From: Actinomycetota bacterium
GTDB lineage: Bacteria; Actinomycetota; Actinomycetes; S36-B12; CAIYMF01
Direction of reading: 5' to 3'
DNA: 64,000 bases
NCBI GenBank assembly: GCA_026393115.1
Contig: JAPLAU010000023.1
Coordinates: forward strand, 1-64,000
Part shown: piece by piece, positions 1 through 64,000 of the stretch
Layout of the letters: every line of letters begins with the position of its first letter
Position numbering within the stretch: position 1 is the first letter of the stretch
Made by a program: the position numbers and the translations under genes
The notes under the pieces: model-generated
Databases searched by the model: none
Told to the model about the DNA's origin: nothing
What the model saw: the letters and a program-made list of their open reading frames with translations, nothing else

Positions 1-97
1 CCCCAACAAAGACAGCCAACCCCGCGGCCTCAAACCAGGACCCAAACCCGGCAACAAAAAAGGCGGCATGCCCAAGGGATACAAGTTCAAAAAATAA
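1..97 (+). CDS. C-terminal tail of an unidentified basic protein (5' end outside window)
   Basis: An open frame (codons starting at base 2) enters from the left edge and stops at TAA 95-97. The 31 visible residues are rich in Lys, Pro and Gly and end in PKGYKFKK. Such tails occur on nucleic-acid-binding proteins, but nothing here identifies the family. The low-GC, adenine-rich codons at the end differ from the neighbouring genes. A terminator-like hairpin follows directly, which supports this being a real gene end. Confidence 0.5.
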   Translation, partial: PNKDSQPRGLKPGPKPGNKKGGMPKGYKFKK

Positions 98-99
98 GT

Positions 100-136
100 A
101 AGTCCCGAGACATCCCATAAGGATGTCCCGAGACTT
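100..136. terminator. Hairpin between the left-edge gene and tRNA-Lys, probably bidirectional
   Basis: Arms at 101-115 and 121-135 pair at 13 of 15 positions around a 5-nt loop, and one more A-T pair closes the base. Read on the minus strand, downstream of tRNA-Lys, the hairpin is followed by a T-rich stretch (positions 99 down to 89), so it fits an intrinsic terminator for the tRNA. It probably also ends the left-edge gene. Confidence 0.7.
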
Positions 137-141
137 CACAC

Positions 142-217
<76 letters not shown>

Positions 218-281
218 GCGGTTCCCGAGCCTAGCAAAGACACTCGCGTGCGCTGAACCGGGAGTCGTTCGCGGAAGGCGG

Positions 282-944
282 TCAGACTCGTACTGCGATG
301 AGATCGGCTACGGGGCGACCTGCCGTGAGGCCCGCCTTCTCGTAGCGGGTCATGGGCCGCCACTCGGGCCGTGGTGTGAAGCCGGTGCTAGTAAGGCGCA
401 ATGTGGGCTCGGCGCTCACCACCTCGAGCATTTGCTCAGCGTATTCGGGCCAGTCGGTCGCGAAGTGCATCGTGCCGCCCGACTGAAGCCGTGACGCCAG
501 CAACGTTAGCGTGACGGGTTGAACTAGGCGCCGCTTGTGATGGCGCGCCTTGGGCCACGGGTCAGGAAACCACGCTCTGATGCCCGCGAGGCACCCTTCC
601 GGAAGTGCCTCGACCAGCGTGACCGCGTCACCATGCGCGACCCGCACGTTGGTCAGTGCTTCGGAATCGAGCGCGCGTGCGAGGGCAGCGATTCCTCGGG
701 TGTGTACATCGACGGCGAGAATGCCGCGATCGGGTTCGAGGCGGGCCATTGTCACAGTCGCATCGCCCATTCCGAAGCCGATTTCGAGCACCACCGGAAG
801 GGGCGGGTCGAACAGGTCGGAAGGAGCGCCGGGGGATTCGATGGCAACGGCATAGCGGGGGAGCAGCTCGTCGAGCGCGTCGTTCATTTCAGGTCCGAGA
901 CGGCCTCGTCGGGCGTGGAACGTGCGCACCCGGGCCGTGGTCAT
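282..944 (-). CDS. trmB: tRNA (guanine-N7-)-methyltransferase TrmB
   Basis: A SAM-dependent enzyme of 220 aa that methylates G46 in the variable loop of tRNAs. The sequence shows the SAM-binding motif EIGFGMG, the signature WFPDPWPKARHHKRR and a C-terminal TRYE segment, all typical of TrmB. The frame is open much further upstream, but the translation there is low-complexity Arg/Pro without homology features and overlaps the divergent gene's leader. The ATG at 944, just before the conserved N-terminal RTFHARRGR segment, is therefore the start. A CACAAT hexamer sits exactly 6 nt before this ATG, so the mRNA may be leaderless. Its position next to tRNA-Lys fits a tRNA-maturation role. Confidence 0.93.
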   Translation of the reverse strand: MTTARVRTFHARRGRLGPEMNDALDELLPRYAVAIESPGAPSDLFDPPLPVVLEIGFGMGDATVTMARLEPDRGILAVDVHTRGIAALARALDSEALTNVRVAHGDAVTLVEALPEGCLAGIRAWFPDPWPKARHHKRRLVQPVTLTLLASRLQSGGTMHFATDWPEYAEQMLEVVSAEPTLRLTSTGFTPRPEWRPMTRYEKAGLTAGRPVADLIAVRV

Positions 945-1127
945 CACCCCATTGTGCCGGTCGCGAATCTGGCAGTCCGCTGCGGTGAACCTGTGACGAA
1001 CCTGTGGGCGCGCTACGAGGGTGCGAGGGGGGTCCGGACTGTGTACGGAGAGTGTCAGCAAGGGCCGTCGTGGCGCTTCGCGCCTGCGCTTCGGGGGAAG
1101 AATCGACACGATGAGAGGAGCACAACC

Positions 1128-2537
1128 GTGACGATAACCCCGGATCGCCTGGAGGTGGCCATGTCGGCTGGCCAGCCGCTGGCTCCGCCACGTCGATTGC
1201 CTTCTGCGCGTTCGTCGCGAGTGACGGCGTTTGACGTCAGTCTGGTGGTGCTCTTCATAACCGGTGTCACCCTCGGTCTGTGGTGGCGGCACGGTGGTGT
1301 GACTCAACTACTCACAGGTGGAAACGACACCTGGATCGCCCTCGCTCAGTTGACTGGCCTCGCGGCCGCCCTTACTTCCCTTGGAGGCGTCCTGCTGGTG
1401 GCGCGCCCGCGCTGGCTTGAGCACCGCTACGGACTTGACCGCATGCTCGGATGGCACCGCTGGGTTGGAACGTCGACGGTGTTCTTGGTGTTCGTGCACA
1501 CGGTCGTGTCGCTCATCGGTTACGGCGGACTCGAGAAGCGCGGTCTGCTGCCGGAACTGTGGAACTTGATGCAAACCCAGCAGTGGATGTGGGCGGCCAC
1601 GGCGGCGTTGGTGCTGTTCGTGTTGATCGGAATCAGTTCGTACCGGCGTATTCGCACAAAGGTGCACTACGAGACGTGGTACTTCATTCACCTGACGGCG
1701 TACCTTGCAGTGTTGCTCGGCTTCGGTCACCAACTCACCCTGGGCACCGACTTCGTGGGCGACCAAATCGGAACGTGGTGGTGGGTATCTCTGTACGTTG
1801 TGGTGCTCGCCATCTTGCTCGTCGATCGTTTCGGTGACCTCGCGCGTGCATTCCTTCGCCGCCCCTTGCGTGTCACTGCAGTGACATATGAAGCGCCCGA
1901 GGTGGCCAGCGTGCACATTGCCGGCCCGGGGCTAAAGCGCCTTCGTGCGACAGCCGGTCAGTACTTCCTGCTGCGCTTTGGCCACGGTGACCTGTTGTGG
2001 CAGGCGCACCCGGTGTCGCTGTCGGCGGCACCGACCAATCGTGGATTGCGCTTCACCATCAAGAGCTTGGGTGATGGGTCCGACGCGATTCATCAGTTGC
2101 CAGTCGGAACGCGTGCGTTCCTTGAAGGTCCCTACGGCCGAATGACAGCCGAGCGTTCTGAGGGCGAGAAGGTACTGCTCGTTGGTGGTGGAGTGGGCTT
2201 GGCGCCGCTGCGTGCGGTGGTTGAGGATTGCACTGCCGACCAGCAGCCGATCTTGGTCGCGCGTGTGAAGAACGAGGAAGACTTGGTGCACCGTGCCGAG
2301 ATTGAGCAGTTGCTCGCCGCCCGTGGTGGACGTCTGTTCGTGTTGGCCGGACCGCGCAAGCTGTTCGGTGGGGGAGACCCTTTCCGTCCTGACATGTTGC
2401 GCCAAGCGGTTCCAGACATCGCGCAGCGGCACGTGTACCTGTGTGGTCCGGAGTCGTTGGAGCGCGCGGTTGAGAAGTCCGCGCGTGCTTGTGGAGTTCC
2501 GTTGGAGAACATCCATGTCGAGAGGTTCGGTGTCTGA
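1128..2537 (+). CDS. Ferric-reductase-like membrane flavoprotein (heme/FAD/NAD(P)H oxidoreductase)
   Basis: A protein of 469 aa. The N-terminal half has about six hydrophobic helices with His residues spaced as heme ligands (HRWVG...FVHTVV and FIHLT...GFGHQL). The C-terminal half is a ferredoxin-reductase module, with an FAD region ending in AHPVSLSAAP and NAD(P)-binding motifs GGGVGLAPLR and YLCGPESLE. It should pass electrons from cytosolic NAD(P)H through the membrane. The gene directly downstream encodes an exported FMN-binding protein, which would be the extracytoplasmic acceptor. GTG 1128 is preferred because AGGAG lies 7 nt upstream. ATG 1161, with its own GGAGGT, is the alternative. 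The long upstream frame is antisense to trmB and is not coding. Confidence 0.85.
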   Translation: MTITPDRLEVAMSAGQPLAPPRRLPSARSSRVTAFDVSLVVLFITGVTLGLWWRHGGVTQLLTGGNDTWIALAQLTGLAAALTSLGGVLLVARPRWLEHRYGLDRMLGWHRWVGTSTVFLVFVHTVVSLIGYGGLEKRGLLPELWNLMQTQQWMWAATAALVLFVLIGISSYRRIRTKVHYETWYFIHLTAYLAVLLGFGHQLTLGTDFVGDQIGTWWWVSLYVVVLAILLVDRFGDLARAFLRRPLRVTAVTYEAPEVASVHIAGPGLKRLRATAGQYFLLRFGHGDLLWQAHPVSLSAAPTNRGLRFTIKSLGDGSDAIHQLPVGTRAFLEGPYGRMTAERSEGEKVLLVGGGVGLAPLRAVVEDCTADQQPILVARVKNEEDLVHRAEIEQLLAARGGRLFVLAGPRKLFGGGDPFRPDMLRQAVPDIAQRHVYLCGPESLERAVEKSARACGVPLENIHVERFGV

Positions 2538-2539
2538 GC

Positions 2540-3073
2540 ATGGGTAACCTCCTGCGACGCGGTGCGCCCGCGCTTGCGCTCACTGGAACGGCCGTCGCGT
2601 TGGTCGCGCTGTTCGATCCTGGTGTGCGCGCGTTGGCCGGCAATGACTCAGCGAGTGCAACGGAGTTGAAATCGAAGCCGGTGTCGGCGAAGGACAACAC
2701 GGCACCCGCGCCGACTCCCACTACCACTGCGCAGTCGGATGGCGGAACGAAGTCGACTCCCACGCCCTCGGCCTCGACTCAGTCGTCAGCGGATTGTTCG
2801 AATGCCAAGGAGTACACCGGCCCAGTGGTGGATACCCGGTGGGGTCCGGTGCAGGTGACGGCGACCGTGGCCAACGGCGTCGTGTGCTCGGCCGATGCGC
2901 TGCAGTACCCCGATGGTGACCGGCGTTCAGCGCAGATTAGCCAGTATTCGATTCCGATTCTCAATGAGCAGGCTGTTTCTCAGAACGGCGAAATTTCCGG
3001 GATCTCGGGGGCGAGTTACACCTCGTACGGTTACCAGCAGTCGCTGCAGGCACTGTTGACGCAAGCCCGATAG
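2540..3073 (+). CDS. Exported FMN-binding domain protein (probable covalent flavinylation site)
   Basis: A protein of 177 aa with an N-terminal signal/anchor helix (residues about 8-25), a Ser/Thr/Pro-rich linker (about 38-85) and one FMN-binding domain. The domain ends with S-G-A-S-Y-T-S at residues 156-162. Thr161 is where ApbE-type transferases attach FMN in RnfG/NqrC-like proteins. The ATG is 2 nt after the stop of the ferric-reductase-like gene, so the two are co-translated. Together they look like a trans-membrane electron-export pair. No apbE gene is in the window, so maturation must rely on a copy elsewhere. Confidence 0.85.
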   Translation: MGNLLRRGAPALALTGTAVALVALFDPGVRALAGNDSASATELKSKPVSAKDNTAPAPTPTTTAQSDGGTKSTPTPSASTQSSADCSNAKEYTGPVVDTRWGPVQVTATVANGVVCSADALQYPDGDRRSAQISQYSIPILNEQAVSQNGEISGISGASYTSYGYQQSLQALLTQAR

Positions 3074-3128
3074 GGGTTGCCTTCGGGCTCGCAGGTAGAC
3101 TCGGCGAGCGCCGCCGCGAGGCGGCCAT

Positions 3129-3205
3129 GGTGGGTGTAGCTCAGCTGGTAGAGCGCCGCGTTGTGGTCGCGGATGTCGCGGGTTCAAGTCCCGTCACTCA
3201 CCCCA
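3129..3205 (+). tRNA. tRNA-His (anticodon GTG)
   Basis: The acceptor GTGGGTG (3130-3136) pairs with CACTCAC (3195-3201). The extra G at -1 (3129) faces the C73 discriminator, the identity signature of tRNA-His. The anticodon loop TTGTGGT gives GTG. The T arm is GCGGG-TTCAAGT-CCCGT, and CCA is encoded at 3203-3205. Confidence 0.97.
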
Positions 3206-3246
3206 AAGTAAGAAGCCCAGAGGATTTCCTCTGGGCTTCTTACTTT
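3205..3246. terminator. Perfect 20-bp inverted repeat between tRNA-His and recQ
   Basis: The arms 3205-3224 and 3227-3246 are exact reverse complements. They are A/T-rich at the base and GC-rich in the middle (AGAAGCCCAGAGGA). The hairpin lies between two converging units, tRNA-His (+) and recQ (-). The base of the stem supplies a short T run on each strand, so it should act as a bidirectional intrinsic terminator. Confidence 0.88.
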
Positions 3247-3290
3247 GTTGAATCGGTGGGTTGGGGCTTCTGCGGTGGTCACGGCGACGT

Positions 3291-5399
3291 CTACCCCGGT
3301 TGCCGATGCAACACGAATGGCAGTACTCCTCGGGCTCCTGCTTCGCCCAATGCGATTCCTGCGAATGTGAGTGTCCATCGACTACGAGCTGTGTCATCAA
3401 CGAGCAGGACCATCGCATCGTCAAGCGACACTCCCTCACGTATTCGGAGCGACCCTGACACATTGATTGCTCGTTGTGCTGGCGCGGCAACTTCGTGTTG
3501 CGCGGGTCCGACCCATTCGAGGGCGTCAACAAGTTGCAACCGTCCTCGCGCCGCGATGCCCGCTGCCAAGGAATGAACAAGTTGTGGGTGCCGAATCGAT
3601 GGCATCGGAACCACCATCGTGGGACGCGCCACCCAGACTGAGGCCCAGCGACCCAACACATCGATCGACGCATCAACGGCCCACTCGGGACATTCGCCAT
3701 CACCCGTGCGCACCAACTCGATCACTTCAGGCCAGGCCGGATCGTCAGCGAAGGCCAGTGACCGACCTTCTTGCAAGCGCGCTGCCGCAGGGATGTTGCC
3801 ACGCCGATCGGGGATTCCGCGAGTGAACTGTTTGCGAGGTTCGATCTCCTTGTCGCGTCCGCGTAGGAAGGTGCGGGCAGCGGAGACGGACTCCGGTGAC
3901 GGTTCGGTCGGAAGGGATGCAGGCATGACTCCGGTACACACCGAGCAACGACCGCATTCAGCAGCTTCATCGACGGGATCATCAAGGCTTTGCCGCAGCA
4001 AGGTTTCAAGGCAACGTTGACCGCGCGCGTACCGTCGCATGATGGAAGCTTCCGCGCGACGCGCTGCGACCACCGCCTCGTAGCGAGGCGCATCGAATTG
4101 CCACGAGGCGCCGGTGGCGATCCAACCTTCCGTGGTGCGATCGGTTGCGTCGTCAACGGCGAGAATCTTGAGCAGTAATTCGACTCGTGACCGGTTGAGT
4201 CCGGTGCTGATCTCAATGTCGTTGACGCTGGCGGGCTTGGCGGCGTCGCCCAGGAAGTTCAGCACTGCGCGGGCATCGTTTTCGCGAGGAATGTTGGAGG
4301 TGGCGAAGTACTCCCACAGTCGTTCGTCGGTCGCGCCGCCAGGAATGAGAACGACGACCGCGCGGTCAAGTGCGCGGCCGGCGCGTCCGACTTGTTGGTA
4401 GTAGTCGACGGGGGATTGGGGTGAACCCACGTGAATGCAAAACGCGAGGTCGGGTTTGTCGTAGCCCATTCCGAGCGCCGAAGTGGCGATCACTGCTTTG
4501 ACGCGGTTCGCACGTAGATCGTCTTCGATGCGTGCACGCGCATCAGTTTCGGTGCTGCCGTTGTAGGCGACAGTGTTGTGTCCGCGTGAGGTGAGGAACT
4601 CGGCGAGCTGCTCGGACTGTTCAACGGTGAGCACGTACACAATTCCTGAACCATCGAGAACCCGTAACGCTTCATCAACCCACGCGAACGATGCCAGCGG
4701 ATCAAGTGTCGGCACCACTGACAGGTGCAGTGATTCGCGCGTCAAGGATCCGCGCAGCACTAATGTTCGGTCGCCCAGTTGGTGTGCGACATCATCGGTG
4801 ACTCGCTTGTTGGCTGTTGCTGTGGTCGCGAGCACGGGCAGGTTCGGGTCAGAAGTGAGCAAGCGCGCGAGCCGCTGATAGTCGGGGCGGAAGTCGTGGC
4901 CCCACGACGAAATGCAGTGTGCCTCATCAATGACCAGCAAACCCAGCGAGCCGAGCAGCGGAGCGAGTACCTGCGCGGCGAACGTTGGATTGGCGAGCCG
5001 TTCGGGGGAGACGAGTAAGACGTCGATCTCACCGCTCAGGAGTTGTTGTTCGATTTGCCGCCAATCGGTGTTGTTCGACGAGTTGAGGGTTGCTGCTCGC
5101 AACCCCGCCCGACCCGCGGCGTCAACCTGGTTGCGCATGAGCGCCAGTAGCGGTGAGACCACCAGCGTTGGGCCGCCTCCGGCATCACGAATCGCTTTCG
5201 CCGCAATCCAATAGACCGCGCTCTTACCCCAGCCGGTGGCCTGTACGACGAGAGCCCGGCGATGTTCGACCACCAGCGCCCGCACCGCTTCGAGTTGGTC
5301 GGGCCGTACGGTTGCGTCGCTGCCCGCGAGGTCGCGGATCACTGAGTCTGCCTTGAGGGCAAGCTCAGCGTCGGTCACGTTCCACGAAGGGGTGGGCAT
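3291..5399 (-). CDS. recQ: RecQ-family ATP-dependent DNA helicase with C-terminal PRTase-like domain
   Basis: A protein of 702 aa. It has Walker A TGWGKS (residues 55-60), the DEAH box (158-161) followed by CISSWGHDFRPDY, helicase C-terminal motifs (LGMGYDKPDLAF and QQVGRAGR) and a winged-helix-like segment. A cysteine cluster of zinc type follows (RCLETLL...CGRCSVC). In place of the HRDC domain of E. coli RecQ, the C-terminus carries VLLVDDTARSRWT, a phosphoribosyltransferase-like motif; this arrangement is seen in actinobacterial RecQ-like helicases. Its likely role is 3'-5' unwinding in recombination or repair. The ATG has no Shine-Dalgarno but has TACTCT exactly 6 nt upstream. Confidence 0.92.
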   Translation of the reverse strand: MPTPSWNVTDAELALKADSVIRDLAGSDATVRPDQLEAVRALVVEHRRALVVQATGWGKSAVYWIAAKAIRDAGGGPTLVVSPLLALMRNQVDAAGRAGLRAATLNSSNNTDWRQIEQQLLSGEIDVLLVSPERLANPTFAAQVLAPLLGSLGLLVIDEAHCISSWGHDFRPDYQRLARLLTSDPNLPVLATTATANKRVTDDVAHQLGDRTLVLRGSLTRESLHLSVVPTLDPLASFAWVDEALRVLDGSGIVYVLTVEQSEQLAEFLTSRGHNTVAYNGSTETDARARIEDDLRANRVKAVIATSALGMGYDKPDLAFCIHVGSPQSPVDYYQQVGRAGRALDRAVVVLIPGGATDERLWEYFATSNIPRENDARAVLNFLGDAAKPASVNDIEISTGLNRSRVELLLKILAVDDATDRTTEGWIATGASWQFDAPRYEAVVAARRAEASIMRRYARGQRCLETLLRQSLDDPVDEAAECGRCSVCTGVMPASLPTEPSPESVSAARTFLRGRDKEIEPRKQFTRGIPDRRGNIPAAARLQEGRSLAFADDPAWPEVIELVRTGDGECPEWAVDASIDVLGRWASVWVARPTMVVPMPSIRHPQLVHSLAAGIAARGRLQLVDALEWVGPAQHEVAAPAQRAINVSGSLRIREGVSLDDAMVLLVDDTARSRWTLTFAGIALGEAGARGVLPFVLHRQPG

Positions 5400-5405
5400 G
5401 AGTTC

Positions 5406-5411
5406 AGAGTA
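5406..5411 (-). promoter_or_regulatory. -10 element for leaderless recQ
   Basis: The minus strand reads TACTCT, then 6 nt, then the recQ ATG. The TANNNT hexamer would place the transcription start on or next to the ATG. No convincing -35 is visible. Confidence 0.55.
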
Positions 5412-5434
5412 CGTGCGAGGTGTGTCGGGGGACT

Positions 5435-5755
5435 TCAGACGCTCAGTGCCTTGCGGCGGACGGCTGCGAGATCTGTCTCAAGGCGATCAAGCGCTGCCTC
5501 CAAGTCACCGACCGGTGCGATGGCTTTCATGACGACCAGTCGCACAACCGTTGACAACGGCAAGCCTTCCGCAGCGGCATATGCAGAAAGCTGCTCAAAC
5601 TCGTCATCTCGAAAACGTACCTGCAGATTCTTGGCGCGTGGATGGCCACGCGTGATTGAGATGCCCTCAGGCAGAGGTGCCTTCTGATCAGCCCCCAACT
5701 CAGCGGCTTCGACTGCTGTCGCTTCCTCAGCGAGAATGTCGTCAATCTTGCCCAT
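5435..5755 (-). CDS. Ribbon-helix-helix-type antitoxin (BrnA-like position)
   Basis: A protein of 106 aa. The acidic N-terminal half is followed by a compact C-terminal RHH-like segment: NLQVRFRDDEFEQLSAYA, then LPLSTVVRLVVMKAI. Its ATG lies inside the 3' end of the upstream toxin gene (14-nt overlap), and the toxin-first order matches brnT-brnA. It is expected to bind the toxin and repress the shared promoter at 6045-6074. The assignment rests on size, context and the RHH-like strand-helix-helix pattern. Confidence 0.65.
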   Translation of the reverse strand: MGKIDDILAEEATAVEAAELGADQKAPLPEGISITRGHPRAKNLQVRFRDDEFEQLSAYAAAEGLPLSTVVRLVVMKAIAPVGDLEAALDRLETDLAAVRRKALSV

Positions 5756-6038
5756 CTACTTCTGCCTCTCTGTAGATCCGCTGGTCCTTCTCATTGGCCA
5801 GCCAGCCGTTGACCCCGTAGTCGATCCCGCCACTGGACATCGCAATAACCGTGATAACCGCTTCGGCAAGCATCGAATAACCGATGATCTGGACACTTCG
5901 ACCGCTAGCACTGTTGTAGTCAGGACTGACCACGACTCTGTTCAGATCTGCCACTGCATCGTTTGCCAACGCGACGCTAATCCCGTGTTTCGCGTGCATG
6001 TACTCACCGCGCTTTGACCAATCGAGATTGTCAAACAC
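5742..6038 (-). CDS. BrnT-like toxin
   Basis: A protein of 98 aa resembling BrnT ribonuclease toxins: an N-terminal W...KHGIS motif, then a PDYNSASGRSVQIIGYS strand, a hydrophobic strand (AVITVIAM) and a C-terminal ANEKDQRIYRE segment. In typical BrnT the region before the last helix reads (I)SAR.A. Here it is NGWLAN, so the usual arginine is absent and activity may differ. The GTG start is supported by TACGCT placed 6 nt upstream, with TTGCCT 18 nt further on. The gene overlaps the RHH antitoxin by 14 nt. Confidence 0.6.
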   Translation of the reverse strand: MFDNLDWSKRGEYMHAKHGISVALANDAVADLNRVVVSPDYNSASGRSVQIIGYSMLAEAVITVIAMSSGGIDYGVNGWLANEKDQRIYREAEVDGQD

Positions 6039-6044
6039 CCCTCA

Positions 6045-6074
6045 AGCGTAAGGCATTACATTACGGTTAGGCAA
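6045..6074 (-). promoter_or_regulatory. Promoter of the BrnT/RHH-like toxin-antitoxin operon
   Basis: The minus strand reads TTGCCT (6069-6074), an 18-nt spacer, and TACGCT (6045-6050) exactly 6 nt before the GTG. The spacer contains the direct repeat TAATG-TAATG, a possible antitoxin operator. Confidence 0.6.
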
Positions 6075-6179
6075 TGTGACTCCGTGTTCGGCAGCGACTC
6101 CACCAGCCTGGGAGTTCACGGCATGGGTGGCTTCAACGCAGCCGCGAGATTGGAGTGAGCCTTCCCGCCAAGCGTGCCG

Positions 6180-7574
6180 TCACCAGAAGGTAATCGGACC
6201 AGCGTTCTGTTGACGACCGATCGGTCCGGGATCAATGAGGACGCCGTCTTCGACGACAACGGTGCCCCTCATGAGAACCGTCCGCGTCCATCCGGTGACC
6301 GACATTCCCTCATAGGGGGTGTAGTCGGTATCCATATGCAGATCGCCAATGGTGACGATACGTGTCAGGTCAGGATCGAAGATGACGAGGTCAGCATCGG
6401 ACCCTGGCGCAATGGCTCCCTTGCGCGGGTACAAGCCATTGAGCCGTGCCGGGTTGCTGCACATCATTCGAACAAAGTCTTCAGGCGAGATTTGTCCACT
6501 GCGGACGTACCGGTTCCACACCACGGACAATCGGGTTTCGACTCCGGGTAGTCCGTTGGGCATGATCCGCACATCGTGACTGCACTCTTCCTTCTGGCTG
6601 GTGCTGTAGCAGCAGTGGTCACTGCCGATCGTGTGCACTCGACCAACGGCGAGTCGATCGCCGAGGGCCGCCACCGTCTTGGCACTACGAATTGGAGGAC
6701 AGCACACGAAACGTTCGGGAAACTGACCCTCGTAGCACGTTTCATCCAGCACCAGATAGTGCGGGCACGTTTCTGAATATGCTCGTATTCCTCGTAGCCG
6801 TGCGGCATCAACAAGGTCGACGGCACTCGGAATTGATTGATGCACGAAATAGACGGGTGCTCCCGTGCGCTCGGCAGCCCCCAGCACCTGAGCCACTGCG
6901 GACTCCTCAGCGGCCTCGGGTCGACTTGCTGCCATGCCGCGTGCACCGATTCGACCCTCTGCCTCTGCCTGAGCTTGGGCGGCCTCAATGGCCTCATTCT
7001 CTTCGGCATGGATGTAGGTGAGCCCGGACACCTGAGTCAGTGCACGCATTACCGACTCGATCGTGTCAATTCCGACCATGAGTTCGCCGCGGTAGGTCGT
7101 AAAGAGTTTGATCGTGCGCACACCGCGCTTAGCCATCTGACTGATCGTCTCGGCGGCGTCGACCGGAGCGGAGCTCAGGCAACCATGAAATGCATAGTCA
7201 CACCGTGATTCGGCCCCTGCGGCGATCTTGTCGTCGAGTGCCTCAATCGGGTCTTGCCCCACTGCCGGTATCGCAAAATCAATCACGGTGGTTGTGCCAC
7301 CAGCAAGGGCAGCGAGTGAGGCAGTTTCGAAGTTGTCGCACGTCATGAAGGCGCCGAGCGGGATCAACAAGTGGAAATGTGGGTCGACTGCACCGGGCAT
7401 CACAATCTTGCCAGCGGCATCGATGATGCGAGCCGCTCCAAACGTCGACAGGTCAGTATCGGCGTCGACAATCGCGGCGATGCGCTCTCCCGATACCACC
7501 ACGGTGGCCGGTCCTGACCATGAGTCAGTGACGACGGTTCCCCCTGCAATGACTACGTCTGGTGCGGAAGTCAT
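6180..7574 (-). CDS. Dihydropyrimidinase/hydantoinase-family cyclic amidohydrolase (copy 1)
   Basis: A 464-aa TIM-barrel amidohydrolase that opens cyclic ureides or imides to N-carbamoyl or amide products. The binuclear metal set is present: H66 and H68 (DPHFHL), carboxylated K156 (TIKLFTTY), H189 (YIHAEE), H245 (FVHQS) and D319 (GSDH). AAAGGAA precedes the ATG. It is divergent from the Rieske oxygenase operon. It differs clearly in sequence from the second dihydropyrimidinase-like gene 12 kb away, so the two are not a recent duplication and may act on different rings. Substrate unknown. Confidence 0.88.
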   Translation of the reverse strand: MTSAPDVVIAGGTVVTDSWSGPATVVVSGERIAAIVDADTDLSTFGAARIIDAAGKIVMPGAVDPHFHLLIPLGAFMTCDNFETASLAALAGGTTTVIDFAIPAVGQDPIEALDDKIAAGAESRCDYAFHGCLSSAPVDAAETISQMAKRGVRTIKLFTTYRGELMVGIDTIESVMRALTQVSGLTYIHAEENEAIEAAQAQAEAEGRIGARGMAASRPEAAEESAVAQVLGAAERTGAPVYFVHQSIPSAVDLVDAARLRGIRAYSETCPHYLVLDETCYEGQFPERFVCCPPIRSAKTVAALGDRLAVGRVHTIGSDHCCYSTSQKEECSHDVRIMPNGLPGVETRLSVVWNRYVRSGQISPEDFVRMMCSNPARLNGLYPRKGAIAPGSDADLVIFDPDLTRIVTIGDLHMDTDYTPYEGMSVTGWTRTVLMRGTVVVEDGVLIDPGPIGRQQNAGPITFW

Positions 7575-7609
7575 CCGATTCCTTTCATTAGCGGGCGAGT
7601 CCAGCGGAC

Positions 7610-7620
7610 CGGATGATCCG
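7610..7620. promoter_or_regulatory. 11-bp palindrome in the dihydropyrimidinase/Rieske divergent gap
   Basis: CGGATGATCCG is a perfect inverted repeat (CGGAT/ATCCG around a central G) in the 273-bp gap 7575-7847. It is a possible operator, for example for the LuxR-type regulator at 16510. It is short, and no second copy was seen. No consensus sigma-70 promoter was obvious in this gap. Confidence 0.3.
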
Positions 7621-7718
7621 TCTATTTACGTCCCTGCTCAGGGTGACCCTCAGTGTCTTCCTGCATCATCCCTCGGACGAGGCATATTACTGCGCATCCC
7701 GTGGAGGAGGTATTCCCC

Positions 7719-7766
7719 GTGGAAATCACGCGAGGAGGAGTCATTGCTTACCCTTGCCTCGAATGA
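7719..7766 (+). CDS. Possible 15-codon leader ORF upstream of the Rieske operon
   Basis: GTG 7719 lies 8 nt after a very strong Shine-Dalgarno (GGAGGAGG, 7703-7710) and is followed by 14 sense codons and TGA (peptide MEITRGGVIAYPCLE). A second purine-rich AGGAGGAG at 7733-7740 lies inside it. The ORF ends 81 nt before the Rieske alpha start. It could be a leader peptide or a remnant of an older gene start. The peptide has no run of a single amino acid that would indicate classical attenuation. Confidence 0.3.
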   Translation: MEITRGGVIAYPCLE

Positions 7767-7847
7767 GGGCTTCCGCAACACCGTGCGTGACTCCTAGTCT
7801 CCGAGTTCACGACCCAACAGGTGGGCAGACGCAAAGAGGTGAATGTA

Positions 7848-9188
7848 GTGACCCTCATCGGAGACAGTGCAAACACCCGCGCGGACCTCTCTACCACCGA
7901 CCGCCTCAGGTCGCTCGTGCTTGAGGACCGCGTGCACCGGAACGTCTATGTCGATGAATCCATCTTCGCCCTCGAAATGACATGGGTATTTGGTCAATCG
8001 TGGATGTACGTGTGTCACGAGTCGCAAATACCTGCTCCCAACGACTTCTTTTCCACTCGCATGGGACTTCGCCCTGTCATCGTCAGCCGCGACAAGAAGG
8101 GCGAACTGCACGTCCTGATGAATCGATGCACCCATCGAGCCGCAACAGTGTGCCGTGTCGAGTCGGGTAACGCGGCCAGCTTCCAGTGCCCGTATCACGG
8201 CTGGACCTTCCGTAACGATGGCACTCTCACCGGGGTGCCCTGGCCAGACGGCTACGCACCCGAGTTCTCCAAGTCTGACTGGGGGTTGGCCCACGCGAGG
8301 GTGGAGTCATACCGGGGATTCGTGTTTGCCACGTTGAACCCTGACTCTCCATCACTGACTGAGCACCTTGGCCCGGCCGCTTCCTACCTCAGTCATTGGA
8401 TCGACCGGTCGCCCGGCAATGACATCGTGCTCAAGAGTGGTGCCAACCGGATGGTCTACGAAGGAAACTGGAAACTGGCCTACGACAATTCGGCCGATGG
8501 CTACCACCCTGCCTTCTCCCACCGTTCGCTGCTGAAGATGGCGGGACGGGAGGGGGAATCGAAAGACATGGTCTACTTCGGCGGTTCGCCCGACGAAGGT
8601 GCCATGACGGTGCGCGACCTAGGCAACGGGCACACGCTGCTCGACCAGCGGCCGACTTACTTTGCAGAGGGAGGCAACGCCCCCGTTCCTGGTTCCTTCT
8701 GGGCGCAACAGCGAGTGGCCCCCGGTCGCGAGAGGTTGGAAGCGGAGATTCGTGAATCGTACGGAGACGATGCTGACCGACTTCTCGACCTGACCGTGGG
8801 CGCACAGATGAATCTCAACATCTTCCCGAATCTGCTCATCATCGGAAATCAGGTGCAGGTCATCGAGCCGCTAGCGGTGAATCGAACTCAACTGACGTGG
8901 TGGTCGACCACCCTTTCCAACATGCCGGCCGAGATCAACGCCATGCGGATGCGCCACCAAGAAGACTTCCCGAGTTTCGGTGAACCAGACGATCAGGCGA
9001 ACTTCGAAGAAGCGCAGCGAGGGTTAGCAATCCCCGAGGTTGAGTGGGTTCTGTTCAATCGCGGCTACGGAATCCCTGGACGACAGATACTCGACTCCGA
9101 TGGAGTGCAAACTGCTCCGGTGACCGACGAACTGCCTATGCGTGCCTACTACGCCGAATGGTTGCGTCGATTGGAGGCAGCGCCGTGA
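7848..9188 (+). CDS. Rieske non-heme iron aromatic-ring-hydroxylating oxygenase, alpha subunit
   Basis: A protein of 446 aa. The N-terminal Rieske [2Fe-2S] domain has C94-T-H96 and C114-P-Y-H117-G-W. The catalytic domain has the mononuclear iron motif D217-G-Y-H220-x4-H225. It would insert O2 into an aromatic or N-substituted substrate, or remove an N- or O-alkyl group, together with the beta subunit encoded next. GTG 7848 is chosen because GAGGTG (7836-7841) is 6 nt upstream. GTG codons at 7821 and 7839 are in frame but poorly placed. No ferredoxin or ferredoxin-reductase gene is in this operon, so electrons must come from elsewhere. Confidence 0.9.
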   Translation: MTLIGDSANTRADLSTTDRLRSLVLEDRVHRNVYVDESIFALEMTWVFGQSWMYVCHESQIPAPNDFFSTRMGLRPVIVSRDKKGELHVLMNRCTHRAATVCRVESGNAASFQCPYHGWTFRNDGTLTGVPWPDGYAPEFSKSDWGLAHARVESYRGFVFATLNPDSPSLTEHLGPAASYLSHWIDRSPGNDIVLKSGANRMVYEGNWKLAYDNSADGYHPAFSHRSLLKMAGREGESKDMVYFGGSPDEGAMTVRDLGNGHTLLDQRPTYFAEGGNAPVPGSFWAQQRVAPGRERLEAEIRESYGDDADRLLDLTVGAQMNLNIFPNLLIIGNQVQVIEPLAVNRTQLTWWSTTLSNMPAEINAMRMRHQEDFPSFGEPDDQANFEEAQRGLAIPEVEWVLFNRGYGIPGRQILDSDGVQTAPVTDELPMRAYYAEWLRRLEAAP

Positions 9189-9763
9189 CGCAGACTCCCG
9201 TCCCGTGGGACACCTCAGCGTACGAGCGTCTCGCTCGCGATGTTGCGGTGCTTAAGGGCGCGGCGCCCGAGCCCGATCAGGCACTGCGCGCATTCGCCGA
9301 ATCGGTGCTCTTCAGCGAGGCTCGACTGCTGGACAACTCGGACTTCGACGAGTGGCTCGAGAACATGACGCCCGACTGCCTTTATTGGGTTCCGGCGCAC
9401 CACGAAGGCGGTGAGCCCGAGAGCGAAGTCTCGCTTGCCTTTGACGACTACCGGCGGCTTACTGACCGGGTCTACTGGCTCAACACCGGACTCGTCTTCG
9501 CACAAATTCCAGCGTCGCGCACCCGCCGGGTGATTTCCAACGTCGAGGCGTGGCAGGGCGACGAGCCGGGACTTGTCTTTGCGCGTTCGAATTTCCATCT
9601 CCATGAATTCCGTGCCGGACGACAAAGACTGCTGTCGGGCTGGTACGGGCACGTCCTCGAAAACTGCACCTCACGTGAGGTGTACCAAGCAAAGATCCGA
9701 ACCAAGATCGTCTTTCTGACCGACTCAGACCAGGGCCACGACAACCTCACGATTCTGTTCTGA
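9185..9763 (+). CDS. Rieske oxygenase, beta (small) subunit
   Basis: A 192-aa protein of the ring-hydroxylating dioxygenase beta family (SnoaL-like cone fold). It shows the usual features: DEWLENMTPDCLYWVP near the N-terminus, a central SRTRRVISNVEA segment, and a C-terminal YQAKIRTKIVFL strand. GTG 9185 overlaps the alpha stop by 4 nt (GTGA), so the subunits are translationally coupled. It has a structural role in the alpha3beta3 hexamer. Confidence 0.88.
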   Translation: MTQTPVPWDTSAYERLARDVAVLKGAAPEPDQALRAFAESVLFSEARLLDNSDFDEWLENMTPDCLYWVPAHHEGGEPESEVSLAFDDYRRLTDRVYWLNTGLVFAQIPASRTRRVISNVEAWQGDEPGLVFARSNFHLHEFRAGRQRLLSGWYGHVLENCTSREVYQAKIRTKIVFLTDSDQGHDNLTILF

Positions 9764-9783
9764 ACTTCCCCGAAAGGAACACC

Positions 9784-11292
9784 ATGGCAAAATCCAAGTC
9801 GAAGGGCTTCATCTCACGGCACGGTCTGTGGGATGCAGAGCAGGAGGCCGCGGCCGAAGTCGTTCGTCGTCGGATGGCCGACCTTGATCTCGAGGTAATT
9901 CGTCTCGCGTGGCCCGACCAGCACGGACTCATGCGCGGCAAATTCCTCACCCAAGAGTCGTGCGGGGCGGCGCTCATCGACGGCATGGAAATCACCATGG
10001 CGCCGTTCTTCTTTGACACCGCAAACGCCATTGTCTTCAACCCGTTCATTGCCGGCGGCGGCTTCGGGCTACCCGAGCTCACCGGTAGCCCCAACGTCTT
10101 CATGGTCCCGGATCCGACCACGTTCACCGTGCTGCCGTGGGCAGAGAAGACCGGGTGGATGATCGCCGATCTTTACATGCGCGATGGCACGCCGTTTAGG
10201 TTTTCGCCCCGAAACATCATGCGTAAAGCAGTCGCCGATCTTGAGGAAGCGGGCTACGGCTTCGTTGCAGGCCTGGAGATGGAGTGGTACCTCACCAAGA
10301 TTGTTGATGACACGCTGGAAACAGCGGGCCACGGTGGACCCGGTCAGCCAGCACCCCCGCCGATCGTTCGCCCTGTCGCGCGGGGTTACAGCTACCTGTT
10401 GGAAAATCACCTCGACGAGATTGAGGATGTTCTCGTCCCTCTGCGCCGTCACCTCAAGGCCCTTGATCTGCCGGTGCGCTCGATCGACGACGAGTGGGCG
10501 CCCAGTCAGGTCGAGACCACGTTCGACGTGATGACTGGCGTTCGCGCAGCTGACATGACTGCTCTCTACCGTCAGGCGACAAAGCAGGTCTGTCGGAGAA
10601 TGGGCTACCTTGCGACGTTCATGTGCAAGCCGGCACTTCCCGGTTTCTACGGCAGCGGTTGGCACCTGCACACCTCGCTGACCGACTTGTCGACGGGAGG
10701 CAACGCCTTTGTGCCCGAGCATGAGGGAGAGGTGCTCTCTGAGGTTGGTCGACACTACGTGGGTGGAACACTCGAGCATTCGATTGCGGCCTCGGTGTTC
10801 ACCACACCCACCGTCAACGGTTATCGCCGTCGACGCCCATTCTCGCTGGCACCTGACCGTTCAACGTGGGGCGTTGATAACCGAGGCGCAATGATGCGAG
10901 TGCTCTCCGCAGGACCCGCCGACCGTTCAAGTCACGTCGAAAACCGGGTGGGGGAGCCGGCAGCTAACCCCTACCTCTACATGGCAGCGCAGATTGTGAT
11001 GGGCCTTGATGGCATCCGTAAGCGCACTGATCCCGGGCCGTTGAGCGACGAGCCTTATGTCGATGAGACTCGGCCACTGCTACCGGCCACGCTTGATGAC
11101 GCGGTCGATGCACTCGAGAGTTCTACGTTCTTCCGCGAGCAGTGGGGTGATTCCTTCATCGATTACCTCGTTGCGATCAAGCGTTGTGAACTTGGCCGCT
11201 TCAATGAGCACGTGCGCAGTCAGGAAAACCCATCCCAGTACATCGAGAATGTCACTGACTGGGAGCACTACGAGTATTTCGAGTTGTTCTGA
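9784..11292 (+). CDS. Glutamine-synthetase-like gamma-glutamyl ligase
   Basis: A 502-aa member of the GS superfamily. The catalytic domain has EMEWYL, GSGWHLHTSL (the GS metal/ammonia-site motif) and HVENRVGEPAANPYLYMAA near the C-terminus. A 15-residue basic extension precedes the fold. It is a paralogue rather than an ordinary GlnA. Relatives ligate glutamate to amines (PuuA, IpuC, and AtdA1 in the aniline dioxygenase system). Its position directly after Rieske alpha and beta recalls the aniline gamma-glutamylation/dioxygenation arrangement. GAAAGGA precedes the ATG. The amine substrate is unknown. Confidence 0.85.
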   Translation: MAKSKSKGFISRHGLWDAEQEAAAEVVRRRMADLDLEVIRLAWPDQHGLMRGKFLTQESCGAALIDGMEITMAPFFFDTANAIVFNPFIAGGGFGLPELTGSPNVFMVPDPTTFTVLPWAEKTGWMIADLYMRDGTPFRFSPRNIMRKAVADLEEAGYGFVAGLEMEWYLTKIVDDTLETAGHGGPGQPAPPPIVRPVARGYSYLLENHLDEIEDVLVPLRRHLKALDLPVRSIDDEWAPSQVETTFDVMTGVRAADMTALYRQATKQVCRRMGYLATFMCKPALPGFYGSGWHLHTSLTDLSTGGNAFVPEHEGEVLSEVGRHYVGGTLEHSIAASVFTTPTVNGYRRRRPFSLAPDRSTWGVDNRGAMMRVLSAGPADRSSHVENRVGEPAANPYLYMAAQIVMGLDGIRKRTDPGPLSDEPYVDETRPLLPATLDDAVDALESSTFFREQWGDSFIDYLVAIKRCELGRFNEHVRSQENPSQYIENVTDWEHYEYFELF

Positions 11293-12482
11293 TGAGCACT
11301 GCCTCTCTGCGTGAGCGTGACCGTCGCTGGAGCCTGCTTGACCAGGCGATGGCCAACGCCGGCCTCGACGCGGTCATCTTCATCGGAAACGATTACCGCG
11401 GACACAAAGGGACGCTGCGTTGGGTTGCTGATTACAACCTTGAGCACCGCAACGGTTCAGCGATTAAGCCCCGCGGTGGCGATGCGATTCTGGTTCTCCC
11501 AGGCAACCTCAGTACGCAACGTCACGACTCTGACTGGGTGAGCGACGTTCGCTTCCCCAAGCGAATGGTTGACGGGCTGGTCGACTTCTTGCGTCAGCAG
11601 ACTTGGGCTCGGACCGTCGGAATCATCGGTCAAAACCAAATCATGAGGGTGGAAGATCACCAGATCCTCACTGACGCTCTTCCTCGGATTACGTTCTCCG
11701 ATGCCAGTCACCTCTTTGAACAGGTCCGTGTTTCGAAGAGCGCCGAAGAACTCATCGGAGTGGAGGAGTCGGCGTACATTCTCGATCGCTGCTTCGACCG
11801 TTTGCTCGAGGTCGCCGCACCGGGGCGCACTGAGAGGGAAATCGCCGCAGAGATGTACCGCACGGCCACACTGCTCGGTGGGGAAGACACCCTCTTCCTG
11901 ACCATGCACACCGCCGAAAATGCGGCCAACGGTAAGTCCGGCGTCTCCTGGGGTGTCCCGCGCGATCGGGTGTTGCGAAGTTCAGATCTGTTCATCTTCT
12001 CGTTCGAAGTCACCGGACCCCGTGGCTACTGGACCGAGTTCTCGCGCATGGTCACCTTCCAGCGTCCCTCAGAGGAAATCGAGCACATGGCCGCCGCTGT
12101 GACCGATGGAATCGCCGCATCATCGGGCGCACTGGCGGAGGGAGTCGAGGAGCCCGCGCTCATTCAAGAACGCGTACTTCAGTCTGCCGATCGGTTCGGA
12201 GTCACCAGCGGCTACTGGTCGGGCCACAGCATCGGTCTCGACGTGCTGGAAGCACCGATGATTGGTGCCGACGTCGTCGACAACGACTTGAGCCAATCAA
12301 CAAGTGAGAAGCCCGTCCCTTGCAGTCCGGGATCGATCATTACCTTGCACCCCATGCTCTGGGATCCCCGTCATGAAGTAATGGGTTACATGGCCGACAC
12401 ATTCGTCGTCGAACAGGACGGCTGCCGTGTGCTGTCCACACATCCCACCAAGCTCTTCCAAGTCGCAGGAGGTAGTTCATGA
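11292..12482 (+). CDS. M24-fold (creatinase/prolidase-like) protein with altered metal ligands
   Basis: A 396-aa protein with a creatinase-type N-terminal domain and a pita-bread C-terminal domain. Prolidases use Asp, Asp, His, Glu, Glu as metal ligands. Aligning by motif, here the first two are E239 (FSFEV) and E249 (WTEFSR), the His is kept (H312 in SGHSIG), the first Glu is H353 (TLHPML) and the last Glu is A368 (GYMADTF). This pattern suggests a metal-independent hydrolase in the manner of creatinase, not a peptidase. ATGA overlaps with both neighbours place it firmly in the operon. It may cleave an amidine, ureido or amide bond. Confidence 0.8.
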   Translation: MSTASLRERDRRWSLLDQAMANAGLDAVIFIGNDYRGHKGTLRWVADYNLEHRNGSAIKPRGGDAILVLPGNLSTQRHDSDWVSDVRFPKRMVDGLVDFLRQQTWARTVGIIGQNQIMRVEDHQILTDALPRITFSDASHLFEQVRVSKSAEELIGVEESAYILDRCFDRLLEVAAPGRTEREIAAEMYRTATLLGGEDTLFLTMHTAENAANGKSGVSWGVPRDRVLRSSDLFIFSFEVTGPRGYWTEFSRMVTFQRPSEEIEHMAAAVTDGIAASSGALAEGVEEPALIQERVLQSADRFGVTSGYWSGHSIGLDVLEAPMIGADVVDNDLSQSTSEKPVPCSPGSIITLHPMLWDPRHEVMGYMADTFVVEQDGCRVLSTHPTKLFQVAGGSS

Positions 12483-14296
12483 CGTCCCAGTCGGTGGCCA
12501 TTGACCCCGTGCTCGCGTCGGTTCTGCAGAGGCGGGTCGAGGCAATCGCCAAGGAAATGGCGACCATGTTGATGAGGTCGTCGCGGTCACCGATCTTCAA
12601 TGAGATCGGCGACCTCGTGACGGTCGTGTTCGACTCGAAGGGACGAACCCTGGCTCAGGCAGAATTCGCAGCGATCATTGCCTTCGGTGCACAACCGCCG
12701 ATGGAGTACATCATCGAATTCTTTGGTGATGATGTACATGAGGGTGACGTCATCATCCACAACGACGTCTTCACACGCGGCAACCAGAACGCCGACACGG
12801 GAATCTACATCCCCATCTTCTATGACGGCGAGATCATCGCGTGGACGGCGAGCAAGGGACACCTAGCCGACATCGGTGGTATGACCGCCGGGGGATACAA
12901 CCCGAATGCCCGCGAAATCTGGCAAGAGTCACTGCGCATTCCCCCCGTCAAGCTGTACGACAAGGGCGAGTTCCGCAAAGACGTCTGGGGATTGATTGGT
13001 GCCAACATTCGTTTCGACTTCGTCATGGAAGACGTCAAGTCGATGATCGGCGTGTGTCAGGTCGGCAAGCGTCGAATGCTTGAGGTTCTCGATCGGTATG
13101 GCACCGACGTCTTCGGTGCTCACATGAACTACATTCTCGAAAGTTCTGAGCGTCAAGTACGGGCCGAACTCTCGAGGTGGCCTGACGGTTCGTACCGCGG
13201 CGAGAGTTGGATGGTCTCTGACGGCATTGACCCAACCAAGCACTACCGCATTGCCGTGGAGGTGACCGTACACGGAGACGAAATCACCTTCGACTTCAGC
13301 GACACCGACGACCAAGCTCCCGGAATTACCAATATGCCTGAGGCCTCAGCCATGGGCGCGATCCGTATTGCTTTCCTCATGCTGCTCGCGGCCGGTGGCC
13401 TGAAGATTCCGACGAACCAGGGGCTCTTCGCTCCCGTGCACACCGTGTTCCGGCCCGGTTCGCTGCTGTCACCCAACTTTCCTGCCGCGACGATCTTTGG
13501 CAATCAAATGTGCGACGAAGTTCTCGAGTCGATCATGCTGGCGATGAAGGATGCGCTCCCCGACCGCGTCACTGCCGGGTGGAACCAGTTCCTGTGCACT
13601 GCACTCAACGGAATCGACCCGCGCTCAGAAGAGCCATTCGTCATGTTCACTGTGTTTCAGCGCAACGGACCGGGCGCGATGCTCGGACACGACGGCTGGG
13701 ACGCTTTCGGATTTACCGGCACCGCCGGACAGATGCGCTCGCCTGACCCGGAAATGTTTGAACTGACTACGCCTCACTTCCTGGAGTACAGCGAACTCCT
13801 GCCCGACTCGGCAGGGGCCGGCGAATGGCGCGGAGGGCTTGGTACCCGTTCGGCCTGGCACATCCTTGGCCGCAATGAGATGGGTGTGACTCTCGGCGAC
13901 GACCTCGCCCATGAGGGTGCCACGCCGGCACCGGGACTGTTCGGCGGAAAAGACGCGGGCCTGAACATTTTGCGCATTGAGTTTCCCGACGGCCGGCACC
14001 AAGACTGGGGCTCCAAGGAGATCATCGAGTGGCTCCCTGAGGGAACACGCATTGTGTCCGAGTGTGGTGGCGGCGGCGGTTACGGTGATCCACTTCGCCG
14101 CGCGCCAGAGACCATCGCTGCTGAAGTGCGAGCCGGCTTACTTTCGGCCAAGCGAGCGCTCGATGACTACGGAGTGGTCATCGACCAACAGACGATGACC
14201 CTCGATGCTGCAGGTACTACCGCAGAGCGCTCAAGCCGGGGCCACGCGTCCACGGCAGATTTCGTGGAGTTCATGGGAACGGAGGGCGTGCTGTGA
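12479..14296 (+). CDS. hyuB: HyuB-type hydantoinase/oxoprolinase subunit B
   Basis: A 605-aa hydantoinase B family protein, seen from the N-terminal DPVLASVLQRRVEAIAKEM region, the EIGDLVTVVFD segment and the C-terminal GGGGYGDPLRR motif. With HyuA it forms ATP-dependent enzymes such as N-methylhydantoinase, 5-oxoprolinase or caprolactamase, and also some ketone carboxylases. A strong AGGAGGT precedes the ATG, which overlaps the M24 gene by 4 nt. The ring-opened substrate is not evident. The neighbouring dihydropyrimidinases and N-carbamoylsarcosine-amidase-like gene favour a hydantoin or lactam. Confidence 0.9.
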   Translation: MTSQSVAIDPVLASVLQRRVEAIAKEMATMLMRSSRSPIFNEIGDLVTVVFDSKGRTLAQAEFAAIIAFGAQPPMEYIIEFFGDDVHEGDVIIHNDVFTRGNQNADTGIYIPIFYDGEIIAWTASKGHLADIGGMTAGGYNPNAREIWQESLRIPPVKLYDKGEFRKDVWGLIGANIRFDFVMEDVKSMIGVCQVGKRRMLEVLDRYGTDVFGAHMNYILESSERQVRAELSRWPDGSYRGESWMVSDGIDPTKHYRIAVEVTVHGDEITFDFSDTDDQAPGITNMPEASAMGAIRIAFLMLLAAGGLKIPTNQGLFAPVHTVFRPGSLLSPNFPAATIFGNQMCDEVLESIMLAMKDALPDRVTAGWNQFLCTALNGIDPRSEEPFVMFTVFQRNGPGAMLGHDGWDAFGFTGTAGQMRSPDPEMFELTTPHFLEYSELLPDSAGAGEWRGGLGTRSAWHILGRNEMGVTLGDDLAHEGATPAPGLFGGKDAGLNILRIEFPDGRHQDWGSKEIIEWLPEGTRIVSECGGGGGYGDPLRRAPETIAAEVRAGLLSAKRALDDYGVVIDQQTMTLDAAGTTAERSSRGHASTADFVEFMGTEGVL

Positions 14297-16416
14297 GTAT
14301 TCGCATTGGCATCGACGTTGGAGGCACCTTTACCGACTTCCTTGTTGTCGAGGAAGACGGCACGCGTCAGGTTCACAAGACGAGTTCAGTTCCGTCGAAC
14401 CCAGCCGAGGCTGTCCTGAACGGCCTCGGAGAGATCGCTGCCTCTAGGGGCATCGGGCTTGAGGAGTTCTTGGCGAAGGTGTCGACGATCGTCCACGGCA
14501 CGACCGTGACGACTAACGCATTGCTCACGCGACGGGGAGCCAAGGTCGGGCTGCTGCTCACGGAAGGTTTCCGCGACACACTCACTTTGCGCGACGGCAG
14601 ACGTGAAGAACCGTACGACAACAGACTCGCCCAGCCAACGCCATTGGTGACTCGACAGTTAACGCTGCCTATCCGCGGACGGGTTGACTGGTCCGGTCGT
14701 GAAGTCGAGGAGCTAGTCACGGACGATGTCCGGGCGGCTGCGTCAATTCTGCGGAGCGAAGGCGTCGAGGCCGTAGCGATTTCGTTCATGCACTCGTACG
14801 CGAACCCAGCGCACGAAGACGCGGCGGCTGCGATCATCGCCGCTGAACTTCCCGATGTTTACTTGACCACCTCGCACGCTCTGCTCTCGCAGGTGCGCTA
14901 CTACCCGCGTACGTCGACAGCGGTGCTCAATGCCTACGCGGGTCCCATCATCAGCGACTACCTTGCAATGCTCACCGATCTACTTGAGAAATCGCATTTT
15001 GCCGGCCTGCTCCTTCTTATGCAGTCCAATGGTGGTGTAGCGACTCCCGAGGAGCTTGCCCGTCGCGCCGCACTGTCGTTGTTGTCGGGTCCGGCCTCGG
15101 GTCCAACAGCCGGGCTACTTGTCGTGCAGCCGCATCAGCTCGACCGGTGCGTCACTGTTGACATGGGCGGTACAAGTTTCGACGCCGCAGTGGTCGATCA
15201 CGGTGAACCACTTGTCATGACCGATGGCATCGTCGACCGGTGGGCGATCGCATTGCCTATGGTCGATATTCACACGATCGGAGCCGGTGGAGGCTCGATC
15301 GCACACGTCGACGAGGGCGGCCTACTCAGAGTGGGTCCGCAGAGTGCAGGAGCCAGCCCAGGTCCGGTGTGCTACGGCCGCGGCGGCACCCTGCCGACGA
15401 CCACTGACGCTGACGTTGTACTGGGTTTCGTCGATCCCGACACCTTCCTGCACGGAGGTATGCCTCTCGACCGCGACGCTGCCTATCGAGCGATCGAGGA
15501 ACATATTGCCAAGCCTCTCGGCCTCGACGTTCTCTCGGCGGCAGCCGGAATCTATGACGTGGTGAACGTGAACATGGCCGCTGGCGTTCGCGAAGTCACC
15601 GTCCGTCGAGGTCTGGATCCCAGAGACTTCCCCCTCGTTGTTGCCGGGGGAGCCGGGCCAGTGCACGCTGCCGCGATCGCTTCTGAACTGGGGGCGCCGG
15701 TTCTCATCACTCCCCGCGAATCGTCAATCTTCTGTGCGGCAGGAATGCTGGTGTGCGACTTCAAGCACGACTTCGTTCAAAGCTACAAGGCTCGACTGTC
15801 AGCGATGGACTTTGAAGAGTTGGCAGCGATGTGGGCACAGATGGCCGCGGCGGGACTCGAGATTTTGCGGGGAGAGGGATTGAGCGACGACTCTGCTTCC
15901 TTCTCGCCTGCGCTAGACATGCGTTACAAGGGCCAGTGGTATGAACTGATCGTGCCCCTCGGCGCCGAATCGATGCACACTCCCGATGTGGCCACGTTGA
16001 CCGATGCTTTCGGAACGATGCATGACCGCCTGTTCGGTTACCGAACCGATGACATGCCCATCGATGTGCTCAACGTCAGACTGACCGTCGTTGGAAGCAC
16101 GCCCAAACCAACGATGCGGCTATCGGACGACATCATGGAGACCGGCGATCCACGAATCGGAACCCGACAGATGTGGTCGACTATGCAGCGCTCGATGGTT
16201 GAGGTGGGAGTGTTTGACGGCAGACGCATGGGCCCGGGTGCCACTCTCGAGGGTCCGGCGGTGGTCGAACTGGGCACCACGTCCATTGTCGTTCCTGACG
16301 AGTTCGACCTCGTGGTCGATGACGCTGGCTCATTCGTCACAATCTTGCGTGAGCGAGCCGAGCAAGTGCGCAAGTCACTTGACGGGCTCACGGCCACGCC
16401 GGTGCTTCTTTCCTAG
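14293..16416 (+). CDS. hyuA: HyuA-type hydantoinase/oxoprolinase subunit A (ATP-binding)
   Basis: A 707-aa protein with the actin-like ATPase signature GIDVGGTFTDFLVV at the N-terminus, VHGTTVTTNALLTRRGAKVG, VDMGGTSFDAAVVDHG and GGGSIAHVDEGGLLRVGPQSAG, all diagnostic of the hydantoinase A/oxoprolinase family. It couples ATP hydrolysis to lactam or imide ring opening with HyuB. GTG 14293 overlaps the hyuB stop (GTGA). It is the last structural gene before the LuxR-type regulator. Confidence 0.91.
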   Translation: MSIRIGIDVGGTFTDFLVVEEDGTRQVHKTSSVPSNPAEAVLNGLGEIAASRGIGLEEFLAKVSTIVHGTTVTTNALLTRRGAKVGLLLTEGFRDTLTLRDGRREEPYDNRLAQPTPLVTRQLTLPIRGRVDWSGREVEELVTDDVRAAASILRSEGVEAVAISFMHSYANPAHEDAAAAIIAAELPDVYLTTSHALLSQVRYYPRTSTAVLNAYAGPIISDYLAMLTDLLEKSHFAGLLLLMQSNGGVATPEELARRAALSLLSGPASGPTAGLLVVQPHQLDRCVTVDMGGTSFDAAVVDHGEPLVMTDGIVDRWAIALPMVDIHTIGAGGGSIAHVDEGGLLRVGPQSAGASPGPVCYGRGGTLPTTTDADVVLGFVDPDTFLHGGMPLDRDAAYRAIEEHIAKPLGLDVLSAAAGIYDVVNVNMAAGVREVTVRRGLDPRDFPLVVAGGAGPVHAAAIASELGAPVLITPRESSIFCAAGMLVCDFKHDFVQSYKARLSAMDFEELAAMWAQMAAAGLEILRGEGLSDDSASFSPALDMRYKGQWYELIVPLGAESMHTPDVATLTDAFGTMHDRLFGYRTDDMPIDVLNVRLTVVGSTPKPTMRLSDDIMETGDPRIGTRQMWSTMQRSMVEVGVFDGRRMGPGATLEGPAVVELGTTSIVVPDEFDLVVDDAGSFVTILRERAEQVRKSLDGLTATPVLLS

Positions 16417-16509
16417 ACACGTGGAAGCCAAGCAGGAGCCTGCGTAACGAAGCAGTAACGGTACGCTCTGCCTACGGTGGGGGCACCATCGCAGTAGGGG
16501 AGGGCAGGC

Positions 16510-17616
16510 GTGGATTCCGAAGCACTTGGGAGAGTGGCTGGCGCTCTCTCAAGAGTCGCGAGCAGCCTGGCAGCCGTGACCTCGATCGACGAGGTGATGA
16601 CTGTTTACCTCAAAGAGGCGCGCAATGTTCTGCCCGCCCGTGCGGTCGGAATCTATCTGTCACGTTCTGCCGGCAGGCCTCCGCTCGCGCGCGCTGACGG
16701 GGTAAGCGAGTACTACCTCGAACGTTATGAAGAGGTCGGTCGCCAGATTGACCCAGTTCTCCATGCAGTCTTCGAAACCGGACAGACTCGCTCGTCGTCG
16801 CAGATCATGTCAGACGAGGAGTGGCGCGAGTCGACGTTCTATCGCGAAGTACTCTCCGTGCACGGTTTTCAGTCGACACTCAAGGCCCCCATCGTGGCCG
16901 AGGGTCGCATTATCGGCACTCTAAATTTCGGCGACCGTGAGTCTGACGCATTCGACCATCCGGGCGACCTTGAATTAGCCACCGCGCTAGGACACATCAT
17001 TGGGCTGGCGGTCACGATCGCAGGCCGCATCGAGGACCTTGAACGCGAACGCGCTCAGTTCCGTCAGGCTTTTGAATTCAGTGACGACGCCCTGATCATC
17101 TCTGACCTGCGCACCGGCTCACGTCATCCCAATGCTGCCGCTCGGCGGATTCTTGACCTACTCGATCCCGATGAGGCTGACCTGCTGCTCGAAGACCTCT
17201 TGACCATGAACCGGCAGAGGCGCCCCGCCGAAACTGCACACCTGGAGTCACAGGGCGTACGTCATCGGGTGGTAGTGCAACCGATCAGCCTCGGGAACGA
17301 TCGCAAAGTGCAACTGTCCCGCCTGACCCTTCGCGGAGGCGGTGATGCCGTGGCAATCGATGCTATTCCGTTCGCGCAGGCACTCCTGTCACCACGTGAA
17401 AGGCAGATCGCCGCCGCCGTCTCGTTGGGGCTGCATGATCAACAGATCGCTGACACGCTTGTTCTCAGCGTGCACACCGTGAAGCAGCACCTCAAGAGCA
17501 TCTACAAGAAACTCGGGGTCAACTCCCGCGTCGAACTGACGCGGCTCGTACTGATGAGACGCTCGCCCGATGCGCCGGCTGGCCCGAATCCGGACCAGCC
17601 GTCAAGCGACGAATGA
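16510..17616 (+). CDS. GAF-domain LuxR-type transcriptional regulator
   Basis: A protein of 368 aa with an N-terminal GAF-like sensor domain (about residues 20-170), a short linker (about 175-285) and a C-terminal LuxR helix-turn-helix (LLSPRERQIAAAV, then IADTLVLSVHTVKQHLKSIYKKLGV). There is no receiver phosphorylation domain, so it probably senses a small aromatic or heterocyclic ligand directly. Being 93 bp downstream of hyuA on the same strand makes it the likely regulator of the Rieske-Hyu operon. GTG 16510 follows GGGGAGGG. Confidence 0.87.
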   Translation: MDSEALGRVAGALSRVASSLAAVTSIDEVMTVYLKEARNVLPARAVGIYLSRSAGRPPLARADGVSEYYLERYEEVGRQIDPVLHAVFETGQTRSSSQIMSDEEWRESTFYREVLSVHGFQSTLKAPIVAEGRIIGTLNFGDRESDAFDHPGDLELATALGHIIGLAVTIAGRIEDLERERAQFRQAFEFSDDALIISDLRTGSRHPNAAARRILDLLDPDEADLLLEDLLTMNRQRRPAETAHLESQGVRHRVVVQPISLGNDRKVQLSRLTLRGGGDAVAIDAIPFAQALLSPRERQIAAAVSLGLHDQQIADTLVLSVHTVKQHLKSIYKKLGVNSRVELTRLVLMRRSPDAPAGPNPDQPSSDE

Positions 17617-17624
17617 ACTGATCC

Positions 17625-18659
17625 TTATTCTGGGATTTCCAGAATGATCTTGCCGTAAGCCAGACGGCTCGACATGAGCCTGTGTGCGTCAGCTGCCTCA
17701 CTGAGTGGGAACGTTGAGTGGATGCGAGGCGAGAGCGTGCCACGCGCAATCAAATCGAGAACATGACTGAGTTCGTCACGAGTTTGAGTGTGCGAAGAAA
17801 TGTAGGAAATGTGTCGACGGAAGAATTCGATAATGTCGAACGGAACCACTTCGCCAGCGTGAGCTCCGATGCTAATGAGGCGCCCATAAGGCCGCATCAC
17901 GAACATCGAGTTCGTAAAGGCTTCGCCGCCAACGACGTCAAAGACCAGGTCCACTCCCTTGCCGCCGGTGAACTCCATCACAGCTTCGTTCACATTTGTG
18001 GAGTTGTAGTTGATGGTGAAATCAGCACCATCGGCGGTCGCACGTTCGAGCTTCTCATCGGTACTGGCAGTGCCGATCACCGTTGCGCCTGCGGCTTTAC
18101 AAATCTGTAGAGCTGCGGAGGCAACACCGCTGCCAACCGAGTGGATCAGCACCACGTCGCCGACGACAAGTTGACCGCGCGCCACCAATCCGTGCCACGC
18201 GGTGCCGAAAGCAACGAGCGAGGCCGCAGCCTCCGCGAATGACACGCCCTCGGGAATCGGAAGGCAGTGGCTGGCTGGGGCCACCATGTATTGCGCGTAT
18301 GTGCCGGGGATGTGCTCACCGAATAGGCGACGGTTTTCACACAGGTTGTTTTGCCCACGGTTACACCACTCGCAGTTGTCACAGGTTCGCACGTACGAAA
18401 CCGCAACGGGGTCGCCGATCGACAAACCCTCGACACCGACCCCCATGCCTGCGACGACACCCGCGCCCTCGATACCGAGAATGTGCGGCATCTTGAAATC
18501 GAATCGCGATACACCGTCTCGAACGTCGATGTCGACGTGGTTGAGGGCAGACGCCTTGAGTTTGACGAGCACTTCCCCCGGACCGGGAACGGGGTCGGGT
18601 ACGTCTCCGTACCGCAGAACCTCAGGACCACCAAATTCGTCAAACAGCATTGCCTTCAT
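17625..18659 (-). CDS. Zinc-containing MDR alcohol dehydrogenase / quinone oxidoreductase
   Basis: A 344-aa medium-chain dehydrogenase/reductase: a GroES-like N-terminal domain with a structural zinc site (C-x2-C-x2-C-x7-C in CDNCEWCNRGQNNLC), then a Rossmann domain (VGDVVLIHSVGSGVASAALQICKAAGATVIGTA). The usual GHE motif is GIEG, so it is nearer to the quinone-oxidoreductase or crotonyl-CoA-reductase-like branch. It is the last gene of the dihydropyrimidinase / carbamoyl hydrolase operon and follows AGGAGG. It would oxidise or reduce an alcohol, aldehyde or enoyl intermediate. Confidence 0.85.
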   Translation of the reverse strand: MKAMLFDEFGGPEVLRYGDVPDPVPGPGEVLVKLKASALNHVDIDVRDGVSRFDFKMPHILGIEGAGVVAGMGVGVEGLSIGDPVAVSYVRTCDNCEWCNRGQNNLCENRRLFGEHIPGTYAQYMVAPASHCLPIPEGVSFAEAAASLVAFGTAWHGLVARGQLVVGDVVLIHSVGSGVASAALQICKAAGATVIGTASTDEKLERATADGADFTINYNSTNVNEAVMEFTGGKGVDLVFDVVGGEAFTNSMFVMRPYGRLISIGAHAGEVVPFDIIEFFRRHISYISSHTQTRDELSHVLDLIARGTLSPRIHSTFPLSEAADAHRLMSSRLAYGKIILEIPE

Positions 18660-18670
18660 TACGTGTCCTC

Positions 18671-19327
18671 CTACTTGTCTTTCGTCGAGTTGAGCGACAA
18701 CAGGTACTCGATGACCTCTGCGCTTGCTACCACGTCTGCGTACTTACCGTCCATGTCGACCAGATTCGCATCATGCTGGGTGGGGCTCCGGTCGCCGACC
18801 GCGTCTGACACCACGACTGAGCGGAAACCATAGGCATTGGCATCGACTGCCGTCTGACGTACGCACCCGGAGGTGCTGCACCCAACAGAAATGATGGTGT
18901 CGACTCCCATCGTCTGCAGCACTTGCTGAAACTCGGTGCCAATAAAGGCGCTGCTATGCCGTTTGGTCAGGATGTAGTCATTGGGCTCCGGCTTCACTCG
19001 ATCATCGATTTCAACCCATCGACTGCCGTGTTTAAGCCACCCCAGTGACGGGACCTTCTGGATGAAGAGTCCGCCATCGGCAAGGTCGGGGCGGAATGCG
19101 ACTCGGGCGTAGATGACTGGCACGTCGTTGGCGCGTGCGGCAGCGATCACGTCCTGCGCCACGGCGATGGGCTTATCGAGTAGGTCAGTCCCCAACGGGC
19201 TTTCGGGGTCGGTCATGCCGTACTGGAAGTCGATCACCAACACGCAAGGATGATCTCCGAATCCAGTACGGCCCCGCATTCCTAGGGCCTCGTAGTCGGC
19301 CAAAGTCTGCTCTGGTGTTACTGACAC
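18671..19327 (-). CDS. N-carbamoylsarcosine-amidase-like cysteine hydrolase (isochorismatase superfamily)
   Basis: A 218-aa protein with the catalytic triad D33 (LVIDFQYG), K122 (ILTKRHSSAF) and C155 (GCSTSGCVRQTA). The Cys context is close to N-carbamoylsarcosine amidase, which splits N-carbamoyl amino acids into amine, CO2 and NH3. The GTG start directly abuts the stop of the dihydropyrimidinase gene (TAGGTG), the natural partner: ring opening of a cyclic ureide gives an N-carbamoyl compound that this enzyme would hydrolyse. Ureidoacrylate amidohydrolase (RutB) is a related alternative. Confidence 0.85.
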   Translation of the reverse strand: MSVTPEQTLADYEALGMRGRTGFGDHPCVLVIDFQYGMTDPESPLGTDLLDKPIAVAQDVIAAARANDVPVIYARVAFRPDLADGGLFIQKVPSLGWLKHGSRWVEIDDRVKPEPNDYILTKRHSSAFIGTEFQQVLQTMGVDTIISVGCSTSGCVRQTAVDANAYGFRSVVVSDAVGDRSPTQHDANLVDMDGKYADVVASAEVIEYLLSLNSTKDK

Positions 19328-20734
19328 CTAGACCTTCTCAGGGCTCTTGCCAGGGATGAACTTTCCAATTCCTTCGGGTCCAACCCACTTTCCGCCGTCA
19401 ACCATGACGTTACCTCGCAAAATGGTGGTGACTGGGAAGCCGTCAGTCGTCCAGCCATCCCAGTTGCTGTAGTCGCAGTCAGAATGCAGGTTCTCACTCT
19501 GGTTGAAGGTGTGCGTGGTATCGGGGTCCATGATGATGATGTCCGCGTCGGCGCCGGGTCGCAGAACTCCCTTGGTTCCGTAGATACCGAACAATTTGGC
19601 CGGGGCGGCAGACGTCATTTCGACGAAACGTTCAATGGACAGGTTGCGCTTCTTGACTCCCTCAGACCAGAAGATGGCCATCCGGGTCTCGACACTGTTC
19701 GTGCCACCCGTGACATTGTCGACAGTGTCTCCAGCCAACTTGCGATCAAGAGGAATCGTGAAGTCGTCACTCGCCATCGTGTGCAGGCGCCCATCAGCGC
19801 AGGCATCCCACAACACGTTGCGATGCTCGATCGGCTTGTTGGGTGGGTAGTTCATGTAGCGCTGTCCTTGCTCCTGCTCGTAAAGGCTGGGGTCAAAGAC
19901 CAGATTCGGGTGCAGCGTCTCGGCAAATACATCAACGCCCTGCAACCGGGCCTCGGTGATGGCTTCGACGGACTCTTTGGCGCTCACGTGCACGATGTAG
20001 AGGGGTGAGCCAGTTCGCCGAGCGAGGAGAAGCATTCGCCGAACGGCTGCCTCTTCGGCTAGCGGTGGGCGAGCCTCACCAATGTTCCAGAACTCAGGAC
20101 GACCGTCTGCGTAGAGCTTGCGGATGTTGTAGTCGATGATGCACTCATCTTCACAGTGCACCATCGTGATGCCGCCGTGCTTCTCGGTGGCGAGCATCGC
20201 CTGGTAGATGCGGCCATCGTCTGACATGAGTCCACCGATTGTGGGGCTGCCCTTGAACGCGGTGAAGAACTTGAATGACACGACACCGCCGCTGATGCAG
20301 TCCTTGAACTCGTCGGGGGTGGTGAGGGGCCAGTCACCTGAGACGATGGCGTGCATTGCGTAGTCGGAGTCTGGGTTCTGCGCAGCGGTGTGCGCCAGTT
20401 TCTCTTCGACGGACTTGATGAGCGAGTCCTCGGGAGCCGACATGGAGAAGTCAATGTACGTGGTGGTGCCGCCGTAGATACCGGCACGCGATCCAGCCTT
20501 AGCGGATTGAGCGGTCATGGCCTCGGAGATCGAAAGGTCATAGTGGACGTGCGTGTCAATGCCGCCAGGCAGCACGTACTTGCCGGCTGCGTCGATAACC
20601 TTTGCCGCCCCATCACTTTCCAACTGGCCGTGCACAGAAAGCGCAACGATCTTCTCGTCCTTCACCGCAACGTCGAGGGGGTAGACCCCGTGCTCGTCCG
20701 CGACCATTCCGTTCTTGATGAGTAGGTCGTACAT
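19328..20734 (-). CDS. Dihydropyrimidinase/hydantoinase-family cyclic amidohydrolase (copy 2)
   Basis: A 468-aa amidohydrolase with the full metal set: H62 and H64 (DTHVHYD), carboxylated K155 (FKFFTAFKG), H193 (VHCEDE), H249 (VHVSAKE) and D323 (ASDDFT). The FKFF context is typical of true D-hydantoinases/dihydropyrimidinases. The ATG at 20734 is preceded by GGAGGAG. It heads the operon with the carbamoyl hydrolase and MDR genes. It is expected to hydrolyse a cyclic ureide to its N-carbamoyl acid. A TTGTATG-type operator candidate lies about 75 bp upstream. Confidence 0.9.
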   Translation of the reverse strand: MYDLLIKNGMVADEHGVYPLDVAVKDEKIVALSVHGQLESDGAAKVIDAAGKYVLPGGIDTHVHYDLSISEAMTAQSAKAGSRAGIYGGTTTYIDFSMSAPEDSLIKSVEEKLAHTAAQNPDSDYAMHAIVSGDWPLTTPDEFKDCISGGVVSFKFFTAFKGSPTIGGLMSDDGRIYQAMLATEKHGGITMVHCEDECIIDYNIRKLYADGRPEFWNIGEARPPLAEEAAVRRMLLLARRTGSPLYIVHVSAKESVEAITEARLQGVDVFAETLHPNLVFDPSLYEQEQGQRYMNYPPNKPIEHRNVLWDACADGRLHTMASDDFTIPLDRKLAGDTVDNVTGGTNSVETRMAIFWSEGVKKRNLSIERFVEMTSAAPAKLFGIYGTKGVLRPGADADIIIMDPDTTHTFNQSENLHSDCDYSNWDGWTTDGFPVTTILRGNVMVDGGKWVGPEGIGKFIPGKSPEKV

Positions 20735-20773
20735 AGCGTTCTCCTCCAGTGTGAGCGATGGATGTCGTGGGCA

Positions 20774-20815
20774 CACAATCTTGTGAAGATATCCTGCTAC
20801 GAGCGTTGTATGTAG
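20774..20815. promoter_or_regulatory. Candidate operator region upstream of the dihydropyrimidinase-2 operon
   Basis: TTGTATGTAG (20806-20815) matches the first seven bases of the recurrent TTGTATRCAA element. CACAA-TC-TTGTG (20774-20785) is a small inverted repeat nearer the gene. Both lie in the 113-bp gap before the minus-strand operon. No clear -35/-10 pair was found. Confidence 0.4.
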
Positions 20816-20847
20816 TGCTGCAGAACCCGAACCACCTAGTCGAACTA

Positions 20848-22092
20848 CTAAACCGCACCGGCGTCTCGGAGCGCTTGGAATTCTTCGTCCGAGAGCCCCA
20901 TTTCGGTGAGATAGAAGTCATCGTTATCTCTTCCGATCGGACCGCCGAGATTACGAACGCCTCCCGGTGTAACCGACATGCGCGGGTGGACGTGAACCGT
21001 CGATGTAGGACCGAGGTCTGGGTCGTCCACCATCTGAAGAAGATTACGCGCTTGGAAATGCGGATGATGGGCAATCTGAGCAATGTTATTGACCGGCGCA
21101 CCGGCAACCTCGAACTCTTCGAAGAGCTCCAAAACGCGGTCGGTGGAAGTCTGACCCATCCAGCCGCCGATCTCGTCATCCAACGCATCAACGTTGGCCC
21201 GACGAGTCGCGTTGTTGATAAATCGAGGATCGGTCACAAGATCCTCGCGGTCCATGGCTCGGAACAGTCGCTCGACAATCCCCTGGGTGCCACCGGAAAT
21301 GGCGATCCAGTCTCCGTCAGCGGTCTGGTAGGCGTTACGGGGAGCGAGATCCCCGAGTCGATTGCCGCTGCGCTGACGAACGAGGCCGAGCTTTTCGTAG
21401 TCGAGCATGAGGTAGTCGATCAGTCGGTAGTTTGCCTCGATGATCGCGTTATCGATCACCTGACCTGTTCCGCCACCGACATCGCGCCAGTAAACCGCGG
21501 CCAAAATTGCCATCGCTCCAGCGAGCGCTGTGACTCCGTCTGCCAGCGGATATCCAGAGATAGAAGGCGCGCGATCCTCGGCCCCACTCACAAAGGCCAG
21601 ACCGGCAAATGCTTCGGCGAGGGTTCCGAACCCCGGTTTGCGTGCAAACGGTCCGGTTTGCCCATAGCCGGAGGTGCGCAAGATGATCAAGCGCGGATTT
21701 GCCGCGTGCAATTCCTCTGGGCTCAGCCCCCACCGCTCCATGACACCGGGGCGGTAGTTCTCAACGAGAACATCGAAATCCTTGACCATGCGAAGGAGCA
21801 ACTGTTGGCCTTCGGGCTTGTTTAGCGCCAACGTGATGAGCCTCTTGTTGCGCGAAAGACCTTTCCACGCAAGCGAAGTACCCCCTACTTGAGATCCCCA
21901 GTGACGTACCGGATCACCGGTGCCAGGCAACTCCACTTTGACCACGTCGGCGCCGTAGTCGGCGAGGTACGTGGCAGCCCACGGGCCGGCCATCATCGTG
22001 GCCACATCGAGTATGCGCAAACCCTCAAGTGGGCCGCGTCCCACTGATGCGGGTTCGAGCGTTGTCGGGTCTAGGGGCGGTAGGTCACTCAC
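20848..22092 (-). CDS. CaiB/BaiF family CoA-transferase (copy 1)
   Basis: A 414-aa class III CoA-transferase. It has LEGLRILDVATMMAGPWAATYLADYGADVVKVE-type N-terminal motifs, the substrate/CoA loop SGYGQTGP, and the catalytic Asp at D185 (SGYPLADGV). It moves CoA between carboxylic acids without ATP. GTG 22092 has AGGAGG upstream and overlaps the end of the amidase gene by 8 nt. Amide hydrolysis would free a carboxylate that this enzyme then activates. The longer upstream frame is antisense and out of frame with the amidase and is not used. Confidence 0.9.
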   Translation of the reverse strand: MSDLPPLDPTTLEPASVGRGPLEGLRILDVATMMAGPWAATYLADYGADVVKVELPGTGDPVRHWGSQVGGTSLAWKGLSRNKRLITLALNKPEGQQLLLRMVKDFDVLVENYRPGVMERWGLSPEELHAANPRLIILRTSGYGQTGPFARKPGFGTLAEAFAGLAFVSGAEDRAPSISGYPLADGVTALAGAMAILAAVYWRDVGGGTGQVIDNAIIEANYRLIDYLMLDYEKLGLVRQRSGNRLGDLAPRNAYQTADGDWIAISGGTQGIVERLFRAMDREDLVTDPRFINNATRRANVDALDDEIGGWMGQTSTDRVLELFEEFEVAGAPVNNIAQIAHHPHFQARNLLQMVDDPDLGPTSTVHVHPRMSVTPGGVRNLGGPIGRDNDDFYLTEMGLSDEEFQALRDAGAV

Positions 22093-23455
22093 CGGGAGCC
22101 TCCTGTTGCTGCACCATGGGCGGGATGTGTTCGTGCCAATCAGTGTCACGCTGGTAGGCGGCGGCCACTTGGAAGAGCCGCGCCTCGTGCCACGATGCCG
22201 CTGAAAGTGCGATTCCAACGGGCATGCCCGACGCGGGGTGGAACCCGATCGGAAGCGACATGGTCGGGCCGGCATGCAGGCCCCAGGGGTAGGTGATGCG
22301 CCCCAGAGTTTGAGTGGTTGCACGACTGTCGTATCCCTCAGCAGCGGGGACGTCGATCGCGATCACCGGGGTCACTATCACGTCGATGTCTGACATGAGC
22401 GAATCAAGTGCGTGGCGATAACGTACGCGCCAGTCGAGCGAACGCGCGAGGTCGACTGCGCGAACGTCGAGCCCTGAAGAAATTCGGCCAAGTACATCCG
22501 GTGAGAAGTCGTCGGGACTCGCGGTGATGCGCTCTTCGTGGAATGCAGCCCCCTCGACTTGCACGATCCGAGTCCACGCCTCAAAGGCTCGAGCTTGTCC
22601 GAAGTCAGCAACACTGACCCGCTGAACTCCCTGAGTATCGAGCCAGGTCAGGAACTCGTCGACGCGCTGGGCGATGCCAGCGTCAAGATCGTCGTAGAAG
22701 AAGTCAGCAGGGATACCAACGGTGAGGCCTCGTAGGGGCTCATGCAGCAGGCTTGTTGCCGGTGCGCCGGCGCCCGGCCGAGCGTAGGGATCGAGCGGAT
22801 CGAAGTGGAGGAGTGCTTCGGCAAGTCGGGCAGCGTCCTCGGCTCGAATCGCCATCGGTCCGACGGCATCCTGGGTGTACGCCGCTGGGTACACACCCCG
22901 TGCCGAAATTGATCCAAAGGTAGGCCGCAGTCCGACGATCCCATTGACTGACGAGGGAATGCGTACCGAAGCACCGGTGTCAGTGCCAAGCGCTGCCTCG
23001 ACAATGCGAGCAGCCAGAGCTGCCCCGGAACCTCCGCTCGATCCACCGGGGATGCGGTCTAGGTCCCATGGATTGCGGCAGGCACCGTAGGTGAGGTTTT
23101 GGGTGGTTGCCCCCCAAGCGACCTCCGCCATGTTGAGCTTGGCGACGACCACGGCTCCTTGCTCTTCCATTAAGTCAATGCACGCCGCGTTGGTTGACGG
23201 CACGACATCAGAGCGAAAGGAGGCCCCGGCAGTGGTGCGCACTCCCGCGGTATCGATGTTGTCCTTCACCCCGACGATGAGACCGTGTAGCGGTCCGGCG
23301 GAATCTCCGGATGCGGCCCGTTGATCGAGCTCGAGTGCCCGCTCGCGCGATGAGTCGATCCACGTGATTACAGAGCGAACTCGACCATCGAGGGCTACGT
23401 AGCGGGCGCGGGATTGATCCCAACGCTCGACGCATGATTGACCACTCATTGACAC
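22085..23455 (-). CDS. Amidase-signature family amidohydrolase (copy 1)
   Basis: A 456-aa amidase with the Ser-cis-Ser-Lys triad: K64 (VGVKDN), the cis-Ser in GGSSGGS (about 140) and nucleophile S163 (GTDTGASVRIP). It hydrolyses a carboxamide to acid and ammonia. GTG 23455 is favoured because AAGGA is 6 nt upstream; ATG 23449 is two codons further in. It is the first gene of a two-gene operon with CaiB copy 1. Its promoter is well formed and overlapped by a TTGTATGCAA operator candidate. Confidence 0.88.
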   Translation of the reverse strand: MSMSGQSCVERWDQSRARYVALDGRVRSVITWIDSSRERALELDQRAASGDSAGPLHGLIVGVKDNIDTAGVRTTAGASFRSDVVPSTNAACIDLMEEQGAVVVAKLNMAEVAWGATTQNLTYGACRNPWDLDRIPGGSSGGSGAALAARIVEAALGTDTGASVRIPSSVNGIVGLRPTFGSISARGVYPAAYTQDAVGPMAIRAEDAARLAEALLHFDPLDPYARPGAGAPATSLLHEPLRGLTVGIPADFFYDDLDAGIAQRVDEFLTWLDTQGVQRVSVADFGQARAFEAWTRIVQVEGAAFHEERITASPDDFSPDVLGRISSGLDVRAVDLARSLDWRVRYRHALDSLMSDIDVIVTPVIAIDVPAAEGYDSRATTQTLGRITYPWGLHAGPTMSLPIGFHPASGMPVGIALSAASWHEARLFQVAAAYQRDTDWHEHIPPMVQQQEAPGE

Positions 23456-23483
23456 CGTCGATCCTTCCTGCCTGTGGGCAGTG

Positions 23484-23513
23484 ATTGTATGCAACGTACA
23501 GGGTCTCCGTCAA
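23484..23513 (-). promoter_or_regulatory. Promoter of amidase-caiB operon with overlapping operator
   Basis: The minus strand reads TTGACG (23508-23513), an 18-nt spacer, then TACAAT (23484-23489), close to the sigma-70 consensus. The near-palindrome TTGTATGCAA (23485-23494 on plus) lies on the -10, where a bound protein would block initiation. Confidence 0.7.
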
Positions 23514-23576
23514 CGACTTGCCCAGTATCGACAATATTCACACTACAAGCACCACGTATTGGCAGAACTTGGGTAG

Positions 23577-23606
23577 TTGGAATGTACACAATTGCCTTGC
23601 TAGGCT
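23577..23606 (+). promoter_or_regulatory. Promoter of HMG-CoA-lyase-like gene 1 with operator in spacer
   Basis: TTGGAA (23577-23582), an 18-nt spacer and TAGGCT (23601-23606). The spacer carries ATGTACACAA (23582-23591), a weaker relative of the TTGTATRCAA element. It lies back to back with the amidase promoter. Confidence 0.5.
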
Positions 23607-23631
23607 CGGGTCCTGACCACTGGGAGTACTT

Positions 23632-24627
23632 ATGTCGTCTTTCGAACCGATGTCCCTGCCCCGATCGATGCGAGTCGTCGAGGTGGGAATGCGAGACGGG
23701 CTGCAATCAGTGCGATCGGTTATCGCCACCGCTGACAAACTCCGATTGGTCGAGAGCATGATCGACGCCGGAGTGCGCGAGATCGAGGTGGTGTCATTCG
23801 CCCATCCCAAGGTGCTTCCCCAGATGGCCGATGCCGAGAAACTTCTTGCGTCGGTACCTCGAACGGCTGGCATCAGCTACCGCGCCTTGGTGCCCAACGC
23901 GGTCGGCGCCCGACGTGCGTTGGAATCGGGTGTCGACGAAATCGTGGCGCTGACGTGCACTGACCCCGACGTGCTCATGATCAACCAGCGCCGAACCACC
24001 GACCAGATGTGGGACGAACTCGACGAGATTGTTCAAGTGTGCGGCGATACTCCGGTGACGGTCGCAATCGTGATGTCCTTCTTCGCGTACGGCGCGGGAC
24101 TGGTCTCGCCTGAACGCCTCGACGCTTTTATTGATCGAATCGTGGCAGCCGGCGCCCGCAGCATCTACGTCGCCGACTCCGCGGGTCTGGGAGATCCGCG
24201 CCAGGTGCACGATGCGCTCGCTCGAATCCACCGTCGCCACCCCGATGTCTCCGTCGGCATTCACCTTCATACGCGCGCAGGATTCGCACTCGCCAATGCT
24301 CTTGCCGCGCTACTCGCTGGCGTCGACTGGATCGAGGGAGCTTTCTGCGGCCTGGGAGGCGATCTGTGGCTTCCTGGCGATAACGATGTACTGGGCAACC
24401 TGCCTACCGAAGATTTGGTTGCGATGCTCGAGTACATGGGCGTGAGCACCGGGGTCGACCTCGGACGCTTCTCAGACACCGTGAGCCTCGCCGAGGAGCT
24501 CACCGGATTTCGCGCCTTCGGCCACTACACCCGTGGCGGTGCCCGCGACGAAATGGCACAAATCGTCTGGGAAGACATACTTTCCCAGCCCGGAAAGGAA
24601 ATTCCTTCAACGTCTGAGGGTCACTAA
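23632..24627 (+). CDS. HMG-CoA-lyase-like DRE-TIM aldolase lacking the catalytic Cys (copy 1)
   Basis: A 331-aa DRE-TIM metallolyase barrel with R21-D22 (EVGMRDGLQ) and the metal-binding pair H211/H213 (GIHLHTRAG). The loop that carries the catalytic Cys in 3-hydroxy-3-methylglutaryl-CoA lyase (GLGGCPYA...GN..TED) reads GLGGDLWLPGD...GNLPTED, with D244 where the Cys should be. It probably still cleaves or forms a C-C bond next to a carboxylate or thioester, but on another substrate. It is transcribed divergently from amidase-CaiB, which would supply an acyl-CoA. GGGAG precedes the ATG. Confidence 0.83.
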   Translation: MSSFEPMSLPRSMRVVEVGMRDGLQSVRSVIATADKLRLVESMIDAGVREIEVVSFAHPKVLPQMADAEKLLASVPRTAGISYRALVPNAVGARRALESGVDEIVALTCTDPDVLMINQRRTTDQMWDELDEIVQVCGDTPVTVAIVMSFFAYGAGLVSPERLDAFIDRIVAAGARSIYVADSAGLGDPRQVHDALARIHRRHPDVSVGIHLHTRAGFALANALAALLAGVDWIEGAFCGLGGDLWLPGDNDVLGNLPTEDLVAMLEYMGVSTGVDLGRFSDTVSLAEELTGFRAFGHYTRGGARDEMAQIVWEDILSQPGKEIPSTSEGH

Positions 24628-24655
24628 ATTGCCCAGACACGCTGCGACCGGTGGC

Positions 24656-24661
24656 TACACT
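24656..24661 (+). promoter_or_regulatory. -10 element for leaderless GntR regulator
   Basis: TACACT lies exactly 6 nt before GTG 24668, with no Shine-Dalgarno at the right distance. The same hexamer and spacing occur before the MFS gene at 26558. Confidence 0.55.
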
Positions 24662-24667
24662 GCGAGG

Positions 24668-25402
24668 GTGGAGCCAAAGACTGAGCGAGCAGCGGACCGT
24701 GCGTACTTGCTGTTGAGGCGAGAGATCATCGGGGGCAGAATTCCCGCGGGTTCGCATCTGGCCGAGGCCGATCTTGCGACGCAGTATGGGCTCAGTCGCA
24801 CGCCGATCAGGGAAAGCCTGAGGCGTCTACAGTCCGAGGGCCTTGTTGAGGTTGAGCCTCACCGGGGTGCCCGCGTCGTTGACTGGAACAGTTTTGATAT
24901 TGAGGGAATCTACGACCTGAGAGCCTTAATCGAGGGATTCGTTGCACATCGCGCCGCAGACAGACTCACTGACGCTCAACTCAGCCATCTCGCCGAACTC
25001 TGCGATCGTATGGAGAGTCTCACCGCTCAAGGCTCGCTCGCCGACGCGGAGGTCATGAGTGACTTCGCTCAACTTAATGAGTTATTCCACGGTGGCATCG
25101 CCGAAGCAGCGGGCGCCGACTATGTCATCCCCGCGCGCAGCATGCTTGTGGTGTTGCCCGTTATCTTGCAAGCACTCCATAGTTACGCGACGGTCGACTT
25201 TGAGCGCAGCAACCGCCATCACCGTGAGTTGCTGTCGGCGTTTCGATCGAAAGACGCAGAATGGGCGTCGTCGGTCATGACAAGTCATGTGCTGTCTTCC
25301 AAAAGGCGCCTGATGGAGGCCATCCGAGACAAGAGCAAGGAATCGGCCGCGGTCATGGAATTGCCGCCGCCGAAGACTTCCGCAGACCAGGTCTCCGCCT
25401 AA
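24668..25402 (+). CDS. GntR-family (FCD-type) transcriptional regulator
   Basis: A 244-aa protein with an N-terminal winged helix (LRREIIGGRIPAGSHLAEADLA, then YGLSRTPIRESLRRLQSEGLVEVEPHRGARV) and an all-helical C-terminal effector domain of FCD type (YDLRALIEGFVAHRAADR, with later His residues HHRELLSAF). It typically represses catabolic genes and is relieved by a carboxylate. It is the only GntR in the island and sits between the two CaiB/HMG-lyase modules, so it is the best candidate to bind the TTGTATRCAA elements. GTG 24668 is chosen from the leaderless -10; TTG 24629 with GAGGG is an alternative. Confidence 0.88.
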   Translation: MEPKTERAADRAYLLLRREIIGGRIPAGSHLAEADLATQYGLSRTPIRESLRRLQSEGLVEVEPHRGARVVDWNSFDIEGIYDLRALIEGFVAHRAADRLTDAQLSHLAELCDRMESLTAQGSLADAEVMSDFAQLNELFHGGIAEAAGADYVIPARSMLVVLPVILQALHSYATVDFERSNRHHRELLSAFRSKDAEWASSVMTSHVLSSKRRLMEAIRDKSKESAAVMELPPPKTSADQVSA

Positions 25403-26558
25403 TCTGAAGAATTGTTGCTGCGCCGAGGAAGCATCCGGAAGCGACGATCCACGCCAAACTAAAACCAGCGTGTTGCGCGATGAGACCAAACACCGTCGGC
25501 CCGATCACGCCACCCGACGCTGCACCCAAGACGAGGTATCCAGAGGATCGTGCGGGAGCCTGGGGATACAAGCTCACGACCGCGAAAGTGAGCAGGCCGT
25601 TCCATCCCCACCCCGCGCCCAATGCCACGAGCGTGGCAAGCAAGAGGGCCCATCCGGCCGTGGCAAAGGCAAAGCACAGCACACCAGTGCCCCCCACGAT
25701 CATGATGATGCTTGCAGCGATGAGCGGACGGGTGATCGAGCCCAAGCGCCACGCGAAGACGAAACGACCCACCACTCCGCACAGGCTGCCAGCCGCCAGA
25801 AACAGCCCTGCGGTATCAGAACTGAACCCGTGCGACACCGCAGACTCGACATAAAACGCACCCATCGCGGAGACCGCCATCATGGCGATTCCGAAAGCGA
25901 TGGCAAATCGGGAGATGCCTTGGAGGCGTTCGTTGGGATCGGTGGCTCTGCCGGTGCTGTCGACGTGCCGATAGACAAGTCGCGGCATGAGGATCAGGGC
26001 GGGTAGCCCCACCACGACGCCGATGAGGAAGGAAGGTCGCCAGCCAATGCTGTTGGCCAGAAGCGGCACGGCGAGCCCTGAGATGACCGCGGCACCGGGT
26101 AGCGCCGTCTGCTTGATTCCAAAGGCCAGCGATAGCCGGGAGCGTTCGACTCCGGCGAAGAGCGCCAAGTCGACCGCGGGTTGGCTCAGCGAGTTAAAGA
26201 GTCCGGCGATCGCCATGGCCACAATCAGGATCCACCACGACCCTGCCAGCGAGGCCAGAACCATCGCCAGCATCGAACCGGTGACCCCCAGCCGCGTGGC
26301 GACGGTGGCCCCGAGGCGCTGGCTGAGGCGGCCCCCCGCGACGCCACCGAGGGCCATAAATAGCCAGAAGGCGGAGACCGAAATGCCGAGTTGAGTTTGG
26401 CTCAGGCCCAACTCGGTTCGAACGAAAGGGGCCATGGCGCCGAGCAGGAACACCGGAATTGTGCCGACCGTTGACGCGCTCGTGGTGGCTCCGACCACTC
26501 GCGCAAATGAGACCTCAGACTCGCCTGATTGTATGCGAAGGCGGCGATCTTCGGTCAT
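25353..26558 (-). CDS. MFS transporter (copy 1)
   Basis: A 401-aa, 12-TM major facilitator with a cytoplasmic central loop near VYRHVDSTGRATDPNERLQG. It resembles cyanate/aromatic-acid-type importers of the NarK/CynX-like group, but substrate motifs are not clear. Its 3' end overlaps the end of the GntR gene by 50 nt (convergent). The ATG is leaderless-type (TACACT 6 nt upstream). A TTGTATGC element sits about 20 bp inside the gene (26529-26536) and could act as a roadblock operator. Confidence 0.85.
   Translation of the reverse strand: MTEDRRLRIQSGESEVSFARVVGATTSASTVGTIPVFLLGAMAPFVRTELGLSQTQLGISVSAFWLFMALGGVAGGRLSQRLGATVATRLGVTGSMLAMVLASLAGSWWILIVAMAIAGLFNSLSQPAVDLALFAGVERSRLSLAFGIKQTALPGAAVISGLAVPLLANSIGWRPSFLIGVVVGLPALILMPRLVYRHVDSTGRATDPNERLQGISRFAIAFGIAMMAVSAMGAFYVESAVSHGFSSDTAGLFLAAGSLCGVVGRFVFAWRLGSITRPLIAASIIMIVGGTGVLCFAFATAGWALLLATLVALGAGWGWNGLLTFAVVSLYPQAPARSSGYLVLGAASGGVIGPTVFGLIAQHAGFSLAWIVASGCFLGAATILQIRRRPGLRKSSAAAIP
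26529..26538. promoter_or_regulatory. Operator-like element inside the start of the MFS gene
   Basis: TTGTATGCGA matches eight consecutive bases of the TTGTATRCAA element. It lies 20-30 bp downstream of the leaderless transcription start of the MFS gene. It may be chance, since it encodes codons 7-10. Confidence 0.35.
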
Positions 26559-26564
26559 CTAGAG

Positions 26565-26570
26565 AGTGTA
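26565..26570 (-). promoter_or_regulatory. -10 element for leaderless MFS gene
   Basis: The minus strand reads TACACT followed by 6 nt and the ATG at 26558. It is identical in sequence and spacing to the GntR promoter. Confidence 0.55.
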
Positions 26571-26605
26571 GCGACGTTTCGCCGCCGTGTACTCGAGTCC
26601 AATCG

Positions 26606-26647
26606 GTATACAAACCGGTTGACACGATCAAGCCCGCCGCCTAACCT
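26606..26647 (+). promoter_or_regulatory. Promoter and operator of the CaiB-2 operon
   Basis: A perfect -35 TTGACA (26620-26625), a 16-nt spacer and TAACCT (26642-26647). Immediately upstream, GGTATACAA (26606-26614), which is TTGTATACC on the other strand, matches the shared operator core. A short leader then leads to AAGGA and ATG 26682. Confidence 0.72.
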
Positions 26648-26681
26648 CAGACAGATCCGGTCACCGAAAATGAAGGACCTC

Positions 26682-27920
26682 ATGACCGCCGCCACTGGCA
26701 CCAATTCCGTGCAATCCGACACGGCCCGTCCCGGGCCGCTGGCGGGTACCACAGTGATCGAACTTGGCCAGCTCATCGCCGGCCCGTTCGCCTGCCAAGT
26801 GCTGGGAGATTTCGGCGCAGAGGTGATCAAGATTGAACTGCCGGGCAGCGGCGACCCGATGCGGCAGTGGGGGAAAGTAACCCCCGAAGGTGAATCTCTG
26901 TGGTGGTCGGTCATCGCTCGCAACAAGAAGTCCGTCACGCTCGACGTTCGAACTGAAGCGGGGCGCTCAGTACTGCTCGACCTCGTGCGCGAGGCAGATG
27001 TGCTGGTCGAAAACTTCCGGCCCGGAACGCTCGAGCAGTGGGGACTGTCGTACGACGAACTCAGCCGAGTGAATCCCGGCATCATCTTGGTCAGGGTGAG
27101 CGGATTTGGCCAGTCCGGCCCCTACTCGTCTCGCGCGGGATTCGGCGCTATCGGCGAGGCCATGGGCGGATTGCGCTACCTCATGGGCGAGCCGGGGCGG
27201 TCAACGGTTCGCTCCGGAATCGCTCTCGCGGACGCTGTCTCGGGGATTATGGGTGCCATCGGCGCACTGGTGTGCCTGCTGGAACGTCGGTCATCGGGAC
27301 TTGGTCAGGTGATCGATGTGGCTCTGTATGAGTCGGTGCTGTCGCTGATGGAGTCGATCATCCCGGAGTACGCAGTGGGTGGGTGGGTACGTGAGCGAAG
27401 CGGAGCCACGCTGCCTGGCGTGGCACCTTCTAATGTTTACCCGACATCCGACGGGCGCGAAATCGTGATTGCAGGTAATCAAGACAGTGTCTTCCGCCGG
27501 CTCACTGAGGTCATGGGCAGTCCGGAACTTGCTGACGACCCTCGCTACGCGACCCATGGCGCTCGCGGGGAACGGATGGACGAACTCGATGCGCTGGTGA
27601 GCGCGTGGACAGTCCAACGAACCGCCAACGAACTCATGCTGATTCTTTCGGACGCCGGAGTACCCGCAGGTCCGATTTATCGGGCACCAGACATGCTGAC
27701 CGACCCTCACTTCAACGCCCGTGAATCAATCATCAACGTCGATCATCCGACTTTGGGATCGCTTCCCATGCAAAACGTTGCTCCCCGCGCATCGCGCACT
27801 CCGGGTTCGATTCGTTGGGTCGGCCCTGCACTGGGGGCCCACAACGTTGAGGTGCTTGCCGACCGGCTCGGGCTCACACCAGAGCAGATCGAGCAGGTTC
27901 AGGGTCGAGGTGCCCTTTGA
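26682..27920 (+). CDS. CaiB/BaiF family CoA-transferase (copy 2)
   Basis: A 412-aa class III CoA-transferase with VIELGQLIAGPFACQVLGDFGAEVIKIE-type N-terminal motifs, VENFRPGTLEQWGL, SGFGQSGPY and the catalytic Asp D184 (SGIALADAV). ATG 26682 follows AAGGA; ATG 26670 is in frame but lacks a ribosome site. It overlaps the next gene by 4 nt. Context suggests activation of a di- or hydroxy-carboxylate for the HMG-CoA-lyase-like enzyme two genes downstream. It is a clear paralogue of the copy at 20848 but well diverged. Confidence 0.9.
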   Translation: MTAATGTNSVQSDTARPGPLAGTTVIELGQLIAGPFACQVLGDFGAEVIKIELPGSGDPMRQWGKVTPEGESLWWSVIARNKKSVTLDVRTEAGRSVLLDLVREADVLVENFRPGTLEQWGLSYDELSRVNPGIILVRVSGFGQSGPYSSRAGFGAIGEAMGGLRYLMGEPGRSTVRSGIALADAVSGIMGAIGALVCLLERRSSGLGQVIDVALYESVLSLMESIIPEYAVGGWVRERSGATLPGVAPSNVYPTSDGREIVIAGNQDSVFRRLTEVMGSPELADDPRYATHGARGERMDELDALVSAWTVQRTANELMLILSDAGVPAGPIYRAPDMLTDPHFNARESIINVDHPTLGSLPMQNVAPRASRTPGSIRWVGPALGAHNVEVLADRLGLTPEQIEQVQGRGAL

Positions 27921-28756
27921 CTCAGCCAACCATGGAGCTGATCACCGAGGCGGCAGCTGGCTCGTCGATTGCGCGCGCGTTCGACCTGATCCGATCAGAA
28001 CTCGACAGTGCATTCGTTCCGAGCATCTACCAGGTTCTCGCCACCTACCCGCCAGCGCTCGACGCAGCGCTTGAGGTGCTGCCCCGGGTGGTGGCGTTGG
28101 CTCGAGACGTCGACTTCCCGGCTCGTGTCTGCGCCGTCGCGGCCACGGCACTTGCTGCGGCCGACGTCGAGTCGACGCGGGCGACAGTGGCGCTTGACGC
28201 CACCTCACGCGAGGTGATTCTGGGCTATCGCTCGGCGAATCCCCTCAACCTCTTGCTTGCTCTCGCCTTGCTCGGGACTGGAGTCCCTGAGTGGCCCGGC
28301 GTGATGACGGGAGACGGTCTTCGGTCGACCTTCGGGTCGACCGAAGACCGCGGCACCCTCGACGACCAGATCACCCTTGCCCACGGCGGGGTGCTGCTCC
28401 CCGGGCTCTGGCGCGGGCTGCTGTCGATCTCCCGCGCCGACGACACGTGGTCCGAGGTTCGCGCTTTCGCCTCGGGCGGCCAACTGCCGGGCGTGCGTGC
28501 CCAGGTGCGCTCCGTGGCCGAACAGGTGCTGCACGAGGGTGGCCTCGCGACCAAGAATGGGCAGTTGGGAGTGCCCCTGCCCGACGAACTGCCGCACCTC
28601 ACGTGGTTCCCCACGGGAATCGCCACGATGATCGTCGAGGCAGAGGTACTCATCGGGTCTTCATCGCGAACTCACGGATCAGACTATGAACAACCAAACG
28701 ACCAACCAAACGACCCACCGAACGACCCACCGAACACCGGACCCGAGAGGACATGA
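27917..28756 (+). CDS. DehI-like (halocarboxylic acid dehalogenase fold) protein with repeat tail
   Basis: A 279-aa, mainly helical soluble protein. The segment FVPSIYQVLATYPPALDAAL and its later partner LPHLTWFPTGIATMIVEAEV resemble the two repeats of the DehI / carboxymuconolactone-like fold. I am not certain of the family. The TTG start overlaps the CaiB stop (TTGA) with GAGG upstream; ATG 27932 is possible. The last 18 residues are a low-complexity QPND/PPND repeat from four 12-bp DNA units, outside the fold. Its tight placement between CaiB and the lyase suggests it processes the same acyl compound, perhaps by dehydrohalogenation or hydration. Confidence 0.5.
   Translation: MTQPTMELITEAAAGSSIARAFDLIRSELDSAFVPSIYQVLATYPPALDAALEVLPRVVALARDVDFPARVCAVAATALAAADVESTRATVALDATSREVILGYRSANPLNLLLALALLGTGVPEWPGVMTGDGLRSTFGSTEDRGTLDDQITLAHGGVLLPGLWRGLLSISRADDTWSEVRAFASGGQLPGVRAQVRSVAEQVLHEGGLATKNGQLGVPLPDELPHLTWFPTGIATMIVEAEVLIGSSSRTHGSDYEQPNDQPNDPPNDPPNTGPERT
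28691..28738 (+). repeat. Four tandem 12-bp repeats
   Basis: Units are 28691-28702, 28703-28714, 28715-28726 and 28727-28738. The first two are identical (CAACCAAACGAC), the third is CCACCGAACGAC and the fourth CCACCGAACACC. They are in frame and encode a Pro-Asn-Asp-rich tail at the C-terminus of the DehI-like protein. Confidence 0.85.
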
Positions 28757-28757
28757 G

Positions 28758-29708
28758 ATGACTCAACCCAAGGCGCGGATCGTCGAGGTACTAATGCGCG
28801 ACGGACTCCAGACGATGGTGCACGAGGCGGGGTGGCACGTTCCTACCACCGACGAGAAGTTGGCGATGATCGAGATGATCGCCGACGCCGGCGTACCCGA
28901 GATCGAGGTCACTGGCTTCGTACACCCGAAAGTCATCCCCATGCTCGCCGATGCAGACGAGGTCGTTCGCCGGCTGCCCAAGCGCGAGGGCGTCGTATAC
29001 CGCGCTCTAGTGCCCAACCTGCGCGGCGCACAGCGCGCCATCGACGCCGGCTGCACCAAGGTCTCCGCCCTCATCGTGGCCTCCGAGGCATACAGCATGA
29101 AGAACTCCCGCATGAACATCGCCGACAACGTCGAGCAGATCCGTCAGGTCGCCGAACTGGCTCACAGCGCGGGTATCGACATTGATGTCAGCATGGGCAT
29201 CTGTTTCCTCTGCCCCTTCGAGGGTTCGATCGAGCAGTCGCGGGTGCTCGATCTCATCGAGACCTTCGCCAGCTTTGGCATTCACGAAGTCAGCATCGCC
29301 GACAGCATCGGCATGTCGAACCCCCGCGATGTGGGCTCGCTCGTCAAGGCCATCACCACCCGCTTCCCCGATATGACCCTTGGCGTTCACCTGCATGAAT
29401 GCACGGGTATGGCCATCGCGAACATTCTCGCTGCCTACGACAATGGCGCCGAGGTTTTCGAGGCGTGCATCGGAGGTTACGGCGGCGGGATTGCGATGCC
29501 GATCTCGGTCATGGGGATGGGCAATGTGTCCACGGAAGATGTCGTCCACTTGTTCCGCGAGATCGGTGTCGAAACCGGAGTTGACCTTGCCCAGCTACGG
29601 GCGGTCGGCGAGTACGCGGCTGAACTCACCGGAATTCCCTCACGTTCGAGGGTGACCCAATACGGTACGTACGAAGAGTTCCATGATTTGGCCCAGCAGT
29701 ACCGCTGA
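28758..29708 (+). CDS. HMG-CoA-lyase-like DRE-TIM aldolase lacking the catalytic Cys (copy 2)
   Basis: A 316-aa barrel with R14-D15 (EVLMRDGLQ) and the metal pair H211/H213 (GVHLHECTG). The catalytic-loop Cys of HMG-CoA lyase is replaced: the loop reads GGYGGGIAMPISVMGMGNVSTED, with G244 in the Cys place. The residue numbering of the His pair and loop is the same as in copy 1, so the two are true paralogues that both lost the Cys. GAGAGGA precedes ATG 28758. It probably cleaves the CoA ester made by CaiB copy 2. Confidence 0.83.
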   Translation: MTQPKARIVEVLMRDGLQTMVHEAGWHVPTTDEKLAMIEMIADAGVPEIEVTGFVHPKVIPMLADADEVVRRLPKREGVVYRALVPNLRGAQRAIDAGCTKVSALIVASEAYSMKNSRMNIADNVEQIRQVAELAHSAGIDIDVSMGICFLCPFEGSIEQSRVLDLIETFASFGIHEVSIADSIGMSNPRDVGSLVKAITTRFPDMTLGVHLHECTGMAIANILAAYDNGAEVFEACIGGYGGGIAMPISVMGMGNVSTEDVVHLFREIGVETGVDLAQLRAVGEYAAELTGIPSRSRVTQYGTYEEFHDLAQQYR

Positions 29709-29725
29709 CTACCTAGGAGTCACGC

Positions 29726-30976
29726 ATGCCTCGCATGATTTTGAATCACGGAAGGTACTTCACCGGAGAGAACTTCGAACTCGTTGAGGGTGCAGTCGTC
29801 ATTGATGACGGACGCATCGTCAGTATCGGCGTCAAGGACGGCGACCGTCCCGATGATGTTGAAATCGATCTCAAAGGTGCCAGCGTCATTCCGGGGCTCA
29901 TGGATGCCCATTGTCATCTCATCTATCGCGACGTGGCCGATCCGTACGACATCGAACTACGAAAGTCGATAGCCGAGGCGACAATCGATGCTGTCTTTAA
30001 CGCATCGACGTTGCTCGACTGCGGCTTTACCACCGTTCGCGATGTGGGAAGCCGTGGAAACATCGGCGTTGAAGTACGCAATGCCATCAACCGCGGTGAC
30101 GTGCGTGGCCCGCGCGTGCAGCCGGCAGGGCGCATTCTTTCGGCGCCCGGGGGACTCGCCGATTTCCATCCATCACATATTTTCGAAGGTCGGCAGTATC
30201 CGTACGGGCTCGGCGTTCAGGTGGTGGGTCCTCACGAGGCGCGCGCCGAGGTACGTCGACAACTCAAAGACGGCGTCGATTGGATCAAGGTCGGCGTGAG
30301 CGGCACCGGCTTCAATCCGCTGTGCCCTGCTGAGCGCAATGGGCTCAGCGAGGCTGAGTTCGAGGCGGTCATGAACGAGGCCCGACTGCAGGGCGTGCCG
30401 GTAGCTGCGCACGCTGAATCAGCCGAGGCAGTACGCGCCGCAGCCCGACTCGGTGCGCAAACGATCGAACACGGCATCTACATCGATGAGGCGTCCGTCT
30501 CTGACATGGTGCTCAATGGGGTGACCCTGTCTCCCACGCTGTCGATGTATCGCGCCTTCGCGGTGCGAGGAGGCGAGATGGGAATCCCTGCGGTGATCGT
30601 TGATCAACACAAGCGAACTCATGCGCGACATGCCGAGAGTGTGCGACTCGCGTTCGAGTCTGGCGTGCCCATCGTTGCCGGAGGCGACGCGGGTTTGACG
30701 CACTTCCCTCAGGGTAATTGTGCTGAGGAAGCTGTCTCTTACGTTGAAATCGTCGGAATGAGTTCGCGCGAATCACTGCGCACGCTGACGGTGAATGTCG
30801 CGCGTCTGCTGGGAATACTTGACGACGTCGGAACGATCGACGTCGGAAAGCGTGCCGACTTGGTAGTGATCGATGGAGATCCGCTCGGCGATCTGTCTCT
30901 GCTTCAGCGCGCTGACCTTCGCCGGTATGTTCTGCTCGATGGTGAAATCGTTGCAGGAACGGCCGCCCTCAACTGA
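29726..30976 (+). CDS. Metal-dependent amidohydrolase (imidazolonepropionase/prolidase-like)
   Basis: A 416-aa amidohydrolase barrel with DAHCHL (about residue 60), Lys in DWIKVGVSG, HAES, EHGIYID and GGDAG as metal-site elements. Relatives hydrolyse cyclic amides, imidazolones, N-acyl amino acids or Xaa-Pro dipeptides. It is the last gene of the CaiB-2 operon (17-nt gap after the lyase, CTAGGAG upstream). It is a third cyclic-amidohydrolase-type enzyme in the island, from a different subfamily than the two dihydropyrimidinases. Confidence 0.85.
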   Translation: MPRMILNHGRYFTGENFELVEGAVVIDDGRIVSIGVKDGDRPDDVEIDLKGASVIPGLMDAHCHLIYRDVADPYDIELRKSIAEATIDAVFNASTLLDCGFTTVRDVGSRGNIGVEVRNAINRGDVRGPRVQPAGRILSAPGGLADFHPSHIFEGRQYPYGLGVQVVGPHEARAEVRRQLKDGVDWIKVGVSGTGFNPLCPAERNGLSEAEFEAVMNEARLQGVPVAAHAESAEAVRAAARLGAQTIEHGIYIDEASVSDMVLNGVTLSPTLSMYRAFAVRGGEMGIPAVIVDQHKRTHARHAESVRLAFESGVPIVAGGDAGLTHFPQGNCAEEAVSYVEIVGMSSRESLRTLTVNVARLLGILDDVGTIDVGKRADLVVIDGDPLGDLSLLQRADLRRYVLLDGEIVAGTAALN

Positions 30977-30982
30977 GCACGA

Positions 30983-31984
30983 CTACTGCACGGCGTCGCC
31001 ATACCTGAACTCTCGGGTGACAGCGTCAATCTCCTCGAGTGTCGAAGCGTCCAACTGCACCCCTAGTGCAGAGACTGGGCCGTCGAGTTGTTCTGGGCGA
31101 GTGGCGCCCAACAGGATCGAACTCACGAACGGTTGGTGTAAGACCCACGCTGTTGCCAATGTGGGCAGCGACAGCCCGAGCCGTTCAGCAATCCCCGTGA
31201 GTTGGGCGACGGCTTCGAATGCTTGGCCATTCCAGTAACGCTCGCGATAGAGCTCGGCAGCACCGGTGGTTGCGAATCGCGACGTGGAATCAGGTGGCGC
31301 TGTCGGATTGTGTTTGCCTGTCAGCAATCCACCGGCCAGCAAGTTGTAGGTGATCACTCCGATGCCCTCCAACTCGCAGAGGGGGAAGAGTTCGCGCTCA
31401 TGTTCGCGGAACAGCAAGTTGTAACGCGGCTGAACCGAGATGAAGCGAGCGTAGTGGTACAGATCGCTCTTTCCCAGAGCTCGCATCAGTTGGTACGCAA
31501 GGAAGTTCGAGCATCCAGTGAAGCGTACTTTGCCAGCGCTCACGAGGTCGGTGAGCGTCTCGAGAGTCTCTTCGATGGGAGTTTGCGGATCGGGTCGGTG
31601 TAGTTGGTAGAGGTCGACGGCCTCGAGTCCGAGCCGGCGCAGGGAGGCGTCGATCGCTTCGGTGAGGTGTCGACGCCCCAACCCCTGATTCCACGGCATG
31701 GGGCCTGTGGCGCCGTGAACCTTGGTGGCCACCACCACATCAGGTTTCCGGCTCTTCAGCCAACGACCGATGATCGCCTCGGTCACTCCCGCCTCGTCAA
31801 TTCCACTTCCCAGCGGGTACTTGTCGGCGGTATCGATGAACCGAATGCCAAGTTCCATCGCATGGTCAAGGATGCGAAATGAGGTTTCCTCGTCGCATTG
31901 CCCACCGAAGGTGGCGGTCCCGAGACAAAAGCGCGACACCTCGAGGTCAGAAGCCCCCAGACGAATCTGATCGAGCACCGACAT
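30983..31984 (-). CDS. Aldo/keto reductase
   Basis: A 333-aa NAD(P)H-dependent TIM-barrel reductase. The tetrad is D and Y (IDTADKYPLG), K (VATKVHG) and H (YQLHRPD). The C-terminal cofactor region is SSILLGATRPEQL. It belongs to the AKR group of YajO/Tas-like potassium-channel-beta relatives. Its ATG overlaps the preceding MFS stop by one base (TAATG). It is the last gene of the long minus-strand ABC operon and convergent with the amidohydrolase. Confidence 0.9.
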   Translation of the reverse strand: MSVLDQIRLGASDLEVSRFCLGTATFGGQCDEETSFRILDHAMELGIRFIDTADKYPLGSGIDEAGVTEAIIGRWLKSRKPDVVVATKVHGATGPMPWNQGLGRRHLTEAIDASLRRLGLEAVDLYQLHRPDPQTPIEETLETLTDLVSAGKVRFTGCSNFLAYQLMRALGKSDLYHYARFISVQPRYNLLFREHERELFPLCELEGIGVITYNLLAGGLLTGKHNPTAPPDSTSRFATTGAAELYRERYWNGQAFEAVAQLTGIAERLGLSLPTLATAWVLHQPFVSSILLGATRPEQLDGPVSALGVQLDASTLEEIDAVTREFRYGDAVQ

Positions 31985-33186
31985 TACGACCTCCTATCGG
32001 AAAGGGCCTGCGGTGAGGCCGATTCGGTGAATACCAGAGCGACCACCCCCGCTGCCATGCTGAGAACGACAAGCACAGTGAGTCCTACCGTCCAGGACCC
32101 GGAGATGTGAACGACCACACCAATCATGAGTGGCACCACGATGGCACCGAGGTTGATCAGGGTGAGTGAGACCCCCGTTGCGGCACCGATGCGGTGCGGA
32201 AGACATGCCTCGGCCACCGCTGCGATGTAAACCCCATTCCAACCCACCGAGGTGGTGCCGACAGCGATCAGGGCTCCAATGAGCGCCCAGTCGGGCACGA
32301 GGAGCAACGACAGAATGGAGAGAGCCCCGAGAAAGGCAGTAGCTTGCAACACGGGCAACCTCAGTGTCGGACGCGAGTCCGAGAGCCACCCCCAAAACAG
32401 TCGCCCGACGACACCCCCCATCAAGAGGATGGAAACGCCCAGACCCGCTCGCTCAATGGATAGCCCCCGCGCTTCCACCAGGTAGACCGCGGTGAAAGCA
32501 AAGATGCTCACTTGAACTCCGGCAATGAGCAGCCCATAGGCGTACCCCTGCGGTAGTCGTAGCCGGCGGGCTGAGCGGGCCCGAGCCGCGGCCGACCCGG
32601 TCAGGGGCTGAGCACGGTATCCGCCGCGCAGCAGTACGGCCATCGCCAACACCGCGCATAGAACGAGCCCGAGGGCGAAGGCGGCACGCCAACCCCATTC
32701 GAGTCCAACAGAGGGGAGCACCGCCCCTGCTACCACGCCGCCGATCGGTACGCCCGATTGCTTCACACTCAGTACCAGACCGCGGCGCTGTGGATTCGGT
32801 GGATTCGAGACCACGGTGGTGGGCGGATTGATGGCCCCGTAGCCAAGTCCGAGCACCAAGATCCCGCAGTAAAACACGATCGGGTGCGGAGCAAGCAGTG
32901 CGATGAAGTCGCCGAGGGCAAGCAGTCCGAGCCCGGTAACGATGATCCGACCGGGCCCGTGCCTATCGGTGAGTCGACCGGCTGGGGAAGCGCTCAGCAT
33001 TGCCCCGAGGTAGGCAACGGACGCAATCGCGCCTACACCTACCGCGCTCAGGCCGAGCGACTCGCGCAACAGGGGAGCGTTGGCGGAGGCTCCGATCACG
33101 GAGAAACTGCCTACCGCGAGGACAACGACCGAGAGGACGATTCCCTCTCGGATCGACCGGGTAGGTCGGCTAGTCAGGCTCGACAT
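31984..33186 (-). CDS. MFS transporter (copy 2)
   Basis: A 400-aa, 12-TM major facilitator. It has the motif A-like loop GRLTDRHGPGRI after TM2 and a second basic loop near GYRAQPLTGSAAARARSARRLR. It is related in length and layout to MFS copy 1 but not closely similar. Lying between the hydratase-like and aldo/keto reductase genes, it may import a carboxylate or export an end product. No strong ribosome site is visible at the ATG. Confidence 0.85.
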   Translation of the reverse strand: MSSLTSRPTRSIREGIVLSVVVLAVGSFSVIGASANAPLLRESLGLSAVGVGAIASVAYLGAMLSASPAGRLTDRHGPGRIIVTGLGLLALGDFIALLAPHPIVFYCGILVLGLGYGAINPPTTVVSNPPNPQRRGLVLSVKQSGVPIGGVVAGAVLPSVGLEWGWRAAFALGLVLCAVLAMAVLLRGGYRAQPLTGSAAARARSARRLRLPQGYAYGLLIAGVQVSIFAFTAVYLVEARGLSIERAGLGVSILLMGGVVGRLFWGWLSDSRPTLRLPVLQATAFLGALSILSLLLVPDWALIGALIAVGTTSVGWNGVYIAAVAEACLPHRIGAATGVSLTLINLGAIVVPLMIGVVVHISGSWTVGLTVLVVLSMAAGVVALVFTESASPQALSDRRS

Positions 33187-33214
33187 TCAGGTCAACGTGC
33201 CGATCATCGACAGC

Positions 33215-33901
33215 TCACCGTACGAGCACGGTGATTTTCCCAAGTGAGTCAAAGTCAAAGAGCCATTCACCCGCAGTGACGTCGAGCAGTGGTGTCATTG
33301 AGCCGGTAGCAACGTGGGTGGCACCGGTATCTGCCGGGAGAACGTTCAACCGCGCCGCGGCGCCAGCCCAGTCTTGGGTGCCAGACGCAACCACGAGGCC
33401 GTTGTGGCTGACCTCCACCTGCACAGTGTCATGGGAGGAGGTCGGAGGGCCGAACAGCATCATCGACTGCAGGCAGCCATCGGCGATAACACCAAATGAG
33501 GGCAACCGCCAGGCCGTGAAACTGCTGTCGGCAATCTCAACACAGGCGATCGGCAGCAGGGTGTTGCCCACACTGACACCTACTTCTGCTTCGAACTTGG
33601 CGTGCAAGAAATCGGTGCTGTCGATTTCGAGGCGAGCGCAAGACAGAACGACTCGATCAGGTACCAGCGGCGCGCACACCGGTCCGTCGAGACCCAGTTT
33701 CGACTGAGTCTCGGCATCGACCGCGCCCAGTTTCCAGTAGGGCGAGCCGGTGGCGCCCCAGCGCTCATAGAGCACCTGGGCCACCTGATCAGCTGAGGCC
33801 CGGTCGAGTCCCTGCCACTCGGGGTCGGTTGCCACGATCGGAACGCGCGCCTGACGAGCATGTTCGATCAGCGTCGCAAGAGCTTCCGCGGTGCCGGACA
33901 T
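33215..33901 (-). CDS. 2-keto-4-pentenoate hydratase / 4-oxalocrotonate decarboxylase-like enzyme
   Basis: A 228-aa protein of the fumarylacetoacetase/hydratase superfamily. The metal-binding F-E-A-E-V-G-V segment, the LPSFGVIADG region, and the terminal TGSMTPLLDVTAGEWLF with FDSLGKITVLV are typical. It adds water to, or decarboxylates, a 2-oxo-enoate in meta-cleavage-type pathways. The ATG lies 4 nt after the permease stop; an in-frame GTG at 33913 overlapping that stop is an alternative start. Its presence in a transporter operon suggests a 2-oxo acid intermediate. Confidence 0.82.
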   Translation of the reverse strand: MSGTAEALATLIEHARQARVPIVATDPEWQGLDRASADQVAQVLYERWGATGSPYWKLGAVDAETQSKLGLDGPVCAPLVPDRVVLSCARLEIDSTDFLHAKFEAEVGVSVGNTLLPIACVEIADSSFTAWRLPSFGVIADGCLQSMMLFGPPTSSHDTVQVEVSHNGLVVASGTQDWAGAAARLNVLPADTGATHVATGSMTPLLDVTAGEWLFDFDSLGKITVLVR

Positions 33902-33905
33902 ACCG

Positions 33906-34940
33906 TTAGGCACCGCTCTTTGCTCGGCTCCGCTTAACGAACTGGGAGAAGGTGACGGCAAGGATCAGCGCACCACCGTAGAACAGGTATTGAACAAAGG
34001 ACTTCGCACCGAGCAACTGCAGTCCGGTGATGCCAGTCACGAGGAAGTAGACCGCGATCAAGGTGCCCCACGCGTTGAACCGACCCGGCTTGATAGTCGT
34101 TGAGCCAAGGAAGGCGGCGGCGAAGGCGGGCAGCAGGTAGTCGAGAGCAGTCGACGGGCTCGCCGACCCCGTCGTACCGAGAAGGAGCAGTCCTGCCAGC
34201 GCGGCCATCAGCGAAGCGGCCACAAGTGCACCGGCACGCACAAGGCTTACTCGGATTCCGGCCAACCGGGCCACATCGCGATTGCGTCCGACCACCAGCA
34301 TGCGCTGCCCGAGTGGAGTGTAGGTAAACACGTACCAGACGATGGCGGTGAGAACGAGCGCGTACCAAAAGGACATCGGGATGCCCAGCATCCGCTTGGT
34401 GATGACCCAGTCGGTCACCACCTTCTCGACACCAGTAATCACTCGCGAGTCGGTGATCCACAGCGTGATTCCCGTGATGAAGGTGCCCATACCGAGGGTG
34501 ATGATGAGGCTCTCGACTCCGAACACCACGATGAACAGCGCGTTCACGAGCCCGACAAGAAGGCCCACCACGAGCGCGGCGACCAGCGAAATCCACAGCG
34601 GGTAGTGCATCACGGCGTTGAGTTGGGCAGCCACCACAGCGCTGAGCCCCGCGACTGCGGCAACGGACAGGTCAAAGTCTCCGGTGGTGAGCGGAATGAT
34701 CAAGGCCAACGTGATGACCACGAGAACTGCCTGCGACGCAAGCAGCGACGAGACGTTGGTCCACGTGGGGAAGGTCTGCGGGGCCAACGCGCTGAAGAGC
34801 ACGATAATGACCAGCCACGCGATCGGCAGCGCGAGAGCCTCGAGCCACGCACGGGATCGTTTGCGGGGAGGAACCGCTACGTCAAGCGTGGGGGGCTCAG
34901 TCGGCCCGGCAGTATTTGCCATGGAGGCCTCTGTTGACAT
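33906..34940 (-). CDS. Sugar-type ABC transporter permease (RbsC/BPD_transp_2 family)
   Basis: A 344-aa integral membrane protein with about 8-10 hydrophobic segments. It carries the RbsC-family elements LTTGDFDLSVAAVAGLSAVV and ARLAGIRVSLVRAGALVAASLMAALAGLL. It forms the membrane channel (homodimer) for the ATPase encoded 3 nt upstream and the lipoprotein receptor at 36699. It is expected in the cytoplasmic membrane. The ligand need not be a sugar: members of this class also take up nucleosides, autoinducers and polyols. Confidence 0.92.
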   Translation of the reverse strand: MSTEASMANTAGPTEPPTLDVAVPPRKRSRAWLEALALPIAWLVIIVLFSALAPQTFPTWTNVSSLLASQAVLVVITLALIIPLTTGDFDLSVAAVAGLSAVVAAQLNAVMHYPLWISLVAALVVGLLVGLVNALFIVVFGVESLIITLGMGTFITGITLWITDSRVITGVEKVVTDWVITKRMLGIPMSFWYALVLTAIVWYVFTYTPLGQRMLVVGRNRDVARLAGIRVSLVRAGALVAASLMAALAGLLLLGTTGSASPSTALDYLLPAFAAAFLGSTTIKPGRFNAWGTLIAVYFLVTGITGLQLLGAKSFVQYLFYGGALILAVTFSQFVKRSRAKSGA

Positions 34941-34943
34941 TGT

Positions 34944-36545
34944 CTAGTCTCCGTTTCCGACTGCATTGTCCAAGAGGGCCGCGGCGGCTGCCGTGGCACT
35001 GCCCTCTTCCTCGTAACTCATACACATGTCAGCGATCTTTGAATGGGTGACGTCGGTGCCCGATAGGTATCCGACCAGACGGCCCCGAACGACGATGGCC
35101 ACGCGATGGCACAGTGTCGCCAACTCCTCGTAGTCCGAACTTGCGCACAGAACGGCCGTGGTGTCGAGATTGCTACGGATGATCTGGTAAATCTGCTCGC
35201 GCGCTCCGACATCGACCCCTTGGGTCGGCTCGTGCAGCAAGAGCACCTTGGGGGTGATCTGCTGCCACTTGGCCATCATTGCCTTCTGCTGATTGCCACC
35301 TGAGAACGAGCCGTAGTCCATTGTGGGAATGGGCGGGCGCACGTCGAAATCCTTCAGCAGTTGTCGCGCATTGTCACGCAATTTGCCGTGACGTAGTCGC
35401 CCGCCACTGAAGAAGCGGTCGAGAACAGTGACGTTGATGTTTTCGGCCACCGACAGGTCAGCAACACTGCCGTCACGCTTGCGGTCAGCCGGGACCAACG
35501 CAAGCCCCATTTCCTTGGCTGCGTAGGGGTTGTGTTTGCCGAAATCGAGTTCACGACCGTCAAGAACGAACGTGCCGCTCGCAGTTCGGTCACTGCCGAA
35601 GAGCGAGTAGACGGCATCTTCGTAGCCCGAACCCACCAAGCCTGCGAGCCCCAGGATTTCGCCCTCGTGCAGGTCGAACGAAATCTCTCGGGCCAGGCTG
35701 CTGCTCAGGCGGTCAACCGAGACGACCACCGGCCGGCCGGCGAGTTCCTGAAGAGGAGTGGGTTCAATCCGCTCGAGGTCGTGGCCAACGATCAGTTTGA
35801 CCAGATCGCGTTTAGAGGACCCTTCAGTGTTGATGGTTCCCATCGAGCGACCATCACGCAACACAGTGATTCGGTCAGTGATCTGGCGGACCTCGTCGAG
35901 GTCGTGCGAGACGAAAAGTACGCTGGAGCCAGTGGCGACAATTCCACGCACAAGGTCGAACAAGATGCCGACCTCGTGCTTTGGCAGGAAGACCGTGGGC
36001 TCATCAAGAACGAGCAGATTCGGCCTACGTGACTCGGTGTTGGACTTGTCTATTTCCTTCAGTCCCTCAATGGCGCGGATGATGGCGAGAATCGCGCGCT
36101 GGACTGGTCTGATCTGCTCGACATTGGCGCCGGGGTCGATATCGACGTTGTACTCATCGAAGACGGCTTGGGCGCGAACCCGTGCGGCACGCCACGAGAA
36201 GAACCCTGAGTGTGAGGTGGCAACCTCGCCCATAAAGAGGTTCTCGGTGACGGTCAGGCTCGGCACGAGACCGAGGTCTTGATGGACGAATTCAAAGCCG
36301 AGGTCGCGATACTCTCCCGGCAAGAGGGGCAGAGCGATGTCTTGCCCGTTCACTTGAAGCTCGCCAGCGTTCGGTTCGTGGAAGCCCGAGAGGATCTTGA
36401 TCAGCGTTGATTTGCCTGATCCGTTCTCACCGAGCAGACCGTGAACTTCTCCGGCCTCGACAACCAAGTCAACTTCATTGAGGGCAATCTGCCCGCCGAA
36501 GATCTTGGTCAGCCCAGTGATCTTCAGGAGGGGAGCATCTGCCAT
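34944..36545 (-). CDS. Sugar-type ABC transporter ATPase with two nucleotide-binding domains
   Basis: A 533-aa tandem ATPase of the RbsA/MglA class. NBD1 has Walker A GENGSGKST and Walker B LLVLDEPT. NBD2 has the degenerate P-loop LVGSGYEDAV and a signature SGGNQQK followed by LLLHEPTQGVD. GAGGATCTGAG precedes the ATG. The gene follows the substrate-binding protein gene after a 153-bp spacer that contains a long hairpin, and precedes the permease. Confidence 0.93.
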   Translation of the reverse strand: MADAPLLKITGLTKIFGGQIALNEVDLVVEAGEVHGLLGENGSGKSTLIKILSGFHEPNAGELQVNGQDIALPLLPGEYRDLGFEFVHQDLGLVPSLTVTENLFMGEVATSHSGFFSWRAARVRAQAVFDEYNVDIDPGANVEQIRPVQRAILAIIRAIEGLKEIDKSNTESRRPNLLVLDEPTVFLPKHEVGILFDLVRGIVATGSSVLFVSHDLDEVRQITDRITVLRDGRSMGTINTEGSSKRDLVKLIVGHDLERIEPTPLQELAGRPVVVSVDRLSSSLAREISFDLHEGEILGLAGLVGSGYEDAVYSLFGSDRTASGTFVLDGRELDFGKHNPYAAKEMGLALVPADRKRDGSVADLSVAENINVTVLDRFFSGGRLRHGKLRDNARQLLKDFDVRPPIPTMDYGSFSGGNQQKAMMAKWQQITPKVLLLHEPTQGVDVGAREQIYQIIRSNLDTTAVLCASSDYEELATLCHRVAIVVRGRLVGYLSGTDVTHSKIADMCMSYEEEGSATAAAAALLDNAVGNGD

Positions 36546-36574
36546 CTCAGATCCTCTCAGCGACGGGGTGTTCG

Positions 36575-36607
36575 GGTTCGGGGGTTTGTACAGGTTCGGG
36601 GGTTTGT
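36575..36607. repeat. Direct repeat (15 bp, two copies, 18-bp period)
   Basis: GGTTCGGGGGTTTGT occurs at 36575-36589 and 36593-36607, in the spacer between the receptor and ATPase genes. A partial third copy (GTGTTCGG) follows at about 36610. Function unknown. Confidence 0.75.
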
Positions 36608-36624
36608 TCGTGTTCGGTTGTTAC

Positions 36625-36665
36625 TGCGTGCTCCGTGCCTGCGGTGTGCAGGCACGGAGCACGCA
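36625..36665. terminator. Long perfect hairpin between receptor and ATPase genes
   Basis: GCGTGCTCCGTGCCTGC (36626-36642) and its exact reverse complement (36648-36664) are separated by 5 nt, with an extra closing T-A pair. No T run follows on the minus strand. It is more likely an mRNA-stabilising or partially terminating structure that keeps the receptor transcript more abundant than the ATPase/permease transcript. Confidence 0.65.
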
Positions 36666-36698
36666 ATCTAGTGCTTTAGTGCTGTCATTGACCAGAGG

Positions 36699-37898
36699 TC
36701 ATGACGTCCAGAGCTTCGCGAAACCATCCACGCACGCTGTTCCGTAGCCGACACCCGGCTGTGCAGCAGGAGCGCCAGTCTCTGAGACGTTCGTCTTGTC
36801 CCAGATACGGATGGGGGTGTTGGTCACGACAGGAGCCGCACCGGTAAGAATCCGGAACGCCTGGTCTGCCGAGGTGTACCCGATGCACGGGGTGTCTTCG
36901 CCGACGTTCATGGCGACTGCAGTTCCCTTGGCAATGTCATCGAGAGCGAAGGTGGAGCCGTTGTAGCTGCCGATCTTCACATCGGTGCGACCGAGAGTTT
37001 CAACTGCGGGCAGTGCGCCAGCGACCATAGCGTCGTAGAGCACGTAGACGTAGTTGATGCTCGGGTCCTTCTGGAGCGCAGACTGAATTTCGCCCTGAGT
37101 CTTGGTGTTCCAGTCAGCAACCGGGATGTTCATGACGGTTGACTTGCAGTCTGGACAATTTGCCTTGAACTCAGCAGTCATTGTGTCGATCGTGCCGGGG
37201 CTCGGAAGAATGTCCGAACCACCAACGATGAGCGTGTTGCCCTTACCAGCCGAGTCGACGATGATCCAGTCGGCAGCGGCCTTGCCTGCGTCGTAGAACG
37301 GCGCCGTGACGTTGGCGGCAAGGTCGGTGCAACCATCACACGCGGGCGGGGCCGGCAGTGAGTTGTCGTAGAAGTGCACACAGATGGTCGGGATTCCCGC
37401 GGCCTTCGCCTCGGCAATCTGCGGTCCAAGTGCGCGGGGGTCAGGGCAACCATTAAGCAAGATGATGTCTTGCTTGGAGCCGATTGCCTGCTGAATTCCC
37501 TGCACCCACTGCGAGACCTGACCCTGGTTGTCGAACACCGTGGTCGTCAGCCCCTGAGTGTCGCCGGCCTTCTTGATGTTGTCGGTGATGTTTTGAACAA
37601 ACGGGTTCGGGATCGAGGGGATCACGAACATCTTCTTGCCCTTGAGGCTCGACGTGTTGACTGCCGGGCCGGGAGCGGTGAAGGATGTCGGCGCTGCCGA
37701 GTACTTGGCCACAGTGTCGAGTACTGACTGCGAAACTGCGCTCGACTGCGATGCCGAGGCAGACGCCGAAGTTGCGGCAGGCGTTGATGCCGCCGCACTG
37801 CTAGAACTACTGCTCGAGCTACCGCTCGAGCATGCAGCAAGGGCCATGGCCCCGGCTACGAGAAGGACGGCCGGTGCTAGCCGTCGATTTGCCAACAT
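36699..37898 (-). CDS. ABC transporter substrate-binding lipoprotein (periplasmic-binding-protein type 1, RbsB-like)
   Basis: A 399-aa exported receptor: signal peptide, lipobox LAAC with C23, then a Ser/Ala-rich linker (about 24-50) and a two-lobed sugar-binding-type domain (KMFVIPSIPNPFVQNITDNIKKA, later NYVYVLYDAMVAGALPAVETLG). It has a CDGCTD cysteine pair and NCPDC, possibly disulfides. ATG 37898 is chosen because AAGGAG is 8 nt upstream; the ATG two codons earlier is too close. It is the first gene of the importer operon. Confidence 0.9.
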   Translation of the reverse strand: MLANRRLAPAVLLVAGAMALAACSSGSSSSSSSSAAASTPAATSASASASQSSAVSQSVLDTVAKYSAAPTSFTAPGPAVNTSSLKGKKMFVIPSIPNPFVQNITDNIKKAGDTQGLTTTVFDNQGQVSQWVQGIQQAIGSKQDIILLNGCPDPRALGPQIAEAKAAGIPTICVHFYDNSLPAPPACDGCTDLAANVTAPFYDAGKAAADWIIVDSAGKGNTLIVGGSDILPSPGTIDTMTAEFKANCPDCKSTVMNIPVADWNTKTQGEIQSALQKDPSINYVYVLYDAMVAGALPAVETLGRTDVKIGSYNGSTFALDDIAKGTAVAMNVGEDTPCIGYTSADQAFRILTGAAPVVTNTPIRIWDKTNVSETGAPAAQPGVGYGTACVDGFAKLWTS

Positions 37899-37968
37899 AT
37901 GCATGTCTCCTTGGGGTGTCGGGTACCCGCATCGGGTGAACGAAAACGTACTGCTTCCGAGGGCCTAG

Positions 37969-37977
37969 AGTATACAA
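37969..37977 (-). promoter_or_regulatory. -10 of the ABC importer operon overlapped by operator element
   Basis: The minus strand reads TATACT (37969-37974), 17 nt from a weak TAACCG. The element GTATACAA (37970-37977), which is TTGTATAC on the minus strand, coincides with the -10. Confidence 0.6.
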
Positions 37978-38029
37978 AAATGGGAATATTTCGGTTACGG
38001 TTTAGTCTCAGGCCCGAATAGAGGGGTTT

Positions 38030-38039
38030 TCGTATGCAA
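38030..38039 (+). promoter_or_regulatory. Operator element upstream of the TPP-enzyme operon
   Basis: TCGTATGCAA matches TTGTATGCAA at 9 of 10 positions. It lies 85 bp before ATG 38124, in the divergent gap with the ABC operon. No confident -35/-10 pair was assigned for this strand. Confidence 0.55.
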
Positions 38040-38123
38040 CTTTCGACCTGACGACAACAAGTTGTGGGCTTCAAATCCAGCACGAGTGTACGGGATTCAC
38101 TGCCGAGACAGGATGACGCACCA

Positions 38124-40484
38124 ATGACCGATTACGACACGCTCAGGTCAGTAGAGCAGCGGGTCCTGTGGCTAGCAGTTCGAATGGTCGACTACGCCAA
38201 TCGAGAGCGAGTCACCACCGACGGCCTGAAAGTGGGCGGCCACCAAGCGTCGTCAGCTTCCATGGTGTCGATTATGACCGCTCTGTATTTTCACCACCTC
38301 GACAAAGCCGATCGTGTTGCCGTCAAACCGCACGCATCTCCTGTCTTCCACGCAATTCAGTACTTGCTGGGGAATCTCGACCGCTCCTACCTCACGACAC
38401 TGCGCGAGTTCGGCGGGCTGCAGGCCTATCCCTCGCGAACAAAAGACCCCGATGAGGTCGATTTCTCAACCGGATCCGTCGGCCTCGGAGCGGCGGCGCC
38501 TCTCTTCGCCGCGTTGGTGCGGCGTTACGTTGACGCGCACTTTGGACCCCGCCCTGAATCAAGGTTTGTTTCCATCCTGGGAGATGCCGAACTTGACGAA
38601 GGAAGCGTGTGGGAGGCAGTTGCCGATCCGGCCACTCAGGGGCTTGGCAACGTCATGTGGGTCGTTGACTTCAATCGACAGTCCCTCGACCGGGTAGTTC
38701 CAGGTATACGAATTGTCCAGTGGCGCGCCCAGTTTGAAGCTGCCGGTTGGCACGTGCGCGAAGTGAAGTACGGCGGCCAGTTAATGGCCGAATACGCGAA
38801 ACCAGGCGGTGAGTTCCTACGCCAGTGGATCGACTCGATGCCCAACGAGCAGTACCAATCCTTGTTCGCCTTGCGCGGCAGCGATCTTCGCAACCGCTTC
38901 ATAGAAGGCTCTCCGGCCGAACTCGAGCGGTGGGTTGAGCAATACTCCGACGAAGAACTGCGCAGAATTGTCACAGATCTTGGTGGACATGACCTTGAGT
39001 CACTCATGGAGGCATTCGAGGAGTGTGACTCGGTCAAGGACCGTCCGAGCATTGTCTTCGCCTACACGGTCAAGGGGTGGGGCCTGCCGACCGCCGGAGA
39101 TCCGCGTAACCACTCGCAACTACTGACAAGCCAACAGATCGATAACCTGCGCGACGCGACCGGGCTCGACATCGCGACGGAGTGGGATCGTTTCGACCCC
39201 GCATCGGCGTCGGGTGTCCTGGCCGCCATGCGCCGTGAGGAACTCAGCCGCCCCCCGCGCGCACGTCATGCATCGATCGAGGTGCCCACGTCGACAATCA
39301 CTCACACCTCGGAACGGCCGATATCGACCCAAGAGGCATTTGGTCGCATCCTCGTCGACCTCTCCCGGATTCCATCGCTTGTGCCGTATCTGGTCACCAC
39401 CGCGCCCGACGTCGCCACGTCGACCAACCTTGCGAGTTTCATCAACCGCACTGGCGTCTTTACGCATGAGGCACGACGTGCATGGAACGAAGACCCCGTA
39501 CTCAAGTGGGCTGAGGGACCTACCGGCCAGCACATTGAGCTGGGCATCTCGGAGATGAATCTCTTCCTGCTGCTTGGCCAGCTCGGACTCGCGCGGGACC
39601 TCTCAGATCAACCACTGCTGAGCATTGGCACTGTCTACGACCCGTTCGTGCTGCGCGGCCTTGATGCCTTCGTCTACTCGGTGTATTCCGGGTCGCGCTT
39701 CATCATTACCGGTACGCCTTCGGGGGTCACGCTTGCACCCGAAGGAGGTGCCCACCAGTCGACTATCACTCCCTCGGTCGGGCTTGAACTTCCTGGGGTG
39801 ACGCTGGTCGAGCCGGCGTACGCGGTGGCCCTCGACTGGCTTCTGTGTGACGCGCTTGCCTCCATCGGAGTCGATGACGAGTCGGCCGAACATCATGCGC
39901 ACGACCGCACGGCGTACTACTTCCGACTCACGACGCGACCCATCGACCAGAGTCCGTTCGAGAAGGCACGGGTGCGACTTGGTGACGCGGTTCTTCGTCG
40001 GCAGGTCATCGGCGGGGCTTACCGAATTCGCGATGCGTTCCACGACCACCCAGAACTAGCCGACACTCCCGGAGTTCCCGTCGTACACATCGCGGCTACG
40101 GGTGCGGTGCTTCCCGAGGCTCTTGCAGCCTCTGCTGAGCTGGCCGAGGAAGGAATCGCAGCGCACGTTGTTGACATCACTTCGTCGGACCGACTGTTCG
40201 GCGCCTGGCAGCGCACCCTGCGCTATGCCGTCCGCAACGCTGTCACGCCGTCGATTCCCGGAACGCTCCGAGCCGCATTCCCGGTGAAGGCGCCCATTGT
40301 CAGCGTGCATGACAGTTCGGCACATCATCTGGCATGGTTGGGCTCCGCGATCGGCGTTCCCTGCGTGTCGTTGGGTGTCGAGGGCTTCGGCCAGTCGGGC
40401 CAGATCGGCGATCTGTATGCGGCGCACGACCTGATGCCCGGATCGATCGTCAACGCCGCACTCGCAGCACTGAGCAGCGAGTGA
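38124..40484 (+). CDS. Transketolase / AceE-like thiamine-diphosphate enzyme
   Basis: A 786-aa protein. The TPP-binding stretch (LGDAELDEGSVWEAV ... VVDFNRQSLD) matches homodimeric pyruvate dehydrogenase E1 (AceE) rather than classical transketolase. A pyrimidine-binding domain and a C-terminal transketolase-like domain follow. It is shorter than typical AceE and no E2 or E3 gene is nearby, so it may decarboxylate a different 2-oxo acid or transfer a ketol group. ATG 38124 has AGGATG upstream. Its stop overlaps the next start (GTGA). Confidence 0.8.
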   Translation: MTDYDTLRSVEQRVLWLAVRMVDYANRERVTTDGLKVGGHQASSASMVSIMTALYFHHLDKADRVAVKPHASPVFHAIQYLLGNLDRSYLTTLREFGGLQAYPSRTKDPDEVDFSTGSVGLGAAAPLFAALVRRYVDAHFGPRPESRFVSILGDAELDEGSVWEAVADPATQGLGNVMWVVDFNRQSLDRVVPGIRIVQWRAQFEAAGWHVREVKYGGQLMAEYAKPGGEFLRQWIDSMPNEQYQSLFALRGSDLRNRFIEGSPAELERWVEQYSDEELRRIVTDLGGHDLESLMEAFEECDSVKDRPSIVFAYTVKGWGLPTAGDPRNHSQLLTSQQIDNLRDATGLDIATEWDRFDPASASGVLAAMRREELSRPPRARHASIEVPTSTITHTSERPISTQEAFGRILVDLSRIPSLVPYLVTTAPDVATSTNLASFINRTGVFTHEARRAWNEDPVLKWAEGPTGQHIELGISEMNLFLLLGQLGLARDLSDQPLLSIGTVYDPFVLRGLDAFVYSVYSGSRFIITGTPSGVTLAPEGGAHQSTITPSVGLELPGVTLVEPAYAVALDWLLCDALASIGVDDESAEHHAHDRTAYYFRLTTRPIDQSPFEKARVRLGDAVLRRQVIGGAYRIRDAFHDHPELADTPGVPVVHIAATGAVLPEALAASAELAEEGIAAHVVDITSSDRLFGAWQRTLRYAVRNAVTPSIPGTLRAAFPVKAPIVSVHDSSAHHLAWLGSAIGVPCVSLGVEGFGQSGQIGDLYAAHDLMPGSIVNAALAALSSE

Positions 40485-41383
40485 CTACCGACGCCGGCGC
40501 TCGCAGCGCAGACGTTGCTGTTGTCGGTTTGGGAGCCATTGGTCTACCCGTCGCCATCAACTTGGCAAAGTCGACATTTCGCACGCAGGTCTGGAATCGG
40601 AGTGCGCAGGCAATCGAGCGCGCTGTTGCCGAGGGGGCGACTGCGGCTTCGAATCTCGGAGCCATTGATGCCCCTGTCGTTCTGACTGTCCTGCCCGATT
40701 CCCCCGACCTCAACGAGGTGCTGGCCCAAGGGCTGGAGGCGAGCCTTCAGGACGGTGATGTCCTGGTGGTGTTGAGTACCGTCTCACCGGCCTCGATCGA
40801 AGTCCTCAGCAAGCGACTCGGACAAGGTCGTCAGGTTCACGTTGTCGATGCTCCAGTGAGCGGCGGTGATGTCGGAGCTTGGGCGGCGACCCTGTCCATC
40901 ATGGTGGGGGGTGATGACGCGGCTGTCGACATCTGTCGGCCCATTCTCGAATGCATCGGATCACGCGTGGTGCATTTCGGCCCACCGGGTTCTGGTGAAG
41001 TGGTCAAGCTCGCTAACCAAATAGTGGTCGGCGCCACCCTGGTAGGGCTCGGGGAGGCGATCAACCTCACTCGCGCCGCAGGGCTGGATTCCGAACTCGT
41101 TGTCGAGGCCCTGTCAGCAGGTCTGGCTGGTTCAAGGGCACTGGATGTCAAGCGCGAGAAGATTCTCAGCGGCGACTTCACACCCGGTGGAGCCGCCTTC
41201 CTTCACCGTAAAGACTTACGTTACGCAGTCGAACAGGCCAACCTTCTCGGCTGCGACCTTCCCCTCACGGTTGAGGTGGCCCGGCTCTACGAAATGCTCG
41301 TTGAGCGAGGCTTCGGCGACCTTGATCAAAGTGCTGTCGCCCTACTCAGTCTGCCCAGCCAAACCCCAACAAAGGACATGTGA
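40481..41383 (+). CDS. 3-hydroxyisobutyrate dehydrogenase-family (beta-hydroxyacid) dehydrogenase
   Basis: A 300-aa NAD(P)-dependent enzyme: Rossmann motif [12 protein letters not shown], the substrate motif [22 protein letters not shown], and the catalytic Lys in [15 protein letters not shown]. Relatives are tartronate semialdehyde reductase, 6-phosphogluconate dehydrogenase and 3-hydroxyisobutyrate dehydrogenase. The GTG start overlaps the TPP-enzyme stop by 4 nt. It probably interconverts a 3-hydroxy acid and its semialdehyde. Confidence 0.88.
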
Positions 41384-42441
41384 TGACGCGCTCGCTGAAA
41401 CTTGCTGTGATTCCTGGCGACGGCATTGGGGTAGAGGTCATCGCCGAGGCCATGCGTGTACTCGAGGCGATCGCGCCCAAGGCCGACCTCGTGGTGAATC
41501 ACAAGGAGTTCGACCTCGGTTCGCGCCGTTACCTAGCCACGGGCGAGACCCTGCCAGATCATGTCGTGCAGGAACTCAAGGAATTCGACGTGATTCTCTT
41601 TGGTGCCATCGGCGATCCGTCCGTACCTCCGGGCGTCTTGGAACGCGGCATCATTCTGCCCTTACGTTTTTCGATGGGGCATTTCCTCAACCTGCGCCCC
41701 GTTCGGTTGTACCCCGGGGTACGCGGGCCCCTCGCCGACAAGACCTCCGACGACATCAACATGGTGGTGTGTCGAGAGGGGACTGAGGGCCCGTACTCAG
41801 GCGCCGGAGGATCACTGCGGGAAGGCACTGAGCACGAGGTTGCCACCGAAGTCGCCATTCATACCCGCTTCGGAGTCGAACGAATTGTGCGCGATGCGTT
41901 CGAGCGATCGTTGCCACGACGCCGCAAAGTAACCCTCGTGGCGAAGACGAACGTCTTGGTTCATTCGGGAAGTCTGTGGCAGCGCACCTTTGACGCCGTG
42001 AAGTTGGAATACCCCGATGTCGAGACGGACTACTGTCACGTCGACGCAGCCGCCATGTACTTCATCACCCAACCCGAGCGGTTCGATGTGGTGGTGGCAG
42101 ACAACCTCTTCGGCGACATCATCACTGACATTGGCGCGGCCATCGCGGGTGGCATTGGTCTGGCCGCAAGCGGCAACATCGACCCCACGGGCGTGAACCC
42201 GAGCATGTTTGAGCCGGTACACGGGTCGGCCCCAGACATCGCAGGGCAAGGGAAGGCTGACCCGACCGCGGCCGTGCTGTCACTGGCAATGTTGCTTAAC
42301 CACGTGGGCGAACCAGATGCCGCACGCTGGGTCGAGGAAGGCGCTGTAGCCGAACTTGTCAGCCGCAAGGGTATGACGCGTTCAACGCGTGAGACCGGAG
42401 ATGCGTTGGTCGCCGCGGCGTTAGCAGCAGCGACGAACTAG
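41383..42441 (+). CDS. 3-isopropylmalate dehydrogenase-type (LeuB/tartrate dehydrogenase family) decarboxylating dehydrogenase
   Basis: A 352-aa protein with [54 protein letters not shown] and [18 protein letters not shown]. Overall it looks like actinobacterial LeuB. Both the operon with a beta-hydroxyacid dehydrogenase and a TPP enzyme, and the absence of leuC, leuD or leuA nearby, leave open that it acts on a catabolic 2-hydroxy-3-carboxy acid such as tartrate or a malate derivative. ATG 41383 follows AAAGGA by 6 nt and overlaps the previous stop (TGATG). Confidence 0.85.
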
Positions 42442-42625
42442 GGGCTAGGCGTCACGCGTCGGCAGGCCCGGTGCCCGTCACGCCCGAAAGTGTCGGGCTG
42501 TTCGACTCCACCTGCTGCGGCAGAGCGCCCGTCGCGAGCTTGGACGCGGGAGCGAGGCGCTTACCCTCAAGCCGTGACCGATGGGTTCGGTGCACGCGGG
42601 TCGATGGCGGAGTTTCGGAGCGGGA

Positions 42626-42654
42626 TTGACACACAATTTCGTTACATGTAACAC
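42626..42654 (+). promoter_or_regulatory. MazEF promoter with palindromic operator over the -10
   Basis: A perfect -35 TTGACA (42626-42631), a 17-nt spacer and TAACAC (42649-42654) placed 6 nt before ATG 42661. GTTACATGTAAC (42641-42652) is a perfect 12-bp palindrome overlapping the -10, as expected for antitoxin autorepression. In the preceding gap 42442-42625 I see no gene. Confidence 0.72.
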
Positions 42655-42660
42655 TTGGGT

Positions 42661-42864
42661 ATGGCCGTCCGCGATCGTGTTTCCGAGCACCGCAAGCGCC
42701 TGCGCGCGCAGGGGCTGAGACCCATTCAGGTGTGGGTGCCCGATGTTCGAGCTGAGGGTTTTGCCGATGAGGCCCGACTGCAATCCCGAGCTGTTGCTCG
42801 TGCAGATACTCGTTCGGATGATCAAGACTTTGTTGAGGCGGTCAGCGCAGATTGGAACGCGTAG
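42661..42864 (+). CDS. MazE-like antitoxin (DUF3018 type)
   Basis: A 67-aa protein: RDRVSEHRKRLRAQGLRPIQVWVPDVRA, then an acidic C-terminal tail (SDDQDFVEAVSADWNA). The RLRAQGLRPIQVWVPD segment is the DNA-binding part of the short MazE-like antitoxins paired with PemK/MazF toxins. It starts 6 nt after the -10 with no Shine-Dalgarno, so translation is probably leaderless. The toxin gene follows after 12 nt. Confidence 0.85.
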   Translation: MAVRDRVSEHRKRLRAQGLRPIQVWVPDVRAEGFADEARLQSRAVARADTRSDDQDFVEAVSADWNA

Positions 42865-42876
42865 ACAGTGTCGTCC

Positions 42877-43203
42877 ATGAAGCGCGGTGACGTTGTCTTA
42901 GTCGCAGGAGGCGTCTACGCCGCCAAACCACGTCCGGCGGTGGTGCTGCAGGACGACCTGTTTAGCGAAACAGATTCGCTGACCGTCTGCCCATGTACCT
43001 CGACATCCGTTGATGCACCGCTTCTCCGGATGCCGATTCCAGCTGATGAAGTAACAGGTATTGAAGTAGAGAGTTTCATCATGGTCGACAAAGTGACGAC
43101 GGTTCGTCGCGCCAACGTCGGTGCTCACGTGGGCTGCCTGAATGCGCTGCAGATGGTCGAACTTGAACGGCGATTGATCGTCTTTCTTGGCCTTGCGCAC
43201 TGA
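42877..43203 (+). CDS. MazF/PemK-family endoribonuclease toxin
   Basis: A 108-aa SH3-like-fold toxin. It begins MKRGDVVLV with the PRPAVVLQ strand, has CPCTSTSVDAPLLRMPI and ends with VELERRLIVFLGL. It would cleave RNA at short sequence motifs when free of the antitoxin. ATG 42877 matches the family N-terminus; GTG 42868 is in frame. Neither has a good ribosome site, which may keep toxin output below that of the antitoxin. Confidence 0.88.
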   Translation: MKRGDVVLVAGGVYAAKPRPAVVLQDDLFSETDSLTVCPCTSTSVDAPLLRMPIPADEVTGIEVESFIMVDKVTTVRRANVGAHVGCLNALQMVELERRLIVFLGLAH

Positions 43204-43225
43204 CGTCAAGTGCAGGCTCGAACAG

Positions 43226-43252
43226 TGATCACGCCCTCGTACCTGATCACGC
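43226..43252. repeat. Direct repeat TGATCACGC in the urease upstream region
   Basis: Two copies (43226-43234 and 43244-43252) with an 18-bp period, each containing the palindrome TGATCA. The 249-bp gap 43204-43452 otherwise holds a short hairpin (43417-43432, TCCGGGA/TCCCGGA) close to the urease start and no recognisable gene. It is a possible regulator site; no promoter consensus was found. Confidence 0.4.
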
Positions 43253-43452
43253 GGTTGATGAGCCCGAGCTGTTCTTGGCATCGGTCACATCCGCTGCCGT
43301 TGACGCGTGTTCAGCCTATGCATCCTCAAACAGACCCGGGTATCGGATTCGCAAGAGTGAGTCGCTCACGGGTCGGGTAGGTTTCGCGAGTAACACGTAC
43401 AAGAAGAAGTGGGTGCTCCGGGAAATCCCGGATCGGACGTTGGAAGGGTCCC

Positions 43453-44106
43453 ATGCTGCTTACGCCGCACGAACAGGAGCGCCTGATGATCTCCTACGCT
43501 GCCGACCTTGCGTGGCGTCGCCGGCAGAGGGGATTGCGACTGAACTACCCGGAGTCAGTTGCCGTGCTCTGCTCGTTCGTGATGGAAGCTGCTCGAGACG
43601 GTCGATCGGTTGCCGAGCTGATGCAAACTGGACGTGAGGTACTAGGGGTCAACGATGTGATGCCCGGTATTCCGGACATGCTGACCGAGGTTCAGATTGA
43701 GGCGACCTTCCCCGATGGCACCAAACTGGTCACGATCCACGACCCATTCCGCAGTGCCGGTCCTGACGCAGAGATATCGCCTGGCGAGGTAATCCCGGCC
43801 GACGGACTACTGACCCTCAACGAGGGCCGACCGCGCACGACTCTGGCCGTTCTCAATGTGGGCGATCGGCCAATCCAGGTTGGATCGCACTTCCATTTCG
43901 CTCAGACGAATGCCTCACTCGAGTTCGATCGGCAGGCGGCTCACGGTCTGCGCCTTGACATTCCCGCGGGTACTGCAGTGCGGTTTGAACCGGGTATTCC
44001 GCACGACGTCGTGTTGGTGCCACTCGCTGGAAGTCGCGTGGTGCCCGGGCTGAGCCTGACGCCGCCCGGTGCTCTTGATACCAACGACTCGAACGCACAG
44101 GGATAG
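43453..44106 (+). CDS. ureAB: Fused urease gamma-beta subunit (UreA-UreB)
   Basis: A 217-aa fusion. Residues 1-100 are urease gamma ([21 protein letters not shown], then [28 protein letters not shown]). Residues about 112-205 are urease beta ([17 protein letters not shown], then [18 protein letters not shown], then [10 protein letters not shown]). It is a structural part of the nickel urease that hydrolyses urea to ammonia and carbamate. GGAAGGG precedes the ATG. It ends 2 nt before ureC. Many actinobacteria have separate ureA and ureB. Confidence 0.95.
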
Positions 44107-44108
44107 AG

Positions 44109-45827
44109 ATGGACATCACCCGCGATCGCTACGCCCGCCTGTACGGACCGACAACCGGTGATCGCATTCGCCTCGCCGACACCGACTTGTTGATCGAGGT
44201 CACAGACGACCTGTGTGGCGGACCGGGGCGTGCTGGCGACGAAGCAGTATTCGGTGGGGGCAAAGTGCTCCGCGAGTCGATGGGTCAAGGCCGAGTCACC
44301 CGTGCCGAGGGAGCACCGGACGTGGTGATCACCGGAGCTGTTGTTCTCGACCACTGGGGCATTGTGAAGGCCGATGTCGGAATCCGCGATGGCCGCATCA
44401 TCGCTTTGGGTAAAGCAGGGAATCCCGAAACGATGAGTGGGGTGCACCCCTCCCTCGTTGTCGGTCCGAGTACCGAGGTGATTGCTGGCAACGGCCGCAT
44501 TCTTACCGCCGGTGGCATCGACACACACGTACACCTCATTTGCCCACAGATTGTGCCCGAAGCGATCGGCAGCGGCATCACCACGATCATCGGTGGCGGC
44601 ACGGGGCCCGCTGAAGGTTCCAAGTCCACGACAGTGACACCAGGTTCGTGGAACCTGGCTCGCATGCTCGAGGCGATGGACGGGCAACCGGTCAATGTCG
44701 CATTGCTGGGCAAGGGCAACACGGTGAGCCACGAGGCCATGTGGGAGCAACTGCGCGGCGGGGCTTCCGGGTTCAAATTGCATGAGGACTGGGGTTCCAC
44801 GCCTGCTGCTATTGACGCGTGTTTGACTGTCGCCGACGCCTCGGGGGTGCAGGTAGCACTGCATTCGGACACTCTCAATGAGGCCGGATACGTGGAGAGC
44901 ACTCTGGCAGCGATTCGCGGCCGGGCGATTCACGCGTATCACACCGAGGGTGCCGGGGGCGGGCATGCGCCCGACATCATCACGATCGCGTCGTTCCCCA
45001 ACGTCCTTCCGTCATCAACGAATCCAACCCGCCCGCACACCGTGAATACGCTCGCTGAGCACCTCGACATGCTCATGGTGTGCCACCACCTGAACCCGTC
45101 CATTCCTGAAGACCTTGCTTTTGCTGAGAGCAGGATCCGACCGTCGACCATCGCCGCTGAGGATCTGCTCCACGACCTCGGCGCGATCTCGATGATCGGT
45201 TCGGATTCCCAAGCGATGGGTAGAGCTGGTGAGGTTATCTTGCGCACGTGGCAAACAGCTCATGTGATGAAACGGGCGAGGGGCTTCCTCGACGGCGATG
45301 TCCGTAACGACAACATGCGCGCCCGCCGTTATGTCGCCAAGTACACGATCTGTCCGGCTGTGGCGCACGGTATCGACGGCCTCGTTGGTTCTGTTGAGCC
45401 GGGCAAACTCGCGGACCTCGTGTTGTGGGAGCCCGCAATGTTTGGGGTGCGCCCTCATGCGGTCCTCAAGGGTGGGGTCGTGGCATGGGCCGCGATGGGT
45501 GATGCCAACGCGTCGATTCCGACACCGCAGCCTGTACTGCCGCGCCCGATGTTCGGTGCTACCCCCGTGGTCGCTGCCTCGGCATCGGTTCACTTTGTTG
45601 CGCCAGCGGCTCTTGAATCGAACCTGGCCGATCGGTTGTCAGTGAACCGCGAACTGGTTCCTGTGGCCGACGTGCGTCGGCGGGGTAAAGCCGACATGCC
45701 ACTCAACGACGCCACTCCGCACATTGAAGTTGATCCCGAAACTTTCACGGTGCGCATCGACGGCGAGGTCTGGACGCAGGACCCGGTGAGCGAACTACCA
45801 ATGACCCAGCGCTATTTCCTCTTCTAG
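44109..45827 (+). CDS. ureC: Urease alpha (catalytic) subunit
   Basis: A 572-aa protein with all nickel ligands: H140 and H142 (THVHLICP), carbamylated K223 (GFKLHEDWG), H252, H278 and D366 (GSDSQAMGR). The flap residues C325 and H326 (VCHHLNP) are kept, so the enzyme should be active. It hydrolyses urea in the cytoplasm. It is 2 nt after ureAB and preceded by AGAG. Ammonia released here could serve the catabolic island's nitrogen economy, but no direct link is shown. Confidence 0.97.
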
Positions 45828-45828
45828 G

Positions 45829-46512
45829 GTGACGTCGATGACTTCGTCAGTGGCGGCGCTTCTTGCGTTGATCGATCAGCGGTTACCTACCGGCGGTCAT
45901 GCCCACTCAAGCGGCGTTGAGCAGGCAGTTTCTGAAGGACTGGTTACCGATGTACCCACGCTTGAGAAGTACCTCATGCGTCGATTGACGACGGCGGGAC
46001 TGATAGCGGCGGCATTCTCAGCGGCTGCAGTACTGGTCGAGCGAGACGCTCTGACCGAACTTGATGCCGAGTTGGATGCGCGAATGCCCTTACCTGCGGC
46101 GCGCGCGGCATCGCGTGCTCAAGGTAGGGGACTTGCGCGTATCGGGAGTGCGGCGTGGAGTTCACCTGCCGCCACGATCGAATGGAGTGACGCGGGCGAG
46201 CGTCCGCATCACAGTGTGGTGATCGGACTCTGTATCCGCGCCGCTGGACTCGGGCCCGAAGCGGCTGCCATGGCATCGGCCTATCTGTGCGTCACCGGAC
46301 CGTGTACAGCGGCTCAGCGGTTACTTGGTCTTGATCCGGTTGAGGTGGCTGTCGCCAGCCTTGCCCTGACCTCCGCCATCGAGCAGGTGGCTGCCAAGGG
46401 AGCGGCTGTTGCCCACCTGCCACCTCGCGACCTTCCGGCCGAGAGTCATCCATTTCTTGACTTACTCGCCGCGCGCCATTCCTTACGATCCGACAGGCTT
46501 TTCGCCTCCTAA
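45829..46512 (+). CDS. ureF: Urease accessory protein UreF
   Basis: A 227-aa, all-helical chaperone acting with UreG and UreD to insert nickel. The conserved start region LLALIDQRLPTGGHAHSSGVEQAV is diagnostic. GTG 45829, one base after the ureC stop, or ATG 45838 could be the start; neither has a clear ribosome site, suggesting coupling to ureC. Confidence 0.9.
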   Translation: MTSMTSSVAALLALIDQRLPTGGHAHSSGVEQAVSEGLVTDVPTLEKYLMRRLTTAGLIAAAFSAAAVLVERDALTELDAELDARMPLPAARAASRAQGRGLARIGSAAWSSPAATIEWSDAGERPHHSVVIGLCIRAAGLGPEAAAMASAYLCVTGPCTAAQRLLGLDPVEVAVASLALTSAIEQVAAKGAAVAHLPPRDLPAESHPFLDLLAARHSLRSDRLFAS

Positions 46513-46554
46513 TCCACCGACCTGAGCGACTAGCCCATTGAGAAAGGACCCATT

Positions 46555-47232
46555 GTGGGACTCAATCACAGTCACGACGCCGACCCGCATCGGCCGATCG
46601 CCCGCGGACCGTTGCGAATCGGAATCGGCGGACCGGTCGGATCAGGAAAGACCGCACTCGTGGCGGCCCTGTGTCGCACGCTCGGTACTCGCATATCGAT
46701 CGGGGTGGTGACCAACGACATCTACACAACCGAAGACGCCGACTTCCTGCGCAGGCACGCGGTGCTGCCCGTTGAGCGCATCGTGGCCGTTCAAACCGGC
46801 TGCTGCCCACACACGGCAATTCGAGAAGACATCACCGCCAACCTCGATGCAGTTGCTGAGCTGATCGAACGCATTGCTGACCTTGACCTTGTGCTTGTCG
46901 AGTCCGGGGGCGACAACCTCACTGCGTCGTTTAGTCGCGGACTGGTTGATGCGCAGGTCTTCGTCCTTGATGTGGCCGGGGGAGACAAGGTTCCGCGTAA
47001 GGGTGGGCCCGGCGTCACGGGAGCCGATCTGCTTGTCATCAACAAGACCGACCTCGCGCCATACGTGGGTGCTGATCTTGAGGTGATGTGGTCGGATGCG
47101 TGCAGAGTGAGAGATGAGCGGCCGGTCGTGATGACGTCTCTGTCCCAAGACCCGGCCGCGACCGACGTCGCCGAATGGGTTCTCGAACAGTTCGCTCACC
47201 ACAGTCGGATCGCCCCGGCCAACCATGCGTAG
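46555..47232 (+). CDS. ureG: Urease accessory GTPase UreG
   Basis: A 225-aa SIMIBI GTPase with P-loop [11 protein letters not shown], the nickel-binding Cys-Pro-His motif ([12 protein letters not shown]), a LVESGGDNL Walker-B-like motif and NKTD. The N-terminus is His-rich only briefly (NHSHDADPH). No ureE metallochaperone is in the cluster. AAAGGA precedes GTG 46555. It overlaps ureD by 8 nt. Confidence 0.95.
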
Positions 47233-47926
47233 CGTTGTTGTCGTTGAGGCACAGTCGACTGGTTCCGGGGCGACGCACCTGACACGAATGGAATCCTCGG
47301 GGGCCATCGCTGTGCGCCGAACTGAACGCAATGGGGTGCACTTCGTGGGTACCGCGGCCGGACCAGTTGGCGATGACGTCATTCACGTTGTCGTTCGGGT
47401 TGGGCCGGGGGCAACCCTCACCGTCGACGGGGTCGCGGCGGCCATCGCACTCAGTAGTAATAACGCCGGAGTTTCTCTCGTTGAACTCGTTGTTGAGGTG
47501 AGTTCTGGAGGCCGACTCGTTCTGTCGATGCCTCCGCTCATCGTGACCGCGAACGCCGATGTGGAATCGAGCACTGAACTGTCGGTGGAAGGTGACGCGT
47601 ACGTTGATGTCACCGAGCACATTGTGCTCGGTCGGCATGGTGAGCGTGGCGGGCGCTGGCGTGGTCGCCTCGCGGTCGATGTTGCTGGTCGGCCAGTGTT
47701 GCGGCAGACGCAAACATCGTCGTCGGTCTTGGACTCTCTCGCGGAAGTCGGTGGTGCACTGGTGACCCGATTCGTCTGCGACCCGTCGACACCGCCCGGC
47801 CCCACAACGTCGTCGGGCATGGCATTCTCGGTGCCCTTGGCTGGCGCGGGCACGCTGGTGTCCTCGTACGGATTCGATTTAGCCTCAGCGGTTCAGGACG
47901 CGACGGGATGTCAACTCAGGGGTTGA
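47225..47926 (+). CDS. ureD: Urease accessory protein UreD (UreH)
   Basis: A 233-aa scaffold protein of the urease activation complex. Typical strands include [26 protein letters not shown] and [26 protein letters not shown] 47225 overlaps ureG by 8 nt, and its 3' end overlaps the converging lipocalin-like gene by 16 nt. The divergent sequence is normal for this family. Confidence 0.87.
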
Positions 47927-48354
47927 TGAGGGGCCATCCGCTTCCAGACCAATCGCAAGGTCGACGCGCGCGACGTTTCTTCCCCTGCTCGGAACTCCAG
48001 ACGCAACAAGTCGCCATCGAACCGGGCAGTTCGGAATTGGTCGTCGCCCACCCAGTTGGGAAACAGGCAGATGTCGATGTGGTGCACCACGACGTTGTCA
48101 ACCACGTCGTACGTTCCGGAGTATGCGAAGAATCCCTGGCCTGCGGCGGACCGCTCAGCGTCAGTCGAGAACTGGGGGCTGTCGTGAGCGAATCGGGGCC
48201 GATCGCGCGATCCGAAGATGACAGACACTCGGCCCTGTTGGTACGAAATCACCCCGGTGACATCGTCGCCAAAGGGGTAGGCAACACGGCCATCGTCGTA
48301 GTCAACACGGTATGACTCAAGCGACCAGGTACCTTCGAAATCCTGTGGCGTCAT
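47911..48354 (-). CDS. Lipocalin-like domain protein
   Basis: A 147-aa protein. The start FEGTWSLESYRVDYDDGRVAYPFGDDVTGVISY is characteristic of the lipocalin-5-type family of small beta-barrel proteins (proteins of unknown ligand, often near secondary metabolism). No signal peptide, so it is cytoplasmic. AGGGAG precedes the ATG. It is convergent with ureD and divergent from the secreted propeller protein. Confidence 0.75.
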   Translation of the reverse strand: MTPQDFEGTWSLESYRVDYDDGRVAYPFGDDVTGVISYQQGRVSVIFGSRDRPRFAHDSPQFSTDAERSAAGQGFFAYSGTYDVVDNVVVHHIDICLFPNWVGDDQFRTARFDGDLLRLEFRAGEETSRASTLRLVWKRMAPHQPLS

Positions 48355-48490
48355 GATGCTCCCTATCTGTGTGATGCCCCTGTGGCGTCATCTGCCGTGC
48401 GCCTGCACAGATGACGGTTCGCCGGTCGACGTGGTGAAAGACCGTGCTAGCACGGTAGTCGCTGAGGAAGTGAGGTGCTTCCCTTGGTAA

Positions 48491-50227
48491 ATGACTGCCT
48501 CTCGGCACACGGTGACGGCGCGAGTCATTGGTACCACCCTCGCGGTCGCTGTCGTCTCGTTGATATCAGTGGGACTCGGAGCCGGCGCCTCTCAGGCACA
48601 TGAAGCTCCGCATGAGGCACGAGAGCGCTCCCTTCCGTCGGCGGGCCAGGGCGTGCCTTCGGCGATCCCGCACGAGGTCGCCTGCATGCGCTCGTATGCG
48701 AAGAATCCAGCTAACAACTTCACGAACTACGCGGCGGCAATCGGCGCGCCCGAGGTGACCGATGCGATCCACAGCGGGGTGCAGCCGTGCGCCACCTTCA
48801 CTGGCACCATGAAGGGTAAGAACCAAGTCGCGCAGTTCACGAGCACACAGTCGTACCCGGGTGAAATTCAGATTGTGACGTTTGGTGGTCCCAACGCTGC
48901 GTTCCTCTTCGGTGGAGCGCCTTGGTCTCCCATGCCCTCGTACACCGAAGGTCCCTATATCTCTCGGTTCGACCCAGCGACCGGTAAGGAGATCTGGCGC
49001 AGACACCTTCCGATGCTGGACGGCCAGTGGGTGATTCCAGGAAGTATGGCCGTGGTGAAGGATGGTTCTGTCGCTGTGGCCATCGGCCCGCGAGTGTACA
49101 AACTCGACCCCACGACCGGGACGATCACGGTGTGGGGGCAACAGCCCGTACTTGACGGCCAACCGCAAGATGCGAACTTCGACGGGTTCGCGGTGGCTCC
49201 CGATGCGCGCGGCACGATTTTGCTCAAGACACAGAATCGGTCACCTGGCTGCACGATTCAGGGCAGCAAGGCGATGTCGGACTGCATCGCAGCCACCGGC
49301 CTACCACAGCCGTTCACGACCTTCGTTGCGGTTGATCCTGTGACTTTGACGAACATCGCCAAGATCAATCTTGGCCAGGCAGTGCCCGCGCGACCCATCT
49401 TGGTTCCGCACGGTAAGAAGACCTACGTCTATCTCGCGGGTGCTACTCAAGGGCTGCGCATTATCTGGGATCCGAAAGCACGCACGCTGACACAGGACCC
49501 GACATGGGCACCCAACTACCTGCTTGATGGCCAGGGGCCCGGTGACGGGCCGGTGCTGATCGGTAAGTGGGTCATCTTCAACTCCAACGCGATCACGTCG
49601 ACCTCGAAGTACGTCTGCGCGGTGGCGGTGAGTCAGACCGACGCCAGCGATATGCACCGCATCTGCCCGTGGGGGGTGTCACTCCCGGCCGGCGGCAGCA
49701 GTGAAGCGCCCTCTAGTTTCTCAACCGACCCCGAGAACAACATGATCTATATGCAGGACCTCATCATGGGGGGTGTCTTCGGCGTTCACCTCGATCAGAC
49801 GACCGGAACGATGAAGGTGCTCTGGAGTCGGCCCGACTGGCGCACTTCCGACTACTTGGCCACGATGGGCCCGGCTAAGAACCGCGTCTTGATATCTCAG
49901 TACATCGATCCCACCGGCTTCACCGTCGACGATCTGTTCGACAATGGCTGGCGTGAGAGCGTCTTGTGGGCGAATGCGGCTACCGGTGCCACAGTGGCGC
50001 AGTCGGCGGTCAACGGGCCCTCTGATTTGGCGTGGTTCCCCATGCCGGGCTACGCGGGCCGTGTCTACACCATGAACATCGATGGCACGCTGAACATCTA
50101 CCTACCGCTGGCGTGTTCCCGCTCAACCACGCAGTCGGTGTCGCCCGCATCGACGACCATGTGTTCCACTGACTACTCGACCCTGCCTCAGCCCGTCGAG
50201 TTGCCGCCGCTTCCTCCGCAGTCGTAG
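48491..50227 (+). CDS. Secreted beta-propeller (PQQ-like repeat) protein
   Basis: A 578-aa protein with a signal peptide (about residues 1-37, ending ASQAHE) and then repeated blades of the type ISRFDPATGKEIWRRHLP, VYKLDPTTGTITVWG and ANAATGATVAQ. These are outer-blade motifs of PQQ-like eight-bladed propellers. Several Cys pairs suggest disulfides in the exported protein. The C-terminus is Pro-rich (LPQPVELPPLPPQS). There is no transmembrane anchor or lipobox. Enzymatic residues of quinoprotein dehydrogenases are not evident, so it may be a binding or structural protein. Confidence 0.75.
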   Translation: MTASRHTVTARVIGTTLAVAVVSLISVGLGAGASQAHEAPHEARERSLPSAGQGVPSAIPHEVACMRSYAKNPANNFTNYAAAIGAPEVTDAIHSGVQPCATFTGTMKGKNQVAQFTSTQSYPGEIQIVTFGGPNAAFLFGGAPWSPMPSYTEGPYISRFDPATGKEIWRRHLPMLDGQWVIPGSMAVVKDGSVAVAIGPRVYKLDPTTGTITVWGQQPVLDGQPQDANFDGFAVAPDARGTILLKTQNRSPGCTIQGSKAMSDCIAATGLPQPFTTFVAVDPVTLTNIAKINLGQAVPARPILVPHGKKTYVYLAGATQGLRIIWDPKARTLTQDPTWAPNYLLDGQGPGDGPVLIGKWVIFNSNAITSTSKYVCAVAVSQTDASDMHRICPWGVSLPAGGSSEAPSSFSTDPENNMIYMQDLIMGGVFGVHLDQTTGTMKVLWSRPDWRTSDYLATMGPAKNRVLISQYIDPTGFTVDDLFDNGWRESVLWANAATGATVAQSAVNGPSDLAWFPMPGYAGRVYTMNIDGTLNIYLPLACSRSTTQSVSPASTTMCSTDYSTLPQPVELPPLPPQS

Positions 50228-50350
50228 TCGCCTTGGGGGCTACACCCGAGTGGACTAGCAAGACAACGTGAGCGTTTTCATTCCTGTTACGGTCGCTGCG
50301 CAGTCGCTCGACCAATGAAATGCGGCGCATCAACTGCAGAGGAACGCGAC

Positions 50351-50848
50351 ATGTCGATTCTTCCATCCGGGGTAGGCGTATCGCATGCGCAGGATCGCCG
50401 TCGGCTGCTGTGGGTAGGAAAGACGACGTTCGACCTCGTGCTCGATGCCTCGCAAACTCAAGGTTCGATTGCGTTGCTTGACCAATGGGGTGAGCAAGGC
50501 GATGTCACGCCGATGCACATTCACCATGGTGAGGCAGAGATCTTCTACGTGCTGCAGGGCAGCATCCTCGCGTGGGCCGGAGATGAGCGTGTGTCGCTCG
50601 CATCGGGTGGAGCCGTGTACTTGCCGCCTGATCAGCCGCATGCTTTCGGTGTGACCAGCCCGACCGCTCGATTGATCAGCGTGACAGCGCCGGCTGGGTT
50701 CGCTGGATTTGTGCAGGCCGCCGGTATTCCGGTCAATGGTGAAGTGCCGGCTACGTGGGAGTTTGACATGGGTGCCTTAATGTCAGCGGCTGCGGATCAC
50801 GACATCGACATTGTCGGACCACCGCCGGCACTTCCCGACGATGTCTGA
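50351..50848 (+). CDS. Cupin-domain protein
   Basis: A 165-aa single-domain cupin with motif 1 PMHIHHGEAEIFYVLQGSILAW (His, His, Glu metal ligands) and motif 2 PPDQPHAFG. It resembles small quercetin-dioxygenase-like or sugar-isomerase-like cupins. ATG 50351 follows AGAGGAA. It is monocistronic, with no helpful neighbours. The reaction is unknown. Confidence 0.75.
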   Translation: MSILPSGVGVSHAQDRRRLLWVGKTTFDLVLDASQTQGSIALLDQWGEQGDVTPMHIHHGEAEIFYVLQGSILAWAGDERVSLASGGAVYLPPDQPHAFGVTSPTARLISVTAPAGFAGFVQAAGIPVNGEVPATWEFDMGALMSAAADHDIDIVGPPPALPDDV

Positions 50849-50919
50849 CCCTGACATTTGCTACCGGTGATGCGCGAACGGCCAGTAGGTCGCGCAGTCA
50901 CCACACCCAGAAGACAACG

Positions 50920-51279
50920 ATGAGCTTGGAAGGGCGCAACCCTGCGGTTCACTCAGTTGAGCGACTACCGCGGGATGTGTTTAAGTCGAATTGGATTCAG
51001 ACCTTCGTGGGAAGGGTTGGTTCAGCTACTTCCGGCCCTCCGGACCGACTCCTGGTGCATTGGGATAAGCCCTGCGCAGGATGCTGACTTCGTGGCCAGG
51101 GACTTTGCAGGCGCGGCTGTACGGTGGGAGATCTCATTCGCTACAAGGCGCGGGCCTCGACGTGGCAGCTCTCCGATGCAGAACTGGAGGTTGTCGCGCA
51201 GTGGCAGCCGCATGATCAGCCTTATTGGTGGCAGTACATCTGGCCGGATGAACTTGATGTGATGCTGACACTCCCTTGA
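50920..51279 (+). pseudogene. Possible decayed or frameshifted small gene
   Basis: This 465-bp gap (50849-51313) lacks an intact gene, but two stretches in the same frame look coding: ATG 50920 to TGA 51087 (55 aa, ending LLVHWDKPCAGC) and GTG 51124 to TGA 51279 (51 aa, Trp-rich, ending WPDELDVMLTLP). Between them a second frame is open and also protein-like (ADFVARDFAGAAVRWEI). One indel pair or an in-frame stop could have broken one gene of about 120 codons. No family recognised. Confidence 0.3.
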
Positions 51280-51301
51280 CCTGTTCAGCGCACACCGCAC
51301 C

Positions 51302-51307
51302 TAGTGT
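51302..51307 (+). promoter_or_regulatory. -10 element for leaderless lipoprotein gene
   Basis: TAGTGT sits exactly 6 nt before GTG 51314. A TTGACC at 51276-51281 is 20 nt upstream, too far to be a confident -35. Confidence 0.5.
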
Positions 51308-51313
51308 CGAAAT

Positions 51314-52339
51314 GTGCCCCGCCACCGCCATCGCGCGTACCCCCTTGCGCGTGTGCTGGTGACGGGGCTCGCCAGTGTCACTCTGTGTTCGATTCTCGCA
51401 TCCTGTGCGTCGACGACATCACCGCAAACAGTGTCAGCGCCATCTACTACTTCCGCACCTGTCCCCGCTGATGGCGCGAGCCCGTCTCCTTCTCCTTCGC
51501 CCAGCGAATCGAAATCGAGTACTCGCGGCACAACCGCTCCGATCCGCGCCCTGACACCCCCGCACGTGGCGGGTGTCACGTGGGTTCCGCACGGCCGCGC
51601 GGTGCGTGGTCGCCACCCGGTCAGCGTCGCTCAGGTTGATGGCGGTGCAATCGGGCTGATGTGGATGGATCCCTCGCGGCTTTCCTTCCGGTTCATTCCT
51701 GGCTTCAAATACCCCGAGGGCAGTCCCATTCGCAACGTTGATACGTCACCGAGCACGTGGGTTCCGCGTCTGGTCGCGGCGTTCAATGGTGGGTTTGAAC
51801 TCAAGGATGATGCGGGTGGCTACTTCTATGCCGGCCAGTGGGTACGTCAGCCACGCAAAGGGCTCGCCACATTTGTGGTGCTCAAGAACGGACATATGCG
51901 CGTTGGCGTATGGGGTGCCGATCTCAATGGAATCGCGGGCGTTGAGGCGATTCGGCAGAACCTGCGCCCACTTGTACTGAAAGGGAAAGCGCAGGCGTCT
52001 TCCGATGACGACCCTGGGCGGTGGGGACTCGCAAACGGTGGACTGTCGCATGCCAACAGGTCGGCCCTCGGCCAGTTAAGCGACGGTTCGCTGGTGTTCG
52101 CCTATGGCTCGGAAGTTCGAGCGTCGGACATGGCCGACGCACTCGCTCGAGTCGGAGTGCGAACAGCCGTCATGCTCGACATGAACAAGTCGTGGCCGAT
52201 GGCGTTTTACTACAGCGCTCCCAGCGGTGGTCACGACCGGGTCGGTCATCGCATTCTGAGCAGCGTCTGGCGTGATTCGACTGAGTACCAGCAGCAGTTC
52301 ACCAAAGACTTCGTCGTGGCATTAGCTCCCACGAGGTAA
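51314..52339 (+). CDS. Phosphodiester-glycosidase-type (NAGPA-like) lipoprotein
   Basis: A 341-aa protein with a signal peptide and lipobox (ILASC, C31), a Ser/Pro-rich spacer (about 32-75) and a C-terminal NAGPA-like domain (AAFNGGFELKDDAGGYFYAG, then KNGHMRVGVWG, then RTAVMLDMNKSW). Family members cleave GlcNAc-phosphodiester bonds or act in cell-wall/exopolysaccharide processing. It is expected to be on the outer face of the membrane. The GTG is leaderless-type. Confidence 0.8.
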   Translation: MPRHRHRAYPLARVLVTGLASVTLCSILASCASTTSPQTVSAPSTTSAPVPADGASPSPSPSPSESKSSTRGTTAPIRALTPPHVAGVTWVPHGRAVRGRHPVSVAQVDGGAIGLMWMDPSRLSFRFIPGFKYPEGSPIRNVDTSPSTWVPRLVAAFNGGFELKDDAGGYFYAGQWVRQPRKGLATFVVLKNGHMRVGVWGADLNGIAGVEAIRQNLRPLVLKGKAQASSDDDPGRWGLANGGLSHANRSALGQLSDGSLVFAYGSEVRASDMADALARVGVRTAVMLDMNKSWPMAFYYSAPSGGHDRVGHRILSSVWRDSTEYQQQFTKDFVVALAPTR

Positions 52340-52343
52340 CTCG

Positions 52344-52742
52344 TCAGGCGTAGCACGATTGGTGACCCACCATGCTGACGAGGATCGGAAGCACGAAAGT
52401 GCCGGCGATACACAGCCATGGCCATGGACTCGGGAACCAGTGACGGGTCCAGATCACGGCGAGTGCGATGGCGAGCCCTATACCCAGTGCCCACAGCGTG
52501 AGGAAAACCCAAAACGGTGCGACCGTCAATGAGGTGGTTTCACACGACGCGCCGTTCGCCGGCCACGCGGTGTACCCGGAGTAGATCCCGAGAACAGTGA
52601 AGCAGAACAGCGCAGAAGTAATGACCCACACAGGGCAGGGAGTCCGGCGCTTCTCAGTCCACTCAGTACCTGACCAGTAACGCTTGCCCTCGGCGTTATC
52701 CGGGTCGGTGTGCCAGCCGCGAGGTGGCAGTGCTGTGGTCAC
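52344..52742 (-). CDS. DUF2510-type small membrane protein
   Basis: A 132-aa protein. The N-terminal motif PRGWHTDPDNAEGKRYWSGTEWT is the short actinobacterial DUF2510 domain. It is followed by three hydrophobic helices (about 38-58, 75-98, 105-125). GTG 52742 comes directly after the amidase stop on the same strand, so it is probably co-transcribed with it. Function unknown. Confidence 0.75.
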   Translation of the reverse strand: MTTALPPRGWHTDPDNAEGKRYWSGTEWTEKRRTPCPVWVITSALFCFTVLGIYSGYTAWPANGASCETTSLTVAPFWVFLTLWALGIGLAIALAVIWTRHWFPSPWPWLCIAGTFVLPILVSMVGHQSCYA

Positions 52743-54149
52743 TCATCCAGTCTGTGGCAGTGAGGGCAACCATGTGAAGGGTCGTTGCTCCAAGAACGCG
52801 GCACCCGCACGCAACACGAGATCATCAGCAAGGCGAGGTCCGGCAATCTGCAGGCCCACCGGTAGTCCCTCCTCGGTGAGTCCGGCCGGCACACTGATAG
52901 CCGGACCATGCGACAGGTCGAACGGGTACGAGAACTCAGCCCACACCAGCCAGTCCCACACATGCTGTGGCCAATGCGGCGGCTGTTGGAGTCCTACTTC
53001 AAACGCGGTCACCGAAGCGCTGGGCGTGACGATGAGGTCGTATCCCTCGTTGCCGAACCACGTGTTGACCTCGGCGGCGTAGGTGAAGCGACGCTGCTGT
53101 GCATCGATGGCCTGTATGGCGGTGTAGTTCTCGTAATCGCGTACACATGCGACGAGTCCGGGATCCATCTGCTCGGCCATCGCCTCGTCAGTAGGCGTAT
53201 AGGCAAGCACTGCCAATGCCCACAGCGCGCGTTCCATGTCGGGTCCGCTCGGACCCCACGCGGGCGTGACTTCCTCAACTGTCGCGCCGGCTTCCATGAG
53301 GGCGGTCAGTGATTGTTCAACGACGGTTGCCACGTCTGAGTCGACGCGCGCGTGACCGAGGTCGCGGCTGTAGGCGATACGCAGGCCGTGCAGACCGCCA
53401 GGTTCGATGTCGGCGCGCGGCTTGACGGGAAGTGACGTGTGGTCAAGCGGAGTGGGCCCGGCCATGACCGAGTACATGAGCGCGGCGTCGGGCACGGTGC
53501 GTGTGAGCGGGCCTATGTGCGAGAGCCCGCCGTTGTTCGGAACTGGCACGTAAGGAATGCGGCCGTAGGTCGGCTTGAATCCCACCGCACCGCAGAACGC
53601 TGCCGGAATTCGCACCGAGCCGGCGCCGTCAGTTCCGATGTGCAGCGGACCGCATCCCGAACCAGCGAGCGCGCCAGCCCCCGCGCTCGAACCTCCCGAC
53701 GTGCGCCCGTATCCCCAGGGGGTATGTGTGTGGCCGGTGAGTGGGCTCGACCCCACGGCCGTCCAACCGCGTTCGGGCGTGGTGGTGACTCCCATGATGA
53801 TGGCGCCGGCATCGCGAAGCCGGGCAACTGCGGGTGAGTCGTCCGTCGCCACCGTGTCAGGAGTGATGCGTGCGCCGCGGCGAGTCGCGAAGCCGCGGGC
53901 GTCCATGATGTTCTTCACCGTCACTGGAACACCGTGCAGCGGTCCGAGTGCGTCACCTCGTGCGACGGCGTCGGCGGCTTCCCGTGCTTGCTCACGCGCA
54001 CCATCAGCGTCGAGTTCGACAAACGCGTTGAGGTGGGGTTCCCAGTCATCGATGCGGTCGAGCAAGGCATCAACAATGTCGACGGGGGATGCCTGTCGGG
54101 CACGTACAGCACCGGCAAGTTCAACGGCGCTTGCAGTAGCGAGGTCCAT
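52743..54149 (-). CDS. Amidase-signature family amidohydrolase (copy 2)
   Basis: A 468-aa amidase with catalytic K79 (VTVKNIMDARG), GGSSAGAGA and the nucleophile Ser in GTDGAGSVRIP. It hydrolyses carboxamides. It is not closely similar to the amidase at 22085 and lies outside the catabolic island, near housekeeping-type genes. The ATG is leaderless-type (TAGCAT 6 nt upstream). Confidence 0.87.
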   Translation of the reverse strand: MDLATASAVELAGAVRARQASPVDIVDALLDRIDDWEPHLNAFVELDADGAREQAREAADAVARGDALGPLHGVPVTVKNIMDARGFATRRGARITPDTVATDDSPAVARLRDAGAIIMGVTTTPERGWTAVGSSPLTGHTHTPWGYGRTSGGSSAGAGALAGSGCGPLHIGTDGAGSVRIPAAFCGAVGFKPTYGRIPYVPVPNNGGLSHIGPLTRTVPDAALMYSVMAGPTPLDHTSLPVKPRADIEPGGLHGLRIAYSRDLGHARVDSDVATVVEQSLTALMEAGATVEEVTPAWGPSGPDMERALWALAVLAYTPTDEAMAEQMDPGLVACVRDYENYTAIQAIDAQQRRFTYAAEVNTWFGNEGYDLIVTPSASVTAFEVGLQQPPHWPQHVWDWLVWAEFSYPFDLSHGPAISVPAGLTEEGLPVGLQIAGPRLADDLVLRAGAAFLEQRPFTWLPSLPQTG

Positions 54150-54155
54150 TCCGCG

Positions 54156-54161
54156 ATGCTA
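54156..54161 (-). promoter_or_regulatory. -10 element for leaderless amidase 2
   Basis: The minus strand reads TAGCAT, 6 nt, then ATG 54149. The same hexamer and spacing occur before the NfeD-like gene. Confidence 0.55.
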
Positions 54162-54189
54162 GCGCGCTGCCGGAGCGACCCCACTGTCT

Positions 54190-55074
54190 TCAGGGAAGAC
54201 GCAGGAGGCCGCCGGGTGCACGGGCAGTGGTGGCGGCGACCTCCATCGCCCGCGTCAGCAGGGACTCGAGTTCCTCTGGGGGCGCCTCGATGCCACAGGT
54301 GAGCAGCCCCGCCACGACGACCGCGAGAGTGGCATCACCAGCCCCAAGCGTGTCAGTCACCGGTCCAGGAGTCAGGGCAATCGGAACGTCGATGCGAACA
54401 TCATCTGCGCGGACCAAGCGAGCACCAGCGGCGCCGCGAGTGTGGAGCACCGCCGTCGCGCCTGAATCAAGTAGCTGCCCCACCACGCGATCGGCGCTCA
54501 CTCCATAGAGCAGGTCGATATCCTCGTCGCTGACTTTGACGAGCGCTGCCAGTGAGGCGATACGTTCGAATCCAGCGCGGTAGGCGCTGACGTTGCCGAC
54601 GAGTGCGGCCCGAGGATTGGGATCGATGACCCGAAGGCCCGCGGCGGTAGACAGTGCGTCGTACAGTCGGTCCACCTGCGCAGGTCGATCAAGGGGATAG
54701 GTATCGACAACCACCGCGGGGGCATGCTCCATCGCCGTGATCGCCGCCGTGCTGAAGGAGTAGTGGCGACGCAACATTGACGGACTGAATGAATACGTGG
54801 GTTCGCCGTTGATTCGTCGTGAGGTGGCGACGCCGGTGAAGTCGGCGCCGGGTGCACGGCACATGGTCACGCCGTGCTCGTTCAAATAGCGCCGAAGTAG
54901 ACCGCCGTCACGGTCGATTCCGGCGGTGGTGAGTTGAACGACGGGAAGACCCAAAACCGTTAGGCCTACTGCGAGATTGAGTGCCGCTCCGCCGGGAAGT
55001 CGCACGAAGGTGCCATCGTCGTTTTCGAGCACATCGATGATGGCGTCACCAATAACGACGAGGGGAGCTGACAT
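54190..55074 (-). CDS. PfkB/ribokinase-family carbohydrate kinase
   Basis: A 294-aa kinase. It has VVIGDAIIDVLEN at the N-terminus, the substrate-binding GGAALNLAVGL, and the catalytic DTLGAGDAT (Asp base). It is the last gene of the zwf-hps-phi operon, with the ATG overlapping the phi stop (TGATG). In this company the likely substrate is a hexose or hexose phosphate such as fructose or fructose-6-phosphate, feeding or draining the ribulose-monophosphate cycle. An exact assignment is not possible from sequence alone. Confidence 0.85.
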   Translation of the reverse strand: MSAPLVVIGDAIIDVLENDDGTFVRLPGGAALNLAVGLTVLGLPVVQLTTAGIDRDGGLLRRYLNEHGVTMCRAPGADFTGVATSRRINGEPTYSFSPSMLRRHYSFSTAAITAMEHAPAVVVDTYPLDRPAQVDRLYDALSTAAGLRVIDPNPRAALVGNVSAYRAGFERIASLAALVKVSDEDIDLLYGVSADRVVGQLLDSGATAVLHTRGAAGARLVRADDVRIDVPIALTPGPVTDTLGAGDATLAVVVAGLLTCGIEAPPEELESLLTRAMEVAATTARAPGGLLRLP

Positions 55075-55622
55075 CACTGCATGTTGGTGTGTCGGTGAGC
55101 CATGCCATCACGCGACTGCGGTTCCTGCTCAGCGATGGAAGAGGCGACGGCATCAAGCAGTGCGAGGGCCGACTGTTCGAACAGGGTCCCCATCAACTGA
55201 TTCGAATGAGTCACCGGCGCAACGAGGACATGGTCTGACAGTGCGGCCAGGGGACTTTCGGGGCTGGCCGTGACGAGAAAAACGAGGGCACCTTGTTCGC
55301 GGGCAATCGATGCAAAGCCGATGCTGACCGGAGTGGTTCCTGAACCTGAGACAACGAGGAGCGCGTCACCGGCACGCACTGACGGCGATGTTGCGTCACC
55401 CAGCACGTGTACCTCTCGGCCCAAATGCATCAGTCTCATCGCGCCCATTTGAGCCGAGAGGCCAGAGCGTCCTTGTCCCGTGAAGAACCAACGACCCGAA
55501 TGGGTTCTGGCAGCGTCGGCAAAGGAGGTAAACGCTGTGCCATCGACCTGCTGCAGTACTTCGTTTAGTTCGAGTCCCATGGCCAGCCACGGCCGGGATT
55601 GATCAGCGCGCTCCGAATCCAT
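55074..55622 (-). CDS. hxlB: 6-phospho-3-hexuloisomerase (SIS domain)
   Basis: A 182-aa single-SIS-domain isomerase. WFFTGQGRSGLSAQMGAMRLMHLGREVHVLGDATSP and VVSGSGTTP match phosphohexuloisomerases, which convert hexulose-6-phosphate to fructose-6-phosphate after formaldehyde fixation. ATG 55622 is used because GGAGGTGA precedes it at ideal spacing, although this makes a 58-nt overlap with the upstream synthase gene. ATG 55580 would give a 16-nt overlap but has no ribosome site. Confidence 0.85.
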   Translation of the reverse strand: MDSERADQSRPWLAMGLELNEVLQQVDGTAFTSFADAARTHSGRWFFTGQGRSGLSAQMGAMRLMHLGREVHVLGDATSPSVRAGDALLVVSGSGTTPVSIGFASIAREQGALVFLVTASPESPLAALSDHVLVAPVTHSNQLMGTLFEQSALALLDAVASSIAEQEPQSRDGMAHRHTNMQ

Positions 55623-56224
55623 TGGGTCACCTCCCTCGGGTTGGCGGCACTGGTAATGGCGCTTCCGACCACAACGATTTCCGGAGCGACGCCGATGACG
55701 TCGCTCATGGAGTCCGGACCAATGCCGCCAGCGAGTGACACCCGAAGCCCACGCTCGTGCATCTGGGCGACGGCGGCAATGTGGTGAGACGAATGTTGAC
55801 CGGCCTCGCGCACGTCGGTGGGCGAATGCACGGCGACGTATGCGATTCCGTCAGGAAACTCGAAGTCATCGGGCAGCAGTGAGTGCTTGCCTGATTCAGT
55901 GATGGTGTCGAGAACCACAATGCCGCCGTATTCAGCGGCGACACGTGCGACGGCGTTGTGTGTGGCGCTGGATGCGCTCGAAAGAACCGTCATGAACATG
56001 GCGCCCGCGCCGAACACGAGGTGAGCCTCAAGGGCTCCACCATCGACAGTCTTCGTATCTGCCAATACGGGCACTTGGTCAGTAAGTTCACGGGCAGTGG
56101 CGATGGCGCTCACCCCGAATCGTTTGAGCAGGGGTGTGCCCACCTCAACGATGTCAACCAAATCAGCAACCTGAGCTAAGACGGCGAAGTGTTCAGGTGC
56201 ATCGAGCGCCAACTGCAGCAGCAT
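55565..56224 (-). CDS. hxlA: 3-hexulose-6-phosphate synthase
   Basis: A 219-aa TIM barrel of the orotidine-decarboxylase suprafamily with QLALD, IVEVGTPLLKRFG and the active-site motif D56-T-K58-T-V-D61-G. It condenses formaldehyde with ribulose-5-phosphate. ATG 56224 lies 8 nt after the zwf stop; the frame extends further upstream but only into zwf. Paired with the isomerase downstream, the assignment to the RuMP pathway is firm. The ribosome site is weak, suggesting coupling to zwf. Confidence 0.88.
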   Translation of the reverse strand: MLLQLALDAPEHFAVLAQVADLVDIVEVGTPLLKRFGVSAIATARELTDQVPVLADTKTVDGGALEAHLVFGAGAMFMTVLSSASSATHNAVARVAAEYGGIVVLDTITESGKHSLLPDDFEFPDGIAYVAVHSPTDVREAGQHSSHHIAAVAQMHERGLRVSLAGGIGPDSMSDVIGVAPEIVVVGSAITSAANPREVTQWIRSALINPGRGWPWDSN

Positions 56225-56232
56225 GAACGCGT

Positions 56233-57708
56233 CTACTCGCCGTGCACGTTTGGGTCGCGCCACTCACGCTCGAAGGGTAGCCGCCACGCGTGGGGAGCGA
56301 TCAACTGGTGAATCGCGTTCGGCCCCCACGAGTCGGGGTCGTACTTGCGCACAGGGGTTGGACTGTCGAGCAGCGTCTGCGACAACTCCCACAGTCGCTC
56401 AATACCTTGCGCCGTGGTGAAGAGAGTGTGGTCACCCTTCATGGCATCGAGGATGAGACGCTCGTACGCCTCGAACACGTCACCGGCAAGTCCGGTGTCG
56501 TGCATGGCGAACTGCAGGCTCTGCTTATCGAGCTGCATGCCAGGGCCAGGGCGCTTTCCGTAGAACGACAGCGACATCTTGGCCGAATCAGCGAGGTCGA
56601 ACGTGAGGTGGTCGGGGCCTTGGGTGCCGATACCCGAGTTTGTGGGGAACATGCTCTGCGGTGGCTCGTGGAATGCAATCGACACGATGCGCCGCCCCTC
56701 AGGCATCTTCTTTCCCGTGCGCAGGAAGAACGGTACTCCTGCCCAGCGCCAGTTATCGATACTGACCTTCAGAGCTACGAACGTCTCGGTGTCGCTCTCA
56801 GGATCGACTCCATCGACCGAGCGGTAGCCGCTGTATTGCCCACGTACGACATCGCTGGGGTCAATCATCTGCATGCTTCGAAAGACCTTGTTCTTCTCCT
56901 CGCGAATAGCGTTGGGCTCCAGTGCTGTCGGTGCCTCCATCGCGATAAAGGCCATGATTTGGAACAGGTGCGTGACGACCATGTCGCGGTAAGCGCCGGT
57001 GTTTTCGTAGAACCCAGCCCGTTGCTCGATACCGAGGGTTTCGGGAACGTCGATCTGCACGTGACTAATGAAGTTACGGTTCCAGATCGGTTCGAACAGT
57101 CCGTTTCCGAATCGGAACGCCAAGATGTTGAGCGCTGGCTCTTTGCCGAGAAAGTGATCGATGCGAAAGACCTGATCCTCGGAGAAGATGCTGTGAACCT
57201 GCTCATTGAGTTTGACCGCTGATGCAAGGTCGGTGCCGAACGGCTTTTCCATGATGACGCGTGAACGCTCGATCAAGTTGGCATCGCGCAGCATCGTGAT
57301 CGCGTCAAGTGCCGACTTCGGTGGAACCGACAGGTAGTGCAGACGTCGTACCCCTTCGCCGAGCTGAGCTTCGGCGCGAGCTACGGCAGCGGCCAACGCT
57401 TCGGGACCAGCAGACACCGGAATGTAGTCGAGCCAGTCGTCGAACTCGTCCCATTCGGAGTGGTCTAACTCACGCGAGTAGAACTCGTGTACAGCCTCGT
57501 GCGTGAACTGCACGAACTCCTCGCGGGTCATGTCGTCAAGGGAGACACCGATGATGCGGCAGCCAGGAATAAGGTCGTTGTCTTCCTGAGTGATGTGAAA
57601 CAAGCCGGGCAGCAACTTGCGGCGCGAGAGGTCTCCGGTAGCGCCGAATAGGACGACAACCTGAGGATCTTGGGGCCCCGCACCTGGGTGCATCTTTACC
57701 ATGGACAC
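56233..57708 (-). CDS. zwf: Glucose-6-phosphate 1-dehydrogenase
   Basis: A 491-aa protein with the NADP motif FGATGDLSRRKLLPGLF and the active-site motif RIDHFLGKEPALNILAFRFGN. It oxidises glucose-6-phosphate to 6-phosphogluconolactone. As first gene of an operon with hexulose-phosphate synthase and isomerase, it would allow the dissimilatory RuMP cycle, in which formaldehyde carbon ends as CO2 with two NADPH produced. CAGTCT lies 6 nt before the ATG, a possible leaderless -10. Confidence 0.93.
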   Translation of the reverse strand: MSMVKMHPGAGPQDPQVVVLFGATGDLSRRKLLPGLFHITQEDNDLIPGCRIIGVSLDDMTREEFVQFTHEAVHEFYSRELDHSEWDEFDDWLDYIPVSAGPEALAAAVARAEAQLGEGVRRLHYLSVPPKSALDAITMLRDANLIERSRVIMEKPFGTDLASAVKLNEQVHSIFSEDQVFRIDHFLGKEPALNILAFRFGNGLFEPIWNRNFISHVQIDVPETLGIEQRAGFYENTGAYRDMVVTHLFQIMAFIAMEAPTALEPNAIREEKNKVFRSMQMIDPSDVVRGQYSGYRSVDGVDPESDTETFVALKVSIDNWRWAGVPFFLRTGKKMPEGRRIVSIAFHEPPQSMFPTNSGIGTQGPDHLTFDLADSAKMSLSFYGKRPGPGMQLDKQSLQFAMHDTGLAGDVFEAYERLILDAMKGDHTLFTTAQGIERLWELSQTLLDSPTPVRKYDPDSWGPNAIHQLIAPHAWRLPFEREWRDPNVHGE

Positions 57709-57757
57709 AGACTGTCAGGCTTGTGGTCGATCGGGAAGCGTTGGGGGTAGACCCGCG

Positions 57758-57763
57758 TAGGCT
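57758..57763 (+). promoter_or_regulatory. -10 element for leaderless SDR gene
   Basis: TAGGCT is followed by 6 nt and ATG 57770. This decides between ATG 57770 and the adjacent in-frame GTG 57767. Confidence 0.55.
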
Positions 57764-57769
57764 GGCGTG

Positions 57770-58564
57770 ATGACCTCACCTTTGCCCCTGGCCGGCCAAA
57801 CTGCCATCGTCACGGGCGCCGCCCGCAATATCGGAGCCGCCATTGGCCGCCGACTGGCAGCCGACGGCGCCTATGTGTGCCTGGTCGATGTTGAACCTGC
57901 GGTTCTCGAGGTGGCCGCCAGCCTGGGGTCTGACCGGGCGACCGGGTACCTCGCCGATGTGAGTTCGGCTGAGCAGGTCGACGCCCTTTTCGATGCGGTG
58001 CTTGCCGAGCGTGGATCGTTCGACATCCTGGTCAACAACGCTGCAGTGGTGGGTGGCGCGGTGAAGCATTTCCTCGAGATCAACGAGGAGTTTTGGGATC
58101 GCGTAGTCGATGTGAATCTCAAGGGCACCTACCTGTGCTCATTGCGCGCAGCCAAACACATGGCCCCCGCCAACGGCGGGGTCATCGTCACCATGTCGAG
58201 CGGGGGAGCCACGCGCGCTCACCGGGGGATGGCTGCTTACGACGCGTCGAAGGGTGGAATCGAGGCGCTCACGCGTGCGATGGCACTTGATCTGGCACCC
58301 TACGGAATTCGCGTTGTTGGAATCGTGCCCGGACTCATTGGTCAAGACGGGCAGACGCCCGAAGTGCTTGAGCGCACGGCCGCGACCGTGCCGCTCGGAC
58401 GCGCGGGTGTTCCGAACGACATTGCGTCGGCCGTGTCGTTCGCGGTGTCACCTGATGCTGCCTACGTCAGCGGCAGCATGATCGTGGTCGACGGCGCGGT
58501 GCTGGTACAGCAGCGCAGTCCGCAGATTGAGTCGTTTCCGGTTGAAGGCTTTCCGTCAGTCTGA
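57770..58564 (+). CDS. Short-chain dehydrogenase/reductase
   Basis: A 264-aa Rossmann-fold SDR with the cofactor motif TGAARNIGAAIG, Asp after the second strand (LVDVE, NAD preference), NNAAVVGG, catalytic Ser (VTMSSGGA) and Y-x3-K (YDASKGG). It is divergent from zwf, and its end overlaps the end of the SPFH gene by 9 nt. Substrate unknown. Confidence 0.88.
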   Translation: MTSPLPLAGQTAIVTGAARNIGAAIGRRLAADGAYVCLVDVEPAVLEVAASLGSDRATGYLADVSSAEQVDALFDAVLAERGSFDILVNNAAVVGGAVKHFLEINEEFWDRVVDVNLKGTYLCSLRAAKHMAPANGGVIVTMSSGGATRAHRGMAAYDASKGGIEALTRAMALDLAPYGIRVVGIVPGLIGQDGQTPEVLERTAATVPLGRAGVPNDIASAVSFAVSPDAAYVSGSMIVVDGAVLVQQRSPQIESFPVEGFPSV

Positions 58565-59455
58565 CGAGTTGCCTTCGGGTGCTCGGAACGCACGACCAAG
58601 CACGGCCATCGTCTGACTCAACTCGGCTGGCAAGATCCAGATCTTGCTCGCCGTGCCGTTGGCGATTTCCGGAAGCGCCTGCAAGTACTGGTAGGCCAGT
58701 ACTTTCTCGTCAGGATTGGCATTGTGTATCGCATCGAAGACGCGGTGAATCGCCGTGGCCTCACCTTCCGCTCGTAGAACAGCGGCCGCGGCCTCACCTT
58801 CCGCACGCAACACCGCGGCCGTCTTCTCGCCCTCAGCGTTGAGAATGGCGGCTTGCTTGGAACCTTCGGCATTGAGAATCGCTGCACGCTTGTCACGTTC
58901 GGCGCGCATCTGCTTTTCCATCGACTCCTTGATGCTTACCGGCGGATCAATGGCCTTCAGCTCAACCCGGTTCACTCGGATTCCCCACTTGCCAGTGGCT
59001 TCATCGAGTACGCCGCGCAACTGGCCATTGATCTGATCGCGTGAGGTGAGAGTCTCCTCAAGGTCCATCGAGCCGATGACGTTACGCAGTGTCGTGACCG
59101 TGAGTTGCTCAATCGCCTGCAAGTAGTTGGCGATTTCGTATGTTGCTGACTTGGGATCGGTGACTTGGAAGTAGATCACCGAGTCGATGTTGACCACGAG
59201 GTTGTCTTCGGTGATCACCGGCTGCGGGGGAAACGACACGACTTGTTCGCGCATGTCGAGCAACGGATTGACGCGGTCGACGTACGGCATCAAAAGCGAC
59301 AGTCCTGGCTGCAGAGTGCGGTGGTAGCGGCCGAGACGTTCGACGATGCCCGCGCGAGCCTGCGGCACGATGCGAATCGATCGGGCCAGAGTCACCAACA
59401 CGAACAGGGCGACCAACAGCGTGACAATCAGTGCGCCAACACTCGTGGTGTTCAT
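58556..59455 (-). CDS. SPFH/band-7 (stomatin/slipin-like) membrane protein
   Basis: A 299-aa protein: one N-terminal membrane helix (about 8-28), a band-7 domain (about 30-190), and a coiled-coil made of repeated A-I/V-L-N/R-A-E-G units (about 200-250). It forms large membrane rings or microdomains. Its partner NfeD-like protein is encoded 13 nt upstream, the standard slipin/NfeD pairing. Confidence 0.92.
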   Translation of the reverse strand: MNTTSVGALIVTLLVALFVLVTLARSIRIVPQARAGIVERLGRYHRTLQPGLSLLMPYVDRVNPLLDMREQVVSFPPQPVITEDNLVVNIDSVIYFQVTDPKSATYEIANYLQAIEQLTVTTLRNVIGSMDLEETLTSRDQINGQLRGVLDEATGKWGIRVNRVELKAIDPPVSIKESMEKQMRAERDKRAAILNAEGSKQAAILNAEGEKTAAVLRAEGEAAAAVLRAEGEATAIHRVFDAIHNANPDEKVLAYQYLQALPEIANGTASKIWILPAELSQTMAVLGRAFRAPEGNSSD

Positions 59456-59468
59456 GGATTCTCCGTCC

Positions 59469-59891
59469 CTAGGCCACCAAAGCGGTGGCTCCCTCGATAC
59501 TCACAACTTGCACGGTGTGGCCGACATCGACCACGGCGTCGGGATTCAAATGGCGCGCTGACCACACTTCTCCACCGATCTTCACGCGGCCATTTCGGTT
59601 GTCGACGCGTTCGAGCACGATGGCGTCTTGGCCGATCAACGCCTGAACTCCGGTGCGCAGTTCAGTCGGAGTGCGCAGGTGACGCCGCGCGATGGGTCTG
59701 GCCACCAAGAGAAGAAGAGCCGACAGCACGGCGAATGCTGCCACCTGAGCGGCAGGAGGAGCTCCCAGCGCGGCCGTAGCCGCACCCGCGAGCGCCCCGA
59801 TTGCGATCATGCCAGCGACTAACACGGTGGTTTGCGTTTCGATGATGCCCAGCACGAGTGCGACGACAATCCACCACACCCATGCGTCCAT
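59469..59891 (-). CDS. NfeD-like membrane protein
   Basis: A 140-aa protein: about four hydrophobic helices in residues 1-65 and a C-terminal OB-fold (LIGQDAIVLERVDNRNGRVKIGGEVWSAR). It lacks the ClpP-like protease domain of long NfeD and is thus the short form paired with SPFH proteins. The ATG is leaderless-type. Confidence 0.88.
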   Translation of the reverse strand: MDAWVWWIVVALVLGIIETQTTVLVAGMIAIGALAGAATAALGAPPAAQVAAFAVLSALLLLVARPIARRHLRTPTELRTGVQALIGQDAIVLERVDNRNGRVKIGGEVWSARHLNPDAVVDVGHTVQVVSIEGATALVA

Positions 59892-59897
59892 ACATTG

Positions 59898-59903
59898 ATG
59901 CTA
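59898..59903 (-). promoter_or_regulatory. -10 element for leaderless nfeD-SPFH operon
   Basis: The minus strand reads TAGCAT, 6 nt, then ATG 59891. Confidence 0.55.
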
Positions 59904-59937
59904 TGTCGGAATCGGGGTCAGTGCGCTGTGTCGCGTG

Positions 59938-61524
59938 TTAGAACACTGCTTCTGGTCCAGTGGGTGCCGTGTCGGCGATGGCCTCTTGCATGGTGGGGCG
60001 GTGCCGCAACTCAATCTGAGGCATGAACCACGCCATCACGAAGGCCAGCCCCATGACGGGTGCGGCGATCGAGAAGACTCGGTCGATGGCGACCACGAAG
60101 GATTCGAGGACCGGACCCTGAATGGCGGGCGGCAGCGCGGCGATACCGGCAATCGAGGACAATCCACCGCCGGATACCGCACCGCTTGCCTGAGGCAATC
60201 GAGTGGCGATCTCCGAGGCAAGGGCGGCTGAGAGTACGGCGCCGAGTACCGCGGTTCCGAATGAACCACCCATCGACCGGAAGAAGGTGGTGCCGCTGGT
60301 GGCCGCACCGATGTCGCCCACTTCCACTGCGTTCTGAGTCGCCACCGTGAGCACCTGCATGAACATGCCCATACCGACGCCGAGAATCAGCATGGCGATA
60401 GCGGTCTTCCAGTACGGGGTGTCGACCTGAAGTTGGGTGAATAGCGCCAATCCGATGGTGGCGACGGCACTTCCAAGAATCGGGAACAGGCGATAGTTGC
60501 CTGTTCTACTCACAGCCCGACCCGAGACGATCGACATCGAGAGCATGCCGGCCATCATCGGAAGCAGCATCAGCCCGGACACAGTAGGCGATTCGCCCTT
60601 CACGATCTGCAGGTAGATCGGCATGTAGACGATGGCCCCGAACATGGCGAACCCGGTGACGAAGCTCATTCCGGAAGCCACCGTGAACACGCGCATGCGG
60701 AATAGGCGCATCGGAACGATTGGCTCGGCAGCGCGTAGTTCCTGCAACACGAACAGCGTGATCAAGACTACGGCGGCGATCGACATTCCGATGATCTGCG
60801 GTGATGCCCAGTCGTACTCGCGTCCGCCCCACTCGACGACGAGCAATGCAATGACAACACCGGACACCATCAGGGCCGCACCGAGCCAGTCGATGATGAC
60901 TTCGCGGTGCGTGGGCGGCAGATGCAGTACCGCGGCGAGAACAACAAGTGAGGCGATACCGATTGGAATGTTGATGTAGAAAATCCAGCGCCAGCTGACT
61001 TGCTGCACAAAGAATCCGCCGAGCAGTGGGCCGAGAATCATCGACACGGCGAAGACGGCACCGAACAGTCCCGTGTACTTCCCGCGATCGCGAGGTGCCA
61101 CGACGTCGGCGATGACTGCCATCACGAGCACCATGAGCCCGCCGCCACCGAGACCCTGGATGGCGCGTGTGGCGATGAGTTGACCCATCGTCTGCGAGGC
61201 ACCCGCGAGAGCCGAACCAATCAGGAACACGACAACACTTGCCTGCAGGACGACCTTGCGGCCGAGGAGATCGGAGACCTTGCCCCACAACGGGGTGCTT
61301 GCAGTGCTGGCCAACAAGTACGCGGTGACCACCCAAGACAACTGGCTGAGTCCGCCGAGATCACTGGTAATCGTAGGCAGCGCCGTCGAGACAATGGTTT
61401 GGTCAAGAGACGCCAAGAACATCACCATCATGAGCGCGGTGAAGATCAGCCGCAGTGACCTTCCCGTAGGAAGCTCGGCAACGGGTTGCGTGTCAGTGGG
61501 TGCCTGCGAGGTCTCGGATGTCAC
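59938..61524 (-). CDS. DHA2-family (14-TM) MFS drug exporter
   Basis: A 528-aa protein with the DHA2 motifs LDQTIVSTALPTI in TM1, WVVTAYLLASTASTPLWGKVSDLLGRK (motif A) and GPLLGGFFVQQVSWRWIFYINIPIG (motif C region). It is an EmrB/QacA-like proton antiporter for lipophilic compounds. GTG 61524 has TAGGGT exactly 6 nt upstream; the GAGGAA in between is too close to serve as a ribosome site. Confidence 0.92.
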   Translation of the reverse strand: MTSETSQAPTDTQPVAELPTGRSLRLIFTALMMVMFLASLDQTIVSTALPTITSDLGGLSQLSWVVTAYLLASTASTPLWGKVSDLLGRKVVLQASVVVFLIGSALAGASQTMGQLIATRAIQGLGGGGLMVLVMAVIADVVAPRDRGKYTGLFGAVFAVSMILGPLLGGFFVQQVSWRWIFYINIPIGIASLVVLAAVLHLPPTHREVIIDWLGAALMVSGVVIALLVVEWGGREYDWASPQIIGMSIAAVVLITLFVLQELRAAEPIVPMRLFRMRVFTVASGMSFVTGFAMFGAIVYMPIYLQIVKGESPTVSGLMLLPMMAGMLSMSIVSGRAVSRTGNYRLFPILGSAVATIGLALFTQLQVDTPYWKTAIAMLILGVGMGMFMQVLTVATQNAVEVGDIGAATSGTTFFRSMGGSFGTAVLGAVLSAALASEIATRLPQASGAVSGGGLSSIAGIAALPPAIQGPVLESFVVAIDRVFSIAAPVMGLAFVMAWFMPQIELRHRPTMQEAIADTAPTGPEAVF

Positions 61525-61530
61525 TTCCTC

Positions 61531-61536
61531 ACCCTA
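61531..61536 (-). promoter_or_regulatory. -10 element for leaderless DHA2 gene
   Basis: The minus strand reads TAGGGT, 6 nt, then GTG 61524. Confidence 0.5.
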
Positions 61537-61554
61537 GACGTGGCTAGGCCGTAA

Positions 61555-62298
61555 CTACGCCGTAGCCTCGCTGTCGTGACTGACAGTGGCTGCGTCCGTG
61601 ACTTCCGTCACTTTCGTCACTTCCGTACCGCGTCCTGAACCGACACCGAAGAAGGAAGCCAGGGTTCCTGCCAGAACACCGAGAAGTGCGACGCCGCCCA
61701 GCATGAGGCAAATGGCTGCAATGCGACCGACGGCGGTGACCGGGTAGAGGTCGCCGTAGCCGACGGTGGTGAGCGTGACAAAACCCCACCAGAAGGCATC
61801 GCCATACGTGGCGTAGCCCGATGACTCGGGCTCGACCCACTTCACAATCAGTGAACACGCCACCAGCAGGCCGCCCGCGTAGATTCCGGCTTGGCCAATG
61901 CGCTGCATCAATTGGCGGGCTTTGGAATTGCGCATCGCAACCCACACCACACGCACGAGACGGGCCAAGCGGGCGATGGTGACGAAGCCGCCAGCACTGG
62001 CACCCACGAAGAGGTACCAGGGGCAGGTGAGCACAACGATCGCGAGGTCGACCTTGCCGGAAGTCGTGTGCAGGTAGCCGGGGGAGAGGCGCATGTGCAC
62101 GATCAGGTCAACGAGGAATACCAGCCAGCATGCGATGCCGATGACGGCGACGATGCCGCCTTCGGTTTTGCCGGCGGCCATACCGACAATGGGAATAAGA
62201 GCTGAGAGCACGATCCATGGGGTTGCGATCTTCTCCCAGCGTTGCACAGTCATACCGGTGGAAGGCACCGCCGTAGGTGAGTGGGTGTCACTGCTCAT
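61555..62298 (-). CDS. Voltage-gated-like potassium channel
   Basis: A 247-aa ion channel with the K+ selectivity filter TTVGYGD between two pore helices, preceded by several membrane helices and an S4-like basic stretch (RLARLVRVVWVAMRNSKARQLMQR). The C-terminal tail has three EVT/KVT-type repeats encoded by 9-bp near-repeats. ATG 62298 overlaps the end of the upstream hydrolase gene by 11 nt. Confidence 0.88.
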   Translation of the reverse strand: MSSDTHSPTAVPSTGMTVQRWEKIATPWIVLSALIPIVGMAAGKTEGGIVAVIGIACWLVFLVDLIVHMRLSPGYLHTTSGKVDLAIVVLTCPWYLFVGASAGGFVTIARLARLVRVVWVAMRNSKARQLMQRIGQAGIYAGGLLVACSLIVKWVEPESSGYATYGDAFWWGFVTLTTVGYGDLYPVTAVGRIAAICLMLGGVALLGVLAGTLASFFGVGSGRGTEVTKVTEVTDAATVSHDSEATA

Positions 62299-62971
62299 TG
62301 GGCAAGGATTCCAGATTGGTGGCGTCATCACCGCGAATGAAACCCTCGATCAGCGCACTGCATTCGGCGCGTCCGGGGTCAGGGTCGTGGGCCCCTGGGC
62401 AGAGTTTGCGCCCGAAGTCGCGCGACCGACCGGTGAGCATGTCGGCGTGACCGAGTTGCTCAACCACGATGTGCGAAGCGCCCGGTGTTGCCGCGAGGAA
62501 CACGGTGTGGTTCACGGGTTCGGGGGCACAGCGGCCTCCGATGCCGGCACCGATGATGAGAGTGCGGCACACCACCTGAGCGCCGCTCGCAGTGCTGGTG
62601 GGGGCGCTCGGATTACGACCTTCGCCGTCGACCGGGTCGAGTAGAACGAGCCCTGCGGGTAGGTCGGGTGCGAGCCGACTGGCGGCGAGCCACGCTGCTT
62701 GTCCACCGCGTGAATGGCCGCCGAGGTACACGGTCACGCGTGGATTGCGGCGGGCGGCGTCTCGTACGAGTTCGGCTGCCGCGTCGGCTTCCGATGACAC
62801 GCTGACTTTGCCGAGTAGCGCCGACGGTCCGCGTTTGTACAGCTGGGGAACGCACACGCTGGTTCCTGTGTCAGCGATCGGTTGCAGGAGGTCTGCGTAC
62901 GCGTCGGGCGAGGTCATGAATCCGGGAAGGAAGATGAGCAAGCGCTCGTCGCCTCCGGGAAGCAGCATCAT
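62288..62971 (-). CDS. Alpha/beta-hydrolase (chlorophyllase/dienelactone-hydrolase-like)
   Basis: A 227-aa hydrolase with the nucleophile elbow GHSRGG, an acid in LVLLDPVDG, and His in LGHADM. It resembles PET-hydrolase/chlorophyllase-like actinobacterial esterases without a signal peptide. Its start overlaps the end of the epimerase gene by 4 nt, and its end overlaps the channel gene. Substrate unknown. Confidence 0.78.
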   Translation of the reverse strand: MMLLPGGDERLLIFLPGFMTSPDAYADLLQPIADTGTSVCVPQLYKRGPSALLGKVSVSSEADAAAELVRDAARRNPRVTVYLGGHSRGGQAAWLAASRLAPDLPAGLVLLDPVDGEGRNPSAPTSTASGAQVVCRTLIIGAGIGGRCAPEPVNHTVFLAATPGASHIVVEQLGHADMLTGRSRDFGRKLCPGAHDPDPGRAECSALIEGFIRGDDATNLESLPNEQ

Positions 62972-64000
62972 TGCGACTCCGATGTTCGGGTGCCGAAGGT
63001 CAGTTTCGTGGTTGAGCGATATTCATCGCCGGGCCGCAGTGCGCACGGGCCAAGGTGTGGGTGGTTGGGCGCATCAGGAAGTCGCTGCGTCTCCAGTGAT
63101 ACCGATTGATGAACGGCGAAGGGGGGCTTGAGTGCATTGCCCGTGTACACCTGCATTCCGGGGCAATCGGTAGCGACTGTCATTGATCGGCCGCCGGCCG
63201 ATAGGTGCGCAACAGTGCGCAGGCGTGGCGCTCTCTCACTGACATCGAGGTCGGCATCATCGAACACCCAGCAGTGATCGAGTCCGCCGGGCACGTCAGC
63301 GAGTACGTCTCCAATGCGTCGTGGCGCACGGAGATCGAACGGGGTACCAGTCACGTCGTTGAGCTCGCCAGTGGGCAATTGGTCATCACCCGATGCCAGT
63401 ACGCGTCGGGCCGACACCGTCAGTTCATGGTCGGCAATCGTCGGAGCCCCTGACAGATTCCAGTAACCGTGATTGGCGAAACTCACCACGGTGGGCGCAT
63501 CGGTCACTGCCGAGTATTCAAACGTCACGGACTCGTCATCGACGATGTACGTCGATTCGGCGATGAGGTTGCCAGGGAATCCCATGTCACCACTGGGGGA
63601 GTGCAATCGAAAGACGATGCGATCGCTCGTGTCTGACGATGACACCTCAGCGATTTGCCAGACGACGCGGTCAAATCCCCAGGTACCGCCGTGCAGGGTA
63701 TTGGGCGGTCGATTGCAGTCGACCGCGTACTCGGTGCCGTCGAGGGTGAATCGGGAGTGTCCGATGCGGTTGGCGTAGCGGCCGATGGTGGCGCCAAAGT
63801 GTGGGTTGAGCGCAGCGTCGGCGTAGTCGCTCACGTCATCGAGACTCAAGTGCACATTGCGAAGTTCGCCCGATGCATTGGGCACCTCGAGTGAGTGAAT
63901 TGCCGCACCCAGGCTCAGAAGTTGCAGCCGTAACTGTGTGCGAGTGACGACGATCTGATTGACCGGAAGCGGAGGACGCGCACCGTAGGCGCGGGGTGCG
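62968..64000 (-). CDS. Aldose 1-epimerase family protein (5' end outside window)
   Basis: 344 residues are visible; no start codon occurs before the window edge, and the in-frame translation upstream of GTG 63885 (TRTQLRLQLLSLGAAIHSLE) is clearly the N-terminal part of the fold. Conserved galactose mutarotase elements are ATIGRYANRIGHSRFTLDG, NTLHGG, FANHGYWNLSG (His base) and the Asp/Glu region near LDHCWVFDD. It interconverts sugar anomers. It heads the hydrolase-channel gene string. Confidence 0.9.
   Translation of the reverse strand, partial: APRAYGARPPLPVNQIVVTRTQLRLQLLSLGAAIHSLEVPNASGELRNVHLSLDDVSDYADAALNPHFGATIGRYANRIGHSRFTLDGTEYAVDCNRPPNTLHGGTWGFDRVVWQIAEVSSSDTSDRIVFRLHSPSGDMGFPGNLIAESTYIVDDESVTFEYSAVTDAPTVVSFANHGYWNLSGAPTIADHELTVSARRVLASGDDQLPTGELNDVTGTPFDLRAPRRIGDVLADVPGGLDHCWVFDDADLDVSERAPRLRTVAHLSAGGRSMTVATDCPGMQVYTGNALKPPFAVHQSVSLETQRLPDAPNHPHLGPCALRPGDEYRSTTKLTFGTRTSESQ

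Follow-up and report, generated by a model that had tools for sequence, protein, structure and literature searches.

A single tight run of six genes in the window, the 64,000-nucleotide stretch of DNA that we analyzed, joins an oxygenase and a GS-like ligase of the aniline type to an M24 protein and the two subunits of a HyuAB-type enzyme (7848-16416). We explain this operon as an aniline-type core with a feeder module, an explanation that as a whole is about an even bet. The core, in which glutamate would be ligated to an arylamine and oxygenase attack would then give catechol, is likely. The role that we assign to M24-HyuB-HyuA, namely to prepare the substrate for the core, is tentative and falls somewhat short of even chances. 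As the same unusual partners recur beside complete aniline clusters in three other genomes, aniline degradation may include a feeder step that has yet to be described.

ORFs and Pfam matches agree with the earlier note, which had described a ligase adjoining the oxygenase and followed by M24 and HyuBA genes, and they unite these genes in one run, in the order alpha, beta, GS-like ligase, M24, HyuB and HyuA. Four of the five junctions are overlaps of 1-4 bases, while the beta-GS junction is a 20-base gap. Downstream lies a GAF-LuxR regulator (16510..17616, forward strand; Pfam), which from its position may regulate the operon. Upstream and divergent is a D-hydantoinase/dihydropyrimidinase (6180..7574, reverse strand; TIGR02033, 415 bits against a cut-off of 393), whose tie to the operon is unproven and which has no match at E 1e-10 in four stretches of genus g99 (L046, L063, L064 and L065). 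Several further amide or ureide hydrolases occur in the window region. The family-library scans covered part of the window ORFs.

By its identities and its position in the tree, the oxygenase alpha subunit (7848..9188, forward strand; PF00355 and PF00848) sits in the aniline-dioxygenase clade. It is 61-63% identical to the alphas of actinobacterial plasmid aniline clusters, 62% to that of Rhodococcus gordoniae pDND3A and 51% to the Delftia pNB8c counterpart; its GTG start at 7848 was picked by alignment to the start of the pDND3A alpha. It retains the motifs CxH...CxxH, DxYHxxxxH and, downstream, DDxxNxE (at 94, 217 and 381), which we take to be the Rieske cluster, the mononuclear iron ligands and an acidic site. 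We rejected the possibility that the third iron ligand is missing, as the DDxxNxE motif is present. The beta subunit (9185..9763, forward strand; PF00866) starts with a GTG that overlaps the alpha stop (GTGA), and is 48% identical to the pDND3A beta and 38% to the pNB8c beta.

The GS-like protein (9784..11292, forward strand; PF00120, 247 bits) is predicted from its tree position and pocket residues to be a gamma-glutamyl arylamine ligase of the AtdA1/TdnQ/NpaA1 type. It is approximately 60% identical to plasmid aniline-cluster GS (among the best 40 of 682 plasmid records), and this identity, like that of alpha to aniline-cluster proteins, extends over the full length and is far beyond chance. 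In the tree it falls with five aniline-cluster GS in a nine-row clade (support 95/95), outside which lie PuuA and the five other GS of the genome, the outer rows being long branches of unsure placement. The earlier note had likened the ligase-oxygenase pair to aniline dioxygenase systems and named phylogeny as the check: the protein is separate from PuuA, does not group with type I/III GS and clusters with aniline-cluster and 1-naphthylamine ligases. Its closest solved-structure match is the 8wwu family of the NpaA1 system, and the NpaA1 pocket residues F75, F86, E234 and W235 are kept (PMC11335346). At the NpaA1 V201 site it has Tyr, as does AtdA1 (Y205); position 81 is Ile, compared to Met in NpaA1 and Trp in AtdA1 (PMC11335346), which counts against our explanation. 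Among the features of gamma-glutamyl arylamine ligases the same study names that the catalytic Asp50 and the flap Glu residues of StGS have been lost (PMC11335346). Trees and pocket residues led us to reject an ordinary glutamine synthetase. Judged from these comparisons, ligase and oxygenase belong with the aniline/1-naphthylamine systems.

As the earlier note had pointed out, the usual amidotransferase and reductase genes are missing: no amidotransferase, ferredoxin or reductase lies within the operon. In genome-wide searches, the contig of the window (C26) gave neither a Fer2 nor a Reductase_C domain, nor anything matching the GAT-like protein of pNB8c, and the best GAT-like match in the genome (32%) is on other contigs. 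The sole NAD_binding_1/FAD-binding protein among the scanned window ORFs is a ferric-reductase-type membrane protein without a 2Fe-2S domain (ORF 537-2537, scanned from 1173). The search of the assembly found no aniline-type 2Fe-2S ferredoxin, its seven Fer2 matches being of other types: five are small subunits that also carry Fer2_2, one is of the formate-dehydrogenase type and one is a RACo protein. There are, nevertheless, unlinked candidates: a Rieske ferredoxin on contig C17 that resembles HcaC and a reductase on contig C25 that resembles HcaD/AndAa, each scoring under the cut-off of its model. The reported lack of electron-transfer partners applies to the operon, with these candidates elsewhere in the genome. 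The genome also encodes two catechol 2,3-dioxygenases that score above cut-off and are unlinked to the operon, and its only intradiol dioxygenase scores far below the catechol cut-offs.

HyuB (12479..14296) and HyuA (14293..16416), both on the forward strand and assigned by Pfam, best match caprolactamase among NCBIfam models and solved structures, with N-methylhydantoinase also among the best matches, in a comparison set that held no experimentally proven 5-oxoprolinase. The caprolactamase NCBIfam scores (689 and 370) are far below the equivalog cut-off of 1000. HyuA carries both phosphate-binding motifs (DVGGTFTD at 8 and DMGGTSFD at 290). The metal site of HyuB reads D45, Q103, D106 and H128 and so departs from the Asp-His-Asp-His pattern; Gln replaces the metal-binding His in each of the five M24-linked HyuB copies that we compared, but in none of the eight other copies. 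Hydantoinases and oxoprolinases are described as conserving this ligand, and the H99A exchange at the corresponding position of the caprolactamase CapAB abolished activity (PMC8453981). With this ligand missing, HyuBA is perhaps no ordinary lactamase. For IaaCE, which acts as a lactamase in the degradation of indoleacetate, the caprolactamase paper was the sole relevant literature match.

The M24 protein (11292..12482, forward strand; creatinase/prolidase fold by Pfam) has, by site comparison, lost its canonical metal ligands. At the positions that we take to be the canonical dinuclear metal ligands, the first Asp aligns with S237 and the second with E249, and GHxxGxxxHE reads GHSIGLDVLE. Solved-structure matches are weak, with prolidases and aminopeptidase P ahead of DoeA and creatinase, and the DoeA model gives 42 bits against a cut-off of 613. 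A fold predicted without alignment had a mean pLDDT of 33 and we made no use of it.

Orthologues of M24, HyuB and HyuA lie beside complete aniline clusters in three genomes of genus g99 (G195, G585 and G551), the identity to the G195 proteins being 51%, 69% and 64%, respectively. All three clusters also have matches to GAT, Fd, FdR and catA. M24 (E<=1e-20) and an aniline-type alpha (91% or more) are found in the same 3 out of 57 g99 genomes. At the class level, M24 and alpha (60% or more) are found in the same 2 out of 394 genomes, the window's own and one of those three; here we take the two 394-genome sets to be identical, as their counts agree and they have handles in common. The class and phylum searches drew on samples of genomes, and the genome-contig scan detects close relatives only. 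Although the linkage of aniline genes and module rests on two lineages, the window and g99, its conservation indicates that M24-HyuB-HyuA is no chance neighbour of aniline-type genes.

In g99, SBP and ABC ATPase genes come directly after the Hyu genes; they are confirmed by Pfam in G195 and G585 and represented by size-matched ORFs in G551. The window has its own ABC importer (33906-37904), which we rejected as the orthologue since it shares only 25%/35% identity with that of g99. SBP, ATPase and permease genes also come after a distant M24-HyuA-HyuB module on contig C58 of genome G791 (L085), where the 20 kb that we read contain no aniline genes. M24 beside HyuAB is not a general rule for M24 genes, as none of four plasmid M24 neighbourhoods has this arrangement; at E 1e-5, neither the four regions of 17-19 kb around distant phylum M24 genes (L081-L084) nor the short loci L059 and L061 gave a match to Hyu. 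The best-ranked plasmid records reach 37% for HyuB (best 15 of 912), 47% for HyuA (best 25 of 970) and 28% for M24 (best 25 of 64), and there is no close copy of the module among the listed matches of the plasmid collection. Aniline plasmids of Rhodococcus, Dietzia and Corynebacterium lack the module, so the core, as far as plasmids and not chromosomes are concerned, seems not to need it. Literature searches found no paper that pairs aniline dioxygenase with hydantoinase and none on an aniline system with an oxoprolinase; aniline, hydantoinase and dioxygenase came up together only in a review of metal carbamates.

In the pathway that we propose, HyuA would use ATP to activate a cyclic amide such as an N-aryl lactam or hydantoin, HyuB would open it, and the M24 protein would hydrolyze the opened product to the free arylamine. 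The ligase would then spend ATP to attach glutamate to the arylamine, such as aniline, and the alpha-beta oxygenase would convert the gamma-glutamyl anilide to catechol; the nitrogen would be released together with the glutamyl moiety, presumably as glutamine. Electrons would come from the unlinked ferredoxin and reductase genes, and a meta-cleavage cluster on contig C17, also unlinked, would open the catechol. What we observe directly is the gene content, the homology, the conserved linkage and the residue changes; the substrate, the sequence of steps and the electron path are our inference. The iprodione route, from an N-aryl hydantoin to 3,5-dichloroaniline, is a chemical precedent.

The earlier note had instead proposed a glutamate cycle, in which a gamma-glutamyl product, here the anilide or its phosphate intermediate, cyclizes and HyuAB returns 5-oxoproline to glutamate. 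Although the HyuAB family includes 5-oxoprolinases, a gamma-glutamyl ligase is part of the same run and the window is without a GAT hydrolase, we consider this cycle improbable. The best matches of HyuAB in the set compared, which held no proven 5-oxoprolinase, are caprolactamase and N-methylhydantoinase, Q103 stands where oxoprolinases are described as having a conserved ligand, and the g99 clusters also keep the GAT-like gene. Moreover, the cycle offers no explanation for the M24 protein or for the importers of g99 and G791: a step that only recycles within the cell would not call for an importer, and one follows the Hyu genes in g99. We favour over the cycle a feeder role, in which an N-aryl lactam or ureide would be imported and opened. 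There is a similarly slim chance that M24 or HyuBA hydrolyzes excess gamma-glutamylanilide in place of the GAT-like AtdA2. This would fit the absence of GAT from the window and the reported toxicity of gamma-GA at high level (PMC11335346), but GAT and M24-HyuBA are both present in all three g99 clusters, and cyclic amides are the substrates of those HyuAB lactamases and hydantoinases that PMC8453981 describes.

M24-HyuBA could also serve an unrelated imported ureide or lactam, being co-regulated only because the substrates co-occur, or be there by chance. The G791 module without aniline genes in its 20 kb and the other amide/ureide hydrolases of the window region speak for this reading. We regard it as unlikely, given that the same genomes (3 of 57 and 2 of 394) hold both M24 and the aniline-type alpha, that reading frames overlap in the window and that the trees need two changes of the label. 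The feeder reading has a more specific form, in which M24 and Gln-site HyuAB would make up a two-step ATP-dependent amidohydrolase of a new kind, acting on N-aryl cyclic amides or ureides after their import and, on at least two occasions, joined to a gamma-glutamylation-dependent aniline dioxygenase in a complete route from cyclic anilide to catechol; this we hold to be possible but rather doubtful. Aromatic amines are widespread as pollutants and also arise when herbicides, fungicides and drugs break down. In the aniline clusters that we compared, the free amine is the starting point. A conserved partner module that frees the amine from a cyclic precursor would, if demonstrated, lengthen the pathway at its upstream end and serve as a marker in the search for strains that mineralize N-aryl lactams or hydantoins. 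The clade of Gln-substituted HyuB proteins also offers a clean test case for metal use by ATP-dependent cyclic amidases.

Like the window, the known aniline dioxygenase systems (AtdA1-A5, TdnQTA1A2B and DcaQ type) combine a GS-like ligase with an alpha-beta Rieske oxygenase, and gene by gene Delftia pNB8c and R. gordoniae pDND3A are 38-62% identical to it. Unlike them, the window cluster is without GAT, ferredoxin, reductase and catA and has M24-HyuB-HyuA added in the operon. With the 1-naphthylamine system NpaA1-A5 of Pseudomonas JS3066, in which the GAT homologue is dispensable (PMC11335346), the window ligase has in common the tunnel aromatics F75, F86 and W235, but it differs at the V201 site and at position 81, and the alphas are only 45% identical. 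CapAB (PMC8453981, 6YRA), the best match of HyuA and HyuB, shares the ATP motifs of HyuA, while its metal ligand H99 is Gln in the window HyuB. The window M24 protein belongs by HMM to the same family as ectoine hydrolase DoeA and creatinase and has no close known relative. The G791 module differs from that of the window in its HyuA-HyuB order, its 25-48% identity and its lack of oxygenase and ligase in the 20 kb read, but it likewise links M24 to a HyuAB with Gln at the metal site.

Six genes of the window lie in the same direction, according to open reading frames and Pfam matches: the Rieske oxygenase alpha (7848-9188, +) and beta (9185-9763, +) subunits, the GS-like ligase (9784-11292, +), an M24 protein (11292-12482, +), HyuB (12479-14296, +) and HyuA (14293-16416, +). 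Since four junctions overlap by 1-4 bases and the gap between beta and ligase is 20 bases, the run is very likely co-transcribed. As the earlier note had claimed, neither an amidotransferase, a ferredoxin nor a ferredoxin reductase is found among the six genes. A GAF-LuxR regulator (16510-17616) lies 3' of HyuA, and a D-hydantoinase (6180-7574, -; above the TIGR02033 cut-off) is divergent to the run.

We searched the ligase against 72,556 plasmids and matched 682 records; among the best 40 of 682, the top matches share 59-61% identity and belong to the GS family. We read the neighbourhoods of four of them (Rhodococcus gordoniae pDND3A, Delftia pNB8c and plasmids of Dietzia and Corynebacterium occultum), and each carries alpha, beta and glutamine-amidotransferase-like (GAT) genes. 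The window alpha is 62% and 51% identical to those of pDND3A and pNB8c, and beta 48% and 38%. In trees of 22 rows each, the ligase falls inside a 9-row clade with aniline-cluster proteins (support 95/95), and alpha inside an 11-row aniline-cluster clade (98/98). The outer rows of the GS tree are long branches that raised a program warning, and the placement of PuuA and of the genome's own GS is unsure. Both trees place the window outside the tight actinobacterial group. The alpha clade includes two Comamonadaceae MAG alphas. Two Comamonadaceae MAGs (L008, 9944-14808, and L009) carry GS (44%), alpha (48%) and beta with no GAT between, followed in L008 by a Fer2-type reductase (only part of L009 was read). 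This gene set is a deeper relative of the aniline systems, and its arylamine-loop residues differ.

Among the 394 genomes of the class sample, alpha at 60% identity or more occurs in two, the window's own and G195 (61%), with the next match at 41%, and the M24 protein (E <= 1e-20) occurs in the same two. Relatives of the window genome in this sample (one of the same genus, seven more of the same family) have neither gene, so both were probably acquired by the window lineage. No other genome among 150 sampled from the family of G195 has a close alpha (one further match, 39%). Within its genus, M24 is present in 3 of 57 genomes (G195, G551 and G585), and the same three have alpha at 91% or more; two other matches listed (39% and 32%) lie outside the clade. 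The chance of hitting the same three genomes by random draw, 1 in 29,260, overstates the evidence because related genomes are not independent. All three carry the aniline cluster and the M24-HyuB-HyuA module side by side. G195 has a complete cluster (IclR, alpha, beta, GAT, GS, ferredoxin, FAD reductase, a muconate-cycloisomerase-type protein and a catechol 1,2-dioxygenase above cut-off) beside a divergent M24-HyuB-HyuA operon, then an ABC importer. Its module proteins are 51% (M24), 69% (HyuB) and 64% (HyuA) identical to those of the window.

The best-ranked plasmid matches of the module reach 28% for M24 (64 records), 37% for HyuB (912) and 47% for HyuA (970); a full-length plasmid copy like that of the genus would have outranked them, and none was found. 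In the phylum sample (396 genomes), M24 matches are only 28-30% identical and occur in six further genomes. One of these, the distant G791, has an M24-HyuA-HyuB-SBP-ATPase-permease run (contig C58, L085, 5581-16205), with oxygenase, ligase and aniline genes absent from the 20 kb read around it. A phosphotriesterase-family gene lies beside this module. As controls, HyuAB adjoins none of four plasmid M24 genes and is likewise absent around four further M24 genes from distant genomes.

In both trees, the three clusters of the G195 genus nest with the module-less C. occultum plasmid cluster. Presence of the module needs two changes, which strongly supported branches force; since no more are required in 78 and 87 of 500 label shuffles, the label is not significantly clustered. 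In the window the module is on the strand of the oxygenase and ligase genes, with overlapping reading frames; in the G195 genus it is divergent, with a different gene order. The module may either have joined twice, the shorter story, or have been lost in plasmid lineages. Under both alike, module and oxygenase parts are kept together wherever the module occurs with the oxygenase.

HyuA retains both phosphate-binding motifs, and the best solved-structure match of HyuA and HyuB is caprolactamase (6YRA), followed by N-methylhydantoinase. PMC8453981 names four metal ligands in caprolactamase subunit B, describes three of them as fully conserved across the family, and reports that the H99A exchange abolished activity. 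The H99 equivalent is Gln (GNQ) in all five M24-linked HyuB proteins, from the window and four others including G791, and His in all eight other HyuB proteins compared, as well as in three proteins of solved structure (caprolactamase, N-methylhydantoinase and acetophenone carboxylase delta). No M24 match (E 1e-3) occurs in the 11-18 kb around the eight His-type genes. In trees, the HyuB proteins of the five M24-linked pairs group together in a single clade (99/98), as do their HyuA partners (85/91), and the window M24 protein has lost canonical metal-ligand positions. Creatinase-type M24 hydrolases also lack them. Because of the Gln site, the separate clades and the M24 ligand loss, M24-linked HyuAB appears to be an ATP-dependent amidohydrolase pair of its own kind.

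We favour a role of the module upstream of the ligase, because an importer follows it in the G195 genus and in G791, and plasmid-borne aniline clusters are without it. The importer would bring in a cyclic N-aryl amide or ureide, the module would open it, and the released arylamine would be glutamylated by the ligase; on oxygenation, the nitrogen would presumably leave as glutamine. Such substrates occur: in the iprodione pathway an N-aryl hydantoin yields dichloroaniline. Against this role, HyuB, given its changed metal site, may be no hydrolase in the usual sense, and the linkage comes from two lineages. Of the 14 further window neighbours compared (among them hydantoinases, isochorismatase and amidases), none is matched in the G195-genus stretches. 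The window's ribose-type ABC importer (33906-37904, -; Peripla_BP_4, ATPase, permease), which also counts against it, is ruled out on sequence as an orthologue of theirs. The earlier note had HyuAB recycling 5-oxoproline to glutamate, which is possible but explains less than release of an arylamine.

The window is rich in amide and ureide hydrolases (D-hydantoinase, isochorismatase-type hydrolase, second amidohydrolase, two amidases, urease-alpha-like protein), with sites at 6180-7574 (-), 18671-20776 (-), 22085-23494 (-), 44109-45827 (+) and 52743-54149 (-), interspersed with CoA-transferase and HMGL-like genes.

The assembly of the window's own genome (3.5 Mb, 95% complete) has seven Fer2 matches. 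Five are small subunits that also carry Fer2_2, and the other two are a molybdopterin formate-dehydrogenase-like protein and a RACo protein; none is an aniline-type 2Fe-2S ferredoxin. Its single Reductase_C protein (contig C25) is nearest to the HcaD and AndAa ferredoxin reductases, below their cut-offs. Contig C17 carries two tandem catechol 2,3-dioxygenases above the curated cut-off. An HcaC-like Rieske ferredoxin, which scores below its cut-off, and hydratase/decarboxylase-type genes lie in their neighbourhood, where none of the nine ORFs scanned was recognised as a Rieske oxygenase. At 163 bits, the sole intradiol dioxygenase falls short of the catechol cut-off (404). The C25 reductase and the C17 ferredoxin and dioxygenases are plausible candidates for unlinked partners of the oxygenase. 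Directly behind the C17 dioxygenases (L092, 12996-17208) lie PPDK_N, PEP-utilizers-domain and His_Phos proteins, of which the first two may be a split phosphoenolpyruvate-synthase-like pair with an aromatic as the substrate to phosphorylate. Elsewhere in the genome (contig C4, 4225-5887) another GS-family gene adjoins a stretch that matches the GAT-like protein of pNB8c at 32% identity, a possible gamma-glutamyl-amine pathway.

The best solved structure for the ligase belongs to the 8wwu family (587 bits; runner-up 166). We identified 8wwu, labelled in the PDB only as glutamine synthetase, as NpaA1 of Pseudomonas JS3066 through a plasmid protein and the residue numbering in PMC11335346. The same paper ties F75, F86, E234 and W235 of NpaA1 to arylamine binding, and the window ligase retains all four. 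The V201 site is Tyr, as in AtdA1 according to that paper, and the E232 site is Asp, shared with six of the eight other cluster proteins in the comparison. At position 81 the ligase has Ile, which differs both from the Met of NpaA1 and from the Trp that the authors report for AtdA1. It also describes the GAT homologue NpaA2 as dispensable for conversion and gamma-glutamylanilide as cytotoxic at high level, so the absence of GAT need not disable the window system. The open-access literature searched holds no description, for aniline systems, of a conserved M24-HyuBA partner in which Gln replaces a residue of the metal site. The oxygenase-ligase pair is a further system of the aniline-dioxygenase type, with a reduced gene set.
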